Assembly: GCA_902568875.1 (NCBI GenBank)
Contig: CACFSG010000001.1
Coordinates: 44,374 to 108,373 of the forward strand
Direction of reading: 5' to 3'
DNA: 64,000 nt
Origin: an uncultured Pelagibacteraceae bacterium
GTDB taxonomy: Bacteria; Pseudomonadota; Alphaproteobacteria; Pelagibacterales; Pelagibacteraceae
A program made the translations under genes and the position numbers. Shown here piece after piece: positions 1 through 64,000 of the stretch; the stretch's first letter is position 1, and every line of letters starts with the position of its first letter. The notes beneath the pieces were generated by a model, which made no database searches, had not been told where the DNA came from, and worked only from the letters and a program-made list of their open reading frames with translations.

Positions 1-899
1 ACGTAATCTGAAAGTTGTAGAGCAGCTTTTGTTGCAATTACAGAGTTACATCCATGTGCAATATTAGCAAATGGACCACCATGTATTAAAGCAGGATTAT
101 TTTCTAAAGTTTGAGTAACATTAGGTCTAATTGCTTCTTTTAACAAAACGGTCATAGGACCTTGAGCTTTTAAGTCTTTAGCATAAATGGGTTGGTTATT
201 TTTGTTATAAGCAATTGTAATATTTCCAATTCTTTTTTCTAAATCTTTCAAATTATTTGATAAACAAAAGATAGCCATAACTTCTGAAGCTACCGTGATA
301 TCAAAACCGTCTTCTCTTGGAAAATCTTTTGCAACACCTTTTGTATTAATATTAATTGCTCTTAATGCTCTATCATTCATATCCATAACTCTTTTCCAAA
401 CAATTTTTTTGTCATCAATATTAAGTTTGTTACCCCAATAAATATGATTATCTATAAGGGCTGATAAAAGATTATGAGCTGAAGTGATTGCATGAAAGTC
501 TCCAGTAAAATGTAAATTAATTTGTTCCATGGGGACTACTTGTGCATATCCACCTCCAGCAGCACCACCTTTCATTCCAAAAGATGGTCCCAAACTTGGT
601 TCTCTCAAACATACAATTGATTTTTTGCCAATTTTATTTATCCCATCTGATAGACCAACTGAAACTGTTGTCTTTCCTTCTCCAGCAGGTGTTGGAGTGA
701 TGGCAGTGACTAGAATAAGTTTGCCTTCTTTTTTATTTTTTAAAGTTTCAAGATATTCAAGGTTTATTTTTGCAATATGTCTACCCATTGGACTAAATGC
801 AAAACTTTCGTCTGGTACATTAATTTTTGCCAATATATCTTTTATTGGCTGCATTTTTGCTTCTCTTGCTATTTGGATATCTGATTTAACTTCACTCAT
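1..899 (-). CDS. fhs: Formate--tetrahydrofolate ligase (C-terminal part outside window)
   Basis: Reading the minus strand from an ATG at 899 gives an open frame to the window edge (about 299 codons; the family is usually near 557 aa, so this is the N-terminal half). It is missing from the ORF track because it has no stop in the window. The translation starts [19 protein letters not shown] and carries the nucleotide-binding stretch [11 protein letters not shown] near residues 68-78, plus [20 protein letters not shown] and FTGDFHAI, all characteristic of Fhs. The enzyme joins formate to THF with ATP to give 10-formyl-THF. It diverges from the sarcosine oxidase operon, whose product 5,10-methylene-THF enters the same pool. 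The track ORF at 529-915 is its antisense shadow. Confidence 0.95.
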
Positions 900-1024
900 T
901 AAAAATCTATTATAAATATTTAAATTGCTCGATTAGTATCTCTTTTTGAAGCCTTTGGAAATATCTAAAAATTATATATAAAAAAAATATGAACTATTTA
1001 TATTCAATATTATAAAATTTAATC

Positions 1025-2281
1025 ATGCAAAAATATTCTGTTTTTAGTCTTATTAAAAATGCACTTAAAGGTCATAAAGACTGGGAAGTTGCGTGGAAAG
1101 ATCCAACTCCTAAAGAGGAATATGACGTTATAATTATTGGAGGAGGGGGACATGGTTTAGCTACCGCATATTATTTAGCCAAAGAACACAAAATAACAAA
1201 TGTAGCAATTATAGAAAAAGGATGGATAGGTGGAGGCAATGTTGGAAGAAATACTACAATTATAAGATCAAACTATATGCATGATGAAAATGGTCTATTT
1301 AGTGAATTTGGAATGAATTTATGGAGAAACATGAGTCAAGAATTAAATTTTAACGTAATGTTTTCTCCGAGAGGAATAATTAATTTAGCACATTCTGATG
1401 CTCAAATGAATGTTTTCTCTAGAAGAGGAAATTCAATGAGATTAAATGGAATTGATGCGGTTCTTCTACAAAGAGAAGATGTAAAAAAATTAATTCCAAT
1501 GGCAGATTTTTCAGAAAATGTAAGATTTCCAATTTTTGGTGGTTTAATGCAACCAAGTGCAGGTACAGCTAGACATGATGCAGTTGCTTGGGGATATGCA
1601 CGTCAAGCAGACTCAATGGGAGTAGATATTATTCAAAATTGTGAAGTAAAAGGTTTTGATATTTCTAATGGAAAAATTTTAGGAATAAGAACTTCAAAAG
1701 GCAACATCAAAGCAAAAAAAATTGGCCTTTGTGTTGCTGGAAGTACAAATATTCTAGCAGAAAAATTAAATATAACATTACCTATAGAAACTCATCTTTT
1801 ACAAGCATGTGTTTCAGAACCAATTAAACCAATATTAAATAATGTTGTTACATTTGGAGCAGGACATTTTTATTGCAGCCAATCTGATAAAGGTGAAATG
1901 GTTATGGGTGGAGACCTTGATGGATACAATAGTTATTCTCAAAGAGGAAATCTTCCAACATTACAACATGTATTAACTGAAGGAATAGCAATGTTTCCGT
2001 TTCTAAGTAAATTAAAAATGCTTAGAACATGGGGAGGAATTATGGATATGTCTATGGATGGATCACCTATTATTGATAAGACACATATTAAAGGTTTATA
2101 TTTAAATTGTGGATGGTGTTATGGAGGATTTAAAGCAACTCCTGCATCTGGTTGGACTTTTGCTCATACTATAGCTCAAGATAGACCTCACGAATTAAAT
2201 GCAGGTTATAGTTTAAATAGATTTAGTACTGGGCATTTACTTGATGAAAAAGGTCTTGGAACAAAAACTTGGATTTCATAA
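1025..2281 (+). CDS. soxB: Sarcosine oxidase, beta subunit
   Basis: 418 aa, the usual size for the beta subunit of heterotetrameric sarcosine oxidase. It has an N-terminal FAD-binding Rossmann motif IIIGGGGHGLATAYYL (about residues 36-51). It also has ARHDAVAW around His184, which by family knowledge corresponds to the histidine holding FMN covalently (His173 of the Corynebacterium enzyme). The tetramer oxidises sarcosine to glycine, passes the methyl carbon to THF as methylene-THF, and reduces O2 to H2O2. It is the first gene of soxBDAG, and soxD starts on the base after its stop, so translational coupling is likely. Identification is firm; the substrate (sarcosine) is inferred from the family and the complete operon. 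Confidence 0.95.
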   Translation: MQKYSVFSLIKNALKGHKDWEVAWKDPTPKEEYDVIIIGGGGHGLATAYYLAKEHKITNVAIIEKGWIGGGNVGRNTTIIRSNYMHDENGLFSEFGMNLWRNMSQELNFNVMFSPRGIINLAHSDAQMNVFSRRGNSMRLNGIDAVLLQREDVKKLIPMADFSENVRFPIFGGLMQPSAGTARHDAVAWGYARQADSMGVDIIQNCEVKGFDISNGKILGIRTSKGNIKAKKIGLCVAGSTNILAEKLNITLPIETHLLQACVSEPIKPILNNVVTFGAGHFYCSQSDKGEMVMGGDLDGYNSYSQRGNLPTLQHVLTEGIAMFPFLSKLKMLRTWGGIMDMSMDGSPIIDKTHIKGLYLNCGWCYGGFKATPASGWTFAHTIAQDRPHELNAGYSLNRFSTGHLLDEKGLGTKTWIS

Positions 2282-2548
2282 ATGTTGCATATTAAATGTC
2301 CACACTGCGGATTAAGATCACAAAATGAATTTTCATATGGTGGAGATGCAACAGTTAAAAGGCCAGAACTAAACAAAGAAGTTTCAGATCAAGATTGGGA
2401 TAATTTTGTTTATTTACGTAAAAGTCCAAGAGGAAAACATTTAGAATTATGGCAACACATTTCTGGATGCAGACAATGGATTAAAGTTGAAAGGGATACT
2501 TTAACTCACGAAATATTTAAAACATTAAAAGCAAACGAAGAAGTATAA
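2282..2548 (+). CDS. soxD: Sarcosine oxidase, delta subunit
   Basis: 88 aa, matching the small delta subunit. It opens MLHIKCPHCGLRSQNEFSYG, so Cys6 and Cys9 form a CPHC zinc-binding pair. A later HISGCRQWI segment supplies further potential ligands, as in known SoxD proteins. It has no catalytic role of its own; it is a structural, zinc-binding subunit of the SoxBDAG complex in the cytoplasm. It sits between soxB (no gap) and soxA (2-base gap), the standard gene order. Confidence 0.94.
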   Translation: MLHIKCPHCGLRSQNEFSYGGDATVKRPELNKEVSDQDWDNFVYLRKSPRGKHLELWQHISGCRQWIKVERDTLTHEIFKTLKANEEV

Positions 2549-2550
2549 AA

Positions 2551-5547
2551 ATGTCTGAAAACTTTAGATTAGATAAAGGTGGATTAATAAATAGAAATAA
2601 AAAAATTTCATTTAATTTTAATGGTAAAAAATATTTTGGTTATGAAGGTGATACTTTAGCTTCAGCCTTAATTGCAAATGGAGTTCATTTAGTTGGCAGA
2701 AGTTTTAAATACCATAGGCCTAGAGGTTTTTTTGGAGCAGGCGTAGATGAACCTTATGCAATAGTTCAAATGAATAGAAATAATGAAGTTGATCCCAACG
2801 TAAGAGCAACAGAACAGGATTTATTTGAAGGTTTAGAAGCAAAAAGTGTAAATTGTTGGCCAAATGTAGATTTTGATATTGGTGCAATAAATAATTTTTT
2901 AAATAAATTTTTTCCCGCAGGTTTTTACTATAAAACTTTTATGTGGCCCAAAAGCTTTTGGTATAAGGTTTATGAGCCAATAATTAGAAAAGCAGCAGGT
3001 TTTGGAGCTGCTTCAATTAAACATGATAAAGAAAGATATGAACATAAATACGAATATTGTGATCTATTAATTACAGGATCAGGTCCTTCTGGTTTAGCGA
3101 GCGCATATGCTGCTGCTCAAAATGGAGCAAAAGTAATTTTAGCTGAAGACAAATCTAGGTTTGGTGGAAGTCTTCTTACTAGTGAAGTAACAATTGGAAA
3201 TCAAAGTGGGCAAGAATGGGCAGAAAAAATAATATCTGAACTTAAATTAATGCCGAATGTAGTTGTGAAAAATAGATCTCAAGTTTTTGGCTATTACGAT
3301 CACAATATGCTTGTTATGTCTGAGAGAATTAGCGATCATTTACCTAAAACAAAAAAATATAGTCCTAAACAAAGACTTTGGTACATACGTGCAAAAGAAG
3401 TTATTATTTCGTCTGGATCAATAGAAAGACCTTTAGTTTTTGGAAATAATGATACTCCAGGTGTTATGCTTTCTTCAGCAGCTAAAGAATATTTAAAAAT
3501 TTATGGAGTTTTAGTTGGAAAAAAACCATTAATATTTACAAATAATGATAGTGGATATGAAACTGCAATAGAATTTAAGAAAAATGGAATTGATCCTATA
3601 GTTTTAGACACAAGAAAAAATCCTAATTCAGAAATTATAAAAGAAGCTAAAGACTTAAATATAAACATAAAGTTTTCATATGTTGTTGTAGCAGCCAAAG
3701 GTTATAAAAAAGTTAAGTCCGCAGATATTGCTAAAATATCAGAGGATAAAAAAAATATAAGTAATATTGAAAATATACAATGTGATTGTATTTGTGTCTC
3801 TGGATTTTGGACACCAACAATTCATCTGGCTTCACAATCAGGAAATAAAACTAAATTCAATGAAAAAATAGATGCATTTATACCAAGTCAATCGAAACAA
3901 AAAGAAACAACTCTTGGAGCAGCTAATGGGATTTTTACATTAGAAGAAACATTAAAAACATCTTTTAAAAAAGGAAGTGAGTTATCAAAGCAAATAACAA
4001 AAGAAGATAATAAAGTTTCAGTTCCTACAGTTGTTGAGAAAAAATCTTCCAATCATGATAAATTTTGGTGTGTACCATTACCAGAAGGTAAAAATTATAA
4101 AAGATTTTTAGACTTTCAAAATGATGTTGCTGTTTCTGATATACAGCTTGCTTTACGAGAAGGTTATAGATCAATAGAACATGTTAAAAGATATACAACA
4201 TTAGGAATGGCTACTGATCAAGGTAAGACGAGTAATCTTAATGGATTACAAATGGTTTCAGATGTTGAAAATAAAGTTGTGCCTCAAGTAGGCCATACTA
4301 CATTTAGACCACCTTACACACCAGTTTCAATAGGAGCTATTGTTGGAAGAGAAATTGGAAAACATTCTAAACCAACTAGAAAATCGCCAATGCATTATTG
4401 GCATGAAAAAAATAATGCAGTATTTGTCGATGCTGGTGTTTGGTTGCGTCCAAGATATTACAAACAAGGAAATGAAAATTTATTTGAAGCATCGAAAAGA
4501 GAAGCAAAAAATGTAAGACAAAATGTTGGAGTATGCGATGTAACTACTTTAGGTAAAATTGATATTAAAGGACCTGATTCAGCAGAATTTTTAAATAGAG
4601 TTTATACAAATGCTTGGCTTAAGCTACCAGTTGGAAAAGCAAGATATGGTGTAATGTTAAGAGAAGATGGAATTGTAATGGATGACGGGACAACTACTAG
4701 AATTTCGGAAAATCATTATCACATGACAACTACTACTGCTCAGGCAGCAAACGTACTGTCACATCTAGAATATTATTTACAATTAGTGTGGCCTGAGCTG
4801 AATGTAAATGTAGTTTCGTCTACAGAACAGTGGGCAGGCGCTGCAATAGCTGGACCAAATTCAAGAAATTTACTAAAAAAATTATTTCCAGATTTAAATG
4901 TTTCAAACGAAGGTTTGCCATTTATGGGTTATATGGAAGGTAATTTGTTTGGTGTTAATGCAAAAATTTACAGAATTTCATTTTCTGGTGAACTCGCTTA
5001 TGAAGTAAATGTGGAATCTGATCATGGTAATTATATGTGGGAAAAAATAATGGAGGTTGGAAGAGAGTTTAATATTCAACCATACGGAACGGAGGCATTA
5101 TCAACATTAAGAATTGAAATGGGACACGTTGCTGGATCTGAATTAGATGGACGTACAATTCCATATGATAATTCACTAGACGGATTAGTTAGCAAAAAGA
5201 AAGATTTTATTGGAAAAAGATCTTTAAGCAAAACAGCTTATATAACTAAAGATAGACAGAAAGTAGTCGGTGTTATTCCATTAGATAAAAAAACGAGCAT
5301 CCCAGAAGGATCGTATATAGTTAAAGATGCAAAAGCGAAACTTCCAAACCCTAAATTAGGTCATGTATCCGCATCATGTTGGAGCGTTGAGTATGATAAT
5401 CCATTTTCTCTTGCAATAATTAAAGATGGAAAAAATATGATTGGACAAAAACTTTTTGCAATGTCTCCTTTAAAAAACAAAATAATACCTGTTGAAATAG
5501 TATCATCTCATTATGTTGATCCTAAAGGAGAAAGAGTGAGATCATGA
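2551..5547 (+). CDS. soxA: Sarcosine oxidase, alpha subunit
   Basis: 998 aa, the usual length of the alpha subunit. The N-terminal about 100 residues are the ferredoxin-like fold of the family (YEGDTLASALIANG, FKYHRPRGFFGAG). A dinucleotide-binding domain follows from about residue 170 (LLITGSGPSGLASAYAAAQ). A GcvT-type THF-binding aminomethyltransferase domain spans about residues 610-990 (VGVCDVTTLGKIDIKGP; TEALSTLRIEMGH). This domain captures the methyl carbon on THF. Its last four bases overlap the soxG start (ATGA), so alpha and gamma subunits are probably translationally coupled. Confidence 0.95.
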   Translation: MSENFRLDKGGLINRNKKISFNFNGKKYFGYEGDTLASALIANGVHLVGRSFKYHRPRGFFGAGVDEPYAIVQMNRNNEVDPNVRATEQDLFEGLEAKSVNCWPNVDFDIGAINNFLNKFFPAGFYYKTFMWPKSFWYKVYEPIIRKAAGFGAASIKHDKERYEHKYEYCDLLITGSGPSGLASAYAAAQNGAKVILAEDKSRFGGSLLTSEVTIGNQSGQEWAEKIISELKLMPNVVVKNRSQVFGYYDHNMLVMSERISDHLPKTKKYSPKQRLWYIRAKEVIISSGSIERPLVFGNNDTPGVMLSSAAKEYLKIYGVLVGKKPLIFTNNDSGYETAIEFKKNGIDPIVLDTRKNPNSEIIKEAKDLNINIKFSYVVVAAKGYKKVKSADIAKISEDKKNISNIENIQCDCICVSGFWTPTIHLASQSGNKTKFNEKIDAFIPSQSKQKETTLGAANGIFTLEETLKTSFKKGSELSKQITKEDNKVSVPTVVEKKSSNHDKFWCVPLPEGKNYKRFLDFQNDVAVSDIQLALREGYRSIEHVKRYTTLGMATDQGKTSNLNGLQMVSDVENKVVPQVGHTTFRPPYTPVSIGAIVGREIGKHSKPTRKSPMHYWHEKNNAVFVDAGVWLRPRYYKQGNENLFEASKREAKNVRQNVGVCDVTTLGKIDIKGPDSAEFLNRVYTNAWLKLPVGKARYGVMLREDGIVMDDGTTTRISENHYHMTTTTAQAANVLSHLEYYLQLVWPELNVNVVSSTEQWAGAAIAGPNSRNLLKKLFPDLNVSNEGLPFMGYMEGNLFGVNAKIYRISFSGELAYEVNVESDHGNYMWEKIMEVGREFNIQPYGTEALSTLRIEMGHVAGSELDGRTIPYDNSLDGLVSKKKDFIGKRSLSKTAYITKDRQKVVGVIPLDKKTSIPEGSYIVKDAKAKLPNPKLGHVSASCWSVEYDNPFSLAIIKDGKNMIGQKLFAMSPLKNKIIPVEIVSSHYVDPKGERVRS

Positions 5548-6131
5548 CATCTGTATCAGCATTAAACTATATTCATAAAACAGGTCTTTTTGGAAATCAT
5601 GAAAATAAAAATAAAGAAAATTTAATAAAAATTTCAGAAATTAAAAATTTACTTATTGTTCAAATAGTTCAGTACAAAAATTCTAAAGTTTTATTTGAAA
5701 ATATTGATATTGATACTTTAAAGTTAAAAAATGAACCATTAAATGTAGTTAATAATAATAATACAAGAATTTTATGGAATGGTCCAAAAAATTGGCTTTT
5801 AGTATCAACTAAAAAAAATTTGTTAAAAAATATTACAGAAGTTTTTAAAGAAACAGACTTTGCTGTAACTGACCTATCTCATTCACGAGCTATAATTGAA
5901 TTAGAAGGTAAAGATCTCAAAGAAGTTTTAAAAAAAGGATGTCCATTTAATTTTAATATTTTAGAAAAAAACAATTCAATAAACTCTACGTTTAACAGCA
6001 TAGCATTTACAGTAGATATGTTAGATGATAAGCCTGAAAAAATTAGATTATTTGCTCTTAGAAGTTTTGGAGAGTCTTTATATCATTCAATTACAGATGC
6101 CTCTTTAGAATTTGGTTATCTAGGAAATTAA
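5544..6131 (+). CDS. soxG: Sarcosine oxidase, gamma subunit
   Basis: 195 aa. It is recognised as SoxG by position (fourth gene of soxBDAG) and by WNGPKNWLLVS and TDLSHSRAIIELEGKDLKEVL, which match the gamma-subunit family distantly related to the GcvT fold. The gene overlaps soxA by four bases. The subunit is thought to stabilise the complex rather than catalyse. The gene ends 5 bases before the convergent transporter gene, and I see no clear terminator hairpin between them. Confidence 0.9.
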   Translation: MTSVSALNYIHKTGLFGNHENKNKENLIKISEIKNLLIVQIVQYKNSKVLFENIDIDTLKLKNEPLNVVNNNNTRILWNGPKNWLLVSTKKNLLKNITEVFKETDFAVTDLSHSRAIIELEGKDLKEVLKKGCPFNFNILEKNNSINSTFNSIAFTVDMLDDKPEKIRLFALRSFGESLYHSITDASLEFGYLGN

Positions 6132-6136
6132 TTTTA

Positions 6137-6985
6137 TCAATTGCGAGTTGCTATATAAACACCAATTGTTGCAATCAAAAATCCAACAAGGTCTAAATTT
6201 GTTAATGTTTCATTTAAAAAAAACCAAGCTATAAAAGCAGATGTTGCTGGAATTAAAAAAAATATTGAAACAGTTTTGCTTGCTGAGTTTTTTTTGATCA
6301 AAAACATTAATATGGTAAACGCACCAAAAGATACTAGAAAGATTTGATGACTCATTGCAATAATAAATGTTTTTGTAAAGTTGATATATGGTTCAACAAA
6401 AAAAATTATTATAAAAACATGAAACAAACATCCACCTACTGCTTGATAAAAATTACTAACAGATAAAGGTAAATTATTACTTAGTTTTTTTTGCCATATA
6501 GTAGAAAATGTGATTGACAACAAAGCAATTATAGTTGCAACGACTCCAGCAAGAGGTATTTTAGTGCCAACATCTAAACCTAATACAAGAGTAGCTCCAA
6601 CAAATCCCAATAAAACCCCGACCCATTGTTTAACTGAAACTTTTTCGTTTAATATAGGACCGCTCAAAGCATTAGTAAGAACAGGCTGAAGAGTTACTAT
6701 CAAAGCAGCAATTCCTGTAGGCATTCCTTTTGAAATTGAATAAAAAACTCCTCCAAGATAAAAACCATGAAAAAGAACACCACTTAAAAAAGATTCTAAA
6801 AAATTTCTTTTACTTACTATAATTTTTTGATTTGAGTAAATAGAAAATAAAAAAAAGCCTATAGTAACTAGAGCAAATCTAAATGCAAGAGCAGCAAATG
6901 GATCACTATTATCAATTATTGGTTTTGTAGTTATGAATGCCGAAGACCAAAGAACAATGAATATAAAAGGAAGTATTTTTAACAT
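6137..6985 (-). CDS. EamA-family (DMT) metabolite exporter
   Basis: The ORF track starts at a TTG (7009). An ATG at 6985 giving MLKILPFIFIVLWSSAFI fits the family start better, for about 282 aa. About ten hydrophobic helices form two EamA repeats; the pattern WSSAFITTKPIIDNSDPFAALAFRF is typical of the drug/metabolite transporter superfamily. It probably exports an amino acid or other small metabolite across the inner membrane; the substrate cannot be read from sequence. It is convergent with soxG and monocistronic in appearance. Confidence 0.85.
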   Translation of the reverse strand: MLKILPFIFIVLWSSAFITTKPIIDNSDPFAALAFRFALVTIGFFLFSIYSNQKIIVSKRNFLESFLSGVLFHGFYLGGVFYSISKGMPTGIAALIVTLQPVLTNALSGPILNEKVSVKQWVGVLLGFVGATLVLGLDVGTKIPLAGVVATIIALLSITFSTIWQKKLSNNLPLSVSNFYQAVGGCLFHVFIIIFFVEPYINFTKTFIIAMSHQIFLVSFGAFTILMFLIKKNSASKTVSIFFLIPATSAFIAWFFLNETLTNLDLVGFLIATIGVYIATRN

Positions 6986-7102
6986 GTTAGTTTTATAGAC
7001 TATAAACAAAACGTAATTTACAAGATTATTAGCCTAATTTGGACTATTTCTTATTTGAGATAATGTTTTAAATCACATAAATTTATCTTGGAGAGAGATA
7101 AA

Positions 7103-7501
7103 ATGATGTTTAAGTTATTAAGAGTAATTTTTTTAATTACTTCATTTGTATTTTTAAGCGGTTTTTTGCCATTCGCTTCTTTATTGGGTCCAGGAGTAAC
7201 TATTGTTTCTTCAGGTAATGTTTATAAGGCTGGAATACAATATATTATTGACAGTACAATAAAACAGAAAACTGGAAAAAATTCATTAGCTTTAGTTAAA
7301 GATGAAGTCAGAAAACAAAATAATAAAAGAGATTTCAATCAAGAGTTTAAAAAGTTAGTTGAAAAAAGAATTGCTCTAACGCATAAAAAATTAATTAAAC
7401 AAAATAATCAAAAAAAATTTAATGAAGGTTTAAAGAGACTAATTGAGAAAAGGTTTGCAATAGTACAAAAAAAACTAATTTTAAAAAAATTTAGTCAATA
7501 A
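7103..7501 (+). CDS. Small secreted or anchored protein with internal 28-aa repeat
   Basis: The track begins at TTG 7088, but GGAGAG (7090-7095) lies seven bases before ATG 7103, so the product should start MMFKLLRVIFLITSFVF (132 aa). A signal peptide or N-terminal membrane anchor is followed by PFASLLGPGVTIVSSGNVY. Two basic tandem repeats follow, beginning QNNKRDFNQEF and QNNQKKFNEGL (encoded by 7316-7399 and 7400-7483), with about 15 of 28 positions identical. No known domain or catalytic motif is visible. It is likely exported. The 3' end overlaps the convergent neighbour by 11 bases. Confidence 0.7.
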   Translation: MMFKLLRVIFLITSFVFLSGFLPFASLLGPGVTIVSSGNVYKAGIQYIIDSTIKQKTGKNSLALVKDEVRKQNNKRDFNQEFKKLVEKRIALTHKKLIKQNNQKKFNEGLKRLIEKRFAIVQKKLILKKFSQ

Positions 7502-7928
7502 TATTTAAAACTATTAACTCAGCTTGTTTGGTTTCTCTACACCATAATTCATAACTTTCACACATTCTCCATAAATGATCAAAAGCTCTTTGTGATATTT
7601 CTAGCGGATAATAACTTTTTGCATGATATAAATTTGGAAATTGAACCAATTGTTTAATCATCATATCTTTTTGAATTTGTAACAATCTTATTGTTTCATC
7701 AGGAATTTTTTTTTTAGTTTTTTGATCAATAAAATTATTTTTTTTTAATCTTTTGAACCATTTATCATGAAATTGTCCATTACTTATTTCTTTATAAGTT
7801 TTAGATTCAATAAAAATTTCAATCGCATTAATATTTGAAAATTCTGGATTTTTTTTCTTAATTTCACAAACTTTTGAATAAATTACTTCAGCCACATATA
7901 ATACATATGGCTTTTCTTTAGATTGCAT
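7491..7928 (-). CDS. Conserved hypothetical protein, 145 aa
   Basis: A soluble, charged protein starting at an ATG (MQSKEKPYVLYVAEVIYSKV). It has no signal peptide, membrane segment or motif that I recognise. A C-terminal region with WRMCESYELWCRETKQAE contains two cysteines and aromatic residues. It lies 3 bases after the racemase-like gene on the same strand, so the two are probably co-transcribed. Function unknown. Confidence 0.65.
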   Translation of the reverse strand: MQSKEKPYVLYVAEVIYSKVCEIKKKNPEFSNINAIEIFIESKTYKEISNGQFHDKWFKRLKKNNFIDQKTKKKIPDETIRLLQIQKDMMIKQLVQFPNLYHAKSYYPLEISQRAFDHLWRMCESYELWCRETKQAELIVLNIID

Positions 7929-7931
7929 TAT

Positions 7932-8678
7932 TTATTTTTTATATTTTTTCATAGCAGCATTTGCTAGAATTAGATTAGGGTCCAAAAATATTTTCGATGA
8001 TTTAATTGTTTTGAATGATTTAAATGCAAAAATAGCTATTGGTAATTCAGTACATCCAAGAATTATTTTTTTACATTTTTTTTTGATTAAATAATTTATT
8101 GCAGGTTTAATGATTTTGTTAGCTTTTTTAACTTTTCCCATTTTCACAAGTTTTATAGCTTTATTCACAGAATTTTTTTGGATAATTGTGTTTGGATAAA
8201 TAAGTTTATAATTTTCGTCAAAAAATTTATTATAAATGCTAGTTTTTATAGTACCTTCAGTAGCAAGCAAACCAATAAATGAATTTTTTTTACATTTTTT
8301 AACTGTGTGATTGAAAACTTCTTTTGGCATATTAATTATTGGTAATTTAATTCTTTTTTGCAAGTCATCATACCAATAATGTGCTGTGTTACAGGGGATT
8401 ACTATAAATCTACATTTACTTTTTTTAAGAATCTGACAACCACTAATTAAGCTTTTTAAAACTGAAAAATATTTCTTTTTATTTTTTTTGTTTTTTACTT
8501 TAGTAGACAGGTTTTTTGTTTGGACACCTATTGACTCTGGTCTACCTGGAATATTTGATTTATTATAAAGTAAGAATAAAGGATAATCTTGATCGATCTT
8601 ACCTCTATACAAAATTGCTAGTTTATTACAAAAATCAAGGCCGGCTTGAGTCCCCATTCCACCTAGTATACCAATCAT
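7932..8678 (-). CDS. Aspartate/glutamate racemase-family protein
   Basis: The track start at 8684 is TTG; the ATG two codons later (8678) gives MIGILGGMGTQAGLDFCNKL, the usual family N-terminus (248 aa). The Asp/Glu/hydantoin racemase fold is shown by the two catalytic-cysteine motifs VIPCNTAHYWYD and IILGCTELPIA, which in this PLP-independent family supply the two acid/base thiols. Both are present, so the enzyme should be active. The amino acid racemised is not determinable. It is grouped with the downstream 145-aa hypothetical. Confidence 0.87.
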   Translation of the reverse strand: MIGILGGMGTQAGLDFCNKLAILYRGKIDQDYPLFLLYNKSNIPGRPESIGVQTKNLSTKVKNKKNKKKYFSVLKSLISGCQILKKSKCRFIVIPCNTAHYWYDDLQKRIKLPIINMPKEVFNHTVKKCKKNSFIGLLATEGTIKTSIYNKFFDENYKLIYPNTIIQKNSVNKAIKLVKMGKVKKANKIIKPAINYLIKKKCKKIILGCTELPIAIFAFKSFKTIKSSKIFLDPNLILANAAMKKYKK

Positions 8679-8714
8679 ACTCAAATTATATTTCTTTATT
8701 AATTATAAGAATAG

Positions 8715-8777
8715 TTTATTGGCTATGAAAATAAATCAATTCTTAATTAAGAATTGAAATAATTTATAGCCAATAAA
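8715..8777 (-). terminator. Large nested hairpin downstream of the cold-shock gene
   Basis: A perfect 12-bp inverted repeat (TTTATTGGCTAT at 8715-8726, ATAGCCAATAAA at 8766-8777) encloses a perfect 20-bp palindrome (CAATTCTTAATTAAGAATTG, 8737-8756). It lies 14 bases beyond the csp stop codon on the minus strand. It could end or stabilise the csp transcript. The GC core is small and there is no long U-run, so the terminator role is inferred. Confidence 0.55.
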
Positions 8778-8791
8778 TGATATTGTGAAAA

Positions 8792-8998
8792 TTATGCAGT
8801 TTTTAAGTTAACTGCTGAAGGACCTTTGGGACCATCTTCAACATCGAAAGTCAAAGCTTGACCCTCATCTAAACCGTTCATACCAGCATCTCTTACTGCT
8901 GAAACATGTACAAACACATCTTTTTCTTTATCTTCTCTTTCAATAAAACCAAAACCTTTGGTTGGATTGAACCATTTTACTTTACCTTGTAGACTCAT
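8792..8998 (-). CDS. csp: Cold-shock domain protein (CspA family)
   Basis: 68 aa, a complete cold-shock domain. [20 protein letters not shown] contains the RNP1-type motif (KGFGFI), and VFVHVSAV is RNP2. It binds single-stranded RNA/DNA as a chaperone. In streamlined marine bacteria such proteins are usually abundant. The gene stands alone with a long upstream leader (8999 to about 9085) containing a hairpin, and a large hairpin follows the stop. Identity is secure; which of several paralogs it is cannot be said. Confidence 0.95.
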
Positions 8999-9030
8999 AT
9001 TTATCTTCTTATTTTTTGTTATATTAATTT

Positions 9031-9050
9031 ATTACTTATAATTAAGTAAT
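9031..9050 (-). promoter_or_regulatory. Hairpin in the csp 5' leader, with candidate promoter upstream
   Basis: ATTACTTA/TAAGTAAT form a perfect 8-bp stem with a 4-base loop, about 30-50 bases before the csp start on the minus strand. A TTGACA (plus-strand 9080-9085) lies further upstream and could be a -35 element; I could not place a convincing -10. Structured leaders are common on cold-shock mRNAs, but this role is inferred. Confidence 0.4.
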
Positions 9051-9115
9051 TTTAGCTTTGTTTAGAATTTCAAGGGTTTTGTCAACTAAATTGATACTTT
9101 TTGGGTTTTTTTATT

Positions 9116-9583
9116 CTAATCGTTGTTTATTAGTTTGGTTAAATAGATTGAGTTTACGTCCTCTTTGTAATGAGCAAAGGGTTTGCAAGGCTCAAAATTA
9201 CATTTTTTAAACAATTTTCTAGCTGGTATAAAAAATTTTCCAGCACCAGTTTCAATGCTTATCCTTTTTATTTTTAGTTTCTTGGCTTCTTCAATTAAAT
9301 GTTTAATAACTATAATACCATTACCTTTGTTTCTAAAATTATCATGAACTCTTATTGATTTAAATTCACCATGTTCTTTATCTAGAAATTTTAAAGCACC
9401 ACAACCAAATAATTTTTCATTTTCCCATAAACTCCAAAACTTTATGGATGCAACTTTTAAACCTGCTATGTCCAAAACATGTGCACTTCCTTCAGGAGAT
9501 GCAGCTCTCAATTCTATAAAATGTTTTGTTAGAAGTTCATTTACTTCTGGATGATTAAAATTTCCTTCTATAGATTTAAGCAT
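9116..9583 (-). CDS. GNAT-family N-acetyltransferase
   Basis: 155 aa. The acetyl-CoA-binding region is visible as IRVHDNFRNKGNGIIVIKHL (motif A, R-x2-G-x-G type), followed by the helix EEAKKLKIKRISIETG and the typical C-terminal strand ARKLFKKCNFEPC. It transfers an acetyl group to an unidentified amine. It directly follows purK with no gap, as the third gene of the purE-purK unit, but a link to purine synthesis is not implied by its sequence. Confidence 0.83.
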   Translation of the reverse strand: MLKSIEGNFNHPEVNELLTKHFIELRAASPEGSAHVLDIAGLKVASIKFWSLWENEKLFGCGALKFLDKEHGEFKSIRVHDNFRNKGNGIIVIKHLIEEAKKLKIKRISIETGAGKFFIPARKLFKKCNFEPCKPFAHYKEDVNSIYLTKLINND

Positions 9584-10630
9584 TTATATTAAGGTTGTTA
9601 TATGGCCCATTTTTCTTTTTTCTTTTATTTCTTTTTTGAGATAATCAAAGAAAAATTCATTATCATTTAATTTAAAATTTTGTCTATATGGTTTTATTTG
9701 GTTTCCTATCAGATTAATCATTTTTGCATTAGATAATTTTTTTAATGGAATTTTTTCAAGAGAGCATACAGCTCTTACATGATTTTCAAATTGACTTACG
9801 TTATATGCGTTAATAGACAAATGACCAGAATTATGAACTCGTGGCGCAATCTCATTTACGTATAAATTTTCATTTCTATCTATAAAAAATTCTACACATA
9901 AAGTGCCAATATATTTTAATTCTTCAGCAATTTGAGTAGCCCAATCTTTTGATTGTTGCAATATTTTTTGACTAATTTCTGCAGGTATTTTAGAATATTT
10001 AAGTATTTGTTCTTGATGTATATTTTCTATAGGCTCATATATATCAAAATTGTTATTACCAAATCTTGTTATAATAACGGAAATTTCTTTTTTAAGTTTT
10101 ACCAATTTTTCAAGTATATATCCTTTGGAAAAATCAATATTAAGAGAATTAATATCTTCAATTTTTTTTATAGGGTATTGACCTTTTCCATCATAACCTA
10201 ATGTTGTAGTTTTTAAAATTCCTGGAAGAAAATCTTCTAAAGTATCCATGTCAGATTTTTTTTCTATTGCAACATATCTTGTTGTTCTAATATTAAGTTT
10301 ATTTATAAAATCTTTTTCTGCTATTCTGTGTTGGATAAGTCTATTAACAGATGGTTTTGGTAATACAGGTTTTATTTTATTAATTTCATTAAGAGTCTCA
10401 TAAGGAATATTTTCAAACTCATAAGTTACCACATTAACTTTGTTAATAAATTCAAGAATCTTTTCTTTATTATTATATTCGCCGAAAATGAAGTCATCAC
10501 AAAAATTTTGTGCTGGAGCATCAATATCATCACAATAAATAGTTGTTTTTATATTTAGTTTTTTAGCAGCTGTACAGAGCATACTTCCTAACTGACCTCC
10601 ACCAATAATACCTAAATTTTTTTCTGACAT
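9584..10630 (-). CDS. purK: N5-carboxyaminoimidazole ribonucleotide synthase
   Basis: 348 aa with an ATP-grasp fold. The N-terminus LGIIGGGQLGSMLCTAAKKL is diagnostic of PurK. Later motifs include LKTTTLGYDGKGQY, CVEFFIDRNENLYVNEIAPR and HNSGHLSINA. It converts AIR plus bicarbonate and ATP to N5-CAIR, the substrate of PurE, in de novo purine synthesis. purE lies 7 bases upstream on the same strand, forming a purEK operon. Confidence 0.95.
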   Translation of the reverse strand: MSEKNLGIIGGGQLGSMLCTAAKKLNIKTTIYCDDIDAPAQNFCDDFIFGEYNNKEKILEFINKVNVVTYEFENIPYETLNEINKIKPVLPKPSVNRLIQHRIAEKDFINKLNIRTTRYVAIEKKSDMDTLEDFLPGILKTTTLGYDGKGQYPIKKIEDINSLNIDFSKGYILEKLVKLKKEISVIITRFGNNNFDIYEPIENIHQEQILKYSKIPAEISQKILQQSKDWATQIAEELKYIGTLCVEFFIDRNENLYVNEIAPRVHNSGHLSINAYNVSQFENHVRAVCSLEKIPLKKLSNAKMINLIGNQIKPYRQNFKLNDNEFFFDYLKKEIKEKRKMGHITTLI

Positions 10631-10637
10631 CTTTTAA

Positions 10638-11129
10638 TTATTTAGGATTTTTTTTTATAGATTTTGTTTGTGATAATCGCCAACTATTTAATTTTTTTTT
10701 AACATTTGGACTGCTATTAGCAATAATAGAAGATGCTAATAGTCCAGCATTTATTGCTCCATCCTTACCAATTGCTAAAGTGCCTACAGGAATTCCTTTT
10801 GGCATTTGAGCTATAGATAACAAACTATCCAATCCCTTAAGTTTTTTACTTTCAATTGGAACTCCCAAAACGGGAATAGATGTTAATGCAGAAATCATTC
10901 CTGGTAAATGCGCTGAACCACCAGCACCTGCAATTATTACCCCAATATTATTTTTTTTTGCTGAACTTGCAAATTCATACATTCTTTTTGGAGTGCGATG
11001 AGCTGAAATTATTTTAGTTTCAAACTTAATACCCATTTTTTTAAGTATTTTCCCAGCTAATTTCATAGTTCTATAGTCTGATTGACTACCCATAACAATT
11101 GAAACTTTTAGATTTTTATTCTTTTTCAT
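10638..11129 (-). CDS. purE: N5-carboxyaminoimidazole ribonucleotide mutase
   Basis: 163 aa, a class I PurE. It contains VSIVMGSQSDYRTMKLAGKI, IISAHRTPKRMYEFA with the catalytic His, and AGAGGSAHLPGMISALTSIP. It rearranges N5-CAIR to CAIR. First gene of the minus-strand purE-purK-GNAT operon. It is divergent from the M19-like gene across about 100 bases. Confidence 0.96.
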   Translation of the reverse strand: MKKNKNLKVSIVMGSQSDYRTMKLAGKILKKMGIKFETKIISAHRTPKRMYEFASSAKKNNIGVIIAGAGGSAHLPGMISALTSIPVLGVPIESKKLKGLDSLLSIAQMPKGIPVGTLAIGKDGAINAGLLASSIIANSSPNVKKKLNSWRLSQTKSIKKNPK

Positions 11130-11195
11130 GATTTTTTTAGTACAAACTTTATTTCAAAATTAAATAAAAATTTCAATAAAATAAATAGTATTTAA

Positions 11196-11215
11196 AAACC
11201 ATATTGGTATGGTTT
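11196..11215 (+). promoter_or_regulatory. Perfect inverted repeat, candidate operator upstream of the M19-like operon
   Basis: AAACCATA-TTGG-TATGGTTT is a perfect 8-bp inverted repeat with a 4-base spacer, ending 16 bases before ATG 11232. Size and symmetry fit a dimeric-repressor site or a small leader hairpin. No regulator gene is adjacent. Confidence 0.45.
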
Positions 11216-11231
11216 ATGATTAATAATCAAA

Positions 11232-12197
11232 ATGAAATTTAGAATAGACAACCTTCAATACTGCAATTGGTCTAGAAAAATTTTTGAAATTAATAGAGAA
11301 GCAGGTCTTGATGCAGTTCATACAACAATTGTATACCATGAAGATTTTGATGAATTATTAAATGAAATAAAAAAATGGGAAAAATTGTTTAAAGATAATT
11401 CAGATTTAATTTTTTTAGGAAAAAGTTTTAAAGATATTGAAAAAGCAAATATTGAGAAAAAAACTGCTATTTTTTTTGGTTTTCAAAATTGTTCTCCAAT
11501 AGAGGATGATATTAATTTAGTTGAAAAAGTTCATGAGCTTGGTTGTAGGTTTATGCAACTTACTTATAATAATCAATCTTTATTGGCAACTGGTTGTTAT
11601 GAAAAAGTTGACAGTGGTGTAACTAATTTTGGTCGTGAAGTTATAAAAGAAATGAATAGAGTTGGTATAGTAGTTGACATGTCTCACTCAGCAGAAAAAA
11701 GTACTTTTGATGCCATAGAAATAAGTGAAAAACCTATTGCAATAACTCATGCAAACCCATCATTTTGGTATAATGTAAAAAGAAATAAATCATCTGATTT
11801 ATTAAAAAGTTTAAGCGATAGTGGAGGTATTTTGGGATTATCACTTTATCCTCATCACTTAAAAGATGGTACAAATTGTACTCTTGATAGTTTTTGTGAG
11901 ATGATAGCTAAAACTGCAGAAATTATAAATGTAAATAAAATTGGAATTGGTTCTGACCTTTGTTTAAATCAACCAGATGAAGTTGTAGAATGGATGAGAA
12001 ATGGAACTTGGTCTAAAAGTAAAAATTATGGCGAAGGTTCAAAAAATAAACCTGGTTTTCCAAAACAACCTGATTGGTTTAAGGACGCAAGGGGATTTGT
12101 AAATTTAGAAAGAGGATTAAAAAAAGTAGGTTTTTCAGATACCGAGATTAAAGGGATACTTGGTAACAATTGGTTTAATTTTTATAAATCTATTTAA
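11232..12197 (+). CDS. Peptidase M19 (membrane dipeptidase)-like protein with substituted metal ligands
   Basis: 321 aa, resembling the renal-dipeptidase (M19) TIM barrel. Recognisable parts are FMQLTYNNQSLLATGC, VVDMSHSAEKSTFDAI (His152), AITHANP (His173) and IGIGSDLCLN (Asp242). Two canonical zinc-site elements are altered. The N-terminal D-G-H-x-D segment reads RIDNLQYCNW, so it lacks the HxD pair. The bridging Glu of the usual VEGG segment is replaced by FGFQNCSPIEDD (Gln85). The protein is therefore unlikely to be an ordinary dipeptidase. It leads a four-gene unit with gaps of 2-3 bases. Fold assignment is good; activity is unknown. Confidence 0.75.
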   Translation: MKFRIDNLQYCNWSRKIFEINREAGLDAVHTTIVYHEDFDELLNEIKKWEKLFKDNSDLIFLGKSFKDIEKANIEKKTAIFFGFQNCSPIEDDINLVEKVHELGCRFMQLTYNNQSLLATGCYEKVDSGVTNFGREVIKEMNRVGIVVDMSHSAEKSTFDAIEISEKPIAITHANPSFWYNVKRNKSSDLLKSLSDSGGILGLSLYPHHLKDGTNCTLDSFCEMIAKTAEIINVNKIGIGSDLCLNQPDEVVEWMRNGTWSKSKNYGEGSKNKPGFPKQPDWFKDARGFVNLERGLKKVGFSDTEIKGILGNNWFNFYKSI

Positions 12198-12199
12198 AA

Positions 12200-13861
12200 A
12201 TGAATATAGAGTTACGAGATCCAAATATAATTATGAAATTATCGAGATTGGGTTCATTCCATCAATCCAAGTTATCATTTTTAAGAAGCTTTTTAAAAGA
12301 GTTTAAAGATTGGGATTATAATAGAGATTTATTTGATTTAGATGATAATGGATTTGGAGTAGCTGTTTACTCTTTTAAAAAGAAAGAAAGAGTTTATTCA
12401 TTAATTTGTTTTGCTAATAAAATTAATGATGATGAAAGATCAGATAGAGTAATTGCTACCAAATGGGATGCAGCTTTTACATTACATGATGGTGTACCAA
12501 GCAAACAAGATATTGAAAGATTAAAAAACGAAGTACCAAAGCAAGAAATTGGTAGATTGTCTTATAAAGAACTGACTTTATCAAGAGCAAATAAATCAGT
12601 GAGAGTATTTAATCATGTTATTGAAAGCCTAAGCAATGGAACTCAGCCTAATTTAAATTTATTAGACAGAGTAGGTTATCTTTATAGAACAACTGCAGTT
12701 TATGGTTCTGGTAAATTTGGATTGGCAGATCGTTTTAGAATAAAAAATAGAGATGAAATAAATGGTCCTTTTAGACTAGAAATGATGTTGGTTTATTTAG
12801 TTAGACAATTTACTTTTGATCAAGTTAATCATGTAGCAAAATATAGGAATCCAAAAAAAGCAGTTAAATTAGATCCTAAAATTTGTAAAAATCTTGGAAT
12901 AGGAAATTCAACTGGTTTAGGTATGGCACCATTTATTGTTAATCACCCCACTTTACTCAACAATTGGATACTTTGTAGGGAAACAGCTTTAAAAAAAATT
13001 AGAGAAATAAAAAAGGTTGAAACTCAAGACAGTGATTTATTTAAAAATTGTGTAAGAAACTCTATTAAAAATATTACTAGTTGGAATACTGAAAGTGATT
13101 TTCAGCTTAGGAAAATTAAATCTTTATTAGAAGATGTAAGAAAATTTTTAGATTTTATAGATAATAAATTTAATTTTGAAATAGACTATCCATTTAATGA
13201 AATTTATTTTTGGTTGGAGAAAGAAACTTGTGAAGAATGTATCGAATATATTGTTTCAATTATGATGGAACCTTATGGAAAAATAATAGAACCACTTGTA
13301 AAAGAAATGAGTTCTGATGAAGAAAAATACTTTAACATTCCAACAAATAGAACAGTCGAGGAATTAAGAACTATTATAAAAAAAAAATACCCAAATGTTC
13401 TTACTATTAACTTTGATAAAAAAGAAAATTATAAAAAATTTTGGTTTATTTCAAAAAATAAAGAAGAGCCTAGATTAGCAGATCGTTTTAAAGAACAAGG
13501 AGCAGACTTAGAGCAACCTCTTGCTATCGCAAGAGATGTTAAAAAATTATATGATAAATTATTGGAATCAAAAAATAGTTTAACGATTGATAAATTTTTA
13601 ATTGAAAATTCAGACTTAAGACATGTTGTAAGAAGAGCTTTTATTATTGAAAAATTTCCTTATTCAGAAATTCAAGATAATACGATTAGTGAAAATATTA
13701 TTCCTATAGATATGCTGAGATTAAAATTATCTTTTTTTGGAGCATTAAAATTTGACCCAAGATCCGATAAGTGGCTTCGAATCAATATGTTTCAGGGTGC
13801 GCCCTTACCTAATGAATTAAAAGATTATGATGAACAGTGGGTTTATAAATCTCATTCTTAA
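12200..13861 (+). CDS. Uncharacterised conserved protein, 553 aa
   Basis: I do not recognise a named family. The protein is soluble, with no signal peptide or membrane segment. Notable stretches are FGVAVYSFKKKERVYSLICF, a block RVGYLYRTTAVYGSGKFGLA followed by DRFRIKN, FRLEMMLVYLVRQFTFDQVN, and a run near residues 230-245 (GIGNSTGLGMAPFIVNHP). The many Arg, Tyr and His residues in these blocks suggest an enzyme, but no catalytic motif is assignable. It is 2 bases after the M19-like gene and 3 bases before the DUF3726-like gene, so the three almost certainly form one transcript. Confidence 0.72.
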   Translation: MNIELRDPNIIMKLSRLGSFHQSKLSFLRSFLKEFKDWDYNRDLFDLDDNGFGVAVYSFKKKERVYSLICFANKINDDERSDRVIATKWDAAFTLHDGVPSKQDIERLKNEVPKQEIGRLSYKELTLSRANKSVRVFNHVIESLSNGTQPNLNLLDRVGYLYRTTAVYGSGKFGLADRFRIKNRDEINGPFRLEMMLVYLVRQFTFDQVNHVAKYRNPKKAVKLDPKICKNLGIGNSTGLGMAPFIVNHPTLLNNWILCRETALKKIREIKKVETQDSDLFKNCVRNSIKNITSWNTESDFQLRKIKSLLEDVRKFLDFIDNKFNFEIDYPFNEIYFWLEKETCEECIEYIVSIMMEPYGKIIEPLVKEMSSDEEKYFNIPTNRTVEELRTIIKKKYPNVLTINFDKKENYKKFWFISKNKEEPRLADRFKEQGADLEQPLAIARDVKKLYDKLLESKNSLTIDKFLIENSDLRHVVRRAFIIEKFPYSEIQDNTISENIIPIDMLRLKLSFFGALKFDPRSDKWLRINMFQGAPLPNELKDYDEQWVYKSHS

Positions 13862-13864
13862 ATT

Positions 13865-14476
13865 ATGAAATCTTTAAGTGAAATAGAAACAACATCAAAA
13901 AGAGCTAGTCGTGCAGTAGGATTTTCATGGGGGATTGCAGAAGAAGTTGGAAAATGTATTAGATTATTAGAGCTATTTGGTTTTCCAGGAATTAAAAATT
14001 TAAATCAATATTATCAAAACAAAAATAAAGAAAATTTTGAAAATCTAAAATTGATTAATCAAAATAACAAATCAAATAAATCAGCTTTTTGTCCTATTAT
14101 CCTTGGAGTAAGTTTTTTGGATCAAATTAAAACACTTGAACCTTTAAAAAAATGCACATTTCAGGGAATAGCATACCCACTTTTATTGTTACCCTTTTTA
14201 AGTAGAAGCTCAGAAATAATAGGAAAAAAAATTTTATTTAAGTTTGATGAAAATGAATTTTTATTAAATTTTAATGTTAACATTTATTCAAATTTTTTAA
14301 AAAAAGAATTTCCATTAATAGCCAAAAATGTTGAAGTAATTTTTTTAGAAAATAAAGATACTTTTAATGACATAGAATGGAAAAATCTTTATAAACTCTC
14401 TGAAGATACTTTTGTCGAAGAAAGTGATAGTTTAAAACAAGGTGCCGCAGGAGCTGGATTGACTGATAATGACTGA
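13865..14476 (+). CDS. DUF3726-like protein
   Basis: 203 aa. The N-terminus SLSEIETTSKRASRAVGFSW followed by GIAEEVGKCIRLLELFG resembles what I recall of the DUF3726 family (Leu-Ser-x-x-Glu-Ile ... Gly-Ile-Ala-Glu-Glu). The rest is poorly conserved by eye, and the C-terminus ends in a Gly/Ala-rich stretch (KQGAAGAGLTDND). It is probably cytoplasmic and of unknown function. Its stop overlaps the next small gene (ATG at 14469, TGA at 14474). Family membership is from memory; a profile search is needed to confirm it. Confidence 0.65.
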   Translation: MKSLSEIETTSKRASRAVGFSWGIAEEVGKCIRLLELFGFPGIKNLNQYYQNKNKENFENLKLINQNNKSNKSAFCPIILGVSFLDQIKTLEPLKKCTFQGIAYPLLLLPFLSRSSEIIGKKILFKFDENEFLLNFNVNIYSNFLKKEFPLIAKNVEVIFLENKDTFNDIEWKNLYKLSEDTFVEESDSLKQGAAGAGLTDND

Positions 14477-14630
14477 AGATAATCAACTTAATGCAAAAGA
14501 CTTAAAAGATTTTGATAATATTTGTGAAGAATGTAAAAAAGAAGAAGAGACTGTTTTCCAGAATCTTGTTTTAACAGGCTATAAACTTTGTAAATCTTGT
14601 CGAATTTCAAAAACTATTTTTCCAATTTAA
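14469..14630 (+). CDS. 53-aa double-CxxC (zinc-ribbon-like) protein
   Basis: This ORF is below the track's length cut-off. It starts at ATG 14469, eight bases inside the DUF3726-like gene, and runs to TAA 14628-14630. The product begins MTEDNQLNAKDLKDFDNICE and contains ICEECKKEEE and YKLCKSCRIS, two CxxC pairs about 20 residues apart, the spacing of a small zinc ribbon. The overlapping start and the position at the end of the M19-like operon support it being a real gene. It ends by overlapping the convergent Yip1-like gene by four bases. Confidence 0.62.
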   Translation: MTEDNQLNAKDLKDFDNICEECKKEEETVFQNLVLTGYKLCKSCRISKTIFPI

Positions 14631-15169
14631 ATGTGATTGATTGGTAACACATCCATTCTACTCATTACAAAAGATATTGACAGAAAAACTATAATTAAAA
14701 AAGACAAAAACACAATTCCAAAAGATTTAAAATTTGATTTTAGGTTTAAAATTTGTTTTGTAGATATTATTAGAGCAGCAAAAATCCAAAATTGAGTTAA
14801 GAAAATTATTGGTATCATTAATTCTGGTGTGATTGCAAAAAATCTTAATAAACCAGGTGCATGTGCAAAACCAACTGCTGTTAAAACTTTTTTAAATGGT
14901 ACTTTAGTTTGTTTATCTGGAAATAGTTTTACACCAATAACAAATATAAATACTGCCCAAATAAACCAAGTTAGAATTGCAGTTAATCCAGACATAGCTA
15001 CAGCCGTTTTAATTATTGTATTAGCAGCAACAGCACCGGCGATCCCATCTAAAATCATGATGAGACCCGCAAAGTATACAGATGCCTCACCAAAATTTTT
15101 GTTATCGCTGTAAAGGGATTTATCTAATTTAATAGATTTGAAAACTATATTAAGAAATTCACCAAACAT
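14627..15169 (-). CDS. Yip1-family integral membrane protein
   Basis: 180 aa with about five hydrophobic helices (for example AVAMSGLTAILTWFIWAVFI and LMIPIIFLTQFWIFAALIIS). VLTAVGFAHAPGLLRFFAI between helices matches bacterial Yip1-domain proteins. Function in bacteria is unknown. It lies downstream of, and on the same strand as, the GcvT-like gene, about 30 bases away. Family assignment is moderate. Confidence 0.72.
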   Translation of the reverse strand: MFGEFLNIVFKSIKLDKSLYSDNKNFGEASVYFAGLIMILDGIAGAVAANTIIKTAVAMSGLTAILTWFIWAVFIFVIGVKLFPDKQTKVPFKKVLTAVGFAHAPGLLRFFAITPELMIPIIFLTQFWIFAALIISTKQILNLKSNFKSFGIVFLSFLIIVFLSISFVMSRMDVLPINHI

Positions 15170-15199
15170 TTATTTTTTTTAATTCTTCAAAAAATAGAA

Positions 15200-16558
15200 T
15201 TATCCTTTTACAACTTCTCTTGTATTAGCATTGAAAGATTCTTTAAATGGAATATCAACTACAACAGCGTCTACAGGTGTTCCTGGTTTGTCTGAGTATT
15301 TTTCAGGTAAATGAACTTTGTATTTAGTTCCAGTTTTACCTTTTGGAAATCCATTAGAATTTAAAGTTCCATCAAACGGCACATATCCCATTGCTATATT
15401 TGTTTTTTTTTCAGGATGGTACCAAGGGGAAGTTATAAAACCAACGGGATCTCCTCCATCAGCATTCGAAATTAACCAAAAATCCGGGGCATAGTCCTCT
15501 ATTGGTTTTCCACCTAGTTCAAGACCAACTAATTGGAGTTTATAAGGTTTTTTCCCTGCTTTAATTTCTGTATGCATTTTTTCTAAAGCCGCTTTACCAA
15601 CATAATCAGCTGTTTTATTCCATTCACCTTTTCCAGATAAAGAAACTTGATAACCTAAATTACATTGAAAAGGATTGTGTTGTTGATCCATATCTTGTCC
15701 CCATGAAAGAATTCCTGCTTGAATTCTTCTATGGTGTGCAGGAGCAATAACCATTAAATTATGTTTTTTTCCAGCTTTAAGAACAGCATTCCACATATCA
15801 TCAGCATATAAAGTTGCATTTCTTAAATATATTTCATAACCAGCTTCACCTGAGAAACCTGATTGAGAAATAACACAACTTCTTCCAGCAACTTTAACCT
15901 CAGCCAAACCATAAAAAGGCATGTTTTCTAAATCAATTTGATCACCTAATAAATCTTTCATTAGTGCTTTTGATTTAGGTCCTTGAATTTGCACTGGACA
16001 AGCATCAATTTCCTCTACAGTACAATTAAATCTGCCATCAGCATTAACACCTTGTAGATACATACCAATATCAGAGTCTGATAAAGAAAACCAAAACTCA
16101 TCTTTTGAAATTCTAAGAAGAATTGGATCATTTAAAACTCCACCATAAGCATTACATAAAATTACATATCTAGCTCTCATAGGAGAAATTTTTGTTGCAT
16201 CTCTTGTAATTACATAATCTGTAAACTTTTCTGCATCAGGACCTTTAACTCTTATTTGTCTTTCAACAGCCACGTTCCACATAGTAACATGGTTAACAAT
16301 TGCATCATATTCTACCATTGCGCCACCATCTTCTGGTTTTACGTATCCTCTTGGATGGTAAATACGATTGTAAACTGTTGCTCTCCAACAACCTGCTTGC
16401 ATTGATAAATGCCAGTAAGGAGATTTTCTTACTCTTGTTGAAATTAACATTTCAACTTTAGTAGGTCCGCTTTGTCTTAAGTTATATGGAACTTCACGAT
16501 CTGATTGATCAACTGAAGTTGCGTGTTTTAGTTTAGTATAGTCAAATTCATTAGACAT
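15200..16558 (-). CDS. THF-dependent aminomethyl/demethylase of the GcvT superfamily (DmdA/LigM-like)
   Basis: 452 aa, a GcvT-fold protein. Visible motifs: EMLISTRVRKSPYW near the N-terminus (as in DmdA), VERQIRVKGPDAEKFTDYV, VQIQGPKSKALMKDLLGD, SGFSGEAGYEIYLRNA and ILSWGQDMDQQHNPFQCNLG. These resemble DMSP demethylase, but the protein is about 80 residues longer and has a distinct C-terminus (YSDKPGTPVDAVVVDIPFKE) more like LigM/DesA-type O-demethylases. It overlaps the start of a methylene-THF reductase gene, so it probably moves a methyl group to THF. The donor substrate is unknown, and I do not call it DmdA. Confidence 0.8.
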   Translation of the reverse strand: MSNEFDYTKLKHATSVDQSDREVPYNLRQSGPTKVEMLISTRVRKSPYWHLSMQAGCWRATVYNRIYHPRGYVKPEDGGAMVEYDAIVNHVTMWNVAVERQIRVKGPDAEKFTDYVITRDATKISPMRARYVILCNAYGGVLNDPILLRISKDEFWFSLSDSDIGMYLQGVNADGRFNCTVEEIDACPVQIQGPKSKALMKDLLGDQIDLENMPFYGLAEVKVAGRSCVISQSGFSGEAGYEIYLRNATLYADDMWNAVLKAGKKHNLMVIAPAHHRRIQAGILSWGQDMDQQHNPFQCNLGYQVSLSGKGEWNKTADYVGKAALEKMHTEIKAGKKPYKLQLVGLELGGKPIEDYAPDFWLISNADGGDPVGFITSPWYHPEKKTNIAMGYVPFDGTLNSNGFPKGKTGTKYKVHLPEKYSDKPGTPVDAVVVDIPFKESFNANTREVVKG

Positions 16559-17279
16559 ATTTGTTCTCCATCAACCACTTGTTTGTTTCCTTCAAGCCGC
16601 CGAATGTATAAATGTGGAAAAAATCAGTATGCGATTTAATTTTTCCAATTAAATCATTAGGGTCTTTAGGTTTCAATAAATCTAATGCCTTAGTAAAGTT
16701 AGATTTAAGAAAGTTTAAGGAATTTTTTGCACCAACAATATTAGCAAATTTAATTAAGCTAGATATTTTTAGAGGCCCAGTAATTCCCACATGAACTGGT
16801 ATGCTTTGTTTAGAGATAAAATCTATAATAGGCTGCGGATCTAATAACCATTGCGTTACAATGTAGTCAGCGTAAGGCTTTTTATCTATCATAGCTTTTT
16901 CTAAATCTGAATCGGATATATCAGGACTCCCCTCCGGGTGTCCAGCGATTCCTATCTTCATCTTCTCAAAATAACCTGTTTCTAAAAGTTGAAATGAGCT
17001 GTCAAATTTTCCAACTGGTTCTCGACCTCCACCAATTACTAAAACTTGTTTAACTCCTCCATCTTTACATCGAGAAACGTAATCTTTTAGCTCTTTTTCA
17101 TCACTTATTGATCTTGCTGGAAAATGGGGAACAGGATTAAAGCCTTTCTTAATAAGCTCAACTGCTTGTTGAGCTGTCTCTTTATAATCTCCACCTGGAA
17201 GCATTGTAATATAAACATCACTTACCTTTGGGACTGTTTCAAGGTCAGTTTGTGGACTAATTTCCAAAGAAAAATTCAT
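16551..17279 (-). CDS. metF: Short methylenetetrahydrofolate reductase-like protein
   Basis: 242 aa; classical MetF is about 290-300 aa, so this is a compact member. Recognisable features are VYITMLPGGDYKETAQQAVE, FNPVPHFPARSISDEKEL, QVLVIGGGREPVG and the substrate/FAD segment YIVTQWLLDP with PVHVGITGPL. It interconverts 5-methyl-THF and 5,10-methylene-THF with a flavin. Its stop overlaps the start of the GcvT-like gene by eight bases, implying coupled synthesis. In this context it may run in the oxidative direction, processing methyl-THF made by the neighbour (inference). Confidence 0.85.
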   Translation of the reverse strand: MNFSLEISPQTDLETVPKVSDVYITMLPGGDYKETAQQAVELIKKGFNPVPHFPARSISDEKELKDYVSRCKDGGVKQVLVIGGGREPVGKFDSSFQLLETGYFEKMKIGIAGHPEGSPDISDSDLEKAMIDKKPYADYIVTQWLLDPQPIIDFISKQSIPVHVGITGPLKISSLIKFANIVGAKNSLNFLKSNFTKALDLLKPKDPNDLIGKIKSHTDFFHIYTFGGLKETNKWLMENKYV

Positions 17280-17359
17280 TTTTTAGATCATTATCCTTTT
17301 TGAAAATAGTGTCAAAGAAATTCAACAAGAACTCCAAACGAAATTTGTTGCCAAAAATA

Positions 17360-18574
17360 ATGCTCATGATAATTTTTTTTGTGGATCAAAATCATAAAAA
17401 TAAAACCCTCTCAGAAATTTTAGACATTCAAAAATTAAAAGATGTAGATAAACAAATAGAGGCTGCAAATGGCCTTCCAAATGAGTGCTATATAAGTGAA
17501 GATTATTTAGCTTATGAAAGAGATAAGATTTTTTGTGACAAATGGACTGTCGTAGGAGTTGGAAGTTCAATTCCAAATGCCGGTGATGCAAAACCCTATA
17601 ATCTGCTCGGGATTCCTCTGATAATTATTAGAAGTAAAGATATGAAGATTCGAGTATTTCATAATGTTTGCAGTCATAGAGGTTTTAAACTTTTAGACAA
17701 ACCATGTAATTTAAAAAATGTTATTAGATGCCCATACCACTCTTGGTCTTATGACTTTGCAGGAAATCTTGTTGCAACACCTCATATTGGAGGACTTGAT
17801 ATTCATCAGTTTGATAAATTTGATAAAAATAAAAGTAATTTAAAAGAAGTTAAAACTAAAGTTTGGATGGATATTATTTTTGTGAATATTAATTCAAATG
17901 AAATCGATTTTAATAAATATATTAAACCTCTTGAACAAAGATGGTCTAAATTCATTAATAATGATGATCATAATTTATTAGTTCATTCAAATGATTACGG
18001 TTATTTTAATTTAGAAGTAAAATGTAATTGGAAATTTGCTATTGAAAATTATTGTGAAAGTTATCATTTACCAACAATCCATCCTGAATTAAATAAAGTT
18101 TCAAATATTAATGATCATTATCATATTCAAGGTTTACCAAATAGATTTGCTGGTCAAGGAAGTAAAAAGTATGAGCAACCAGTAAAAGGAAATAAAAAAT
18201 TTAATACTTTTTCTAATTGGGAAAAAAGTATGTTGAAAAATTCAGAGTATATTGCGCTGTTTCCAAATGTAATGATAGGCTTACATATAGATCATTTTTA
18301 TGTTTTTTGGTTAGAACCTCTTGGAATGGATAAAACCAAGGAACATATGCAAATATATTATGTTGGTGATGAAAGTGCTAATGGTGAAGAATTAAAAGAA
18401 TTAAGAAAAGAAAATTCAAAATTTTGGAAAAATGTCATGCTAGAAGATGTAAGTGCTATTGAAGGTATGCAAGATGGACGACATTCTCCAGTTTATAATG
18501 GAGGAAACTTTTCTCCTGCAATGGATCAACCAACTCATCAATTTCATAAATGGGTTGCTAACAGTTTAATATAA
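17360..18574 (+). CDS. Rieske non-heme iron oxygenase, alpha-subunit type
   Basis: The track start (17300) is TTG; ATGs at 17360 and 17366 or a GTG at 17381 are better candidates, giving about 400 aa. The Rieske [2Fe-2S] site is VCSHRGFKLL plus RCPYHSWSYDFAGN (C-x-H ... C-x2-H). The mononuclear Fe site is ENYCESYHLPTIHPEL, and the C-terminal segment is GGNFSPAMDQPTHQFHKW. This is the choline-monooxygenase/GbcA/ring-hydroxylase type. With nearby GcvT-type enzymes, oxidative N-demethylation of a methylated amine is plausible, but substrate and reductase are not visible. It opens a long co-directional run. Confidence 0.87.
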   Translation: MLMIIFFVDQNHKNKTLSEILDIQKLKDVDKQIEAANGLPNECYISEDYLAYERDKIFCDKWTVVGVGSSIPNAGDAKPYNLLGIPLIIIRSKDMKIRVFHNVCSHRGFKLLDKPCNLKNVIRCPYHSWSYDFAGNLVATPHIGGLDIHQFDKFDKNKSNLKEVKTKVWMDIIFVNINSNEIDFNKYIKPLEQRWSKFINNDDHNLLVHSNDYGYFNLEVKCNWKFAIENYCESYHLPTIHPELNKVSNINDHYHIQGLPNRFAGQGSKKYEQPVKGNKKFNTFSNWEKSMLKNSEYIALFPNVMIGLHIDHFYVFWLEPLGMDKTKEHMQIYYVGDESANGEELKELRKENSKFWKNVMLEDVSAIEGMQDGRHSPVYNGGNFSPAMDQPTHQFHKWVANSLI

Positions 18575-18575
18575 A

Positions 18576-18983
18576 ATGAAAATAATTTTAATAATGGGAT
18601 TACCCGGTGCAGGCAAAACAACTTTGGCAAATGAATTATCCAAATTAATTAAATGTAAAAGATTAAATGCAGATGAAATCAGAAAAGCTGCTAATGATTG
18701 GGATTTTTCAGAAGAAGGCAGAACAAGACAAGCAAAAAGAATGTCAGATGAGGCATTAAAATTAAAAAATGGAGGCAATAATGTTATTGCTGATTTTATT
18801 TGTCCAACACCAGAAGCAAGAAATTTGTTTCCTGCAGATTATATTATTTGGGTAGATACAATTGAAGAAGGAAGGTTTGATGATACTAACAAGATGTTTG
18901 TAAAACCCGATAAGTATGACTTTCATGTTACTACGCAAGATGCTAAAAACTGGGCACCAAAAATATATAAGGAGATAAAATAA
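18576..18983 (+). CDS. APS-kinase (CysC)-like P-loop kinase, short form
   Basis: 135 aa versus about 200 for CysC. Walker A is MGLPGAGKTTLANEL (residues 7-21); LNADEIRKAANDWDFSEEGR and NNVIADFICPTPEARN correspond to the APS-kinase D-x-x-R and I-x-x-F-I-S/C-P regions. It phosphorylates an unknown acceptor. It begins 1 base after the Rieske gene's stop and overlaps the nucleotidyltransferase start. SAR11 relatives are generally held to lack assimilatory sulfate reduction, and no other cys gene is near, so APS need not be the substrate. Confidence 0.8.
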   Translation: MKIILIMGLPGAGKTTLANELSKLIKCKRLNADEIRKAANDWDFSEEGRTRQAKRMSDEALKLKNGGNNVIADFICPTPEARNLFPADYIIWVDTIEEGRFDDTNKMFVKPDKYDFHVTTQDAKNWAPKIYKEIK

Positions 18984-19363
18984 TGGCTTACGAATGGGAT
19001 GATAAAAAACCAACTGCTCAAATGTTAGGAAGATGGCAACCTTTTCACGATGGTCATTATACTTTATTCAAAGAAATAATTAAAAAGACAGGCCAAGTTT
19101 GTATTCAAATTAGAGATGTTCAGGGTGTTGATGATAATCCGTTTGATTTTGAAACTGTAAAAAAGAATATTGAAGATAGGCTTAATCCAGAATTTGAAGG
19201 GCGTTTTAAAATCATGTTAGTGCCAAATATTACCAACATTTGTTATGGAAGGGGAGTTGGTTATAAAATTGAAGAGATAGTATTACCTGAGGAAATACAA
19301 AAAATTTCAGCCACTAAAATTAGAGCTAAGATGAGAGAAGAAGGTAAGCTAAAAAAATCATAA
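18983..19363 (+). CDS. Small nucleotidylyltransferase (HxGH superfamily)
   Basis: 126 aa, a minimal adenylyl/cytidylyltransferase fold. The nucleotide-binding motif is MLGRWQPFHDGHYTLF (H-x-G-H as HDGH) near residues 15-30, and the C-terminal I-S-x-T-x-I-R motif is ISATKIRAKM. Both catalytic signatures are intact. The start overlaps the kinase stop by one base (TAATG), which suggests the two act together on one phosphorylated intermediate. Substrate unknown; alternatives include NadM-like or sugar/polyol-phosphate transferases. Confidence 0.8.
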   Translation: MAYEWDDKKPTAQMLGRWQPFHDGHYTLFKEIIKKTGQVCIQIRDVQGVDDNPFDFETVKKNIEDRLNPEFEGRFKIMLVPNITNICYGRGVGYKIEEIVLPEEIQKISATKIRAKMREEGKLKKS

Positions 19364-20137
19364 ATGAATATTAAAGTAGTAAATCAACAAAAAGATATTG
19401 TTAGAGTTATTATAAATGATCCTAAAACTTATAATTCTCTATCTACAAAAAATTTAAATGATTTAATTAGAGTATTCCAAAAATTAGATAAAGATCAAAA
19501 AGTTAAAGTAATAATCCTTGAAGGAGCTGGAAAAGGATTTAGTGCAGGACATAATTTAAAAGAAGTTAAAGGATTAAAAAAAAGAAAAAAATATCAAAAA
19601 CTATTTAATCTTTGTTCAAAATTAATGCTTCAAATTGTTGAAGGAAGAAAACCTGTAATTGCTAAAGTTCATGGAGCAGCTTATGCAGCAGGATGTCAAT
19701 TAGTTGCAAGTTGTGATTTAGCGTACAGTACAAAAGATGCTTTGTTTGCAACACCTGGAGTTAATATTGGATTATTTTGCAGTACTCCAATGGTAGCAGT
19801 AAGTAGAAAAATTAATAGAAAGTCCATGATGAAAATGTTGTTAACTGGAGAACCTATTAAAGCAAATTATGCAAAAGAAATAGGGTTAATAAATGATTGT
19901 TATTCAAAATTAAAATTAAATAATGAAGTTTTAAAAATAGCTAAAAAAATTGCATCAAAATCAAATTTAACAATAAAAATTGGAAAACAAGCTTTTTATA
20001 AACAATTAGAAATGCCATTAAGAAAAGCTTACGCTTATACGAGCAAAATGATGACAATTAATATGATGGCAATGGATGCCAAAGAAGGTATTTCAGCATT
20101 TTTAGAGAAAAGAAAACCTAAATGGAAAAATAAATAA
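19364..20137 (+). CDS. Enoyl-CoA hydratase/isomerase (crotonase) family protein
   Basis: 257 aa. Crotonase motifs are visible: VIILEGAGKGFSAGHNLKEV (oxyanion-hole strand), KVHGAAYAAGCQLVASCDLA (second oxyanion glycine) and ATPGVNIGLFCSTPMVAVSR. It acts on an acyl-CoA in the cytoplasm; chain or ring specificity cannot be told. The helix after GLFC lacks an obvious pair of catalytic Glu residues, so isomerase or hydrolase roles are possible. It is one base from the nucleotidyltransferase and overlaps the next gene by one base. Confidence 0.86.
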   Translation: MNIKVVNQQKDIVRVIINDPKTYNSLSTKNLNDLIRVFQKLDKDQKVKVIILEGAGKGFSAGHNLKEVKGLKKRKKYQKLFNLCSKLMLQIVEGRKPVIAKVHGAAYAAGCQLVASCDLAYSTKDALFATPGVNIGLFCSTPMVAVSRKINRKSMMKMLLTGEPIKANYAKEIGLINDCYSKLKLNNEVLKIAKKIASKSNLTIKIGKQAFYKQLEMPLRKAYAYTSKMMTINMMAMDAKEGISAFLEKRKPKWKNK

Positions 20138-20337
20138 TGACTAAAAATAAAAAAAATATTTTAATTTTACTTTTTATAATTTTAGGAATGTATTTAGTTT
20201 TAGATTTTAGAGATCATAATTTTAAAAGAGCAGTTGATGCATGTTTGGCAGGAAGTCAAAAGTTGTCTGAATCTAAAATAACAGATTTAGATGAAGCTAA
20301 AAAATTTTGTGAAGATCAAATTAGAAAAAATAAGTAA
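20137..20337 (+). CDS. Small single-span membrane protein, 66 aa
   Basis: The N-terminal segment NILILLFIILGMYLVLDF is one membrane helix or uncleaved signal. A short soluble tail follows with two cysteines (AVDACLAGSQ and KKFCEDQIRK). It has no recognised family. It is coupled by overlap (TAATG) to the crotonase gene and sits 2 bases before the CoA-binding protein, so it is likely part of the same mRNA. Confidence 0.6.
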   Translation: MTKNKKNILILLFIILGMYLVLDFRDHNFKRAVDACLAGSQKLSESKITDLDEAKKFCEDQIRKNK

Positions 20338-20339
20338 TA

Positions 20340-20807
20340 ATGACAGACGATCAAATAAAACATATTTTAAAAAATTCAAAAACTATAGCGATGATAGGTA
20401 TTAGTTCTGAAAAAAAAGGAGAAGATCCTAGAAACTTAAAAAGAAAACCTGCTAATATTGTAATGAAATATATGCAGGATTTTGGTTATAAGGTAATACC
20501 CATAAATCCATTTGCTACAGGAGAAGTTATAAATGGAGAGACTGTAGTAGAAAATTTAAATAATATTCAAGAAAAAATAGATATAGTTGATGTATTTCGA
20601 CCATCAAAAGAAACACCTGGTTTTGCTAAAGAAGCTGTTAAATTTGGAGCTAAAACTTTGTGGTTACAGTATGGAATTCAAAATGATGAGGCTAAAAAGA
20701 TTTCTGAAGAAGCAGATATAAAATATATAGAGAACAAATGTATTAAACAAGAATATCAGAGATTATTTCTAAAATCTAACCCAGTATTTCCTGTACTAAA
20801 AAAATAG
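20340..20807 (+). CDS. CoA-binding domain protein (YccU-like)
   Basis: 155 aa, a stand-alone CoA-binding Rossmann domain. It contains TIAMIGISSEKKGEDPRN, IVMKYMQDFGYKVIPINP, VDVFRPSKETPGFAKEAVK and LWLQYGIQNDEA, then IENKCIKQEYQRL. Proteins of this type bind CoA or acyl-CoA and are sometimes linked to thiol metabolism; the precise role is unknown. Its TAG stop overlaps the GTG start of the next gene. Confidence 0.85.
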   Translation: MTDDQIKHILKNSKTIAMIGISSEKKGEDPRNLKRKPANIVMKYMQDFGYKVIPINPFATGEVINGETVVENLNNIQEKIDIVDVFRPSKETPGFAKEAVKFGAKTLWLQYGIQNDEAKKISEEADIKYIENKCIKQEYQRLFLKSNPVFPVLKK

Positions 20808-21367
20808 TGAAAAAAATTATACTTTTCATATTTTGTAGCATAGTTTTTTTTTCATATTCTAAAGTTATGGCAAATGAAGAAGCTAAATACAAGGTAGTAA
20901 AATCAAATAAAATTTATGAAATAAGAAAATATTCTGATCGTTTGGTAGTTCAGGCTATCAACACAAATGAAAATAGCAGCTTTCGAAAATTGTTTAATTA
21001 CATATCAGGAGCTAATGAAACAAATGAAAAGATTGAAATGACAATACCTGTCACAGAAATAAAAAAAAAAGGACACGTAACTATGCAATTTTATTTACCA
21101 TCAAAATTTAATAAAGATAATGTTCCAAATCCATCAAGATCTGATTTAAAAATAATAAAAATTAAACAAGGTTATTATGCGGTAATTAGGTATTCAGGAA
21201 GAGCATCTGAAAAAAATTTTATTAAACATAAAGAGATTCTAGAAAATGAATTAAAAAAAGATAATATTTTAATTGTAGGTCCTGCAGTAAAAGCAACTTA
21301 TAATGGACCATTTACACTGCCTAAGCTTAGAAGAAATGAAGCAATGTTTGAAGTAAATTGGAAATAA
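20807..21367 (+). CDS. SOUL-family heme-binding protein, exported
   Basis: 186 aa from a GTG start overlapping the previous TAG. A signal peptide (KKIILFIFCSIVFFSYSKVMA) is followed by the SOUL domain: YKVVKSNKIYEIRKYSDRLV, NEKIEMTIPVTEIK, MQFYLPSKF and YAVIRYSGRAS. Such proteins bind heme or related tetrapyrroles; in bacteria the role is poorly known. Location is probably periplasmic. It is followed directly by an exported MsrA. Confidence 0.86.
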   Translation: MKKIILFIFCSIVFFSYSKVMANEEAKYKVVKSNKIYEIRKYSDRLVVQAINTNENSSFRKLFNYISGANETNEKIEMTIPVTEIKKKGHVTMQFYLPSKFNKDNVPNPSRSDLKIIKIKQGYYAVIRYSGRASEKNFIKHKEILENELKKDNILIVGPAVKATYNGPFTLPKLRRNEAMFEVNWK

Positions 21368-21370
21368 AAA

Positions 21371-21946
21371 ATGATAGCAAAATACAAGGCTATATTTTTG
21401 TTTTTATTATTGCAAACCTCAGCATTTGGCCAAGATTTAGGAAAAGTATATTTTGCTGGAGGTTGTTTTTGGTGCATGGAAGAATCATTTGAAAAAAAAG
21501 AAGGAGTTATCGAAGTGATTTCAGGTTACTCAGGTGGTAATACAAAAAATCCAACATACGAAGAAGTTACATATGGAAATACAGGACATTTTGAAGTTAT
21601 TGAAATTATTTATGATAAAAATAAAACAAATTTTAAAGATCTACTCGATCATTTTTGGATAAATATTGATCCTTTCGATAAGTATGGCCAATTTTGTGAT
21701 AAAGGTTATAGTTATAGGTCTGTAGCTTTTTATCAGAATGATAAACAAAAAGATTTAATTGAAAACAGTATTGTGAAGTTAGAAAAAAAATTTAATAAAA
21801 AAATTGTAACTTATGTTAGAAAATTTGATGAATTTTTTAAGGCAGAGGCAATACATCAAGACTATTATCAAGTTAAATTTCTAAATTACTTACGTTACAA
21901 AAAAGCCTGTGGAAGAGAAAAAATATTAGATAAAATTTGGAATTAA
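21371..21946 (+). CDS. msrA: Peptide methionine sulfoxide reductase A, exported form
   Basis: 191 aa. The catalytic GGCFWCMEESFE motif is at residues 30-41 (nucleophile Cys32), followed by VISGYSGGNTKNPTYEEV and GNTGHFEVIEI, all classic MsrA. The first 20 residues (AIFLFLLLQTSAFG) form a signal peptide, so it should repair oxidised methionine in the periplasm. The SOUL protein upstream is exported too. Its TAA overlaps the next ATG by one base. Confidence 0.92.
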   Translation: MIAKYKAIFLFLLLQTSAFGQDLGKVYFAGGCFWCMEESFEKKEGVIEVISGYSGGNTKNPTYEEVTYGNTGHFEVIEIIYDKNKTNFKDLLDHFWINIDPFDKYGQFCDKGYSYRSVAFYQNDKQKDLIENSIVKLEKKFNKKIVTYVRKFDEFFKAEAIHQDYYQVKFLNYLRYKKACGREKILDKIWN

Positions 21947-22515
21947 TGAAAAAAATTTTTTTAGTTTATGGACATTATAATGAAAAATCATTTAACGCAG
22001 CAATAAGAGATACTTTTATTAAAACAGCAAATGAAAATGGAAATGAAGTAGATTGTGTTGATTTGTATAAAGAAAAATTTAACCCAGTATTTTCTGGTGA
22101 AGAACCAGATCAAGTTGTAATTGATCATCAAAAAAGAATAGAAAAATCAGATATCATTGTTTTAATTGCACCTATATGGAACTTTAGAATGCCAGCTATT
22201 GTAGAGGGCTGGATAGACAAAGTTTTAGCCCCACCATGGGCCTTTAGTTTTAAAAAACTTTTTGGAAACTATGGGTATCCAATTGGTAATTTAAAAGGAA
22301 AAAAAGCAATAGTTTTTTGTACTTATGGTTCTCCTCAATTTGCTATTAGAACTTTTTTTCTAAATATGCCAACTAAAAGATTAAGGAGAGGTGTATTTAA
22401 TATTTGTGGAATAAAAGATGTAACTTATAAAAGGTATTTTGCAGTCCCTTTTGTTAGTGATAAAAAAAGAAAAAAATTTTTAAAGGATGTTAAAGAAACC
22501 GTTAATAAATTATAA
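21946..22515 (+). CDS. NAD(P)H quinone oxidoreductase, flavodoxin-like fold
   Basis: The track starts at TTG 21937, but ATG 21946 overlapping the msrA stop is the natural start (189 aa, MKKIFLVYGHYNEKSFNAAI). Features are the flavodoxin-like FMN-binding N-terminus, LIAPIWNFRMPAIVEGWIDK and VFCTYGSPQFAIR, as in the KefF/MdaB/NQO1 group. It probably performs two-electron quinone reduction or flavin-dependent detoxification in the cytoplasm. It overlaps the downstream DUF4864-like gene by 29 bases. Confidence 0.85.
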   Translation: MKKIFLVYGHYNEKSFNAAIRDTFIKTANENGNEVDCVDLYKEKFNPVFSGEEPDQVVIDHQKRIEKSDIIVLIAPIWNFRMPAIVEGWIDKVLAPPWAFSFKKLFGNYGYPIGNLKGKKAIVFCTYGSPQFAIRTFFLNMPTKRLRRGVFNICGIKDVTYKRYFAVPFVSDKKRKKFLKDVKETVNKL

Positions 22516-22972
22516 TTTATATTTAAAAATAATTTTAATATTTTTAGTATTATTAAGACCAACGTTAGCCGATATTATAAAACCAAGTATCAATATAGAG
22601 CCAAAAGAAGTTGTTAAAATTCAATTATCAGCACTTATGAAAAATGATTTTCCTAATATAGATAGTGGAATAATTCAAACCTGGGAGTTTGCCCATCCAA
22701 ATAATCAAAAGGTCACAGGACCAATTGAAAAATTTAAAAATATGTTAAAAAATGACTCTTATTCCATGCTTTTAAATCACTCAAATCATGAAGTTTTAGA
22801 AGTGTATAAGTCAAATAGGGTGGCAACTTTTGAGGTTACAGTTTTAGATAAAGAAAAAAAATACTACAAATTTAAATGGCAAGTTGAAAAATATACAATA
22901 GAAGGATCTTTAAAAGATTGTTGGCTAACTACAGCAGTTTCTCAGCCTATCCTTTTAGGATCATCTGTATGA
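22487..22972 (+). CDS. DUF4864-like exported protein
   Basis: 161 aa. An N-terminal hydrophobic signal (YLKIILIFLVLLRPTLA) is followed by a compact domain: VVKIQLSALMKNDFPNIDSG, IIQTWEFAHPNNQKVTGPIE and SYSMLLNHSNHEVL, which resembles DUF4864. It ends with a short C-terminal tail including DCWLTTAVSQP. The domain is NTF2-like in appearance, with no catalytic motif evident. The start overlaps the quinone reductase gene by 29 bases, so the true start may be slightly downstream. Confidence 0.68.
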   Translation: MLKKPLINYNLYLKIILIFLVLLRPTLADIIKPSINIEPKEVVKIQLSALMKNDFPNIDSGIIQTWEFAHPNNQKVTGPIEKFKNMLKNDSYSMLLNHSNHEVLEVYKSNRVATFEVTVLDKEKKYYKFKWQVEKYTIEGSLKDCWLTTAVSQPILLGSSV

Positions 22973-23024
22973 CAAATGAAAAATTTTGTATCGTTATTAA
23001 AGAAAATTTAGTAAAAACCGCAAG

Positions 23025-25457
23025 ATGAAATCTAAAGCAAAAGTAGTAGTAGTTGGTGGAGGAGTGGTAGGCGTTAGTGCTCTTTATCATTTAGCTAAAA
23101 AAGGATGGTCTGATGTAGTTTTAATAGAACGAAAAGAATTAACTTCAGGTTCAACCTGGCATGCAGCGGGATTACTTCCATTATTTAATATGAGTTATTC
23201 TGTAGGACAACTTCATAAATATGCTGTTGATCTTTATAAAAAATTAGAAGAAGAAACGGGAAAGAATGTTGGTTTTAGTGTGGTATCAAACATTAGACTA
23301 GCAAGCACTAAAGATAGAATGGAAGAATATCATCAGTATGCTGGTGTAGCACAAACAATAGGAGTTAAAGTTAATTTTTTAAAACCCGAACAAGTAAAAG
23401 AAATTTGGCCTTTGTGTAATACCGAAGGTTTAATTGGAGCAATTCAACATCCTGAAGATGGATATATTCAGCCTGCAGATTTAACACAAGCGCTTGCTAC
23501 AGGAGCAAGAAATCACGGTGCAGAAATTTACAGAAACACAACAGTCGTAGGAATTAAACAAACAAACAATGGTTGGGTTGTAGAAACTGATAAAGGAACA
23601 ATAGAATGTGAACATGTAATCTCATGTTCAGGAAATTTTGCTAGACAAACTGGTAAAATGGTTGGATTAGAAATTCCAGTTATTCCTGTTGAACATCAAT
23701 ATATTGTGACAGAGCCTCATCCAGAGATCGTTAAAAGAAAAAAAGAAGGCAAACCAGAAATGGGAGTGCTTAGAGATAGTGATACCCAATGGTATATGAG
23801 AGAAGAAGCTGGAGGTTTAATATTAGGACCTTATGAAAAAGGCGCTCCATGTTGTTATGTAGATGGACCTTCTAAAGATTCAGAATACGAATTATTTCAA
23901 GAAGATTTAGAAAGACTCGCGCCACATATTGAAGGAGCTATTCACAGAGTTCCTGCTTTTGGAGAAGTAGGGGTTAAAAAAGTTTATAATGGTGCAATTT
24001 GTTATACACCTGATGGTAATCCAATAGTTGGACCTGCTTGGGGATTAAAAAATTTTTGGATTAACGAAGGTCATAGTTTTGGAATTACTGCCGCAGGTGG
24101 AGCTGGATGGCAACTTGCAGAATGGATTATAGATGGCGAACCTACAATAGATATGCTTGGTGTTGAACCAAGAAGATACGGAGACTATGCATCAAAATCT
24201 TATTTAATAGAAAAAAATGAAGAGGCTTATAGAAATGTGTTTACCATACATTATCCTGATGAAGAAAGAGAGGCAGCAAGACCTTTAAGACAGGCACCTT
24301 GTTATGATAGATTAAAAAATTTAGGTGCTGTATTTGGACAAAAATTTGGTTGGGAAAGAGCTAATTTTTTTGCAACAGATGGAATGGAACAAAAAGATGA
24401 TTGGTCTTTTAGAAGATCTAAATGGTTTAAAGCTATTGAGAAAGAATGTAAAAATGTAAAAGAAAATGTAGGTCTTTTAGACATGACTGCTTTTGCAAAA
24501 TGTAGAATTAAGGGTCCAAAAGCAGAAGAATTTTTAGATTATTTAGTTGCAAATAAACTACCAAAAAAAATTGGTAGAGTAAATTTATGTCATGCGCTTA
24601 ATACAAAAGGAGGAGTTCATTCTGAATTTACAATAATGAAAGAAGCTGAAGATAGTTTTTATTTAGTTTCAGCAGGAGCTTTTCAAAGATTAGATCATGA
24701 TTGGATACAAAAATGGATGCCGAAGGATGGTTCAGTACAATTTGAAAATATTACAAATTCAGTTGGTGTATTAGTTGTTGCTGGTCCAAAAGCTAGAAAA
24801 TTAATGCAAAAAGTTTCTAAAGATGATTTTTCTAATGAAAAATTTAAATGGTTAAGCTCTAAGAAAGTTGATATAGGGCATGCACCTTGTACTGCTATTA
24901 GAGTAAATTTTGTAGGAGAGCTAGGATGGGAAATACACCATCCTATTGAGTACCAAAATCATATATTTGATAAATTAATGGAACATGGAAAAGATTTAGG
25001 TTTAAAACCTTTTGGAATTAGAGCAATGAATAGTTTAAGAGTTGAAAAATCTTACAAACTAGTTGGCACTGAATTATCTATAGAATATTCACCTTATGAG
25101 TCTGGTCTAGATAGATTTATTCATCCAAATAAAGGAAATTTTATAGGCTTAGAAGCATTAAATAAATGGAGAGAAAAAGGTTTCCAAAACAAACTAGTAA
25201 CAATGGAAGTTCACGATGTCACTGATGCTGATGTATTAGGAAATAATCCAATTTATAAAGACGAGAAAGTAGTTGGAAGAGCAACTGGAGGAGATTTTGG
25301 TTTTAGATTAAATAAGTCAATAGCCATTGGGATGGTTAAACCTGAACTTGCGACAACTGGACAAAAATTAAAAATTGATATTCTAGGAAAAATGCATGAT
25401 GCTACAATTTTGGATGAAAGTCCTTACGATCCTGAGAATAAATTATTAAGAGCATAA
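23025..25457 (+). CDS. Dimethylglycine/sarcosine dehydrogenase-like FAD-GcvT enzyme (ETF-linked)
   Basis: 810 aa in two parts. The N-terminal FAD oxidoreductase domain ([20 protein letters not shown], residues 6-25) carries [10 protein letters not shown], where the His corresponds to the covalent-FAD histidine of dimethylglycine dehydrogenase. From about residue 430 a GcvT-type THF domain follows ([48 protein letters not shown]). It should oxidatively demethylate an N-methyl compound, making methylene-THF. The overlapping etfBA and the ETF-QO gene just after supply its electron acceptors. The exact substrate is inferred. Confidence 0.88.
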
Positions 25458-26206
25458 TGAAAATATTAGTCGCTGTTAAAAGAGTTATTGATTATAACGT
25501 TCAAGTTAGAGTTAAAGAGGATGGAACTGGTGTAGTTACCGACAATGTAAAGATGTCAACTAACCCACCTGATGATAATGCTATTGAAGAAGCTGTAAAA
25601 ATTAAAGAAGCGGGTAAAGCAAAAGAAATAGTTGCGGTTACTGTTGGTGAAGAAAAAGCTCAAGAGACAGTAAGAAAAGCTTTAGCCGTTGGTGCTGATA
25701 GAGGAATTCATGTTAAAGTTGATGGAATAGTTGAACCGTTAGCTGTATCTAAAATTTTACAAAAAATTGTAGATAAAGAAAAACCTGATTTAATTTTTAT
25801 GGGTAAGCAAGCCATTGATGATGATTGTAATCAAACAGGACAAATGCTTGCAGCACTTTTAAATTGGCCACAAGCAACTTTTGCCTCAAAAATTGAAGTT
25901 AAAGATAAATCTTTAGAAGTTACAAGAGAAGTAGACGAGGGTTTGGAAACAATTGAAGTTAATATTCCAGCTATAGTTACTTGTGATTTAAGATTAAATG
26001 AACCTAGATACGCATCTTTACCAAATATAATGAAAGCTAAAAAGAAACCTATCGAACAAATTAATTCATCAGATTTGGGAATTGATACAAAACCAAGAAT
26101 AGAGCAAATTAAAGTTGAAGAACCACCTAAAAGAAAAGCAGGAATTAAAGTAGCAAATGTTGCTGAATTAGTTGAAAAATTAAAAAATGAGGCAAAAGTA
26201 ATATAA
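25457..26206 (+). CDS. etfB: Electron transfer flavoprotein, beta subunit
   Basis: 249 aa, the usual size. It opens [20 protein letters not shown] and contains [38 protein letters not shown] and the signature [18 protein letters not shown]. With EtfA it forms the soluble FAD/AMP heterodimer that carries electrons from dehydrogenases. It overlaps the dehydrogenase stop and the etfA start by one base each. Confidence 0.97.
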
Positions 26207-27159
26207 TGTCAGCATTATTAATAGCAGAGCATAATAATAAAGAAGTAAAACCTTTTACTTTAAATGCAATAACAGCCGCATCTCAAATAGATGAGGATTT
26301 ACATGTACTTGTTATAGGTAATAAATCAGAAGAAGTAGCAAAATCTATGTCTCAAGTACCAAATGTGAAAAAAGTTATACATATAGATAATGAAATATAT
26401 GAAAATTTTTTAGCAGAAAATTTTACTTCTGTAATAGTTAAACAAGCTGAAAATTATTCACATGTAGTTTGTTCAGCAAATACATTTGGTAAAAACTTAA
26501 TGCCAAGAGTAGCTGCATTATTAGATACTTCCCAAGTAAGTGATATAATAAAAGTTATATCTGCAGATACATTTTTAAGACCAATTTATGCTGGAAATGC
26601 TTTTGCTACAGTAAAAAGTTCTGATTCTAAAAAATGCATAACCATTAGACCAACTTCATTTGATCCTGCTGCAACCTCAGGCGGATCTGCAGAAATTGTT
26701 AAAGCTGACGTAGGAGAAGCGAGCACTCTTATAAAGTTTATTAAAAGAGAAGAAATTAAATCAGATAGACCTGAACTTGGAACAGCAAGAGTAGTTATAT
26801 CTGGTGGAAGAGGAATGGGGAGTGGAGAAAATTTTAAACTTATTACAGAAATTGCTGATAAATTAAATGCAGCCATTGGAGCATCACGTGCAGCAGTCGA
26901 TGCTGGATATATTACCAATGATCATCAAGTTGGACAAACTGGAAAAGTAGTAGTTCCAGATTTGTACATTGCGGTTGGAATATCAGGCGCAATACAACAT
27001 CTAGCCGGAATGAAGGAAAGTAAAGTCATTGTTGCAATAAATAAAGATGGTGAAGCTCCTATTTTTAGTGTTGCAGATTATGGTTTAGAAGCAGATTTAT
27101 TTGAAGCACTTCCTCAATTCTTAGAAGAACTAAGTAAATTAAACACTATACAAAAATAA
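26206..27159 (+). CDS. etfA: Electron transfer flavoprotein, alpha subunit
   Basis: 317 aa. The C-terminal FAD domain is clear: [59 protein letters not shown] and [19 protein letters not shown]. It pairs with EtfB. Its placement between a methylamine-type dehydrogenase and ETF-QO makes this the likely electron route to quinone. Confidence 0.97.
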
Positions 27160-27180
27160 CAAATACTGTAAAAAATTAAT

Positions 27181-28800
27181 ATGTCCAGAGAAGTGATGGA
27201 ATACGATGTAGTAATCGTAGGTGGCGGACCATCAGGGCTTTCAACTGCAATTAAATTAAAGCAGTTAAATCCAGATATTAATGTCTGCCTTTTAGAAAAA
27301 GCATCAGAAATTGGTGCTCATATATTGTCAGGTAATGTTTTTGAAACAAGAGCCTTAGATGAATTGTTCCCTAATTGGAAAGAACTAAACGCTCCAATAA
27401 AAACTAAAGTAAATAAAGAAAAATTTTTATTCTTAGGAAAGACAAAATCATTAAGTTGGCCTACTTGGTTACTTCCAAAAGTTCAACATAATCATAATAA
27501 TTATATTATTAGTCTTGCAAATTTATGTAGATGGTTAGCTGAACAAGCTGAAGCGTTAGGAGTAGAAATATTTCCAGGTTTTCCTGCAAGTGAAGTTTTA
27601 TATAACGAAGATGGTTCGGTTAAAGGAATAGTTACACAAGATATGGGTTTAGATAAAGAGGGTAATAAAAAGGATAGTTTTGAGTCTGGAATGGAACTTC
27701 ATGGAAAAGTTACTGTATTTGCTGAAGGTTGTAGAGGCCATTTAGGAAAAGAATTAATTAAAAAATTTGAATTAGACAAAGGTAAGAGTCCTCAACAATA
27801 TGGAATAGGATTTAAAGAAATTTGGGAAATTAAAGAAGAAAAACATGAAGAAGGTCTTGTAATGCATACAGCAGGTTGGCCACTTGATAAAAAAACTTAC
27901 GGTGGAAGTTTTGTATACCATGCTGAAAATAAGCAAGTATTTCTTGGTTATGTTATTGGATTAGACTATAAAAATCCTCATTTATCACCATTTGATGAAT
28001 TTCAAAGATTTAAAACTCATCCATCTATAAAAGTAATTCTTGAAGGTGGTAAAAGAATTTCTTACGGAGCTAGAGCTCTTATTGAAGGAGGTTTACAAAG
28101 TTTGCCTCAAATGTATATGCCAGGAGCATTGCTAGTAGGTTGTGATGCAGGAACATTAAATATGCCAAAAATAAAAGGATCTCATACCGCAATGAAAAGT
28201 GGGATGATTGCAGCCGAAACTATTGTTGATCATTTAAAAGAAAATAAAAATTTATCTTCTTATGAAGATAAATTTAAAAAAAGCTGGGTATATAAAGAAT
28301 TGTATGCTGCAAGGAATGTAAAACCTAGTTTTAGTTGGGGTTTAATTTTAGGAATAATTTTTACTGGTATAGATCAAATTTTATTTAGAGGAAAATTACC
28401 TTTTACTTTAAAACACAAACATGCAGATCATGAAACTTTAAAACCTGCAAATGAGATGCCAAAAATTGATTATCCTAAACCAGACAATGTAATAACTTTT
28501 GATAAAACTAGTTCAGTATATTTAACAGGAACAAATCACGCAGATAACCAGCCTGTTCATTTAAAATTAAAAGATAAAGATTTACCGATAAAATATACTT
28601 TAGAAAAATTTGCTGAGCCTGCACAAAGATATTGTCCAGTTGGAGTATATGAAATTCAAAATGAAAATAATGTAGAAAAATTTGTCATAAATTCTCAAAA
28701 TTGTATTCACTGTAAAACTTGTGATATAAAAGAACCTTCACAAAATATTACTTGGGTAACTCCAGAAGGTGGAGGTGGGCCTAAATATGGAAATATGTAA
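27181..28800 (+). CDS. etfQO: Electron-transferring-flavoprotein:ubiquinone oxidoreductase
   Basis: 539 aa. FAD binding is by YDVVIVGGGPSGLSTAIKLK. The quinone/membrane-associated region contains SLPQMYMPGALLVGCDAGTL. The C-terminal [4Fe-4S] ferredoxin-type segment has RYCPVGVYEI, then NCIHCKTCDIKEPSQNITW and VTPEGGGGPKYG. It accepts electrons from ETF and reduces ubiquinone at the inner membrane. Last gene of the long plus-strand run; it abuts the convergent DUF2237 gene with no spacer and no evident terminator hairpin. Confidence 0.97.
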   Translation: MSREVMEYDVVIVGGGPSGLSTAIKLKQLNPDINVCLLEKASEIGAHILSGNVFETRALDELFPNWKELNAPIKTKVNKEKFLFLGKTKSLSWPTWLLPKVQHNHNNYIISLANLCRWLAEQAEALGVEIFPGFPASEVLYNEDGSVKGIVTQDMGLDKEGNKKDSFESGMELHGKVTVFAEGCRGHLGKELIKKFELDKGKSPQQYGIGFKEIWEIKEEKHEEGLVMHTAGWPLDKKTYGGSFVYHAENKQVFLGYVIGLDYKNPHLSPFDEFQRFKTHPSIKVILEGGKRISYGARALIEGGLQSLPQMYMPGALLVGCDAGTLNMPKIKGSHTAMKSGMIAAETIVDHLKENKNLSSYEDKFKKSWVYKELYAARNVKPSFSWGLILGIIFTGIDQILFRGKLPFTLKHKHADHETLKPANEMPKIDYPKPDNVITFDKTSSVYLTGTNHADNQPVHLKLKDKDLPIKYTLEKFAEPAQRYCPVGVYEIQNENNVEKFVINSQNCIHCKTCDIKEPSQNITWVTPEGGGGPKYGNM

Positions 28801-29175
28801 TTAAGAAAGATCTATTGCAAGTTTTTTTAATTTTTCAATAGGTACAACTTTTAATGTATTCACGTGAGTTTTTTTTAAATAAATAGAACATTCTTTTCCA
28901 GCTTCAATTGCTCTAGCTACCCAGCTAGCACAAACACACCAGTTGTCCCCATCTTTAAGTCCTGGAAAACCAAATTCAGGATGAGGAGTAATCAAATCAT
29001 TTCCAGCTTCCTTACACCATTCTAAAAATTCATTATTAACTTTTACACAAACAGTGTGAAGACCATGATCATTTTTGTCCGTATTACAACAACCATCTCT
29101 AAACCAACCAGTTAAAGGATTTGCAGAACATTCTTCTAGATCTTCTCCTAGAACATTTTTTTGTTTTTCATTCAT
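28801..29175 (-). CDS. DUF2237 family protein
   Basis: 124 aa. The pattern VLGEDLEECSANPLTGWFRD followed by GCCNTDKNDHGLHTVCV, then PHPEFGFPGLKDGDNWCVCA, is the DUF2237 signature, rich in conserved Cys. Small, cytoplasmic, function unknown. Its start overlaps the hisI stop by one base, so the two are co-translated. Confidence 0.88.
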   Translation of the reverse strand: MNEKQKNVLGEDLEECSANPLTGWFRDGCCNTDKNDHGLHTVCVKVNNEFLEWCKEAGNDLITPHPEFGFPGLKDGDNWCVCASWVARAIEAGKECSIYLKKTHVNTLKVVPIEKLKKLAIDLS

Positions 29176-29642
29176 TAAATTTTTGTTGGATTAGGTTGAT
29201 CTTTATAAACTTCCTCAGGATCAAATTTTTTTTCTTTTTCTAAAAATTTCATTTCAATTTTTCTTCCATTATCGATTGGACCCAGAGGAACAGATCTATA
29301 AAAACATGAACGATAACCGACGTGACAGCTAGCTCCATCACCAATATCAACAGTTAACCATATTGAATCCTGGTCATCATCAATTCTAATTTCGATAACT
29401 TTTTGTGTAAAACCACTTGTTTTACCTTTGTGCCAAATTTCATTTCTTGATCTGCTAAAATAATGTGCTTCTTTTGTTTCTATTGTTTTTTTTAATGCTT
29501 CAACATTCATGTAACCATGCATTAAGATATCTTTTGTTTTAGAGCACATTGTAATAACAGGAATTAAACCGTCATTATCAAATTTAGGAGAAAGGAGGTT
29601 TCCCTCTTCAATTTCAACTACTTTTTCTCTTTTTTTGAACAT
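29175..29642 (-). CDS. hisI: Phosphoribosyl-AMP cyclohydrolase
   Basis: 155 aa, monofunctional HisI without the HisE domain. DILMHGYMNVEALKKTIETK and EAHYFSRSRNEIWHKGKTSG are followed by DDDQDSIWLTVDIGDGASCH and VGYRSCFYR, containing the metal/zinc cysteines. It opens the PR-AMP ring in histidine synthesis. The N-terminal about 30 residues are an extension relative to the core family. It is divergent from folE across about 58 bases. Confidence 0.93.
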   Translation of the reverse strand: MFKKREKVVEIEEGNLLSPKFDNDGLIPVITMCSKTKDILMHGYMNVEALKKTIETKEAHYFSRSRNEIWHKGKTSGFTQKVIEIRIDDDQDSIWLTVDIGDGASCHVGYRSCFYRSVPLGPIDNGRKIEMKFLEKEKKFDPEEVYKDQPNPTKI

Positions 29643-29700
29643 ATTCGGTAATTATGTAGCACATATCTAGATATATTAAATATTTTAAAAATAACTATTT

Positions 29701-30324
29701 ATGGGTATAAAACGTGCAATGAAACTAGTTAAAAATACTGAAGACAATAAAGAGTTAAAAAAAGTCTCTGATAAAGAAGCCGAAGAAGCTTTTAGAACAA
29801 TTTTATCTTGGATGGGTGAAAATCCAGCTAGAGAAGGTTTAATAGAAACTCCAAAAAGAGTTGTAAAAGCCTTTAAAGAATATTTTAGTGGATATTCACA
29901 AGATGCAAATAAAATATTAGACAAAACTTTTGGAGATGTAAAAGGTTATGATGACATGGTTATAGAAAAAAATATTTCTGTAACAAGTCATTGTGAACAT
30001 CATATGGCACCTATAGTAGGAGTTGCACATGTTGCATACATTCCTAATAATAAAGTTGTTGGATTAAGTAAATTAGCAAGAGTTGTTGAAGTTTTTTCAA
30101 AAAGATTGCAAACACAAGAAAGATTAACTATGCAAATAGCACATACGCTAATGTCATCTTTAGATGCTAAAGGAGTTGCTGTAACAATTGATGCTGCACA
30201 TCAATGTATGACAATGAGGGGTGTTAAAAAAGAAAGTGCAACAACAGTAACTAATTACTTTACTGGTCAGTTTAAAGAAGATCTTTCTAAACAAAATAGA
30301 TACCTAAGACTTATTAGTAAATAA
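29701..30324 (+). CDS. folE: GTP cyclohydrolase I
   Basis: 207 aa. It contains ISVTSHCEHHMAPIVGVAHV (zinc-binding Cys and His), KVVGLSKLARVVEVFSKRLQ, TQERLTMQIA and DAAHQCMTMRGVKK (second zinc Cys). It makes dihydroneopterin triphosphate, the first step to folate, relevant to the heavy THF use in this window. It is followed after one base by acuI, with a GTG start. Confidence 0.97.
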   Translation: MGIKRAMKLVKNTEDNKELKKVSDKEAEEAFRTILSWMGENPAREGLIETPKRVVKAFKEYFSGYSQDANKILDKTFGDVKGYDDMVIEKNISVTSHCEHHMAPIVGVAHVAYIPNNKVVGLSKLARVVEVFSKRLQTQERLTMQIAHTLMSSLDAKGVAVTIDAAHQCMTMRGVKKESATTVTNYFTGQFKEDLSKQNRYLRLISK

Positions 30325-30325
30325 A

Positions 30326-31327
30326 GTGTCAGACAAATTTAAAGCATTAATTCTTAATCAAAGTGGTGAAAATTATACTAGAGAAATAAAATCTATAGAC
30401 AAAAGCTTTCTTAAACATGGAGATGTAACAGTTAAAGTTGAGTATTCTGATCTTAATTTTAAAGATGGTATGATTTTAAAAAATGGAGGAAGATTAGTTA
30501 AAGAGTTTCCTCATATTCCTGGTATAGATTTTTCAGGAACAGTATTAGAAAGTGAAAATTCAAAGTTTAAAAAAGATGATGAAATAATTTTAACAGGATT
30601 TAGAGTAGGTGAAATTTTCTATGGAGGTTATTCTCAAATAGCTAAAGTTAATGGAGATTTCTTAGTTAAAAAACCAAAAAATTTAACTAGCAAACAAGCG
30701 ATGATACTTGGCACAGCTGGATTTACTTCTTTAATGAGTGCATTTGCAATTAAAGCTAGAGAAGAAATTTTGTTAGGTGAAAAAGTTAATAATGTTTTAG
30801 TAACTGGAGCAACAGGAGGTGTTGGTAGTGTTGCTGTTATGGTATTAAATAAAATGGGTTACAATGTAACTGCAGTAACTGGAAAAGATTCTAAAGTGGA
30901 TTATTTAAAATCATTAGGTGCTAAAAGTATTATAAATCGAGCTGAATTTGACAAAGATCCTAGACTTATTGATAAAGGATTATGGGATGGTGTTGTTGAT
31001 ACTGTTGGTGGTAAAATATTAGCAAATGCAATAGTTCAAACAAATCCAAATGGGATTATTACTGTTTGTGGAAATGCTAATACAAATGAACTTAATACAA
31101 ATGTAATTCCATTTATGCTTAGAGGAATAAAACTTTGGGGAATAGATTCTGCAAATTGTAGTATTAAAAGAAGAGAATTTATTTGGAATGAAGCAGTAAA
31201 CTTAATTGATTTTAATATATTAGAAAAATCTATTCAAACAGTTAGCTTAGAAGAATTAATTGAAACTTATCCTAAAATATTGAAAGGGGAAATTTCAGGA
31301 AGAGTTTTAGTTGATTTAAATAAATAA
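30326..31327 (+). CDS. acuI: Acrylyl-CoA reductase-type zinc-free MDR (AcuI/YhdH)
   Basis: 333 aa, GTG start one base after folE. MDR-family features: VEYSDLNFKDGMILKNGGRL, FPHIPGIDFSGTVLES, nucleotide binding NVLVTGATGGVGSVAVMVLN and CGNANTNELNTNVIPFMLRG. The length and this pattern match the YhdH/AcuI group, which reduces acryloyl-CoA to propionyl-CoA with NADPH and detoxifies acrylate from DMSP. Family is clear; the acrylate role is inferred. It overlaps the LysR gene by one base. Confidence 0.85.
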   Translation: MSDKFKALILNQSGENYTREIKSIDKSFLKHGDVTVKVEYSDLNFKDGMILKNGGRLVKEFPHIPGIDFSGTVLESENSKFKKDDEIILTGFRVGEIFYGGYSQIAKVNGDFLVKKPKNLTSKQAMILGTAGFTSLMSAFAIKAREEILLGEKVNNVLVTGATGGVGSVAVMVLNKMGYNVTAVTGKDSKVDYLKSLGAKSIINRAEFDKDPRLIDKGLWDGVVDTVGGKILANAIVQTNPNGIITVCGNANTNELNTNVIPFMLRGIKLWGIDSANCSIKRREFIWNEAVNLIDFNILEKSIQTVSLEELIETYPKILKGEISGRVLVDLNK

Positions 31328-32217
31328 TGGATTGGGATAAATTAAAGATATTTCATGCGGTTGCAGAAGCAGGTAGTTTTACCAATGCAACAATTAATTT
31401 AAATCTTAGCCAATCAGCAATCAGTAGACAAATCCAATCATTGGAACAAGACCTAAAGGTCCAATTATTTGAAAGACATGCTAGAGGTTTAACACTTACT
31501 GAAAATGGTGAATATGTGTTCAAAACTGCTCATGAAGTTATTAGTAAATTAAAAGAAGTAGAAACTTCACTAGGAGATCAAAAGAATAAACCTACTGGAA
31601 AACTAACTATTACCACTGTTAGAAGCTTCGGAACTCACTGGCTGACACCAAGAATCCAAGAGTTTATGCGTTTAAATCCAGGAATAGAGGTCGAACTGGT
31701 TTTTGATGATAAAGAATTAGATTTGAGCACTAGACAAGCAGATATAGGTATTTTTATGAGAAGACCTAAAAAACTTAACTATATTCAAAAAAAACTAGTT
31801 GATATTAAATATTATATATATGGATCAAACAAATATTTAGAAAAGTATGGGATGCCTAAAACAATTGGTGATTTAAATAAACATAAATTTATTTCTTTTG
31901 GCAAAGGTGCTCCTTCACCAGTTTATAACCCTGACTGGGCTTTAAAACTTGGTATGCACGATGGTAAAAAAAGAAAATCTATAATGAAAGTAAATAGTGT
32001 AATGGGATTACTTTTAGCTGTGGAATCTGGTGTTGGTCTAGCAGCATTACCGGAATATTTAGTGAGCAATTCAAACAATGTTATTAAAGTATTACCTAAA
32101 TCCGAAGGCCCTATAACCGAGGCTCATTTTGTTTACCCTCAATCGCTCAAAAACACAGCTAGAGTCCAGGCTTTTAGAAACTTCTTATTCAGTAAAATAG
32201 GTGACTGGAAAGCCTAA
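31327..32217 (+). CDS. LysR-family transcriptional regulator
   Basis: 296 aa, standard length. The N-terminal winged HTH is WDKLKIFHAVAEAGSFTNAT then LNLSQSAISRQIQSLEQDLK and LFERHARGLTLTENGEYVF. The effector domain follows (GKLTITTVRSFGTHWLTPR). In LysR systems a metabolite sensor usually controls a nearby gene. Here it is co-directional with and coupled to acuI rather than divergent, so its target is uncertain. Confidence 0.93.
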   Translation: MDWDKLKIFHAVAEAGSFTNATINLNLSQSAISRQIQSLEQDLKVQLFERHARGLTLTENGEYVFKTAHEVISKLKEVETSLGDQKNKPTGKLTITTVRSFGTHWLTPRIQEFMRLNPGIEVELVFDDKELDLSTRQADIGIFMRRPKKLNYIQKKLVDIKYYIYGSNKYLEKYGMPKTIGDLNKHKFISFGKGAPSPVYNPDWALKLGMHDGKKRKSIMKVNSVMGLLLAVESGVGLAALPEYLVSNSNNVIKVLPKSEGPITEAHFVYPQSLKNTARVQAFRNFLFSKIGDWKA

Positions 32218-32262
32218 ATAATCTCAAAACAACTCTTGGTTTAGGGTGCGACATACTTGCGA

Positions 32263-32300
32263 TTGATAATCATTCTCATTGATAATAGTTATCATTCTCA
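32263..32300 (+). promoter_or_regulatory. Double Fur-box-like operator of the iron transporter
   Basis: Two overlapping Fur-type sites lie 30-70 bases before the iron-binding-protein start. TGATAATAGTTATCA (32280-32294) is a palindrome matching the 7-1-7 TGATAATnATTATCA pattern at all but one base, and TGATAATCATTCTCA (32264-32278) precedes it. A candidate promoter overlaps: TTGCGA (32257-32262), 17 bases, then TGATAA. This implies repression when iron is plentiful. Confidence 0.8.
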
Positions 32301-32331
32301 ATTTAATTTTATGCGGAGAAAAGGATAATAA

Positions 32332-33360
32332 ATGAAAAGAGTATCGATATTTGCACTAATTACATCTTTGCTTGTATCAACATTTGCAATTGCAAATGAA
32401 GTAAATGTTTTTAATGCAAGACATTATAAAGCAGACGCTGAACTTTATTCCAAGTTTACAAATAAAACAGGAATTAAAGTAAATTTAATAAATGGAAAAT
32501 CTGGAGCTCTTGAAAAAAGAATGATTGAAGAGGGCGCAGATTCCTCTGCAGATCTTTATATCACAGCAGATGCTGGAAGATGTGGAGCTTTCAAAGCAAA
32601 AGGAATGACACAAGGTGGCCTAACATCTGCAGCTATTAAAGCAGCTGTACCATCGAACTTTAGAACATCACATTGGACTGGAATCGCTAAGAGAGCAAGA
32701 ATAGTTTATTACTCTCCAGAAAGAGTTAGTGGCGCTGATTTGTCAGGATTAACTTATGAAAGTTTAGCCGACTCAAAATGGAAAGGTAGATTAGTAATAA
32801 GAAAATCAAGTAACATTTACAACAAATCACTTGTAGCTTCATTAATTGCGAATAATGGAAAAAAAGCAACTGCTGAATGGGCAAAGGGAGTTGTTGCTAA
32901 TATGGCTAGAGATTCTAAAGGAAACGATAGAGCTCAAATCATGGCAGTAGCCGCTGGAGAAGCTGACATCGCTGTTGCTAATACTTATTATTTAGCTTTA
33001 ATGTTGTCAGGTAAAAAAGGTGCTGAACAACAAGAGGCAGCTAAAAAAGTTAAAGCTTTCTTTCCTAATCAAAACGATAGAGGAACACACATGAATATTA
33101 GTTGTGCAGCTTTAGTTAAAGGTGCTCCTAATAAAGCTAATGCTATCAAACTAGTAGAGTTTTTATTAACTCCAGAATCTCAAGAGCATTTTACAAACAA
33201 TACTTTTGAGTTTCCAATGATTGATGGTGTTTCACCAAATCCATTAGTAGTTAATAATTTGGGATTAGATTTTAAACAAGATCTAAAAACAAAAGTTTCT
33301 ACTTACGGAAAACATCAAGCTGCAGCATTAGAAGTAATGACAGCTGCTGGTTGGAAATAA
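32332..33360 (+). CDS. Fe(III) ABC transporter periplasmic binding protein
   Basis: 342 aa with a signal peptide ending near TFAIANEVNVFNA. The FutA/FbpA/AfuA-type features are VNVFNARHYKADAELYSKFT, NGKSGALEKRMIEEG, DLYITADAGRCGAFKAKG and the paired tyrosines in ADIAVANTYYLALMLSG, which by family knowledge coordinate ferric iron. It delivers Fe(III) to the permease/ATPase downstream. Control by the Fur box is strongly suggested. A hairpin after it probably favours its expression over the permease. Confidence 0.92.
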   Translation: MKRVSIFALITSLLVSTFAIANEVNVFNARHYKADAELYSKFTNKTGIKVNLINGKSGALEKRMIEEGADSSADLYITADAGRCGAFKAKGMTQGGLTSAAIKAAVPSNFRTSHWTGIAKRARIVYYSPERVSGADLSGLTYESLADSKWKGRLVIRKSSNIYNKSLVASLIANNGKKATAEWAKGVVANMARDSKGNDRAQIMAVAAGEADIAVANTYYLALMLSGKKGAEQQEAAKKVKAFFPNQNDRGTHMNISCAALVKGAPNKANAIKLVEFLLTPESQEHFTNNTFEFPMIDGVSPNPLVVNNLGLDFKQDLKTKVSTYGKHQAAALEVMTAAGWK

Positions 33361-33531
33361 GTGAAAGAAAAAAAAGAATTTATGTCTAATGTTGATTTAA
33401 ATAAATCTTCCAGTGCATGTTCCCCATGTATTCAGGAGTGTAAAAAAATCAATAGAAGAATAAATAAAAGAAAAATGTCTCAAATTAAAACTAAGGAGGT
33501 TCCGCATATCCTAAAAGTATTTAATTTTTGA
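33361..33531 (+). CDS. Small CxxCxxxC protein in the iron operon (56 aa)
   Basis: Below the ORF-track length. A GTG begins on the base after the binding protein's TAA (an ATG at 33382 is an alternative), and the frame runs to TGA 33529-33531. The product has SSSACSPCIQECKKINRRIN, a C-x2-C-x3-C cluster followed by a very basic stretch (NRRINKRKMSQIK). This suggests metal or Fe-S binding, or a nucleic-acid-binding leader. Tight coupling to the iron-binding protein supports reality; there is no known family. Confidence 0.45.
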   Translation: MKEKKEFMSNVDLNKSSSACSPCIQECKKINRRINKRKMSQIKTKEVPHILKVFNF

Positions 33532-33542
33532 TTTTCTTAAAT

Positions 33543-33578
33543 AGTGTCCGCAGTAAATGGGGATTTATAGCGGACACT
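33543..33578 (+). terminator. Strong intercistronic hairpin after the iron-binding protein
   Basis: AGTGTCCGC (33543-33551) pairs perfectly with GCGGACACT (33570-33578), with further inner pairing around a GGGG loop, followed by TTTACTTTTTT. It is unusually GC-rich for this genome. It probably causes partial termination or protects the 3' end of the binding-protein mRNA, so permease is made at a lower level. The track start of the permease (33557) lies inside it. Confidence 0.75.
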
Positions 33579-33610
33579 TTACTTTTTTCATTTATAAGGC
33601 GGATTATAAT

Positions 33611-35230
33611 ATGAAATTCAACAGCTGGTATCTTAGTTCTTTTTTAATTTCTTTTTTTGTATTAATTCCAATTATCACGGTATTTACAAGTTTTTTTGAA
33701 AGCACGTCTAATTATTATGAAATTTTAAAAAATACTTTTTTAATAGAGTATATCTTTAATTCAGTTGCATTATTAATATCAGTATTGATTTTAACATTTA
33801 TATTAGGCACAGGAACAGCTTACTTAGTATCTTTTTATAAATTTCCAGGAAGTAATTTTTTTAAATGGGCACTCATTTTATCTTTTGCAGTTCCTCCTTA
33901 TATTTATGCTTACTCTTTAACAGCTTTTTTTGAAAACTATGGTACCGCTTTTACTATTTTAAAAAGCTTATTTGGTGATGCTAACTACAATAAAAGTATA
34001 CCAAAATTTGATGGAATGTTTGGAGCAATAATATCAATTAGCTTTTCTTTGTTTGCTTATGTTTATATTCTCGCTAGAGCATCTTTTTTATATCAGTCAC
34101 AAAACTTAATAGATTTAGGAAAAAATCTTGGTTTTTCAAAATTTAAATCTTTTTATAAAATAATATTACCAGCTGCTAGACCTGCAATTGTTGCTGGCTT
34201 ATCGTTAGTTGCTATGGAAACTCTAGCAGAGTTTGGAGCAGTAGATTTTTTTTCTATAAATACTTTAACTACTGGTATTTATAACTCTTGGATAACTTTT
34301 GATGATTTAGCTTTTGCTAACCGAATATCTTTCTTTTTATTATTGTTTATATTTTCATTATTTGTGCTTGAAAATTTATCTAGACGAAAAGCAAAATATC
34401 ATTTCAATGCGAGAGGTGGTTTTAAACAAAAAGAAAAATTTAAACTTACTGGTAATAAATCTTTTTTAGCATTCATATTCTGTTTTTTTGTATTTTTTGT
34501 GAGCTTTTTATTTCCCTTAAGTCAAATGTTATATTGGACACTAAAATTTCCAGAAAACTTATTTGATCTACAAATAATTGATCTTTTATTAAATACTCTT
34601 TATTTAGTTTTTTTGTCTAGTTTAGTTTTAATATTATTTTCTTTGATATCTAACTATGGAAATAGAGTATCTAATAATAAAACTTTAAATATTTTGTCTA
34701 CTTTGTCTATTTCTGGTTATGCAATTCCTGGAGTAATTTTGGCTATTGCTTTTATAACTTTTATTGCTTGGTTTGATGAAAATATAATTAAGTCATTAGG
34801 TTTTTTATCTATTAAAAAATTGTTTATTGGTTCAATTCTTGGATTAGTTTTAGTTTATTTTGTAAGATTTTATTCTTTGGCTTTTAATGGAATAAAATCT
34901 GGATATGAAAAAATTAATATTTCAGTTGATGAGAGTGCGTACCTTCTTGGTTTTTCAAAAAGAAAAACTTTTATAAATATTCACATTCCTTTTTTGAGAA
35001 ATTCTCTTTTGTTTATTATAATTTTAATATCGTTAGAAATAGTACGAGAATTACCTATAACCCTTATTTTAAGACCTTTTAACTTTGAAACTTTTGCAAC
35101 TACTGCTTATATTTCTGCATCTGAGGACTTATTAGAGGCTGCTGCAGTACCTTCATTATTTTTAATTTTAATTGCAAGTTTCTTCATTATAATTACTTCA
35201 AAATATATATTAAGAGAATCTAATGACTAA
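33611..35230 (+). CDS. Fe(III) ABC transporter permease
   Basis: The track start at 33557 is inside a hairpin; ATG 33611, preceded by AAGGCGG (33596-33602), is preferred and gives MKFNSWYLSSFLISFFVLIP (539 aa). It is a fused permease of about 12 helices with two BPD-type EAA loops (ENLGFSKFKSF-type segment GKNLGFSKFKSFYKIILPAA, and LGFSKRKTFINIHIPFLRNS). The FbpB/SfuB/FutB type carries Fe(III) across the inner membrane. It overlaps the ATPase gene by eight bases. Confidence 0.92.
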   Translation: MKFNSWYLSSFLISFFVLIPIITVFTSFFESTSNYYEILKNTFLIEYIFNSVALLISVLILTFILGTGTAYLVSFYKFPGSNFFKWALILSFAVPPYIYAYSLTAFFENYGTAFTILKSLFGDANYNKSIPKFDGMFGAIISISFSLFAYVYILARASFLYQSQNLIDLGKNLGFSKFKSFYKIILPAARPAIVAGLSLVAMETLAEFGAVDFFSINTLTTGIYNSWITFDDLAFANRISFFLLLFIFSLFVLENLSRRKAKYHFNARGGFKQKEKFKLTGNKSFLAFIFCFFVFFVSFLFPLSQMLYWTLKFPENLFDLQIIDLLLNTLYLVFLSSLVLILFSLISNYGNRVSNNKTLNILSTLSISGYAIPGVILAIAFITFIAWFDENIIKSLGFLSIKKLFIGSILGLVLVYFVRFYSLAFNGIKSGYEKINISVDESAYLLGFSKRKTFINIHIPFLRNSLLFIIILISLEIVRELPITLILRPFNFETFATTAYISASEDLLEAAAVPSLFLILIASFFIIITSKYILRESND

Positions 35231-36284
35231 AAATTTTTTTGAAGTTAAAAATGTTGATTTTAATGTAGGCGAAAAAACCAAAGTTAAAAATGTATCTTTT
35301 TCTATAAAGAATGAAGGCGATGTTATATGTCTTTTGGGTCCCTCAGGTATTGGAAAAACTACAATCTTAAGAACAATTGCTGGACTAGAAAAGATTGATA
35401 ATGGATCAATTGAATTAAATAATAAAATATTATCTTCAAAAACAACTAATGTAGAACCAGAAAATAGAAATATATCTCTAGCGTTCCAAGATAATAGCTT
35501 GTTTCCTCATTATACAGTTGAAAAAAATATATTGTTAGGAGCTGAGAGAAATAAGGAAAAGAAAGATAAAAAGATTGGTTTAAAAGAAATAGTTGATTTG
35601 CTTGATATTTTTCACATATTAAATAAATATCCTCATCAAATTAGTGCTGGAGAAGCTCAAAGAGCATCACTCGCAAGATCTCTAATAACTCAACCTGATC
35701 TTTTATTGTTAGATGAACCTTTATCTAATGTTGATCAAAGTTTTAAAGAAGAAATTCAGGTTAGATTAAAAAAAATACTTAATAAATTAAAGATTACCAC
35801 AATAATTGTTACACATGATTCTTATGAAGCTTTTTATCTAGGCTCAAAATGTGGAATAATCTTAAATCAAGAATTAAAACAATTTGATGATCCTTATAAA
35901 GTTTATCATTTCCCAAACTCTGTTGAGGTTGTTAATTTTTTAAATAGAGGAATATTAATTCCAGCTAAAGTAACTGGTGAAAACACATTAGAAAATTGGG
36001 ATTTAGGAACAATTGAAGGAAATTTCATGAAACCTTATCCAAAAGGTTCAAACGTACAATTATTACTTCAACCTGAAGATTTAGAACATGATGATAAAAG
36101 TAACTTAAAACTTGAGGTAGTTGATAGAAAATTTAGAGGTACAAATTTTATTTACACACTTAAAACACCCAGTAATGCATTAATTCCAGTTTTTGTACAC
36201 TCACATCACATTCATCAACATGAAGTAGATGAAAAATTTGGTATTAAAAGACCAATTCATATTGATCATATAGTTTGCTTCTAA
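35223..36284 (+). CDS. Fe(III) ABC transporter ATP-binding protein
   Basis: 353 aa. Walker A is GPSGIGKTT (residues 39-47), the Q-loop is ISLAFQDNSLFPHYTV, the signature is ISAGEAQRASLARSL (a variant of LSGGQ) and Walker B is DLLLLDEPLSNVD. The C-terminal about 110 residues form a TOBE-like domain (LLLQPEDLEHDD). It drives the upstream permease. This is the last gene of the Fur-controlled unit; azlC follows after about 20 bases. Confidence 0.94.
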   Translation: MTKNFFEVKNVDFNVGEKTKVKNVSFSIKNEGDVICLLGPSGIGKTTILRTIAGLEKIDNGSIELNNKILSSKTTNVEPENRNISLAFQDNSLFPHYTVEKNILLGAERNKEKKDKKIGLKEIVDLLDIFHILNKYPHQISAGEAQRASLARSLITQPDLLLLDEPLSNVDQSFKEEIQVRLKKILNKLKITTIIVTHDSYEAFYLGSKCGIILNQELKQFDDPYKVYHFPNSVEVVNFLNRGILIPAKVTGENTLENWDLGTIEGNFMKPYPKGSNVQLLLQPEDLEHDDKSNLKLEVVDRKFRGTNFIYTLKTPSNALIPVFVHSHHIHQHEVDEKFGIKRPIHIDHIVCF

Positions 36285-36303
36285 TAAAAAGCTTTTTAAT
36301 AAA

Positions 36304-36996
36304 ATGAATAGTAATTTTAAAATTTTTTTAAAAGGTATTATTGATGTAAGTCCATTAATGATACCAGTAGTTCCTTTTGGTTTAATATTTGGTATTTTAG
36401 CAATTGATATTGGATTCACTCCATTAGCTACCATGGGAATGTCCTTAATAATTTTTGGTGGTGCGTCTCAAATAGTTCTTTTGCAGTTATTTTCTGGCGG
36501 AGCATCTTCCTTAGTTATTATAAGCTCAGTAGGAGCAGTAAATTCAAGACATTTGCTTTACGGTGCGGTTGTTTCTGAACATGTTTCAGACCTAAAGTTA
36601 TTTTGGAAAATTATTATCTCATACTTTTTAATTGATCAGGCTTTTGCTAGATCAAATGAGTATTTCAAAAAAAGCAATGATAAGAATAAATATTTTCATT
36701 TAATTGGAGGAGGGGTTACTTGTTGGGTAATTTGGCAAACCACAACATTTTTAGGAATTATTTTAGGTTCAGCTATCCCTGAAAAACTTGGTTTAAGTTT
36801 TGCGGTACCTTTAACTTTTTTAGCTTTATTAGTTAATGATTTTAGAAAAATGATAAATGTAATTGTTATTATAATTTCAGGCTTGGTAGCTACATTGGGT
36901 TATAATTATATTCCTTATAAAGCTTATGTGATCGTAGCTGCTTTTGCAGGATTATTTACAGCGATGATTTTAACAAAAATAATAAAAAAAATATGA
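36304..36996 (+). CDS. azlC: AzlC-family branched-chain amino acid exporter subunit
   Basis: 230 aa, multi-span. DVSPLMIPVVPFGLIFGILA, FGGASQIVLLQLFSGGAS and VNSRHLLYGAVVSEHV are AzlC hallmarks. Works with AzlD to export branched-chain or related amino acids. It overlaps azlD by four bases (ATGA). It is possibly read through from the iron operon, though a separate promoter cannot be excluded. Confidence 0.92.
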   Translation: MNSNFKIFLKGIIDVSPLMIPVVPFGLIFGILAIDIGFTPLATMGMSLIIFGGASQIVLLQLFSGGASSLVIISSVGAVNSRHLLYGAVVSEHVSDLKLFWKIIISYFLIDQAFARSNEYFKKSNDKNKYFHLIGGGVTCWVIWQTTTFLGIILGSAIPEKLGLSFAVPLTFLALLVNDFRKMINVIVIIISGLVATLGYNYIPYKAYVIVAAFAGLFTAMILTKIIKKI

Positions 36997-37307
36997 GTGA
37001 TTGGGCTTTAATTATTTATTGTGGATTGATAACTTTTTTAACAAGATTTTCAATGATAGCACTTCTTAAAAAAGAGATGTTTAATGATAGAATAAGGGAA
37101 GTTTTATCCTATGTTCCATCTGCAATCTTTCCAGCAATTATATTTCCTGCTATATTCTTAGATAATAATGGATTAATACATTTAGAAAATAATCCAAAAA
37201 TTTTGGCGGCAATTATCGCTATGGGCGTTGGAATTTTTAGCAGAAATATCCTTGCGACAATTTTTTCAGGATTAGCTTCTTATTGGTTTTTAATATTTGT
37301 TGTATAA
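36993..37307 (+). CDS. azlD: AzlD-family exporter subunit
   Basis: 104 aa with about four hydrophobic helices. LITFLTRFSMIALLKKEMF, VLSYVPSAIFPAIIFPAIF and AAIIAMGVGIFSRNILATI are typical of AzlD. It is the small partner of AzlC in the inner membrane, and the overlap with azlC indicates co-translation. It is six bases before the thioredoxin-like gene. Confidence 0.9.
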   Translation: MSDWALIIYCGLITFLTRFSMIALLKKEMFNDRIREVLSYVPSAIFPAIIFPAIFLDNNGLIHLENNPKILAAIIAMGVGIFSRNILATIFSGLASYWFLIFVV

Positions 37308-37313
37308 AATTTC

Positions 37314-37682
37314 ATGAAAAAATTTTTTATATTTATTTTTTGTATATTTGTATTTAGCGCCAATGCATTAGAGAAAATAACAACTTTTAATAAAGAATTG
37401 TTTGATAAAGCACAATCAGACGGCAAGGTTGTGGTAGTAAATGCTTGGGCTAAATATTGTTCATCTTGTGCGAGTCAAATGAAAGTTTTAGATAAAGCAA
37501 AAAGTGAATTTAATAACATTGAATACTTTACATTTGAAATAACAAATAAAGAAATTTCTAGCTTACTAAACGTGCAATATCAAACTACACTTTTAATTTT
37601 TAAAAATAATAAAGAAATTTACAGAAGTATTGGTGAAACAAGTAGAGACGCAATTTACAAAGCTATAAAATCTTCAATTTAA
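37314..37682 (+). CDS. Exported thioredoxin-like protein (CSSC)
   Basis: 122 aa. A signal peptide (FFIFIFCIFVFSANA) is followed by a thioredoxin-like fold with redox motif NAWAKYCSSCASQMKVL (Cys49-Cys52), FEITNKEISSLLNVQYQTTL and a final strand. It probably handles periplasmic thiols or cytochrome maturation. The CSSC active site is unlike the classic CGPC of thioredoxin. It overlaps the convergent methyltransferase gene by four bases. Confidence 0.82.
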   Translation: MKKFFIFIFCIFVFSANALEKITTFNKELFDKAQSDGKVVVVNAWAKYCSSCASQMKVLDKAKSEFNNIEYFTFEITNKEISSLLNVQYQTTLLIFKNNKEIYRSIGETSRDAIYKAIKSSI

Positions 37683-38332
37683 ATTTTTTTGTTTACGACA
37701 AAAAATAATTTTCGTGGAAATTTACCTTCTTCAAATTTTTCAAGAGTAATATTTTTAAATCCATTTAATAAAGAACTTACTTTTTCCTCTGAAAAATAAT
37801 GAACAATAAATCCATCATTTTCATAAAGATCTTCTCCTATATGGATTCCGTTTTTAAAATCACCATCATTTGTATGACGTACGGTGTAAATATTAATACC
37901 ACCTGGTTTTAAAATTCTATGAATTTCATTATTTAATTTTTTTAAATCTTTTGTTGTCATGGCCATACAATAAAGCATATGAGAATAACAAGCCTCTATA
38001 GAATTATCTTCAAATGGAAGTTTTTTTCTTACATCAAATAATTTTGTTGAAATAAAATTTGATAGATTATTTTTTTTAATTTTTTGATTAATAACTTTAA
38101 TTCCTGAAGGACTATAGTCTAAAGCAATAGTATTAATTGAATTTTTTGCAAAAAATACAGTATCTCTACCTAGTCCTGCTCCTATCTCAATAATTTTATC
38201 TATTTTTTTTTCTTTAAATAATTTTAAAGATTTTTCTGCTGATAAACTTTGAGTTAATCCAAACATCTCAGGTTTACTTGAGAAGTTATCTTCCCAATAC
38301 TGAGATTGTTTGTCTAATTTTTTTTGATCCAA
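37679..38332 (-). CDS. Class I SAM-dependent methyltransferase
   Basis: 217 aa. SAM-binding motif I is IIEIGAGLGRDTVFFAKNSI; motif II acidic residue in TIALDYSPSGIKVINQ; EACYSHMLYCMAM and RILKPGGINIYTVRH complete the Methyltransf_11/25 pattern. The methyl acceptor is unknown. Located 2 bases after the peroxiredoxin gene on the same strand, suggesting co-transcription and perhaps a thiol- or metalloid-type acceptor (speculative). Confidence 0.83.
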   Translation of the reverse strand: MDQKKLDKQSQYWEDNFSSKPEMFGLTQSLSAEKSLKLFKEKKIDKIIEIGAGLGRDTVFFAKNSINTIALDYSPSGIKVINQKIKKNNLSNFISTKLFDVRKKLPFEDNSIEACYSHMLYCMAMTTKDLKKLNNEIHRILKPGGINIYTVRHTNDGDFKNGIHIGEDLYENDGFIVHYFSEEKVSSLLNGFKNITLEKFEEGKFPRKLFFVVNKKI

Positions 38333-38334
38333 AT

Positions 38335-38997
38335 TTATTTTGCTGGGTCTGGAACTTTACGTAAATAAGGCTTTAAAGTTTCCCAACCATCTGGATATAT
38401 TTTTTTTGCTTCTTCATCTTTAACCGCAGGAACAATAATCACATCTTCTCCTGGTTTCCAATCCGCAGGTGTTGCGATTTTATGTTTTGCTGTACGCTGC
38501 ATTGAATCGATAGCTCTCAATATTTCTTGAAAGTTACGTCCAGTTGTCATTGGATAAGTTAAAAATAAACCTATTCTTTTATCTGGCCTAATAACATATA
38601 CGGTTCTAACTGTTTGGTTATCTACAGCAGTACGTCCCATAGATGTTGTTCCAGCATCTCCTTCTAGCATGTTAAAAAGTTTTGCAACTTCTAGTTTTTC
38701 ATCTGCTACGATTGGATAATTTGGTTTTAATCCACAAACATCTTTAATATCATCTAACCATTTAATATGATCAGATACTGGGTCTACGCTTAAACCCATA
38801 ACTTTTACATTTCTTTTTTCAAATTCAGGTTTCATTTTAGCCAATGCACCAAGTTCGGTTGTACAGACAGGTGTAAAATCTTTTGGATGAGAAAATAAAA
38901 TTCCCCAGCTATCCCCAAGCCATTTATGAAAAGATAATTTTCCTTCTGAAGTTTCTGCCGTAAAATCAGGTGCTATACTATTGATTTTTAAAGTCAT
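38335..38997 (-). CDS. 1-Cys peroxiredoxin (Prx6 type)
   Basis: 220 aa. The peroxidatic site is PKDFTPVCTTELGALAKMKP with Cys45. DVCGLKPNYPIVADEKLEVA and RTVYVIRPDKRIGLFLTYPM followed by TGRNFQEILRAIDSMQ are Prx6 features, with the long C-terminal domain of that group. It reduces peroxides; sarcosine oxidase in this genome makes H2O2. First gene of a two-gene minus-strand unit. Confidence 0.93.
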   Translation of the reverse strand: MTLKINSIAPDFTAETSEGKLSFHKWLGDSWGILFSHPKDFTPVCTTELGALAKMKPEFEKRNVKVMGLSVDPVSDHIKWLDDIKDVCGLKPNYPIVADEKLEVAKLFNMLEGDAGTTSMGRTAVDNQTVRTVYVIRPDKRIGLFLTYPMTTGRNFQEILRAIDSMQRTAKHKIATPADWKPGEDVIIVPAVKDEEAKKIYPDGWETLKPYLRKVPDPAK

Positions 38998-39079
38998 TAA
39001 ATTCTCCTTTGAGTTTTTTTGAGATGATTATAATCAAGATTTAATTGCCATGCAATTTTTTATAGTTTAAATTTTAATA

Positions 39080-39772
39080 ATGGTCTTTGAACAATTATTT
39101 GATACTAAATCTTCAACTTATACGTACATTATTTCAAGTGGAAAAGGTAGAGAAGCTTTAATAATTGATCCTGTAATTGAACACACTGATAGATACATAA
39201 AAGTTTTAAAAAATTTAGAATTAAAATTAGTTAAAGTAATAGACACACACATTCATGCTGATCATATAACAGGTTTAAATGAATTAAATAAAAGAACCAA
39301 CTGCACAAGAATTATGGGAGAACAATCTAAATCAGAAGTTGTTGATATTAGATTAAAAGACAATGAAAAAATAAAAGTAGAAAATATTGAGCTTAAAGCA
39401 ATGTATACTCCAGGTCACACTGATTGTTCTTATAGTTATTTAATGAATGATAGAGTTTTTACTGGTGATACTCTTTTAATAAATGGAACTGGAAGAACAG
39501 ACTTCCAAAATGGAAGTTCTTATGATGCTTATGATTCTTTATTTAATAAATTACTTAAACTACCTGAAAAAACTTTAGTATATCCTGCTCATGATTATAA
39601 TGGAAAAAAATATTCAACTATTGAAAATGAAAAAAATAATAATCCACGCCTAAAAGTAAGTTCAAAAGAACAATATGCTGAAATTATGAATAATTTAAAT
39701 TTAGCAAATCCTAAAATGATGGATGTGGCTGTACCAGCGAATGTTAAAGGACTTACTTTAGATAGATTATAA
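39080..39772 (+). CDS. ETHE1-like metallo-beta-lactamase-fold hydrolase/persulfide dioxygenase
   Basis: 230 aa. The metal-binding residues are visible in DTHIHADHITGLNEL (His57, His59, Asp61, His62), TPGHTDCSYSYL (His113), FTGDTLLINGTGRTDFQNGS (Asp130) and VYPAHDYNGKKYST (His171). The GTGRTDFQNG segment is typical of ETHE1-type persulfide dioxygenases rather than glyoxalase II. Probable role: oxidising glutathione or other persulfides to sulfite. Divergent from the peroxiredoxin. Confidence 0.83.
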   Translation: MVFEQLFDTKSSTYTYIISSGKGREALIIDPVIEHTDRYIKVLKNLELKLVKVIDTHIHADHITGLNELNKRTNCTRIMGEQSKSEVVDIRLKDNEKIKVENIELKAMYTPGHTDCSYSYLMNDRVFTGDTLLINGTGRTDFQNGSSYDAYDSLFNKLLKLPEKTLVYPAHDYNGKKYSTIENEKNNNPRLKVSSKEQYAEIMNNLNLANPKMMDVAVPANVKGLTLDRL

Positions 39773-39871
39773 ACTGCGACAAATCATATAAACGCATAGT
39801 AGTCGTGTAATAAAATCATAACATATTATTGCTAAATTGAGCTAAATACATTTCATTAATCACTTTAAATA

Positions 39872-40246
39872 ATGAAAAAATTATTAACTTTATCTATATT
39901 TATCATTTTATCATTTTCATCTTCAAATGCTAAGATCAATGAGTCAGATAAAGAAAAATTAATCAAATGTCTTGGGCTATATGCGGCTCATAGTTTTTTA
40001 ACTCAAGATAAATTGAGCTTAGCAAAAATAGAACATTCGCTTGGAGGTAAAAAATTTTTAACAATGTACCTTTTAGAAAATGGAATGAGTGAAGATGAAG
40101 TTAACAAAAAAATGGTAGAAATCACAGATGAGATATATGGACAACCTTTTGATGAAAAAGGTTCTAAAAATTGTGATGTCTATGTTTATAATCTAATTCC
40201 TGGTTCAAAAGAGAAAATAGATGTGCTAGGATCTAATCAATATTAA
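39872..40246 (+). CDS. Exported hypothetical protein, 124 aa
   Basis: A signal peptide (LLTLSIFIILSFSSSNA) precedes a mature domain with two cysteines (KLIKCLGLYAAHSFLTQDK and SKNCDVYVYNLIPG) that could form one disulfide. No recognised family. About 100 AT-rich bases separate it from the ETHE1-like gene; I see no strong signal there. It is followed after 16 bases, with a good AAAAAGGA ribosome site, by the 96-aa gene. Confidence 0.62.
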   Translation: MKKLLTLSIFIILSFSSSNAKINESDKEKLIKCLGLYAAHSFLTQDKLSLAKIEHSLGGKKFLTMYLLENGMSEDEVNKKMVEITDEIYGQPFDEKGSKNCDVYVYNLIPGSKEKIDVLGSNQY

Positions 40247-40262
40247 CAAAAAGGAAAAAAAA

Positions 40263-40553
40263 ATGGAAAAAGAAATGTTAGTACTCGTAGATTTAAAAGA
40301 AGGAAAATTTGAAAAATTTATGGGATGGATGCAATCAGATGAAGGAATGAGTGCAAGAAAATCAGCAGCTTATCCAGAAAAAACAGTAGGAGCAGTAAAA
40401 CCAGATAAAAGTGGTGTTATGTTTAAGGTATTTGTGCATAATGAGGAAAAAATGAAAGAGCTAGTAACAGGAACACATCCACTTGGAAAACCAATTTTTG
40501 ATGAGTGTGTAAACAAAATGCATATATGGGAATTAAATAAAGTAAACCTATAA
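40263..40553 (+). CDS. Hypothetical protein, 96 aa
   Basis: A soluble protein: EMLVLVDLKEGKFEKFMGWM, SDEGMSARKSAAYPEKTV and FVHNEEKMKELVTGTHPLGK. The alternation of strands and helices suggests a dimeric ferredoxin-like (ABM/stress-responsive barrel) fold, but this is a guess from pattern only. A ribosome site AAAAAGG precedes the start. It is part of a run of small co-directional genes to 42849. Confidence 0.6.
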   Translation: MEKEMLVLVDLKEGKFEKFMGWMQSDEGMSARKSAAYPEKTVGAVKPDKSGVMFKVFVHNEEKMKELVTGTHPLGKPIFDECVNKMHIWELNKVNL

Positions 40554-40571
40554 TTAATTAAAGGCGGAACA

Positions 40572-40988
40572 ATGTTTGAGAAATTTAATGGCATAATTTA
40601 TTTTGTAGTTTTCATAATCCACTTTATAGGTTTTGCTTACTATGGATTTAGATGTGTTTTTCAAACTAAATCCTTTTTATCTCAATACGGTATGGATGAT
40701 ACTGGGGCTATCATGACCAGGTTCTTTGGTTCAATATTTATTGGATCAACAGTAATGGCTATCTATATTGGTTTCATTAGACCGAATGGATTAGAAGCAA
40801 CATGGGGATTTTTTAATCTTATATTCTTGCAAAACCTTTCAGCATTTCTAGTTGGTGTATATTCAAACAAAATTAATAAATTAGGTCATACAGATAAAAC
40901 ATCTGATGAAGGTATTTATGCCCCATTAGTTTTGACTATATTAAGTGCTGTACTGTGTTACGGTCTTGCTGACAAAATTTATATTTAA
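40572..40988 (+). CDS. Four-helix integral membrane protein, 138 aa
   Basis: Four hydrophobic segments (GIIYFVVFIIHFIGFAYYGF; FFGSIFIGSTVMAIYIGFI; FFNLIFLQNLSAFLVGVY; LVLTILSAVLCYGLADKI). The start is supported by AAAGGCGG nine to ten bases upstream. No recognised family. It lies between two small soluble genes in the same orientation, so it is probably in one transcript with them. Confidence 0.62.
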   Translation: MFEKFNGIIYFVVFIIHFIGFAYYGFRCVFQTKSFLSQYGMDDTGAIMTRFFGSIFIGSTVMAIYIGFIRPNGLEATWGFFNLIFLQNLSAFLVGVYSNKINKLGHTDKTSDEGIYAPLVLTILSAVLCYGLADKIYI

Positions 40989-41012
40989 TCATAAGGAGCA
41001 AAAGAAGTAATT

Positions 41013-41333
41013 ATGTCAATAATAGAAAAAATGACAAATATAGTAAATGAAGGTGATACTGCAGGCGCTGAACAATTAATTCACGATGATTTTAAATTCT
41101 TAATGCATTCGTCAGGAAACTCATTAACTAAAAAAAATGTAGTTGAATGGATTGGAAAAAAAGATGTTAAAAAAGACAATGTAAGAGTTCTTTTTGAAAA
41201 TGATGAAGTTGGATTCGAACATGCTACGGTAACTTTCAATGATGGTAATAAAGAAGCTGTAATGTCTTATTATAAATTTAAAGATGGAAAAGTAATTCAC
41301 CAAGAAACTGGAGCAACTAAATTACCTAGGTAA
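41013..41333 (+). CDS. SnoaL/NTF2-like small protein
   Basis: 106 aa. The pattern IVNEGDTAGAEQLIHDDFKF, SGNSLTKKNVVEWIGKKDV and MSYYKFKDGKVIHQETGATK fits the cone-shaped SnoaL/NTF2 fold (helix, D-F, K-x-E strands). Such proteins are small isomerases, hydrolases or ligand binders; no active residues are assignable. It has a strong upstream AAGGAG at 40991-40996 and lies 11 bases before the HCCA isomerase gene. Confidence 0.68.
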   Translation: MSIIEKMTNIVNEGDTAGAEQLIHDDFKFLMHSSGNSLTKKNVVEWIGKKDVKKDNVRVLFENDEVGFEHATVTFNDGNKEAVMSYYKFKDGKVIHQETGATKLPR

Positions 41334-41344
41334 AGGAATTATAA

Positions 41345-41929
41345 TTGATAGACTTTTATTTTTCTATTGGAAGTACATATACTTATCTTGCAGTTACAAG
41401 AATTTTGGATGTTGAAAAAAAACATGGAGTAAAATTCAATTGGAAGCCTTTTAGTGTAAGAGCAATTATGAAGGAAATGAATAACATTCCTTTTCCTAAA
41501 GATAAAAAAAATAAAGTTGATTATATGTGGAGAGATATTGAAAGACGTGCTGAAGGGTATGGTTTTTTTGCAAAAACTCCTGTTCCATATCCTCTAAGTG
41601 AGTTTGATCTTGCCAACAAATTAGCAATTCTAGGTATAAAAGAAGGTTGGGGCATTGATTACGTAAGATTAACTTACAAAAGATGGTTTCAAGAAGGCAA
41701 AGAACCGGCAACTGAACCTAATATTTCAGAAATTTGTACAGAACTTAAATTAGATAAGGAAAAGATAATTTTAGAAGCTAATTCAGATGAGATAGATAAA
41801 GAATATTCATCAAATACTGATAGTGCAAGAAATAATAAAATTTTTGGGAGTCCATCATTTGTTGTAAACAATGAAATATTTTGGGGCGATGACAGAATGG
41901 AAGATGCTATAGCTTGGTCTAAAAAATAA
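41345..41929 (+). CDS. 2-hydroxychromene-2-carboxylate isomerase family (DsbA/GST-kappa fold)
   Basis: 194 aa from a TTG start supported by AAAGGA seven bases upstream. The N-terminus IDFYFSIGSTYTYLAVTRIL has the S-x-Y-S/T-Y motif replacing the CxxC of DsbA, then VKFNWKPFSVRAIM, ISEICTELKLDKEKII and FGSPSFVVNNEIFWGDDRM, all HCCA-isomerase hallmarks. It likely uses glutathione to isomerise an aromatic or other cis-trans substrate. It overlaps the first SMR gene by one base. Confidence 0.88.
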   Translation: MIDFYFSIGSTYTYLAVTRILDVEKKHGVKFNWKPFSVRAIMKEMNNIPFPKDKKNKVDYMWRDIERRAEGYGFFAKTPVPYPLSEFDLANKLAILGIKEGWGIDYVRLTYKRWFQEGKEPATEPNISEICTELKLDKEKIILEANSDEIDKEYSSNTDSARNNKIFGSPSFVVNNEIFWGDDRMEDAIAWSKK

Positions 41930-42264
41930 TGGGAAATTTTACAGCATATATAATTTTAATTATTGCTGTTATTTTAGGCACTGCTGCAAATGGTTTTGCT
42001 AAAGGAGCTCAAGGTTTTACATTAATATTTCCAAGCATACTTACAGCAATTACTATTGTTGGGTGCATGTATGCACTTTCACTAGTTATGAAATCAATTC
42101 CAGTTGGAATAACTTATGCTTCATTTGCAGGACTATGTATTATTGCCACAACAATTATTGGTATTTATAAATTTAATCAAATGCCTGATTTTTATACTAT
42201 TATAGGTTTTGCTTTAATAATCTCAGGTGTATTAATTGTCAATCTTCTAGGAAAAACAAATTAA
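41929..42264 (+). CDS. SMR-family membrane protein (first copy), lacking the conserved Glu14
   Basis: 111 aa, four helices, clearly of the small multidrug resistance type: GFTLIFPSILTAITIVGCMY, SIPVGITYASFAGLCIIATT and IGFALIISGVLIVNLLG. At the position of EmrE Glu14, in the order Ala-Glu-Val-Ile-Gly-Thr, this protein reads AVILGT, so the membrane-embedded carboxylate is Val14. The aromatic Trp63 position is Phe. It may need a partner or transport by another mechanism. Paralog at 42514. Confidence 0.85.
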   Translation: MGNFTAYIILIIAVILGTAANGFAKGAQGFTLIFPSILTAITIVGCMYALSLVMKSIPVGITYASFAGLCIIATTIIGIYKFNQMPDFYTIIGFALIISGVLIVNLLGKTN

Positions 42265-42277
42265 ATATTTAATCCAA

Positions 42278-42499
42278 ATGATTAATAAAAAATATTCCAA
42301 TTTATTATTTATTTTTTTTATGGGTCTTGGTATGAGCCTTTTGATGACTTTAATAATAACTTACATAAATACAGGTTATGATGAACATTACATTGATAGA
42401 TTTTTAAAAGCTTGGTCTATTAGCTTGCCAGTCGCTCTTATTGCAACAACAATTGTAGCTCCAGTTATACAAAAATTTGTAGATAAAATAACTAAATAA
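42278..42499 (+). CDS. DUF2798 two-helix membrane protein
   Basis: 73 aa: helix 1 LLFIFFMGLGMSLLMTLIIT, then YINTGYDEHYIDRFLKAW, helix 2 SLPVALIATTIVAPVIQKFV. The two-helix pattern with the F-L-x-x-W-x-x-S-x-x-V-A linker is the DUF2798 family. Function unknown. It sits between two SMR paralogs with gaps of 13-14 bases. Confidence 0.85.
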   Translation: MINKKYSNLLFIFFMGLGMSLLMTLIITYINTGYDEHYIDRFLKAWSISLPVALIATTIVAPVIQKFVDKITK

Positions 42500-42513
42500 T
42501 CATAATCTTAAAT

Positions 42514-42849
42514 ATGACTAATTTATCTGGTTATTTTTTTTTACTTTTGGCAATAATTCTTGGAATAACCTCTAATGGATTTTTAAAATCCACCAATGGT
42601 TTTACAAATATTTCACCAACAATTTTTTGCATCATTTCAATAGTTGCTTGTATTTTTTGTTTATCAAAAGCAATGAATATAATTCCTGTAGGATTTACTT
42701 ATGCTACGTACGGAGGATTAACAATTACTGCAGTAACTTTATTTGGAGTATTTAAATATAATCAAATACCAAATTTTTATGGAGTAATTGGAATAGCTTT
42801 AATTATTATTGGTGTAATTTTACTAAATACTCTTGGTAAAACTACTTAG
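42514..42849 (+). CDS. SMR-family membrane protein (second copy), lacking the conserved Glu14
   Basis: 111 aa, the paralog of the gene at 41929. GFTNISPTIFCIISIVACIF, IIPVGFTYATYGGLTITAVT and IALIIIGVILLNTLGK show the SMR fold. The position of EmrE Glu14 reads AIILGI, so Ile14, and the Trp63 position is Tyr. Both copies share the loss, so it is not a random defect. They may form a heterodimer. Its end overlaps the convergent phosphatase gene by eight bases. Confidence 0.85.
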   Translation: MTNLSGYFFLLLAIILGITSNGFLKSTNGFTNISPTIFCIISIVACIFCLSKAMNIIPVGFTYATYGGLTITAVTLFGVFKYNQIPNFYGVIGIALIIIGVILLNTLGKTT

Positions 42850-43648
42850 AAATTGGTTTTAAAATTTTCAAAACCTTATTATGAATATTTTTATTTGCTG
42901 AAGCGATAATATTTCCTGCTTTAATTGGATCATTATTATTCCAAGTGGTAACAATTCCTCCAGCAGCTTTTATTATTGGAATTAAAGGATGAATATCCCA
43001 AATTTTATTTAGAGTTTGCAAAACAACGTCTACTTTTCCTTCTGCAAGATGAGAATAACTTAAAGCATCAGCGCAAGGGAATTGCATTAATTTTAAAATT
43101 TTAGGTATTTTTTTCTGTTGTTTGAGTGTTAAGTTTCCATGAAAAGCAGCGGACATTCTTAAATTAGAAAATGAAACTTTGTTATTAACTTTTAACTTTT
43201 TTCTTTTATTTTTTTCTACTACATAGGCACTTTTTTGAGATGTGTTAAAATAATATTTTTTTAGCACAGGGTAATTTGCAAGACCTAATACTGGTTTACC
43301 TTTATAATTTAAAGAAATTAAGTTACTCCAAGTTGGATTACCAATTATATATGATCTGGTTCCATCAATTGGATCAATTATCCAAGCGTATTCACTTTTT
43401 GTTTTTTTATATCCATATTCTTCTCCAATAACTTCATGGTTTGGAAATTTTTTCTTTATCTGATTTCTTATAAATTTTTCAAAAGCTTTATCTGAACTTG
43501 TTACAGGGTCATAACCTTTCCCCTTTATTTTATTGGATACTTTAAAAGTTTTGTTTAATTTTGAGTAATAATATTGAGTTAATTTTCTTGCTAAATTTTC
43601 AAGAAATTTTGAGTAAACCTTATAATCTTTAGATTTTAATAATGACAC
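42842..43648 (-). CDS. Inositol monophosphatase-family phosphatase (HisN/CysQ-like)
   Basis: 268 aa. Metal-binding motifs are intact: VIGEEYGYKK (motif A Glu), AWIIDPIDGTRSYIIGNPTW (DPIDGT) and NKIWDIHPLIPIIKAAGGIV (WD-x-H-P). The family dephosphorylates inositol phosphates, histidinol phosphate or 3'-phosphoadenosine phosphates. In an organism with a histidine pathway (hisI here), histidinol phosphatase is a good candidate, but the sequence alone does not settle it. Confidence 0.88.
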   Translation of the reverse strand: MSLLKSKDYKVYSKFLENLARKLTQYYYSKLNKTFKVSNKIKGKGYDPVTSSDKAFEKFIRNQIKKKFPNHEVIGEEYGYKKTKSEYAWIIDPIDGTRSYIIGNPTWSNLISLNYKGKPVLGLANYPVLKKYYFNTSQKSAYVVEKNKRKKLKVNNKVSFSNLRMSAAFHGNLTLKQQKKIPKILKLMQFPCADALSYSHLAEGKVDVVLQTLNKIWDIHPLIPIIKAAGGIVTTWNNNDPIKAGNIIASANKNIHNKVLKILKPISK

Positions 43649-43714
43649 AAGGGACTAATACTATTTAATTACTATTGATTAAAGCTAAATTTTAAATAAT
43701 CATCATTAATTGGC

Positions 43715-44815
43715 ATGAAAATTCAATTATCAGAAAACAAAGTTTTTTTTGAAAATAAGGGTCTAAAAAAAGAAATACACCCTTTTTGGTTAAGAGAAAG
43801 AGTAAATGAAGAAAATTTTGTAGATAAAGAGACACAACAAAGATTATTTGATCCAACAAAACTTAAAGAAAATATAGAGATTAAAAATTTAAATTTATCG
43901 GATAAATTTTTAGAAGTTTCTTTTAATGATGGAGTTAAAACTAAATTAACCATTCAAAGTATCCTTAAAGAATTTTCCAATATCAATGATATAAAATTTA
44001 TTGAAAGAATTAAGTGGGATTCATCTTTAACTAATTTGAATTATTTAGAGTTTAAAGAAGATATGTTTGAAAAAAAAACAATGTATGAAACTTTAATAAA
44101 TTTTTATAAATATGGATTTATTATTTTTAAAAAAGTACCAACTAGAGAAAATTTTATAGTAAAATTTGCTAATTCAATTGGAAGTATAAGAAGAACTAAC
44201 TTTGGTGAATTTTTTAATGTTAAATCAAAACCAAATCCTAATGATCTTGCTTACACTTCACTACCTTTGGCTCCTCATACAGATAATCCTTATAGAAATC
44301 CTGTGCCATGTATACAAATATTACATTGTATAGAAAATGAAGTAAACGGAGGATGGTCTACATTAGTTGATGGTTATACAGTTACTGAAAAACTAAAAAA
44401 AGATTTTCCTGATTATTATAAAATATTAACTGAGATCAAAGTTAGATTTCAATTTATAGACCAAAATGTAGTTTTGGAAAATTGGGCTGAAATGATTCAG
44501 TTAGATGAAAACAAAAAATTTAAACAGGTAAGATTTAGTCCTAGATTAGATTTTGTGCCTTTAATGGATAAAGAAAAATTAGAATTATATTATGCAGCAA
44601 GAAAAAAAATATCTGATTTATATAATTCAGATAGATTTAGAATTGAATTTAAATTAAATGCTGGAGACTTATTAATGATGGATAATTATAGACTTCTTCA
44701 TGGCAGAACAGAATATAATGCTAACGAGGGTAATAGATTTTTACAAGGGTGTTATATTGATTACGATAGTACTGAGGGAAAATTAAAACATTTAAAAAGA
44801 AAATTTAATATTTAG
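43715..44815 (+). CDS. Gamma-butyrobetaine hydroxylase-like 2-oxoglutarate/Fe(II) dioxygenase
   Basis: 366 aa. The N-terminal DUF971-like domain (EIHPFWLRERVNEENFVDKE then TQQRLFDP) is followed by a TauD/BBOX catalytic domain: iron ligands LAPHTDNPYRNP (His188, Asp190) and DNYRLLHGRTEYNA (His329), with the nearby Arg of the oxoglutarate site. The Cys ligands of the zinc site in human BBOX are absent from the N-domain. It may hydroxylate a trimethylated amine such as gamma-butyrobetaine or trimethyllysine. It is monocistronic and divergent from the phosphatase. Confidence 0.87.
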   Translation: MKIQLSENKVFFENKGLKKEIHPFWLRERVNEENFVDKETQQRLFDPTKLKENIEIKNLNLSDKFLEVSFNDGVKTKLTIQSILKEFSNINDIKFIERIKWDSSLTNLNYLEFKEDMFEKKTMYETLINFYKYGFIIFKKVPTRENFIVKFANSIGSIRRTNFGEFFNVKSKPNPNDLAYTSLPLAPHTDNPYRNPVPCIQILHCIENEVNGGWSTLVDGYTVTEKLKKDFPDYYKILTEIKVRFQFIDQNVVLENWAEMIQLDENKKFKQVRFSPRLDFVPLMDKEKLELYYAARKKISDLYNSDRFRIEFKLNAGDLLMMDNYRLLHGRTEYNANEGNRFLQGCYIDYDSTEGKLKHLKRKFNI

Positions 44816-44822
44816 AGATCAT

Positions 44823-45536
44823 CTATTTTTTCAAAATAAAACAAATTAATTTATCTTTAAATTCTAATACTTTATCATATTTATGATCGATTTCTTTAAT
44901 TCCATTTGAGATTTGTTTATTACTAAAACTAAGTAGCATAGAAATATATCTTTGTTTAATCAGATCAAGATATTTCTGTTTGGAAATTTTTACATTAAAT
45001 TCAAATTTTCTTATATTAACTGTAGTAAAAATCTGGCTAATTAAAAAAAAAATTTTTTGATGTCTTTTAAATGAATCTTTTAATTTTTTATCCATCAATG
45101 AAAATGTTGGTAACTCATTCTTATAAGAATCTAAATTTAATATAAAAATTACTCCATTTTTATTTAAACTTTTATTACATAAAAATAATAATTTTTTGAT
45201 TTCATTCATTTTTAAAAAATGAATGGTCTGTTTAATTAAAATTAAATCAAAAGTTTCTTTATTTTGTTTAAAAAATGATAAAGCATCGGTTCTTTGAAAG
45301 GATATTCTTTTATCTTTGTCTTTATGATTTATTATATCAATTCCTAATGGTTTATTTGTAAGTTTTAATTGTGAACTTAATGTGCCTAAAATTTTTCCTC
45401 GACCACATCCAATATCTAAAATTCTAGATTTTGAATTAAGTTTAATACTTTTTGTTAAAAATCTATTAAATGAATGAATATAATTATCAGATGCGATCCA
45501 AGTTTTAGTATCCCAATTTTTAAGTAAAGGTGGCAT
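44823..45536 (-). CDS. SAM-dependent methyltransferase (class I), 237 aa
   Basis: SAM motif I is SRILDIGCGRGKILGTLSSQ, followed by LGIDIINHKDKDK (motif II), FDLILIKQTIHFLKMNEI and NGVIFILNLDSYKN. The rest is very basic and AT-rich, without substrate clues. The family includes small-molecule and lipid methyltransferases. Convergent with the BBOX-like gene and divergent from lysE. Function beyond methyl transfer unknown. Confidence 0.8.
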   Translation of the reverse strand: MPPLLKNWDTKTWIASDNYIHSFNRFLTKSIKLNSKSRILDIGCGRGKILGTLSSQLKLTNKPLGIDIINHKDKDKRISFQRTDALSFFKQNKETFDLILIKQTIHFLKMNEIKKLLFLCNKSLNKNGVIFILNLDSYKNELPTFSLMDKKLKDSFKRHQKIFFLISQIFTTVNIRKFEFNVKISKQKYLDLIKQRYISMLLSFSNKQISNGIKEIDHKYDKVLEFKDKLICFILKK

Positions 45537-45546
45537 GAATTTTTTA

Positions 45547-45572
45547 ATCTCGAATAATTATCTCGATTAATT
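45547..45572. repeat. Tandem 13-bp direct repeat in a divergent promoter region
   Basis: ATCTCGAATAATT is followed directly by ATCTCGATTAATT (one mismatch), in the divergent gap between the methyltransferase (minus) and lysE (plus). Abutting copies about one helical turn apart can be regulator half-sites. The methyltransferase start is 11 bases away. Confidence 0.4.
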
Positions 45573-45657
45573 TTAGAGTCAAGGAACTAAGATGAGCTAT
45601 TAATATTGCTAAATTTAAATTATTCATAATATTTGTCATCTTGATATAAATAATTAG

Positions 45658-46272
45658 ATGGAATATTTAATTTTAGGATTTTTTACAGGCTTAAGTTTAA
45701 TTTTAGCAATAGGTGCTCAAAATATTTTTGTAATTGAACAAGGATTAAAAAAACAATATATATTTTTGGTATGTCTAATTTGTTCTTTGTCAGATTTAAT
45801 TTTAATATTTATAGGTATATTTTTATTTGAATATTTTAGAAACTTATTCACAAACAATATTGAATTAATATTTAATATATTATTATTTATTTTTTTAATT
45901 TATTTTATATTTACTAAAATTAGATTTAAATATGATGATTTAAATATTAACTTAAATGAAAATAAAATATCTTTAAAAAATATAATTGTTAAAACACTAG
46001 GCTTTACATACTTAAATCCACATGTTTATTCAGATACAGTTTTTTTTCTTGGAAATTTTTCTAAAAATTTTTTGATTACTCAAAAATATTTTTTTGGGGT
46101 TGGAGCCTCAATAGCTTCTTTTTTATTTTTTTTTTCTTTGGGCTACTTATCTAAATTTTCGTCAAAATATTTACAAAATGTTAAAGTATGGAAAATCATT
46201 AATATATTGATAATTATTTTTATGAGTGCATTGACCATATTTGTATTAAAAGATATTTTAAATTTTATTTAA
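45658..46272 (+). CDS. LysE-family amino acid exporter
   Basis: 204 aa with six hydrophobic helices. The N-terminal signature LILAIGAQNIFVIEQGLKKQ matches LysE/ArgO (G-A-Q-N-x-F-V-x-x-x-G). LGFTYLNPHVYSDTVFFLG is the second conserved block (L-N-P-H-x-Y-x-D-T), specific to the basic-amino-acid exporter group. It exports lysine or arginine. No ribosome site is obvious. It is followed by a clear terminator. Confidence 0.88.
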   Translation: MEYLILGFFTGLSLILAIGAQNIFVIEQGLKKQYIFLVCLICSLSDLILIFIGIFLFEYFRNLFTNNIELIFNILLFIFLIYFIFTKIRFKYDDLNINLNENKISLKNIIVKTLGFTYLNPHVYSDTVFFLGNFSKNFLITQKYFFGVGASIASFLFFFSLGYLSKFSSKYLQNVKVWKIINILIIIFMSALTIFVLKDILNFI

Positions 46273-46279
46273 TATTATT

Positions 46280-46306
46280 GTGTGACAAGTTGTTACACTT
46301 TTCTTA
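46280..46306 (+). terminator. Rho-independent terminator after lysE
   Basis: GTGTGACA-AGT-TGTTACAC forms an 8-bp stem (one G-U pair) eight bases past the lysE stop, followed by TTTTCTTATCTT. The same sequence superficially resembles a Crp/Fnr-type site, but the adjacent U-rich tract and its position favour a terminator. Confidence 0.68.
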
Positions 46307-46379
46307 TCTTGTTATAGAAAATTAAATACATACATTAAATTTATTAATTTAGATCCCCAAGAAAGGATAAAACTAAAAA

Positions 46380-46817
46380 ATGAAAAATAATTTAAGTAAA
46401 ATATTTATCTCATTATTTTTAATAATATTTACTAGCAATTCTATTGCAGCAGATGAAACAATTGAAATGCTTAATAAATCGGGTAATGAAATAATGGTTT
46501 ATTCTAAAAAAATTGTAAGAGTAGACGTTGGAGACACAGTATTTTGGAAAGCTACCGATAAAGGACATAACGTTGAGTTTATAAAAGGTGGAGTTCCAGA
46601 AGGTGTTAATAAATTTAAATCAAAATTTAATGTAGATACTGAATATAAATTTACTGTACCTGGCATTTATGCTTACTGGTGCACTCCTCATAAAAACATG
46701 GGAATGATTGGATTTGTTGTAGTTGGTGGAGATAAATCTAATTTAGAAAATATTAAAAAGATTAGATTCTCAGCTAAATCCAAAAAAATAGCTCCAGATT
46801 TAATAAACTCTCTATAA
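46380..46817 (+). CDS. Pseudoazurin/plastocyanin-like type I copper protein
   Basis: 145 aa. A signal peptide (KIFISLFLIIFTSNSIA) is followed by a cupredoxin domain. All four copper ligands are present: His63 in DKGHNVEF and Cys101, His104, Met109 in YWCTPHKNMGMIGF. The C-x2-H-x4-M spacing is that of pseudoazurin. It is a periplasmic one-electron carrier, possibly between the bc1 complex and an oxidase. It has its own leader and terminates at a bidirectional hairpin. Confidence 0.93.
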   Translation: MKNNLSKIFISLFLIIFTSNSIAADETIEMLNKSGNEIMVYSKKIVRVDVGDTVFWKATDKGHNVEFIKGGVPEGVNKFKSKFNVDTEYKFTVPGIYAYWCTPHKNMGMIGFVVVGGDKSNLENIKKIRFSAKSKKIAPDLINSL

Positions 46818-46828
46818 TTAAATAAAAT

Positions 46829-46860
46829 ATTAAGGTCGCTTAATAAATAGTGGCCTTAAT
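46829..46860. terminator. Bidirectional terminator between pseudoazurin and the HpsN/HisD-type gene
   Basis: ATTAAGGTCGCT (46829-46840) pairs with AGTGGCCTTAAT (46849-46860) over 12 bp with two G-U wobbles and an 8-base loop. On the minus strand it is followed by TATTTTATTTAATT, and the minus-strand gene's TAA lies in the stem. It serves two convergent genes. Confidence 0.78.
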
Positions 46861-48142
46861 TTGAAAAACCATATTTTCTTAGTCTTGCATCTCCGGTTCT
46901 AGCATGTGCTTCCATACCTTCGTATCTGGAAATTCTAGCTGCTGCTGCACCAACTTCTTTTGTAGATTTTTTAGTCATTCTCTGAAAACTAAGTGTTTTT
47001 ATAAACTTACCAACAAAAAGTCCTCCAGTATATCTACCTGCGCCTTTAGTTGGTAGTATATGATTTGTTCCTGAACATTTATCTCCATAGGCAACTGTTG
47101 TTTCTTCTCCAATAAATAATGAGCCATAATTTTTTAATCTTTTATGAAACCATTCAAGATTTTGAGTTTGAACTTCTAGGTGTTCTGGTGCATATTCATC
47201 ACTTATTGTAGCCATTTCTTCATCTGTATCACAAAGTATAACTTCACCATAATCACGCCAAGCAGCCTCTGCACTAGTTCTAGGTAATTCGGGTAACTCT
47301 GCTATCAATTCTGGAACCCTTTTCATTACTTCTTCAGCTAATTTTTTACTTGTTGTATACAACCAAGCTGGAGAATTATATCCATGCTCTGCTTGTCCAA
47401 CTAAATCTACTGCTACGATTTCAGGATCAGCTTTATCATCAGCTATAACAGCTATTTCAGTTGGGCCAGCAAACAAATCTATTCCAACTTTTCCAAATAA
47501 AATTCTCTTTGCTTCAGCAACAAATTGATTTCCTGGTCCAACCAATATATCTGCAGGTGGATTTTTAAATAAACCATTTGTCATTGCAGCAATTCCTGGA
47601 ACACCTCCTAAATTAAGTATTACATTGGCACCACATAAGTCAGCTGTATATATTATTGCAGGATGTGCTCCTACACCTTCTTTTGGTGGACTACATGCAA
47701 TTATATTTTTTACACCAGCAACTTTTGCAGTAGTTACACTCATTACAGCAGATGCAATATGAGCGTATCTACCTCCAGGGATATAACATCCAGCAGTATT
47801 AACAGGTATTAATTTTTGACCAGCATAAAGACCAGGTGAAAGCTCCACTTCAAAATCCTGGCCATAATTTTTTAACTGTGCTTCAGCAAATTTTCTAACT
47901 CTTTCATGAGAAAATTGAATATCATCCTTAGTTTTTTGATCTAAATCTTTTTTGATTTTTTCAATTCTTTCTTTTGAAACAATAATTTCACCATCATATT
48001 TATCAAATTTTTTAGTTAGATTTATACAGGCTTCTTCTTTAGATGTTTCAATTTCTTTTAATAAATTTTTAACTATTTCTGTAGTTTTTGTATCATCTGT
48101 AGAAGATGTTTTAGGGGATTTTTTTAGATATGTAATTGCCAT
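46856..48142 (-). CDS. hpsN: Histidinol dehydrogenase-family enzyme, probable sulfopropanediol 3-dehydrogenase (HpsN-like)
   Basis: 428 aa with full HisD-family features: AGCYIPGGRYAHIASAVMSV, ADILVGPGNQFVAEAKRILF, GKVGIDLFAGPTEIAVIADD, DLVGQAEHGYNSPAW, DEYAPEHLEV and TNHILPTKGAGRYTGGL. The C-terminus ARISRYEGMEAHARTGDARL and the context (TauABC-type transporter, sulfolactate/malate-type dehydrogenase, phosphotransacetylase) favour HpsN, which oxidises 2,3-dihydroxypropane-1-sulfonate to sulfolactate. No other his gene adjoins it. Family certain; HpsN rather than HisD is an inference. Confidence 0.75.
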   Translation of the reverse strand: MAITYLKKSPKTSSTDDTKTTEIVKNLLKEIETSKEEACINLTKKFDKYDGEIIVSKERIEKIKKDLDQKTKDDIQFSHERVRKFAEAQLKNYGQDFEVELSPGLYAGQKLIPVNTAGCYIPGGRYAHIASAVMSVTTAKVAGVKNIIACSPPKEGVGAHPAIIYTADLCGANVILNLGGVPGIAAMTNGLFKNPPADILVGPGNQFVAEAKRILFGKVGIDLFAGPTEIAVIADDKADPEIVAVDLVGQAEHGYNSPAWLYTTSKKLAEEVMKRVPELIAELPELPRTSAEAAWRDYGEVILCDTDEEMATISDEYAPEHLEVQTQNLEWFHKRLKNYGSLFIGEETTVAYGDKCSGTNHILPTKGAGRYTGGLFVGKFIKTLSFQRMTKKSTKEVGAAAARISRYEGMEAHARTGDARLRKYGFSN

Positions 48143-48184
48143 GATTTATTTAAAGCATATTGAATTTTATTTCAACGAAAAGAA

Positions 48185-49096
48185 TTAATCTAAAGCCACT
48201 ACAGCCGCAGCAATGGAAGCCAATCTTGCTTGAGCTTCATCAGATCGACTTGTTATAACTACAGGAACTTTACCACCAACAACAACACCAGCTGCACATG
48301 CGCCAGAAAAATAAATTAACATCTTAACTAGTCCATTGCCCGCTTCAACATTTGGAACCAACAAAATATCAGCCATTCCAGCGACATCATTTTTAATACC
48401 TTTAATTGATGCAGATTTTTTTGAAATGCTATTATCAAATGCTAGTGGACCATATACATCTGCATTAAAATTTTCTTTTTTTGCAAGTTTTGTTAACTCT
48501 TCTGCATCTTTAGAGCTAGGAATACTATCTAAAACTTCTTCTGTGGCAGAAAGAATGGCAACCTTTGGCCTTTCAATACCAATTCTATTTGAAAAGTTAA
48601 TAACATTTTTTAAGATATGCATTTTAGTTTTAACATTAGGCAAAACATTTAAAGCACCATCCGTAATAATTAGTGGTTTGTCTTCTTTTTCAATAGTCAT
48701 ATGCCAAATATGACTTAATCGAGTTTTTCCAAGCAAATCATACTCTCTCTTCAAAACTTCTTTCATTAGAACATCTGTATGAATATGACCTTTAACAATA
48801 ATTCTAATTTTTTTTTCACTAGCTAGTTTTGCAGCAATAGTTGCAGTATTGTTTTCTACAGGCTCGTGAATAATTTCATAATTTGAAATATCCCACTTTA
48901 AATCTAAAGCACATTTTAATATTTCTTTTTCATCACCAATAAAAATTGGTTCAATTAAATTTTCATTTACAGCATCTTGAACAGATAACATTGGCAAAGG
49001 TTTACCAGCATTAACTATACCTGCTTTAATTCCTTTTTTTTTATGAGCTAAATTAAGTAAGTTATTAGGACAAACTATTTGTTTATTTGAAAGCAT
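48185..49096 (-). CDS. pta: Phosphate acetyl/butyryltransferase
   Basis: 303 aa, a stand-alone PTA_PTB domain. It contains IRIIVKGHIHTDVLMKEVLK, PLIITDGALNVLPNVKTKM, YGPLAFDNSISKKSASIKG and GMADILLVPNVEAGNGLVKM, ending with VGGKVPVVITSRSDEAQARL. It converts acetyl-phosphate to acetyl-CoA (or butyryl equivalents). In known sulfonate pathways Pta consumes the acetyl-phosphate released by Xsc, which fits the neighbours. It is 2 bases after the Ldh_2-type gene. Confidence 0.85.
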   Translation of the reverse strand: MLSNKQIVCPNNLLNLAHKKKGIKAGIVNAGKPLPMLSVQDAVNENLIEPIFIGDEKEILKCALDLKWDISNYEIIHEPVENNTATIAAKLASEKKIRIIVKGHIHTDVLMKEVLKREYDLLGKTRLSHIWHMTIEKEDKPLIITDGALNVLPNVKTKMHILKNVINFSNRIGIERPKVAILSATEEVLDSIPSSKDAEELTKLAKKENFNADVYGPLAFDNSISKKSASIKGIKNDVAGMADILLVPNVEAGNGLVKMLIYFSGACAAGVVVGGKVPVVITSRSDEAQARLASIAAAVVALD

Positions 49097-49098
49097 AT

Positions 49099-50103
49099 TT
49101 AATGTTTAAGTATTTCAAAATCTTTTTCAATAATCTTTGATATTTTTATCTTTTTTTTTGTATTCATTTTAAATCTTTTATATTTATTTTGACCAGGATA
49201 CATTATCTCTTTAACCCCTTTTATCTTTGGCAATCTTTTGATCCTTCTAATATTATCTTTTATTCTAGTATTGTAATTTTTGACAAATAAATTTGTTTTA
49301 AATGTGATAAATAAATGCCCAATATTTTGTGGTCCCGAAAAATCATCAAAAGGATCTTTTACTCTTCCAGCATGATTTCCACCAGTTAATACACCACTTA
49401 AAATATCAATCATCCAAGCTAAACCTGAACCTCTAAAACCTGCTATGGGTAATTGAACTCCTTCAAGTGCCTTTTTAGCATTGGTTGTGGGTCTACCAAA
49501 TTTATTTAAAGCAACACCTTTGGGAATTTTCTTATTATTTATTGCTGCAACTCTAATTTTTCCTCTATTAATCATTGAAATAGATGTATCTAAAATAAAT
49601 GGAACCTTTGATCCTGTTGGTGTTCCAAAACAAATAGGGTTAGTTCCAAATAAACTTTTTAATGCACCATGAGGCGCAACTGCAGGAGGAGCATTTGTAT
49701 ATATCATTGTTATTAGATTTTTTTTTACCGCTTGTTCTGCGTAATAACCTGAAAGACCATAATGACCACTATTTTTGACAGCAACCATTCCTATACCTGT
49801 TTTTTTAGCATTTTGGATTGCTGTTTTAATTGCAATATCTGCTGCAACAAATCCTATACTATTATCAGCATCAATATGTGAAATTGATTTAGATATTTTT
49901 TTTATTTTTATTTTTGGTTTTGGGTTTATTACTCCTTTAGAAATTCGATCACAATACATTTTTAATCGTGAAAGACCATGACCATATGCACCAACAAGTT
50001 CAGCATTAATTAAAGCATCAGCTGAAATAGAAGCATGGTCGTTACTTAAACCAAACTTTTTAAAAATTTTTATAAGTTTTTTTTTTAAATTAATTGATTT
50101 CAA
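49099..50103 (-). CDS. Malate/L-lactate/sulfolactate dehydrogenase family (Ldh_2; ComC-like)
   Basis: The track start (50139) is a TTG inside tauC. A TTG at 50103 just after the tauC stop, preceded by GGAAAAGG, or a GTG at 50118, is likelier. The NAD-dependent Ldh_2 fold shows in ALINAELVGAYGHGLSRLKM, GIGMVAVKNSGHYGLSGYYA, NAPPAVAPHGALKSLFGTNP and FRGSGLAWMIDILSGVLTGG. The family includes ComC, the (R)-sulfolactate dehydrogenase giving sulfopyruvate. The transporter, Pta and HpsN-like neighbours support that reading. Malate or another 2-hydroxy acid remains possible. Confidence 0.8.
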   Translation of the reverse strand: MKSINLKKKLIKIFKKFGLSNDHASISADALINAELVGAYGHGLSRLKMYCDRISKGVINPKPKIKIKKISKSISHIDADNSIGFVAADIAIKTAIQNAKKTGIGMVAVKNSGHYGLSGYYAEQAVKKNLITMIYTNAPPAVAPHGALKSLFGTNPICFGTPTGSKVPFILDTSISMINRGKIRVAAINNKKIPKGVALNKFGRPTTNAKKALEGVQLPIAGFRGSGLAWMIDILSGVLTGGNHAGRVKDPFDDFSGPQNIGHLFITFKTNLFVKNYNTRIKDNIRRIKRLPKIKGVKEIMYPGQNKYKRFKMNTKKKIKISKIIEKDFEILKH

Positions 50104-50104
50104 A

Positions 50105-52030
50105 TTAACCTTTTCCACGCCATGGAATTGTTTTATCAATTATTTTTCTTAAAGTTACGTCAAATAAAAGACCAAGCATTCCCATTATGAAAATTGTAAT
50201 CCAAATAACTTCATATTGAAAATATTTTTTAGCTACATTTTCAACAAATCCAATACCCGTTGTTCCAGCTAAAAATTCAGCAGCAACTAAAGTTCCCCAA
50301 CACATACCAACAGCAACTCTTATACCAGTTAAAATTTCAGGTAATGAATTTGGAAAAATTACATGTCTTAATATCTGTTTTTTTGATGCCCCAAGAGAAT
50401 GAGCGGCATGAATTTTTGAAAGTTGTGTTCCTGATGCACCAGCTCTTGCTGAAATAATCATAATAGATAAAGAGACCATAAATAATAGAAATACTTTTCC
50501 AGTGTTATCTATACCAAGTACTGAAATAATTAGCGGTGCCCAAGCAAGAGGAGGAACAGGTCTGTATAATTCTATTAATGGATCAAAAAATCCTTTAGCA
50601 AATCTATTTAATCCCATAAACAAACCTAGAGGAACACCTATAATTATTCCGAAAATCAAACCTAACAATACTCTTAAAAAAGAATCCCAAATATGACCAT
50701 ATGGAACAGGTATTTTGAATAATGAAAAGTCTCCAGTAACAACTTTCAAAACTTTTCCTTTAAAATTTTGTTCAACCGTTCCATCTTTTGTGTGAATTGG
50801 GTATTCGCCAGGGAGAATATCAGCAATCCAATCAGGTAAAATAAATCCTATTATTTTACTTACATCCATCATGTCAATCCAAAGCAGAGGAATGTTTTTA
50901 TAACCAACGCTTGGTTTTGACATTAAAATAAATTTATTAAAAGTATCAGATGGTTTTGGTAACCATCGCCCAGATCCTTGCTCAGAGCAACTTGGACCAC
51001 TAGCAACAATTGTACCTGCTGGAAATAAAATTATATCAATTAGCCTAAGTCCACCTTGTTGATCTTTTTGTACTTCATCAAATTCAATTATTGCATCTTT
51101 CATACTGTTTAATGTTTTTGGTGGATAAATACTTGCAAATTCAATTCTTCTTGCAATTTTAACAATATCTTTTGCAAAAGTTGATGCTACTTCCTCAGTA
51201 TCATCTAAACTTTTCCTATATGTTTTGATATCGTCTTTTAATTTTTTAATTGAATTTTTGAATTGTAGATTGTGATTTCTTAATTTAAAGAATTTATCGT
51301 TTATAATTTTAAGTTCTTTAGCAGCAGCATTGAATTTTAGTCCACGATCTGTTTCTGGTACCAATGGAATTTCTATTGTATTTTCTATAGATCCAGTTCC
51401 TTTTCTAACCGTTATAATAGCCCAGCTACCTTGTTCTGAAACAGCTTTTTGTCTTTCAATTTTTTGTTCTTGTGTTTCAAATGGATAATCTTCCTTTTTA
51501 AAGTTTGAACTTAAAAGTTTTATATCTTCCGTTATTTCTTGTAGTTTAATTTTTGTATCTATTTCCATTAATTCTTCGTTAGTTAATAATGGAATTAATT
51601 GTTTGGTTTGAGTTATGTAGCCCAGTAAAGTAGTTTTTTGTTGATTACTTAGATCTGGTGAATTTTCTATTTCATTAATAGTTCTTTGAAGATTTTTATT
51701 CTCAATTTTAATTATAGAAGTGCTTTTGAATTCTCTTTCTACAATAGGGAATTGATATTTTAATCCTAACAACGACTCGTTTACTTTAGCAACTTGGCAT
51801 AATTCATTTGCTGATTTTGGATAAAATCCCTTTGCAATATCCCAAGAATAATAAAGCCATACCAGTAAGATTGCACTACTACCAACAATTACCCAGTGCG
51901 TACCACCTTTAGATCTTTCTGGATTGCCAAAAACTGCATCAACTTTTTCAGTTTTAATTAGTCTTCTTCCATAAAGAATACATCCAACAATTGATACAAG
52001 GATTAATATTGTTACTATTTGCGTAAACAT
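50105..52030 (-). CDS. tauC: TauC-type ABC permease with a large N-terminal extracytoplasmic domain
   Basis: 641 aa; ordinary TauC/SsuC proteins are about 250-280 aa. Two N-terminal helices (TQIVTILILVSIVGCILYG; VIVGSSAILLVWLYYS) flank short basic loops. They are followed by a long hydrophilic, partly coiled-coil region (about residues 60-400). The C-terminal part is the standard BPD permease (ASKKQILRHVIFPNSLPEIL, the EAA loop, and IRVAVGMCWGTLVAAEFL). Taurine/sulfonate or nitrate-type substrate by family. It directly abuts tauB. The extra domain may act near the binding protein (inference). Confidence 0.85.
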   Translation of the reverse strand: MFTQIVTILILVSIVGCILYGRRLIKTEKVDAVFGNPERSKGGTHWVIVGSSAILLVWLYYSWDIAKGFYPKSANELCQVAKVNESLLGLKYQFPIVEREFKSTSIIKIENKNLQRTINEIENSPDLSNQQKTTLLGYITQTKQLIPLLTNEELMEIDTKIKLQEITEDIKLLSSNFKKEDYPFETQEQKIERQKAVSEQGSWAIITVRKGTGSIENTIEIPLVPETDRGLKFNAAAKELKIINDKFFKLRNHNLQFKNSIKKLKDDIKTYRKSLDDTEEVASTFAKDIVKIARRIEFASIYPPKTLNSMKDAIIEFDEVQKDQQGGLRLIDIILFPAGTIVASGPSCSEQGSGRWLPKPSDTFNKFILMSKPSVGYKNIPLLWIDMMDVSKIIGFILPDWIADILPGEYPIHTKDGTVEQNFKGKVLKVVTGDFSLFKIPVPYGHIWDSFLRVLLGLIFGIIIGVPLGLFMGLNRFAKGFFDPLIELYRPVPPLAWAPLIISVLGIDNTGKVFLLFMVSLSIMIISARAGASGTQLSKIHAAHSLGASKKQILRHVIFPNSLPEILTGIRVAVGMCWGTLVAAEFLAGTTGIGFVENVAKKYFQYEVIWITIFIMGMLGLLFDVTLRKIIDKTIPWRGKG

Positions 52031-52828
52031 TTAATTATCTTTTCCCATAATCTCTTCTTCCATGTTCCAAATCATAGTTAGGATTTCTTCTCTTTTACTT
52101 GCAAAATCTTTGTTATTTTTAATTTCTCTTAAATCTCCATTTAATCCCATTGATGCAAAAGGAAGATTATATTCTTTGTGAATTCTTCCTGGTCTTGGAG
52201 CCATTACATACAATCTTTCTCCAAGTAACAGAGCTTCTTCTACAGAGTGAGTAATTAAAATAATAGTTTTACCAGTTTCTTTCCAAATTTTTAAAACTAG
52301 AGACTGCATCTTTTCTCTTGTTAATGCATCTAATGCACCCAAAGGCTCATCCATTAAAATTAAATCTGGATTGTTTATTAAACATCTTGCAAGGGCAACT
52401 CGTTGCTGCATTCCTCCAGATAATTGATAAGTTGGTGTGTTTCCAAATCCTTGTAATCCTACAATTTCTAACCATTCATCAACTTTTTTGGCCGTAGAGA
52501 TTGGGTCTTCTTTTTTCATTCTTAAACCAAAGTTCACATTTTCAGCTACAGTAAGCCATTCAAATAAAGCACCTTGTTGAAACACCATACCTCTCTGAAC
52601 ACCTGGTCCATTGATTTCATTTCCTCCAAGAGTAATCGATCCTGAAGTAGGTCTTAAAAAACCAGCGGTAATATTTAATAAAGTTGTTTTTCCACATCCT
52701 GATGGTCCAAGAACTGTTAGAAGTTCTCCTTTTTTTAAAGTAAAATTTAAATCTTTTAATGCGTGAACTGTTTCTCCTTTAGGAGTTTTAAAAACCATAT
52801 TTAGATTTTGAGAAATTAAATCACTCAT
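52031..52828 (-). CDS. tauB: TauB-type ABC transporter ATP-binding protein
   Basis: 265 aa. Walker A is TVLGPSGCGKTTLLNITAGF, the Q-loop is QRGMVFQQGALFEWLTVAEN, the signature is YQLSGGMQQRVALARCLINN and Walker B is LILMDEPLGALDALTR, with the His switch in LITHSVEEA. It drives the sulfonate-type transporter. It begins 33 bases after an intercistronic hairpin that follows tauA and abuts tauC with no gap. Confidence 0.94.
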   Translation of the reverse strand: MSDLISQNLNMVFKTPKGETVHALKDLNFTLKKGELLTVLGPSGCGKTTLLNITAGFLRPTSGSITLGGNEINGPGVQRGMVFQQGALFEWLTVAENVNFGLRMKKEDPISTAKKVDEWLEIVGLQGFGNTPTYQLSGGMQQRVALARCLINNPDLILMDEPLGALDALTREKMQSLVLKIWKETGKTIILITHSVEEALLLGERLYVMAPRPGRIHKEYNLPFASMGLNGDLREIKNNKDFASKREEILTMIWNMEEEIMGKDN

Positions 52829-52861
52829 ACGAATAACTTTATATTAGAATTTTTTTTAAAA

Positions 52862-52896
52862 AAATAGGCACCAATTTTTTAAATTGGCGCCTATTT
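52862..52896 (-). terminator. Intercistronic hairpin between tauA and tauB
   Basis: AAATAGGCACCAATTT pairs with AAATTGGCGCCTATTT at 15 of 16 positions with a 3-base loop. It lies 24 bases past the tauA stop. It probably attenuates read-through to tauBC or stabilises tauA mRNA, matching the hairpin placed after the iron-binding protein at 33543. Only a short U-tract follows on the minus strand. Confidence 0.7.
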
Positions 52897-52920
52897 AAAT
52901 TTTTTTAGCTCTATAAAAAA

Positions 52921-53862
52921 CTACAGAGGTAAGAAACTAGTATCTACTGCTCCTTTTGGTGTTCCCATTCCTTTAAGGAATCCATCAAGATTTCCACTTT
53001 CCATAGATTTTTTAGTTTCTTCTGGTGTTAGAAATTTAAATCCACCGATAGTTTCTTTCATATCAGCAAGTTTCATTTCAGCATCTTTAGCTATTACGTT
53101 TAAGTCTGATTTACCAGCTGCGTATCTAGCATTTGCTTCATGAGTTACTTCAATAAAAGTTCTAAGCATTCCTGGATTTTCTTTCATGAATTTGTCAGTT
53201 ACAGATGTAATATCTATACCTAAAATACCAGCATCACGTGCTTCCTGAACAGTTAAAAGTCTAGAACCAACTGCTGTAGCTGCTTTAATAGAGTTACCAC
53301 CAAATAAACATGCCATTACAACATCACCACTTACTAATGCAGCAGCTCCTTCTTCAGGGTCCATTTGAATAACATCCATTTTGCCTCTATCAGCTCCTAC
53401 AACTTTCATACTTTCATCAAAAACGTACTCAGCCATAGTTCCTAATGGAACAGCAACTTTTTTACCTTCTAATTCAGAAGCGTTAGCTTTTGTAATACCA
53501 GAAGTATTAGATGTAACACAAGTTGTTCCACCCATTCCGTATTCCATAGCAATATCAACAAGCTTTAAAGGTGCTTTAGATTTTACAGCATTTATAAAAG
53601 GTACTAAACCTTGTGAGTAAGAGATATCAATATCTCCTGCTAACATAGCATCTGTCATTGCTCCACCATTTGAAAAGTTAGTCCATTTAACTGGAACACC
53701 TAAAGCTTTATCAAAAAGTTTTTTGACTTTATCTTCTTGGTTAGGCGTTGGCCATTCTAAAAAGAAAGCAACTCTAACTTCATTTGCAGCAGCGTTAGCA
53801 ACTGAAATAGATAAGTTTAGAGCAACGATTGTACCAAGAATAAAACTAATTATTTTTCTCAT
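52921..53862 (-). CDS. tauA: TauA-type periplasmic substrate-binding protein
   Basis: 313 aa. A signal peptide (ISFILGTIVALNLSISVANA) is followed by a NitT/TauT binding fold: VRVAFFLEWPTPNQEDKVKK, VKWTNFSNGGAMTDAMLAGD, IDISYSQGLVPFINAVKSKA and ELEGKKVAVPLGTMAEYVFD. Within the family this group binds taurine, and SAR11 TauA has been described as a taurine binder. The catabolic genes here would also fit dihydroxypropanesulfonate. The start has a good GAGAGGAA ribosome site. Confidence 0.86.
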   Translation of the reverse strand: MRKIISFILGTIVALNLSISVANAAANEVRVAFFLEWPTPNQEDKVKKLFDKALGVPVKWTNFSNGGAMTDAMLAGDIDISYSQGLVPFINAVKSKAPLKLVDIAMEYGMGGTTCVTSNTSGITKANASELEGKKVAVPLGTMAEYVFDESMKVVGADRGKMDVIQMDPEEGAAALVSGDVVMACLFGGNSIKAATAVGSRLLTVQEARDAGILGIDITSVTDKFMKENPGMLRTFIEVTHEANARYAAGKSDLNVIAKDAEMKLADMKETIGGFKFLTPEETKKSMESGNLDGFLKGMGTPKGAVDTSFLPL

Positions 53863-53873
53863 TATATTCCTCT

Positions 53874-53895
53874 CGTTAATTTAATTAAATTAACG
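53874..53895 (-). promoter_or_regulatory. Perfect 22-bp palindrome at the tauA leader
   Basis: Half-site CGTTAATTTAA and its exact complement form an uninterrupted 22-bp palindrome, 12-33 bases upstream of the tauA ATG and overlapping the base of the ribosome site. It may be an operator for this divergent tauA/aminotransferase promoter region or a leader hairpin. A second element, CTAGTAAACTAG (53993-54004), lies nearer the aminotransferase side. Confidence 0.5.
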
Positions 53896-54051
53896 ATATT
53901 TAAATTCAATTTTTGAGAGATGTAAAACAAAATAAATACTACAATCCAAGGTTGTGTAACTATATAAGGTAAGGTATTATGATAAAATATTTCTAGTAAA
54001 CTAGTAAATTTAGTCTAAGAATTTTATAATTATTAAGTTAAAAATTTTATT

Positions 54052-55398
54052 ATGAGCTCAGAAAATAGAACTTCAGTACCAAATTCGTTAAACGAACATT
54101 GGATGCCATTTACATCTAATAAAGATTTTAAAAAAAACCCAAGATTAATTACTGAAGCAAAAGGTGTTTATTTAAAAACTCATCACGGCAAAACACAAAT
54201 TGATGCAAGTTCAGGATTATTTTGTAATCCACTGGGTCATGGAAGAAAAGAAATTACAGAAGCTGTTACAAAACAATTAGAAACTTTAGATTATGCTCAG
54301 CCATTCCAACAGGGTTTTGGAGGTTCATTTGAACTAGCAACAAAAATTTCTAAACATACACCTGGTGATTTGAATAAAATGTTTTTTACTATTTGTGGAT
54401 CAACAGCTGTTGAGACTGCAATTAAAATAGCAGTCGCTTATCATAGAGCTAAAGGAAATGCTCATAGATTTAGATTTGTTGGAAGAGAGCGTGCTTATCA
54501 CGGGATGAATATAGGATGTGTTTCTGTTGGTGGAATGGTTAATAACGTAAAAACTTTTGCTAGCATTTTAATGCCAGGTGTTCAACATATGAGACACACT
54601 CACTTACCAGAACATAAATTTGTTAGTGGACAACCTGAAACAGGTGGAGATTTAGCAAACGATTTAGAAAGAATAGCAATGAATTTTGGTCCAGAAAATA
54701 TAGCGGCATGTATTGTAGAACCAATAGCTGGATCAACTGGAACACTAGTTCCACCAAAAGGTTATTTACAAAAATTAAGAGAAATCTGTGATAAGTATGG
54801 AATACTTTTAATTTTTGATGAAGTAATTACTGGTTGGGGAAGAACAGGATCATCTTTTGCAAGTCATGAATTTGGTGTTACTCCAGATATAATGACAATG
54901 GCAAAGGCTACAACAAATGGAGTAGTGCCAATGGGTGTTGTGGCATGTAAGGATGAAATTTATGATGCTGTTATGGATGCTTCACCAATGGGATCAGTAG
55001 AGTTATTTCATGGTTACACTTATTCAGGAATTCCGGTAGCAGTAGCAGCTGCATTAGCTGTTCAAGATATTTTTGAAAAAGATGATATTTTTAATAGAGC
55101 AAAAAATTTAGCTCCTTATTTCCAAAAAGGTTTATTTTCTCTTCAAGATTTAGAGTCGATAGACAATATAAGAGGTTATGGAATGATGGGTGGTATTGAT
55201 ATGAAAATGAAAGAGAAACCTGGTAAGGCAGGATATGAATGTTTTAAAGCATGTTATGAAGCAGGTGTGAATTTTAAAGCAACAGGAGATTGTTTAATTA
55301 TTGCCCCACAATTTATTTGTGAGGAAAAACATATTGATGAGATTATTGATAAACTTAGAACAGGTATCACTAACTATCAAAAAAACCAAAAAAACTAG
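54052..55398 (+). CDS. Omega-amino acid (taurine/beta-alanine)--pyruvate aminotransferase
   Basis: 448 aa, a class III PLP aminotransferase. The N-terminus LNEHWMPFTSNKDFKKNPRL is typical of the beta-alanine:pyruvate/taurine:pyruvate group. LLIFDEVITGWGRTGSSFAS has the PLP-binding Asp, DIMTMAKATTNGVVPMG the Schiff-base Lys, and LFHGYTYSGIPVAVAAALA the substrate loop. The following alanine dehydrogenase recycles the alanine formed, which is the classic Tpa/Ald taurine arrangement. Taurine is favoured by context; beta-alanine or 4-aminobutyrate are alternatives. Confidence 0.87.
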   Translation: MSSENRTSVPNSLNEHWMPFTSNKDFKKNPRLITEAKGVYLKTHHGKTQIDASSGLFCNPLGHGRKEITEAVTKQLETLDYAQPFQQGFGGSFELATKISKHTPGDLNKMFFTICGSTAVETAIKIAVAYHRAKGNAHRFRFVGRERAYHGMNIGCVSVGGMVNNVKTFASILMPGVQHMRHTHLPEHKFVSGQPETGGDLANDLERIAMNFGPENIAACIVEPIAGSTGTLVPPKGYLQKLREICDKYGILLIFDEVITGWGRTGSSFASHEFGVTPDIMTMAKATTNGVVPMGVVACKDEIYDAVMDASPMGSVELFHGYTYSGIPVAVAAALAVQDIFEKDDIFNRAKNLAPYFQKGLFSLQDLESIDNIRGYGMMGGIDMKMKEKPGKAGYECFKACYEAGVNFKATGDCLIIAPQFICEEKHIDEIIDKLRTGITNYQKNQKN

Positions 55399-55441
55399 TT
55401 AGTTTATATTTTTATATATCTATAGTTAACAGAGAGAGATA

Positions 55442-56560
55442 ATGAAGATAGGCGTACCTAAAGAAATAAAACCACAAGAAAATAGAATTGGTTTAACACC
55501 AGATAGTGTAAAAACATTAGTTTCAGAAGGTCATGAAGTTTTAGTTGAAAATAATGGTGGATTTGAAGCAGGATTTGAAAATGATCAATATACCAAAGCA
55601 GGAGCAAAAATCGTAAACAAAGCATCAGATATTTTTAATGATGCTGAGATAATCGTTAAGGTAAAAGAACCTCAAAAAGCTGAAGTAGATATGATTAGAG
55701 AAAATCAAATTGTATATACTTATCTTCATTTAGCTGCTGCAAAAGAACTTACTGAAGGATTAATTAAATCTAAAAGTATTAATATAGCTTATGAAACAGT
55801 TACTGATGATAATGGTAGACTTCCTTTACTTGCACCCATGAGTGCAGTTGCAGGTCGTATGTCGGTTCAAGCTGGAGCACATTGTTTAGAAAAAAATCAA
55901 AAAGGTAGAGGAATATTATTAGGAGGAGCACCAGGAGGTGAACCAGCAAATGTTTTAATTCTTGGAGGTGGAGTAGTAGGAGAGAATGCTGCAATAATAG
56001 CTACAGGTATGAGAGCTAAAGTTCATATAGTTGATAAATCTGAAGCAAGATTAAAACAATTAGTTCAAATTTTTGGAGATAAAATTATTCCTGAACAAAG
56101 TGATAAAATTGATTTAAATAAATTAGTAGCAGAAACTGATTTATTAATTGGTGGTGTTTTAATACCTGGGGCAGAAGCGCCAAAATTAGTTACCAAAAAT
56201 ATGCTAAAACTAATGAAAAGAGGTTCTGTAATAGTTGATGTTGCAATCGATCAAGGAGGATGTGTTGAAACAAGTAAGCCAACAACTCATGGAGACCCAA
56301 CATATATAGTTGATGATGTTGTTCATTATTGCGTTGCAAACATGCCAGGTGGAGTTCCTAGAACTTCAACTTTTGCATTAAATAAAGCAACTCTTCCTTA
56401 TTTAGTGAAATTAGCAAATAAAGGTTATCAAAAAGCTTTAGGGGAAGACAAAAACTTTTTAGCTGGATTAAATGTTCACAAGGGTGAAGTTACATACAAA
56501 GCTGTAGCGGAAGTTTTTGGGCATAATTTTGTTGTACCAGGAGAAGCAATCAAAAATTAA
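55442..56560 (+). CDS. ald: Alanine dehydrogenase
   Basis: 372 aa. MKIGVPKEIKPQENRIGLTP, VKVKEPQKAEVDMIRENQIV, YLHLAAAKELTEGL (substrate Lys/His region), NVLILGGGVVGENAAIIATG (NAD site) and VDVAIDQGGCVETSKPTTHG are all Ald hallmarks. It deaminates L-alanine to pyruvate, ammonia and NADH, regenerating the amino acceptor for the upstream aminotransferase. A GAGAGAG ribosome site precedes the ATG. Confidence 0.97.
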   Translation: MKIGVPKEIKPQENRIGLTPDSVKTLVSEGHEVLVENNGGFEAGFENDQYTKAGAKIVNKASDIFNDAEIIVKVKEPQKAEVDMIRENQIVYTYLHLAAAKELTEGLIKSKSINIAYETVTDDNGRLPLLAPMSAVAGRMSVQAGAHCLEKNQKGRGILLGGAPGGEPANVLILGGGVVGENAAIIATGMRAKVHIVDKSEARLKQLVQIFGDKIIPEQSDKIDLNKLVAETDLLIGGVLIPGAEAPKLVTKNMLKLMKRGSVIVDVAIDQGGCVETSKPTTHGDPTYIVDDVVHYCVANMPGGVPRTSTFALNKATLPYLVKLANKGYQKALGEDKNFLAGLNVHKGEVTYKAVAEVFGHNFVVPGEAIKN

Positions 56561-56564
56561 TTAG

Positions 56565-59009
56565 ATGGAAAATAAGCTTCCAACTAACACTAAAGTTATT
56601 GTTATTGGAGGCGGAGTAGTTGGCTGTTCAGTTACATATCATTTAGCTAAATTTGGCTGGAAAGATACAATTCTTTTAGAGAGAGATCAACTAACCTCTG
56701 GAACTACATGGCACGCTGCAGGACTTGTTAGTCAATTAGGACCTACTGCAGCAATAACTAAAATAAGAAAATATACATTAGATCTTTATAAAGAGCTCGA
56801 AAGGAAGGTCGATCATTCAGCTGGATTAAGATTAAACGGCGCACTTTCAATTGCTCAAAACAAAGGAAGATGGCAAGAACTACAAAGACAAGCAACAACA
56901 GCTCAACTTTATAATGTTGATGTTAGAATTTTAAACAAAGATCAAATTAAAAAAAATTATCCTATTATTAACACAGATGAAGTAATAGGAGGAATTTTAA
57001 TGCCTGGTGATGGAGCAGCTGATCCTTCAGGGGTAACTCACATGTTAGCAAAAGCAGCTAGACTTGAAGGTGCTAAAATTTTTGAAAAATCTCCTGTTTC
57101 AGAAATTTTAACTAAAAATGGAAAAATTTCAGGAGTTAAAGTTAACGGACAAAAAATTGAATGTGAATATATTGTTTTAGCTTCAGGAATGTGGTCTAGA
57201 CAAATTGGAGAAAAATCTGGTGTAAGTATACCTCTTTATCCTGCAGAGCATTTTTATATTATTACTGAACCCATAGAAAATTTATCTAAAACTTTACCAG
57301 TTATAAGAGATTTTGATAATAGTACTTATATTAAAGAAGATGCTGGTAAAATTTTAGTAGGAATTTTTGAAGGAAAATCCATTCCAGCGTTTGATAAAAT
57401 AAATATGGTTCCAGAAGATTTTTCTTTTGGTGAGTTTCCTGAAAATTTTGAACATTTTGAACCTTATTTAAAATCAGCCATAAAAAGATTTCCAGTTTTG
57501 GAAACTGTTGGAATTAGAAAATTTTTTGCAGGACCAGAATCTTTTACCCCTGATACCAATACTTTATTAGGTGAAGTTCCAGAAGTTAAAAATTTTTTTG
57601 TATGTTGTGGTTTAAATAGTATTGGAATTGGAAGTGGAGGAGGAGTTGGTAAAGTTACAGCAGAATGGCTAATGACTGGTCATATTAATGAAGATATTTT
57701 TAGTTATGATATTAAAAGATTTCAAAAATTTCACTCTGAATTAGGATTTATTAAAAAAAGAATAACAGAAACTTTAGGTGATTTATATGGAATGCACTGG
57801 CCATTCAAACAACATAAAACTTCAAGAAATATTAAAACACTTCCTCATCATGAAAATTTAAAAAGTTTTGGCGCATGTTTTGGTGTTTCAGGTGGATACG
57901 AAAGACCAATGTGGTTTGCATTAAATGGAGGAAAAGCAGAATACGAATACAGTTACAATTATCAAAACTGGTATCCATCTACAGAATATGAAACAAATAA
58001 TACTATTAAGAATGTTGGTTTATTTGATTTAACACCCTTTTCGAAGTTTGAAATAAAATCAGAAAATGCTCATCAAGAATTACAGAGAATATGTACAGCA
58101 AATATCAAAAATGAAGTTGGAAAATGTACTTATACACACATGTTAAATGCTGACGGAGGTATAGAAACTGATTTAACAGTTGTTTGTGTTGAAAAAAATA
58201 ATTTTAGAATAATAAGCTCTGCTGCAACTAGAGAAAGAGACAAATTTCATATAAAAAAACATCTTTCTGAAGGAATTGAATTAAAAGATGTAACAGATGA
58301 TTTTTGTGTATTTGGATTATTTGGTCCAAAAAGTAGAGATTTAATTAGAACAATTAGTAAAGATAATTTTGATAATGATAAATTTAAATTTGGAACAGCT
58401 AAATATATTACAATTAGTGGAGTAAAAATTTGGGCTCAAAGATTATCTTATGTTGGTGAATTAGGTTATGAATTATATGTAGAATTTAAAAATGCTAAAA
58501 GAATATATGAATTACTTATTGAAAAAGGGAAAGATTTTAATCTTTCCAATTGTGGAATGCATGCAATGGATATTATGCGAATGGAAAGTGGATTTTTACA
58601 TTGGGGACACGATATTTCTCCAGAGGAAAATCAATATCAAGCAGGCTTATCTTTTACAATCAGCAATAAAAAGAATGTAGATTTTATTGGTAAACAAGCT
58701 TTAGAAAAAATTAAAAATGAAAAACTTAAAAGTAAATTTACTATGTTTATTTTAAAAGATAGTAAACCAGGAGAACCCTTATTGCTTCATGATGAGCCAA
58801 TTTATATCGATGATAAAATTATAGGAAGATCAACATCCGCAAATTACTCATTTAACTTTAAAAAAAATTTAGTATTTGGATACATTAATAACGATTTTTC
58901 TAATGAAGAACTTCAATCTAAAAATTTATTTATTGAAGTGGAAAAACAAAAATATCCAATATCAATTCAATTAAAGCCATTAAAACAAACAGATTTTAAG
59001 AATATTTAA
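56565..59009 (+). CDS. Second dimethylglycine/sarcosine dehydrogenase-like FAD-GcvT enzyme
   Basis: 814 aa with the same two-domain build as the gene at 23025: FAD site KVIVIGGGVVGCSVTYHLAK, covalent-FAD motif SGTTWHAAGLVSQLGPTAAI, then GcvT domain VGLFDLTPFSKFEIKSENAH, RLSYVGELGYELYVEFKNAK and MDIMRMESGFLHWGHDISPE. It should oxidise an N-methylated amine and load THF. The upstream ald gene is only 4 bases away, unlike the first paralog, which sits with ETF. Substrate may be sarcosine, dimethylglycine or N-methyltaurine; the last is a context guess. Confidence 0.85.
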   Translation: MENKLPTNTKVIVIGGGVVGCSVTYHLAKFGWKDTILLERDQLTSGTTWHAAGLVSQLGPTAAITKIRKYTLDLYKELERKVDHSAGLRLNGALSIAQNKGRWQELQRQATTAQLYNVDVRILNKDQIKKNYPIINTDEVIGGILMPGDGAADPSGVTHMLAKAARLEGAKIFEKSPVSEILTKNGKISGVKVNGQKIECEYIVLASGMWSRQIGEKSGVSIPLYPAEHFYIITEPIENLSKTLPVIRDFDNSTYIKEDAGKILVGIFEGKSIPAFDKINMVPEDFSFGEFPENFEHFEPYLKSAIKRFPVLETVGIRKFFAGPESFTPDTNTLLGEVPEVKNFFVCCGLNSIGIGSGGGVGKVTAEWLMTGHINEDIFSYDIKRFQKFHSELGFIKKRITETLGDLYGMHWPFKQHKTSRNIKTLPHHENLKSFGACFGVSGGYERPMWFALNGGKAEYEYSYNYQNWYPSTEYETNNTIKNVGLFDLTPFSKFEIKSENAHQELQRICTANIKNEVGKCTYTHMLNADGGIETDLTVVCVEKNNFRIISSAATRERDKFHIKKHLSEGIELKDVTDDFCVFGLFGPKSRDLIRTISKDNFDNDKFKFGTAKYITISGVKIWAQRLSYVGELGYELYVEFKNAKRIYELLIEKGKDFNLSNCGMHAMDIMRMESGFLHWGHDISPEENQYQAGLSFTISNKKNVDFIGKQALEKIKNEKLKSKFTMFILKDSKPGEPLLLHDEPIYIDDKIIGRSTSANYSFNFKKNLVFGYINNDFSNEELQSKNLFIEVEKQKYPISIQLKPLKQTDFKNI

Positions 59010-59031
59010 TTAAGATTGTTTTCTTAAAATC
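58992..59031. terminator. Bidirectional hairpin at the FAD-GcvT / BASS convergence
   Basis: GATTTTAAGAA (58992-59002) pairs perfectly with TTCTTAAAATC (59021-59031), an 11-bp stem with an 18-base AT loop. It straddles the two convergent stop codons, which abut (59009/59010). AT-only stems are weak, so the terminator role is moderate. Confidence 0.55.
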
Positions 59032-59858
59032 AAGACAAAAATAATCGATGTTGTCATCATGACCAAAGCATAAGCTGCAGCAGGCACTATAAAAACAATC
59101 TTATCAAACAATTGTGTTCCAACAAATGCTGCTAGAGTCCCATTTTGAAGGCCACATTCTAAGGAAATACATTTTTGTTGAGGTAAGCCTGAAGTAAAGA
59201 ATTTTGCTACATAGAATCCAATTGTCATCATAATTAGATTAAGGCATAAAGCAATTGTTCCAGCTCGCGTAATAAAACTTAACACATTATCCCATTCTTC
59301 AATCCATATTGCAGCAAAGACAATTATAAACAATATAACTGAAACTTTTTGAATTAATTTAGAATTATTGATAATAAAATCTGTAGCTAAACGTCTTATT
59401 ACCATACCTAAGATAACTGGAACAGTTACTACAAAAAACATTTTTAATGCAATATTAGTCATTGAAATATTTTTTGAATCATAGTCAAAATTCAATAAAT
59501 CCATAGATGAAAAAATAATGAAAGGAACTGAAATTATGCTTATTAAACTTATAATTGCTGTAAGAGAAATAGATAATGCAACATCACCGTCACAAAATTT
59601 TGTTAAAACATTCGAAGTAACTCCACCTGGTGCAGCAGCAATTAACATTACTCCTACAGCTAATTCGATTGGAAGATTTATTATCATTAATAATAGATAA
59701 GCAACAATTGGTAATATTATCAATTGACATAATAAACCAATCATAAAATCTTTTGGATTTTTTATTACTCTTACAAAATCATTGATTGTAAGAGACATAC
59801 CAAGTCCAAGCATGATTAATGCTAAAGCTATTGGCGCTACTGTTGTGGCTATTTCCAT
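59010..59858 (-). CDS. Bile acid:sodium symporter (BASS)-family transporter
   Basis: 282 aa with about nine helices. It opens APIALALIMLGLGMSLTIND. LIAAAPGGVTSNVLTKFCDG holds the conserved A-A-P-G-G-x-x-S/T-N motif, and SLECGLQNGTLAAFVGTQLF the second crossover segment. BASS proteins take up organic acids, sterol conjugates or other anions with sodium. The substrate is unknown; being next to the sulfonate genes, an anionic sulfonate or keto acid is conceivable (inference). Confidence 0.9.
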   Translation of the reverse strand: MEIATTVAPIALALIMLGLGMSLTINDFVRVIKNPKDFMIGLLCQLIILPIVAYLLLMIINLPIELAVGVMLIAAAPGGVTSNVLTKFCDGDVALSISLTAIISLISIISVPFIIFSSMDLLNFDYDSKNISMTNIALKMFFVVTVPVILGMVIRRLATDFIINNSKLIQKVSVILFIIVFAAIWIEEWDNVLSFITRAGTIALCLNLIMMTIGFYVAKFFTSGLPQQKCISLECGLQNGTLAAFVGTQLFDKIVFIVPAAAYALVMMTTSIIFVLILRKQS

Positions 59859-59920
59859 AATATTTTTTTTTAAAAAAGTGATTAAACATTATATTAATAT
59901 TTTATAAAATACAATTTATG

Positions 59921-60889
59921 TTATGAAATCATAATGAGATTAAGAACTTTTCTTAAAAATTTAGATTTATCTTTGAAAACTATTGCTTGATGAAGAGTTA
60001 AATCTTTAACATTTTGTCCTCCTAAAAGATATTGTTTTTTATTATTTAACGATAAAAGTTTTTTTTTATTTAAAGTTTTACATTTTCTTATTACTGTAGC
60101 ACGTGGGATATGTGTCATATCTGATATAGACATTGCACTTAAGCCAGGACTGTTTTTACCTTCTAAAACTAAATTTTTTATCCACATTTTACGGCTAGGG
60201 TTTTTATCATCAATATTTCTTTTAGAAAGGTTAATCTGTTGATTCATAGCCACCGTACCTACAATATGAAAACTTAATATATCTTTATAAAATTTGTTGT
60301 ATGAAAGTATTAAAGGTATTTGCATTGTTAAAAACCATCTTAAACATAATGACCAATTAGTCTTTATGATATTTTCAATTATTTCTTTTGTAAAAATATT
60401 TTTGGTTTCAATAAACTTGTTTAATTGCATAGCAAACAGACTAATATATTTTGAGGTAACTTTAATTTGTATTTCTTGAGCCCCTTTGTCAAAAGCTGAA
60501 CGTTTTAAAATAATTTGTTTTTTTTGTCTCTTCAAAATACCTAAATTTTCGAGTTCTAAAACTTTTCGTCTAACTGTTTCTTTAGGTAATGAAAGTTTTT
60601 CACAAAGTTCAGTAATGCTAAATTTATCTATTAATAGTGTTGATTTTGAATTAAATTCATCAAAACTAAGATGAATATTCATTGTATCGTAAAATTGTAA
60701 AGTTTTTTCAACTAATGAAATAACAATCAGAAATTTTATATGATCTTTAAAAGGCATGTATAAGTAGTTCATCCAATTCCATTGGTGAGTTATCCATTCT
60801 TTTCCTAAGAAACCGTAATTTTTGACCAAACAATCATAAATTTGTTCATCAGTAAGAGTTTTTGTAAAATCTATTTGTTTAGGTTCCAT
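59921..60889 (-). CDS. Putative transcriptional regulator with two winged-HTH-like segments
   Basis: 322 aa. Two DNA-binding-like segments are visible: FSITELCEKLSLPKETVRRK then LENLGILKRQ (about residues 90-128), and MSISDMTHIPRATVIRKCKT then NKKKLLSLNNKKQYLL (about 250-285), both MarR/Crp-C-terminal in style. The middle is helical, without a ligand motif that I recognise. Probably a DNA-binding regulator. Two 14-bp direct repeats upstream are candidate self-regulatory sites. Confidence 0.65.
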   Translation of the reverse strand: MEPKQIDFTKTLTDEQIYDCLVKNYGFLGKEWITHQWNWMNYLYMPFKDHIKFLIVISLVEKTLQFYDTMNIHLSFDEFNSKSTLLIDKFSITELCEKLSLPKETVRRKVLELENLGILKRQKKQIILKRSAFDKGAQEIQIKVTSKYISLFAMQLNKFIETKNIFTKEIIENIIKTNWSLCLRWFLTMQIPLILSYNKFYKDILSFHIVGTVAMNQQINLSKRNIDDKNPSRKMWIKNLVLEGKNSPGLSAMSISDMTHIPRATVIRKCKTLNKKKLLSLNNKKQYLLGGQNVKDLTLHQAIVFKDKSKFLRKVLNLIMIS

Positions 60890-60911
60890 ATTTTAAAAAT
60901 AAATCATTTGA

Positions 60912-60957
60912 GACCCAAATTGGACATATGTCAATAAATTATCGACCCAATTTGAAC
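60912..60957 (-). promoter_or_regulatory. Two 14-bp direct repeats upstream of the HTH regulator
   Basis: GACCCAAATTGGAC (60912-60925) and GACCCAATTTGAAC (60944-60957) match at 12 of 14 positions. They start 32 bp apart, about three helical turns, and so would face the same side of the DNA. Each carries a near-palindromic CCAAATTGG core. They lie 23-68 bases before the regulator start and may also serve the divergent small gene. Confidence 0.55.
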
Positions 60958-60986
60958 TTTAATAAAATTGTTTACTTAGGTTTTGC

Positions 60987-61232
60987 ATGTTTAAATGTTT
61001 TATGGAAAATAAAGGCTTTGCAGAACAACAAACTAATATTACGACCCCAAATAGTTTTGTAATAGCTGAAAAGCCTTTAAAAAATGGAAAAACTTTTTCA
61101 AAACGAGTTGATATCAACGATCTAAAATCAAAACTTAAAGAGACAGAAAGCAAAGAATTAAAAAAAAATATTTCTATTTTTTCATTTTTAATTTTAGCAT
61201 TAGCCTCTTTAGGAATTTATCTTTCTTTTTGA
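60987..61232 (+). CDS. Small tail-anchored-type membrane protein, 81 aa
   Basis: The start may be ATG 60987 or ATG 61002 (MENKGFAEQQTNITTPNSFV). A hydrophilic N-terminal part ends in one C-terminal membrane helix, ISIFSFLILALASLGIYLSF. No recognised family. It is divergent from the HTH regulator and followed on the same strand by a second small protein of the same build. Confidence 0.58.
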   Translation: MFKCFMENKGFAEQQTNITTPNSFVIAEKPLKNGKTFSKRVDINDLKSKLKETESKELKKNISIFSFLILALASLGIYLSF

Positions 61233-61273
61233 TAATATTTGCAAATACAGTTAATTAGTGATTAAATTAAATT

Positions 61274-61480
61274 ATGAAAAAAATGGATATCAACAATAAA
61301 GATAACGTATTTTATAGATATTTACAAAATGACGCTAAAGAACTTCAACCAAAAAGTAGCAATATAAATGTTCTATTAAATAGAATTAAATTAAATAAAA
61401 AAAATGAAAATAGAAAAAAAATATATTTTTCAGCAATTGCTTCTACAGGGTTAATTTTATTTGGACTATTCATCTTTTAA
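61274..61480 (+). CDS. Small tail-anchored-type membrane protein, 68 aa
   Basis: A basic, hydrophilic N-terminal region (DAKELQPKSSNINVLLNRIK) is followed by a single C-terminal helix (IYFSAIASTGLILFGLFIF). The start is ATG 61274, with another ATG at 61283. No family recognised. It resembles the upstream 81-aa protein in layout, though not obviously in sequence. Confidence 0.58.
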   Translation: MKKMDINNKDNVFYRYLQNDAKELQPKSSNINVLLNRIKLNKKNENRKKIYFSAIASTGLILFGLFIF

Positions 61481-61532
61481 TAAAATTTACTAAATTTTCC
61501 TAAAATTCTTATATTTATTTGATTAATTGATA

Positions 61533-61560
61533 TTGAATCAAAATATTAAACTATTATAAA
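61533..61560 (+). promoter_or_regulatory. Candidate promoter of tRNA-Met
   Basis: TTGAAT (61533-61538), 16 bases, then TATAAA (61555-61560), placing a start about 8-10 bases before the mature tRNA 5' end at 61576. In DNA this AT-rich, such matches occur by chance, so support is modest. Confidence 0.35.
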
Positions 61561-61575
61561 TCAACATCAGTAAAA

Positions 61576-61652
61576 GGCGGGGTAGCTCAGTTGGTTAGAG
61601 CGCGGGACTCATAAGCCCGAGGTCAGTGGTTCGATCCCACTTCCCGCTACCA
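61576..61652 (+). tRNA. tRNA-Met (CAU), elongator type
   Basis: 77 nt including an encoded CCA. The acceptor stem GGCGGGG pairs with TCCCGCT (two G-U pairs), the D arm is GCTC-AGTTGGTTA-GAGC, the anticodon loop is CTCATAA with CAT at 61610-61612, and the T arm is AGTGG-TTCGATC-CCACT. The D arm differs from initiator tRNAs. A tRNA-Ile with modified CAU cannot be fully excluded by eye. The top of the anticodon stem has an A-G mismatch. Confidence 0.9.
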
Positions 61653-61657
61653 TTATT

Positions 61658-62692
61658 TTATTTTACGAAAGTATCATTAAATTGGTTAGATACTCTCACA
61701 AATGTAGTACACTTGCTTAATTGTTTAAGAGAAGGTGCGCCAACATATGTACAGCTACTTCTGATTCCCCCAAGAATATTTGAAATAGTATCTTTTATTT
61801 TTCCTCTGTATTTAACTCTGACAACTCTGCCTTCGCTACTTCTATAATCAGATAAGCCACCATAATGTTTTTTATTAGCTGTGAGAGAACTTGATCCATA
61901 AAATTCTATATATTTACTTCCATTATTTTTTACAATTTTACCTTTACCTTCATCATGTCCTGCAAGCATTCCTCCAAGCATAACAAAATCTGCACCTCCA
62001 CCAAATCCTTTTGCAACATCGCCAGGGCATGTGCAACCACCATCAGCAATAATATGCGCTCCTAAACCGTGTGCTGCATCTGCACATTCCATAACAGCGC
62101 TTAATTGCGGATAGCCAACACCAGTTTGAATTCTAGTTGTACAAACGCTTCCGGGTCCGATACCAACTTTTACTATATCCGCACCACTTAATACTAATTC
62201 TTGTGTCATATCTGCCGTAACAACATTTCCAGCTATTATAGTTTTTGTTGGATATTTATCTCTAACTGATTTTATAAATTTACTAAAACGTTCTGAATAT
62301 CCATTGGCAACATCTATACAAATAAATTTTATAAAATTAAACTCTTTTAATAATTTATCAAGTCTACTGAAATCTTCTTTTTTAATACCAATACTTAAAG
62401 CAATATTTTTATAAATTGATTTAATTTTTTTATATTGATTTAATTTTTTAATATCGTGTTGTTTAGTTAGACAGGTAATCATGTTAAATTCAGCCATTTT
62501 TTCTGCAACTCCTAATTCACCTACACCATCCATATTTGCAGCCATGATTGGAATTCCTGACCATTCGTTGTTGCTATATTTGAATTTATAAGTTCTTTTT
62601 AAATCTACATCTTTACGACTTGATAAAGTGCTTCTTTTAGGTCTAAAAAGTACATCTGAATAATCAAGTTTTACTTCTTCTTCAATTCTCAT
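61658..62692 (-). CDS. guaC: GMP reductase
   Basis: 344 aa, IMPDH/GMPR barrel without CBS domains. VKLDYSDVLFRPKRSTLSSR, PIMAANMDGVGELGVAEKMA, VKVGIGPGSVCTTRIQTGVG (catalytic Cys184) and DGGCTCPGDVAKGFGGGADF match GuaC (E. coli Cys186). It converts GMP to IMP and ammonia with NADPH for purine interconversion. It ends six bases after the tRNA on the opposite strand. Confidence 0.93.
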   Translation of the reverse strand: MRIEEEVKLDYSDVLFRPKRSTLSSRKDVDLKRTYKFKYSNNEWSGIPIMAANMDGVGELGVAEKMAEFNMITCLTKQHDIKKLNQYKKIKSIYKNIALSIGIKKEDFSRLDKLLKEFNFIKFICIDVANGYSERFSKFIKSVRDKYPTKTIIAGNVVTADMTQELVLSGADIVKVGIGPGSVCTTRIQTGVGYPQLSAVMECADAAHGLGAHIIADGGCTCPGDVAKGFGGGADFVMLGGMLAGHDEGKGKIVKNNGSKYIEFYGSSSLTANKKHYGGLSDYRSSEGRVVRVKYRGKIKDTISNILGGIRSSCTYVGAPSLKQLSKCTTFVRVSNQFNDTFVK

Positions 62693-62743
62693 TTAAATTG
62701 TAAGTTATTATTATAAAAATTAATTTCAAATTAATAAATAGCC

Positions 62744-62752
62744 TGTGGATAA
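62744..62752 (-). promoter_or_regulatory. Single consensus DnaA box
   Basis: The minus strand reads TTATCCACA, an exact match to the strong DnaA-binding 9-mer, in the short gap between guaC and the sugar dehydratase gene. Only one copy is seen and no dnaA, gidA or similar gene is near, so this is not evidence for an origin. Confidence 0.4.
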
Positions 62753-62756
62753 GTTT

Positions 62757-63977
62757 TTAGCCAGTTATTCTTTTATATTTGAATTTTATTAAAATTTTTT
62801 TAAATACCTTACATATATAATTTAAATCATTTTTAATCATACCTTGATGACAACCTAATAATATTCCATTTTTCATTATATTGTCCGCAATTTTATTACA
62901 ATTCGGATGTTTTTTATAAGATTTATTTTTCATAACAGGTTGTTTTAAAATATTTCCTGTAAAAATAGTTCTAGTTTGTATGTTGTTTTTTTCAAAGAAT
63001 ATCTGCAAATCTTTCCTATTAAAGTACTTATTTTTTTTAATCACCAAAGGAAAAGCTAACCATGGTGTTTTTACTTCTGAATATTGTTCTGGAAGATTAA
63101 ATAAATCGTCATATTTATTAAAAAAACCTTTCAAATATTCAAAATTTCTAATTCTAATTTTTATGTTGTTTTTAAGTTTTTTAATTTGTTCAATTGCAAA
63201 AGCAGCAGATACTTCAGAAGGTAGAAAATTATACCCAAGTTCTGAAAAAATATATTTTCGATCATAATCTATATTTGAAATTTTAATATTGAATCTCTTA
63301 TTAATATGTTCTGACTCTCTAAAATTTGCTGAAGATCTTCCCCAACCTCTTAATAATTGTGCTTTTTGATATAATTTAAAGTCATTAAAACAAACTATTC
63401 CACCTGTGCCTGCACCATTAATAATGTGAGAAGCATAAAAACTATTAGTTGTTATGTCTGAAAATTTACCGGTATTTTTATTATTAAAAGTATAACCAAT
63501 AGTGTCAGCCGAATCTTCAATGACTTTTAAATTAAATTTTTTTGCAATTTGATTAATTAATTTCCAGTTTGCAATATTTCCAATTAAATTAGGAATCATT
63601 ATTGCGACTGTTTTTTTATTTATACATTTTACTATTTGTAAAGGATCAGCAACAAATTTATTTTTTTCAACTCCAATAAAATATGGTTTAAGACCGAGCT
63701 GATATATTGGAGCAACAGTTGTTGAAAAAGTTAAATTTGGTGTAATTATTTCTGAATTTTTTTTAAAGTTAAATGATGCGAGTGCTAGCAAATTCGCTGA
63801 TGATCCTGAGTTAACCATCAATCCATATTTTTTACCAAATATTTTGCAAACTTTATTTTCTAAAATTTTTACATTAGTTCCATCAACTAATGATAAACTA
63901 TTATTTTTAAGTACTTTATTAACAGCTTTTATTTCTCTTGAATCATAAATTGCTTTTCCATAATAAATTTTTTTCAT
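62757..63977 (-). CDS. DegT/DnrJ-fold PLP enzyme, probable sugar 3-dehydratase (ColD-like)
   Basis: 406 aa. MVNSGSSANLLALASFNFKK, PNLTFSTTVAPIYQLGLKPY and KVIEDSADTIGYTFNNKNTG show the DegT sugar-aminotransferase fold. At the PLP-lysine position the sequence is NSFYASHIINGAGTGG, with His184 instead of Lys. This is the hallmark of 3-dehydratases (ColD, RfbH) that use PMP to deoxygenate sugars. It lacks the RfbH iron-sulfur cysteines, so the ColD type is likelier. TIFTGNILKQPVMKNKSYKK and GILLGCHQGM also resemble ColD. It probably belongs to a surface-sugar cluster beyond the window. Confidence 0.82.
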   Translation of the reverse strand: MKKIYYGKAIYDSREIKAVNKVLKNNSLSLVDGTNVKILENKVCKIFGKKYGLMVNSGSSANLLALASFNFKKNSEIITPNLTFSTTVAPIYQLGLKPYFIGVEKNKFVADPLQIVKCINKKTVAIMIPNLIGNIANWKLINQIAKKFNLKVIEDSADTIGYTFNNKNTGKFSDITTNSFYASHIINGAGTGGIVCFNDFKLYQKAQLLRGWGRSSANFRESEHINKRFNIKISNIDYDRKYIFSELGYNFLPSEVSAAFAIEQIKKLKNNIKIRIRNFEYLKGFFNKYDDLFNLPEQYSEVKTPWLAFPLVIKKNKYFNRKDLQIFFEKNNIQTRTIFTGNILKQPVMKNKSYKKHPNCNKIADNIMKNGILLGCHQGMIKNDLNYICKVFKKILIKFKYKRITG

Positions 63978-64000
63978 AAGTGTTTATATTTTTTTAGAAA

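Follow-up and report, generated by a model that had tools for sequence, protein, structure and literature searches.

The breakdown of homarine (N-methylpicolinate) is reportedly encoded by homABCDER, an operon said to comprise five structural genes and a regulator, to occur in Rhodobacterales, SAR11 and SAR116, and to yield N-methylglutamate as its product. The trigonelline (tgn) pathway, which also starts from an N-methylpyridinium compound, opens the ring to an aldehyde and an N-formyl group by means of a flavin monooxygenase pair. The AraC-type regulator TmaR has been linked to the operon of N-methylglutamate dehydrogenase (mgd) in work on trimethylamine regulation (PMC13390433), and the same paper cites Ferrer-Gonzalez et al. 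2026 (Nat Microbiol 11:1531) for the recent report that Mgd takes part in the catabolism of homarine. Ruegeria pomeroyi clears homarine within hours (PMC12817926); the Ruegeria operon that we read here is that of Ruegeria sp. TM1040. In the set of papers that we searched, DUF3726, PA5396, PA5397 and homABCDER yielded nothing beyond a single citation.

Here we compare with these systems a locus in a 64,000-nucleotide stretch of an uncultured Pelagibacteraceae genome (hereafter the window). The features that concern us are the following:

1025-6131, plus strand: sarcosine-oxidase/N-methylglutamate-dehydrogenase-type operon (soxBDAG or mgdABCD), matching TIGR01373, TIGR01372 and TIGR01375 (the last below cut-off)
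11130-11231, no strand: intergenic region between purE (minus strand) and the M19 gene (plus strand), on the start side of the cassette, carrying an 8-bp inverted repeat
11232-12197, plus strand: M19-family hydrolase gene, 321 aa, renal-dipeptidase fold, PF01244 match
12200-13861, plus strand: P553 orphan family gene, 553 aa, no family match, the distinctive core gene
13865-14476, plus strand: DUF3726 gene, 203 aa, PF12525 match (E 5.6e-22)
14469-14630, plus strand: CxxC53, a CxxC...CxxC protein of 53 aa, a resident neighbour outside the cassette

A three-gene accessory cassette beside a resident gene

Rechecking of the ORF coordinates returned the four reading frames, gaps and overlap as they had been given: 2 bases separate M19 from P553 and 3 bases separate P553 from DUF3726, while DUF3726 and CxxC53 overlap by 8 bases. 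This tight spacing, together with the overlap, is what speaks for the original prediction of a four-gene unit of undescribed function that includes the CxxC micro-protein. Among 150 relatives from the order, P553 was found in 98 and M19 in 95; the two co-occur in 95 of the 98 P553-positive members, and no M19 gene was found in the P553-negative order genomes listed, so that retention of a tightly packed unit as a metabolic cassette holds. M19 adjoins P553 in SAR11 relatives, and in the congeners examined the cassette sits between purE and CxxC53. Only three order relatives carry P553 without an M19 match (G084, G134 and G141). Note that P553 of G141 begins at base 21 of its contig and that P553 of G084 is partial.

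CxxC53, on the contrary, is independent of the other three genes. It turned up in 68 genomes, all from the genus of the window and 14 of them lacking P553, and was not found in the relatives searched outside that genus; its zinc-finger match was sub-threshold only. In each of the seven fetched congeners that have CxxC53 but lack P553, purE directly adjoins CxxC53 at a distance of ~50-100 bases, and the flanks are the same. Since the two genes are adjacent in relatives that lack P553, CxxC53 is a resident of the site whose overlap with the cassette end is fortuitous, and these empty sites, together with its presence without the cassette, rule it out as a member of the system. With its fourth gene thus refuted, kept by purE in cassette-free relatives and not found in the relatives searched outside the genus, the four-gene unit is highly improbable. 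What stands of it is M19-P553-DUF3726, three genes that travel together as a discrete accessory cassette of ~3.2 kb; its clean empty site in SAR11 is new here.

The perfect inverted repeat predicted upstream does exist (AAACCATA-TTGG-TATGGTTT, with 8-bp arms at 11196-11203 and 11208-11215), but its perfect form is unique to the window, occurring in 0 of ~100 distinct upstream regions from relatives. As the repeat is not conserved, it provides no evidence of regulation, and we rejected it as an operator.

The three cassette proteins

The first protein of the cassette matches peptidase family M19 (renal dipeptidase; PDB 1itq, 3id7 and 2i5g) over its full length (PF01244, E 1.7e-69, residues 16-317), with 2i5g as its nearest PDB entry (E 1.5e-60). 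It shares His152, His173, Asp242 and Arg184 with the family, all four retained across 45 relatives; in the same relatives, however, the HxD motif is replaced by LxY (Leu8/Tyr10) and the bridging Glu by Gln85, both all but fixed, and the canonical binuclear zinc site is absent, which bears out the predicted loss of canonical metal ligands. These alignment columns mark an M19 subfamily, new here, that lacks HxD and the bridging Glu and keeps His-His-Asp. By analogy, an N-acyl or N-formyl hydrolase step is its probable role.

For DUF3726, three comparisons converge on the Ldh_2 family (type-2 malate/lactate dehydrogenase, ureidoglycolate dehydrogenase, YiaK; PF02615). With its AlphaFold model (pLDDT 83.8) as a Foldseek query, the best 17 PDB folds were all Ldh_2 (top E 6.9e-3, prob 1.00). 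An hhalign comparison of a 48-protein DUF3726 profile with the operon's own Ldh family gave E 2.6e-6, the controls (aldehyde dehydrogenase, M19, P553, reversed and shuffled) all lying at or above 0.08. A gammaproteobacterial DUF3726 homologue (L211) matched Ldh_2 at E 6.1e-9, with 35.9 bits against a cut-off of 38.8, and this match stops at Ldh_2 profile position 137 of 333. DUF3726 therefore shares its predicted fold with Ldh_2 and resembles it in profile along the first ~140 positions, but differs from it in spanning only ~200 aa, in covering the N-terminal part only and in carrying a conserved Gly-rich tail (GAGAGLTDND in SAR11). By these folds and matches, DUF3726 is a shortened, degenerate Ldh_2 relative, an assignment that is new here. 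At 203 aa against ~333 positions it is too short for a full-length dehydrogenase; it is probably not an active dehydrogenase, and probably acts as a partner subunit of P553.

P553, searched both as a single sequence and as a diverse profile, matched no family in Pfam, NCBIfam, PHROGs or PDB, as had been claimed; weak matches, all at E 0.04 or worse, fell on beta-lactamase GES, CesT and V-ATPase subunit C and were set aside as chance. Its AlphaFold model, built with 42 close SAR11 homologues, reached pLDDT 62.5 and stayed under 50 in the most conserved stretches; Foldseek returned nothing for this model, which is too poor for a fold search to be meaningful. Profile searches and structure prediction, the check proposed at the outset, thus placed DUF3726 with Ldh_2 and yielded for P553 no family and only a poor model. 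Across 49 diverse members, P553 has a single invariant His (H249), no invariant Cys and ~15 nearly invariant Arg, and the alignment holds no recognisable cofactor motif. The family extends through Alpha-, Beta- and Gammaproteobacteria: P553 was present in 39 of 289 class genomes, in 22 of 299 phylum genomes (non-alphaproteobacteria included) and in 168 plasmid records (Sinorhizobium, Phaeobacter, Aminobacter, Vibrio, Caballeronia, Pseudomonas and others), and in none of the viral contigs scanned. Some genomes carry two copies.

A conserved operon in other Proteobacteria

P553 also stands in an operon with the order LysR, aldehyde dehydrogenase, M19, BCCT or betaine-ABC transporter, P553, DUF3726, Ldh_2-family oxidoreductase, which we found in Phaeobacter, Ruegeria sp. 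TM1040, Aliiroseovarius, Sulfitobacter, Tritonibacter, Aminobacter, Pseudomonas and Caballeronia. In the annotations of these operons M19 is a 'membrane dipeptidase' and P553 a 'hypothetical protein', and a betaine ABC transporter further on can stand in for BCCT. Members from three proteobacterial classes, with P553 identities of 24-60%, keep the gene order (identity to the window falls to 24% in the aligned set), and conservation of the M19-P553-DUF3726 neighbourhood, on which the original prediction had staked itself, is thereby confirmed.

We counted neighbours within 6.5 kb of P553 in 42 survey loci. M19 was present in 40 of them and DUF3726 was recognised in 38, the other four having a 172-246-aa ORF after P553; less constant were aldehyde dehydrogenase (22/42), a BCCT or betaine ABC transporter (21/42), LysR (18/42), Ldh_2 (15/42) and sox/mgd-type genes (6/42, sox and mgd not told apart). 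The aldehyde dehydrogenase of the operon has 2,5-dioxovalerate and alpha-ketoglutarate-semialdehyde dehydrogenases as its best curated relatives, far below their cut-offs. In Ruegeria sp. TM1040 the order reads sox/mgd-type operon, AraC-type regulator, LysR, aldehyde dehydrogenase, M19, BCCT, P553 (TM1040_RS02335), DUF3726 (TM1040_RS02340), Ldh, and Aliiroseovarius has nearly this order, with a sox/mgd-type operon alongside.

In a sister SAR11 family, the three genes lie at other genomic places, beside a 477-aa aldehyde dehydrogenase; further flanks of the cassette are an Ldh_2-family enzyme (in some genomes) and a polyamine-type ABC transporter, and either a sox/mgd-type operon or gmaS + mgsABC adjoins it (methylamine/N-methylglutamate genes, named here from sequence). 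In the window, the sox/mgd-type operon lies ~5 kb upstream of the cassette, and in one further locus (L034) it is directly adjacent. A tree of this upstream operon, built without named references, did not separate sox from mgd; it is possible that the operon performs the next step, N-demethylation. Searches for a linked aldehyde dehydrogenase and Ldh_2 in Pelagibacter returned only general paralogues (~30-41% identity), also present in P553-negative genomes, and we dropped the idea of linked copies there. Distant members on Sinorhizobium pSymB (24-29% P553 identity) have different neighbours (a polyamine-type ABC transporter, an aminotransferase and a succinate-semialdehyde dehydrogenase), and the P553 family may therefore serve several substrates.

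Homarine as the likely substrate, and its rivals

Five structural genes with a regulator, transport of betaines, a tie to mgd-type genes and the range of hosts all fit homABCDER. We therefore consider it likely that M19-P553-DUF3726 is the SAR11 form of the LysR/aldehyde dehydrogenase/M19/P553/DUF3726/Ldh_2 operon, degrading homarine as homABCDER does, and the idea of an undescribed system is probably wrong, the hom operon published in 2026 being the one to which gene context and host range point. The likeness to homABCDER as reported is one of gene count (five structural genes plus LysR in the P553 operon of roseobacter relatives), with a link to sox/mgd-type genes and presence in SAR11 in addition. 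The window genome differs from homABCDER in clustering only three of the five structural genes, with no linked regulator, and no aldehyde dehydrogenase is linked in roughly half of the survey loci, which counts against homarine degradation. Notwithstanding, gene context, host range and the reported make-up of the operon make homarine the most likely substrate.

The transporters leave room for another small betaine (proline betaine, trigonelline, beta-alanine betaine or a carnitine-like compound) degraded with the same transporter and demethylation logic: BCCT, ProXWV and PotABCD-type transporters were all seen beside P553, so the transporter does not fix the substrate, and the two P553 copies of some genomes suggest more than one substrate. 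Homarine, however, better accounts for the set of five structural genes plus LysR, for the mgd-type link and for the marine host range, and the flavin monooxygenase of the trigonelline route was not seen next to the operons; we regard a different betaine as unlikely.

The cassette could also be a glycine-betaine/dimethylglycine accessory, like the dipeptidase and hypothetical pair ahead of dgcAB in Pseudomonas and Vibrio. The closest solved M19 protein, 2i5g, which we take to be a Pseudomonas aeruginosa protein of the dgc operon, would suit this reading, as would the pepD-hypothetical pair that stands ahead of dgcAB in V. natriegens and P. aeruginosa (PMC12093977) and the sox-type genes 5 kb away. 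The dgc hypothetical protein, however, presumably belongs to DUF5943, whereas P553 members match no Pfam family, DUF5943 included. In addition, neither dgcA nor dgcB is annotated beside P553 in the annotated operons that we read, and neither an aldehyde dehydrogenase nor an Ldh_2 enzyme fits into the demethylation of dimethylglycine. A dgc-type role thus seems very improbable.

A proposed route and its meaning

If homarine is the substrate, it would be taken up via the betaine transporter and converted to N-methylglutamate, from which a Mgd-type dehydrogenase would produce glutamate; the division of labour among the enzymes, drawn by analogy, is weaker than the choice of substrate. In our scheme, Ldh_2 would reduce the pyridinium ring, P553 with DUF3726 would cleave the C5-C6 bond to give an N-formyl group and an aldehyde, which the aldehyde dehydrogenase would oxidise, M19 would remove the N-formyl group, and Ldh_2 would reduce the remaining double bond. 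As written, the scheme is balanced for atoms and redox: homarine + O2 + 2 H2O + net 2[H] -> N-methylglutamate + formate. Unlinked paralogues would take over the aldehyde dehydrogenase and Ldh_2 steps in Pelagibacter.

Ring opening by P553 and deformylation by M19 are proposed because of the analogy with trigonelline breakdown, where the N-methylpyridinium nature of the substrate and the aldehyde dehydrogenase and hydrolase steps are alike. The tgn route differs in using a flavin monooxygenase pair, whereas the only ring-opening candidate here is P553 with DUF3726. We thus regard P553 as a candidate ring-opening enzyme. That P553 and its degenerate Ldh_2 partner open the ring of N-methylpyridinium compounds as an enzyme of a new type, common in ocean bacteria, in which no flavin, iron-sulphur or metal site can be recognised and of which no relative has been solved or profiled, is a bolder suggestion that we hold tentatively and think somewhat unlikely.

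The tie between DUF3726 and Ldh_2 offers a first way into the structure of this uncharacterised domain, and P553, a widespread family without a model in the main databases searched, turns its reaction into a concrete biochemical question. SAR11 is among the most abundant marine bacterial groups, and homarine is a widespread phytoplankton osmolyte and a common algal compound; if the cassette does serve homarine degradation, three genes with clean empty sites would be a sharp genetic marker for homarine-using SAR11 strains.

Genomic neighbourhood of the cassette

The accessory M19-P553-DUF3726 cassette is located in a methylated-amine/C1 neighbourhood, because genes in locus L265 that by our own reading encode a Tmm-like enzyme and a formate-tetrahydrofolate ligase, along with a betaine-type ABC transporter, precede the sarcosine-oxidase/N-methylglutamate-dehydrogenase-type operon.

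G000:C1 (the contig holding the window) 34000-47500, L265, directly upstream of the window: trimethylamine monooxygenase (Tmm-like), formate-tetrahydrofolate ligase, betaine-type ABC transporter
Window 15200-17279, - strand: GcvT-like protein (452 aa) and MTHFR-like protein (242 aa), overlapping genes
Window 17300-18574, + strand: Rieske ring-hydroxylating oxygenase, variable site
Window 18576-19363, + strand: two short ORFs with a 1-base overlap, one APS-kinase-like (135 aa), the other cytidylyltransferase-like (126 aa)

The variable cassette site adjoins the GcvT-like/MTHFR-like pair, which is retained at 79-94% identity in almost all congeners examined. Where the window has the Rieske oxygenase, the gene content of relatives differs: a gene of ~405 aa, genes of the betaine-type ABC kind, or a ~208-aa ORF. 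The APS-kinase-like and cytidylyltransferase-like ORFs are retained in relatives, each as a small gene of its own.

Diversity of the P553 family

The 553-aa orphan protein, P553, also has a distant relative in a set of the same three genes on a Sinorhizobium meliloti replicon.

L226 (Sinorhizobium meliloti pSymB) 11944-22744: distant P553-DUF3726-M19 set

This P553 shares 24% identity with that of the window, and the substrate of its set probably differs; IclR, a PotABCD-type transporter, an aminotransferase, succinate-semialdehyde dehydrogenase and RidA accompany the set. Moreover, three single genomes (G297, G395 and G594) each encode two full-length P553 paralogues, which suggests that sub-functions exist inside the P553 family.
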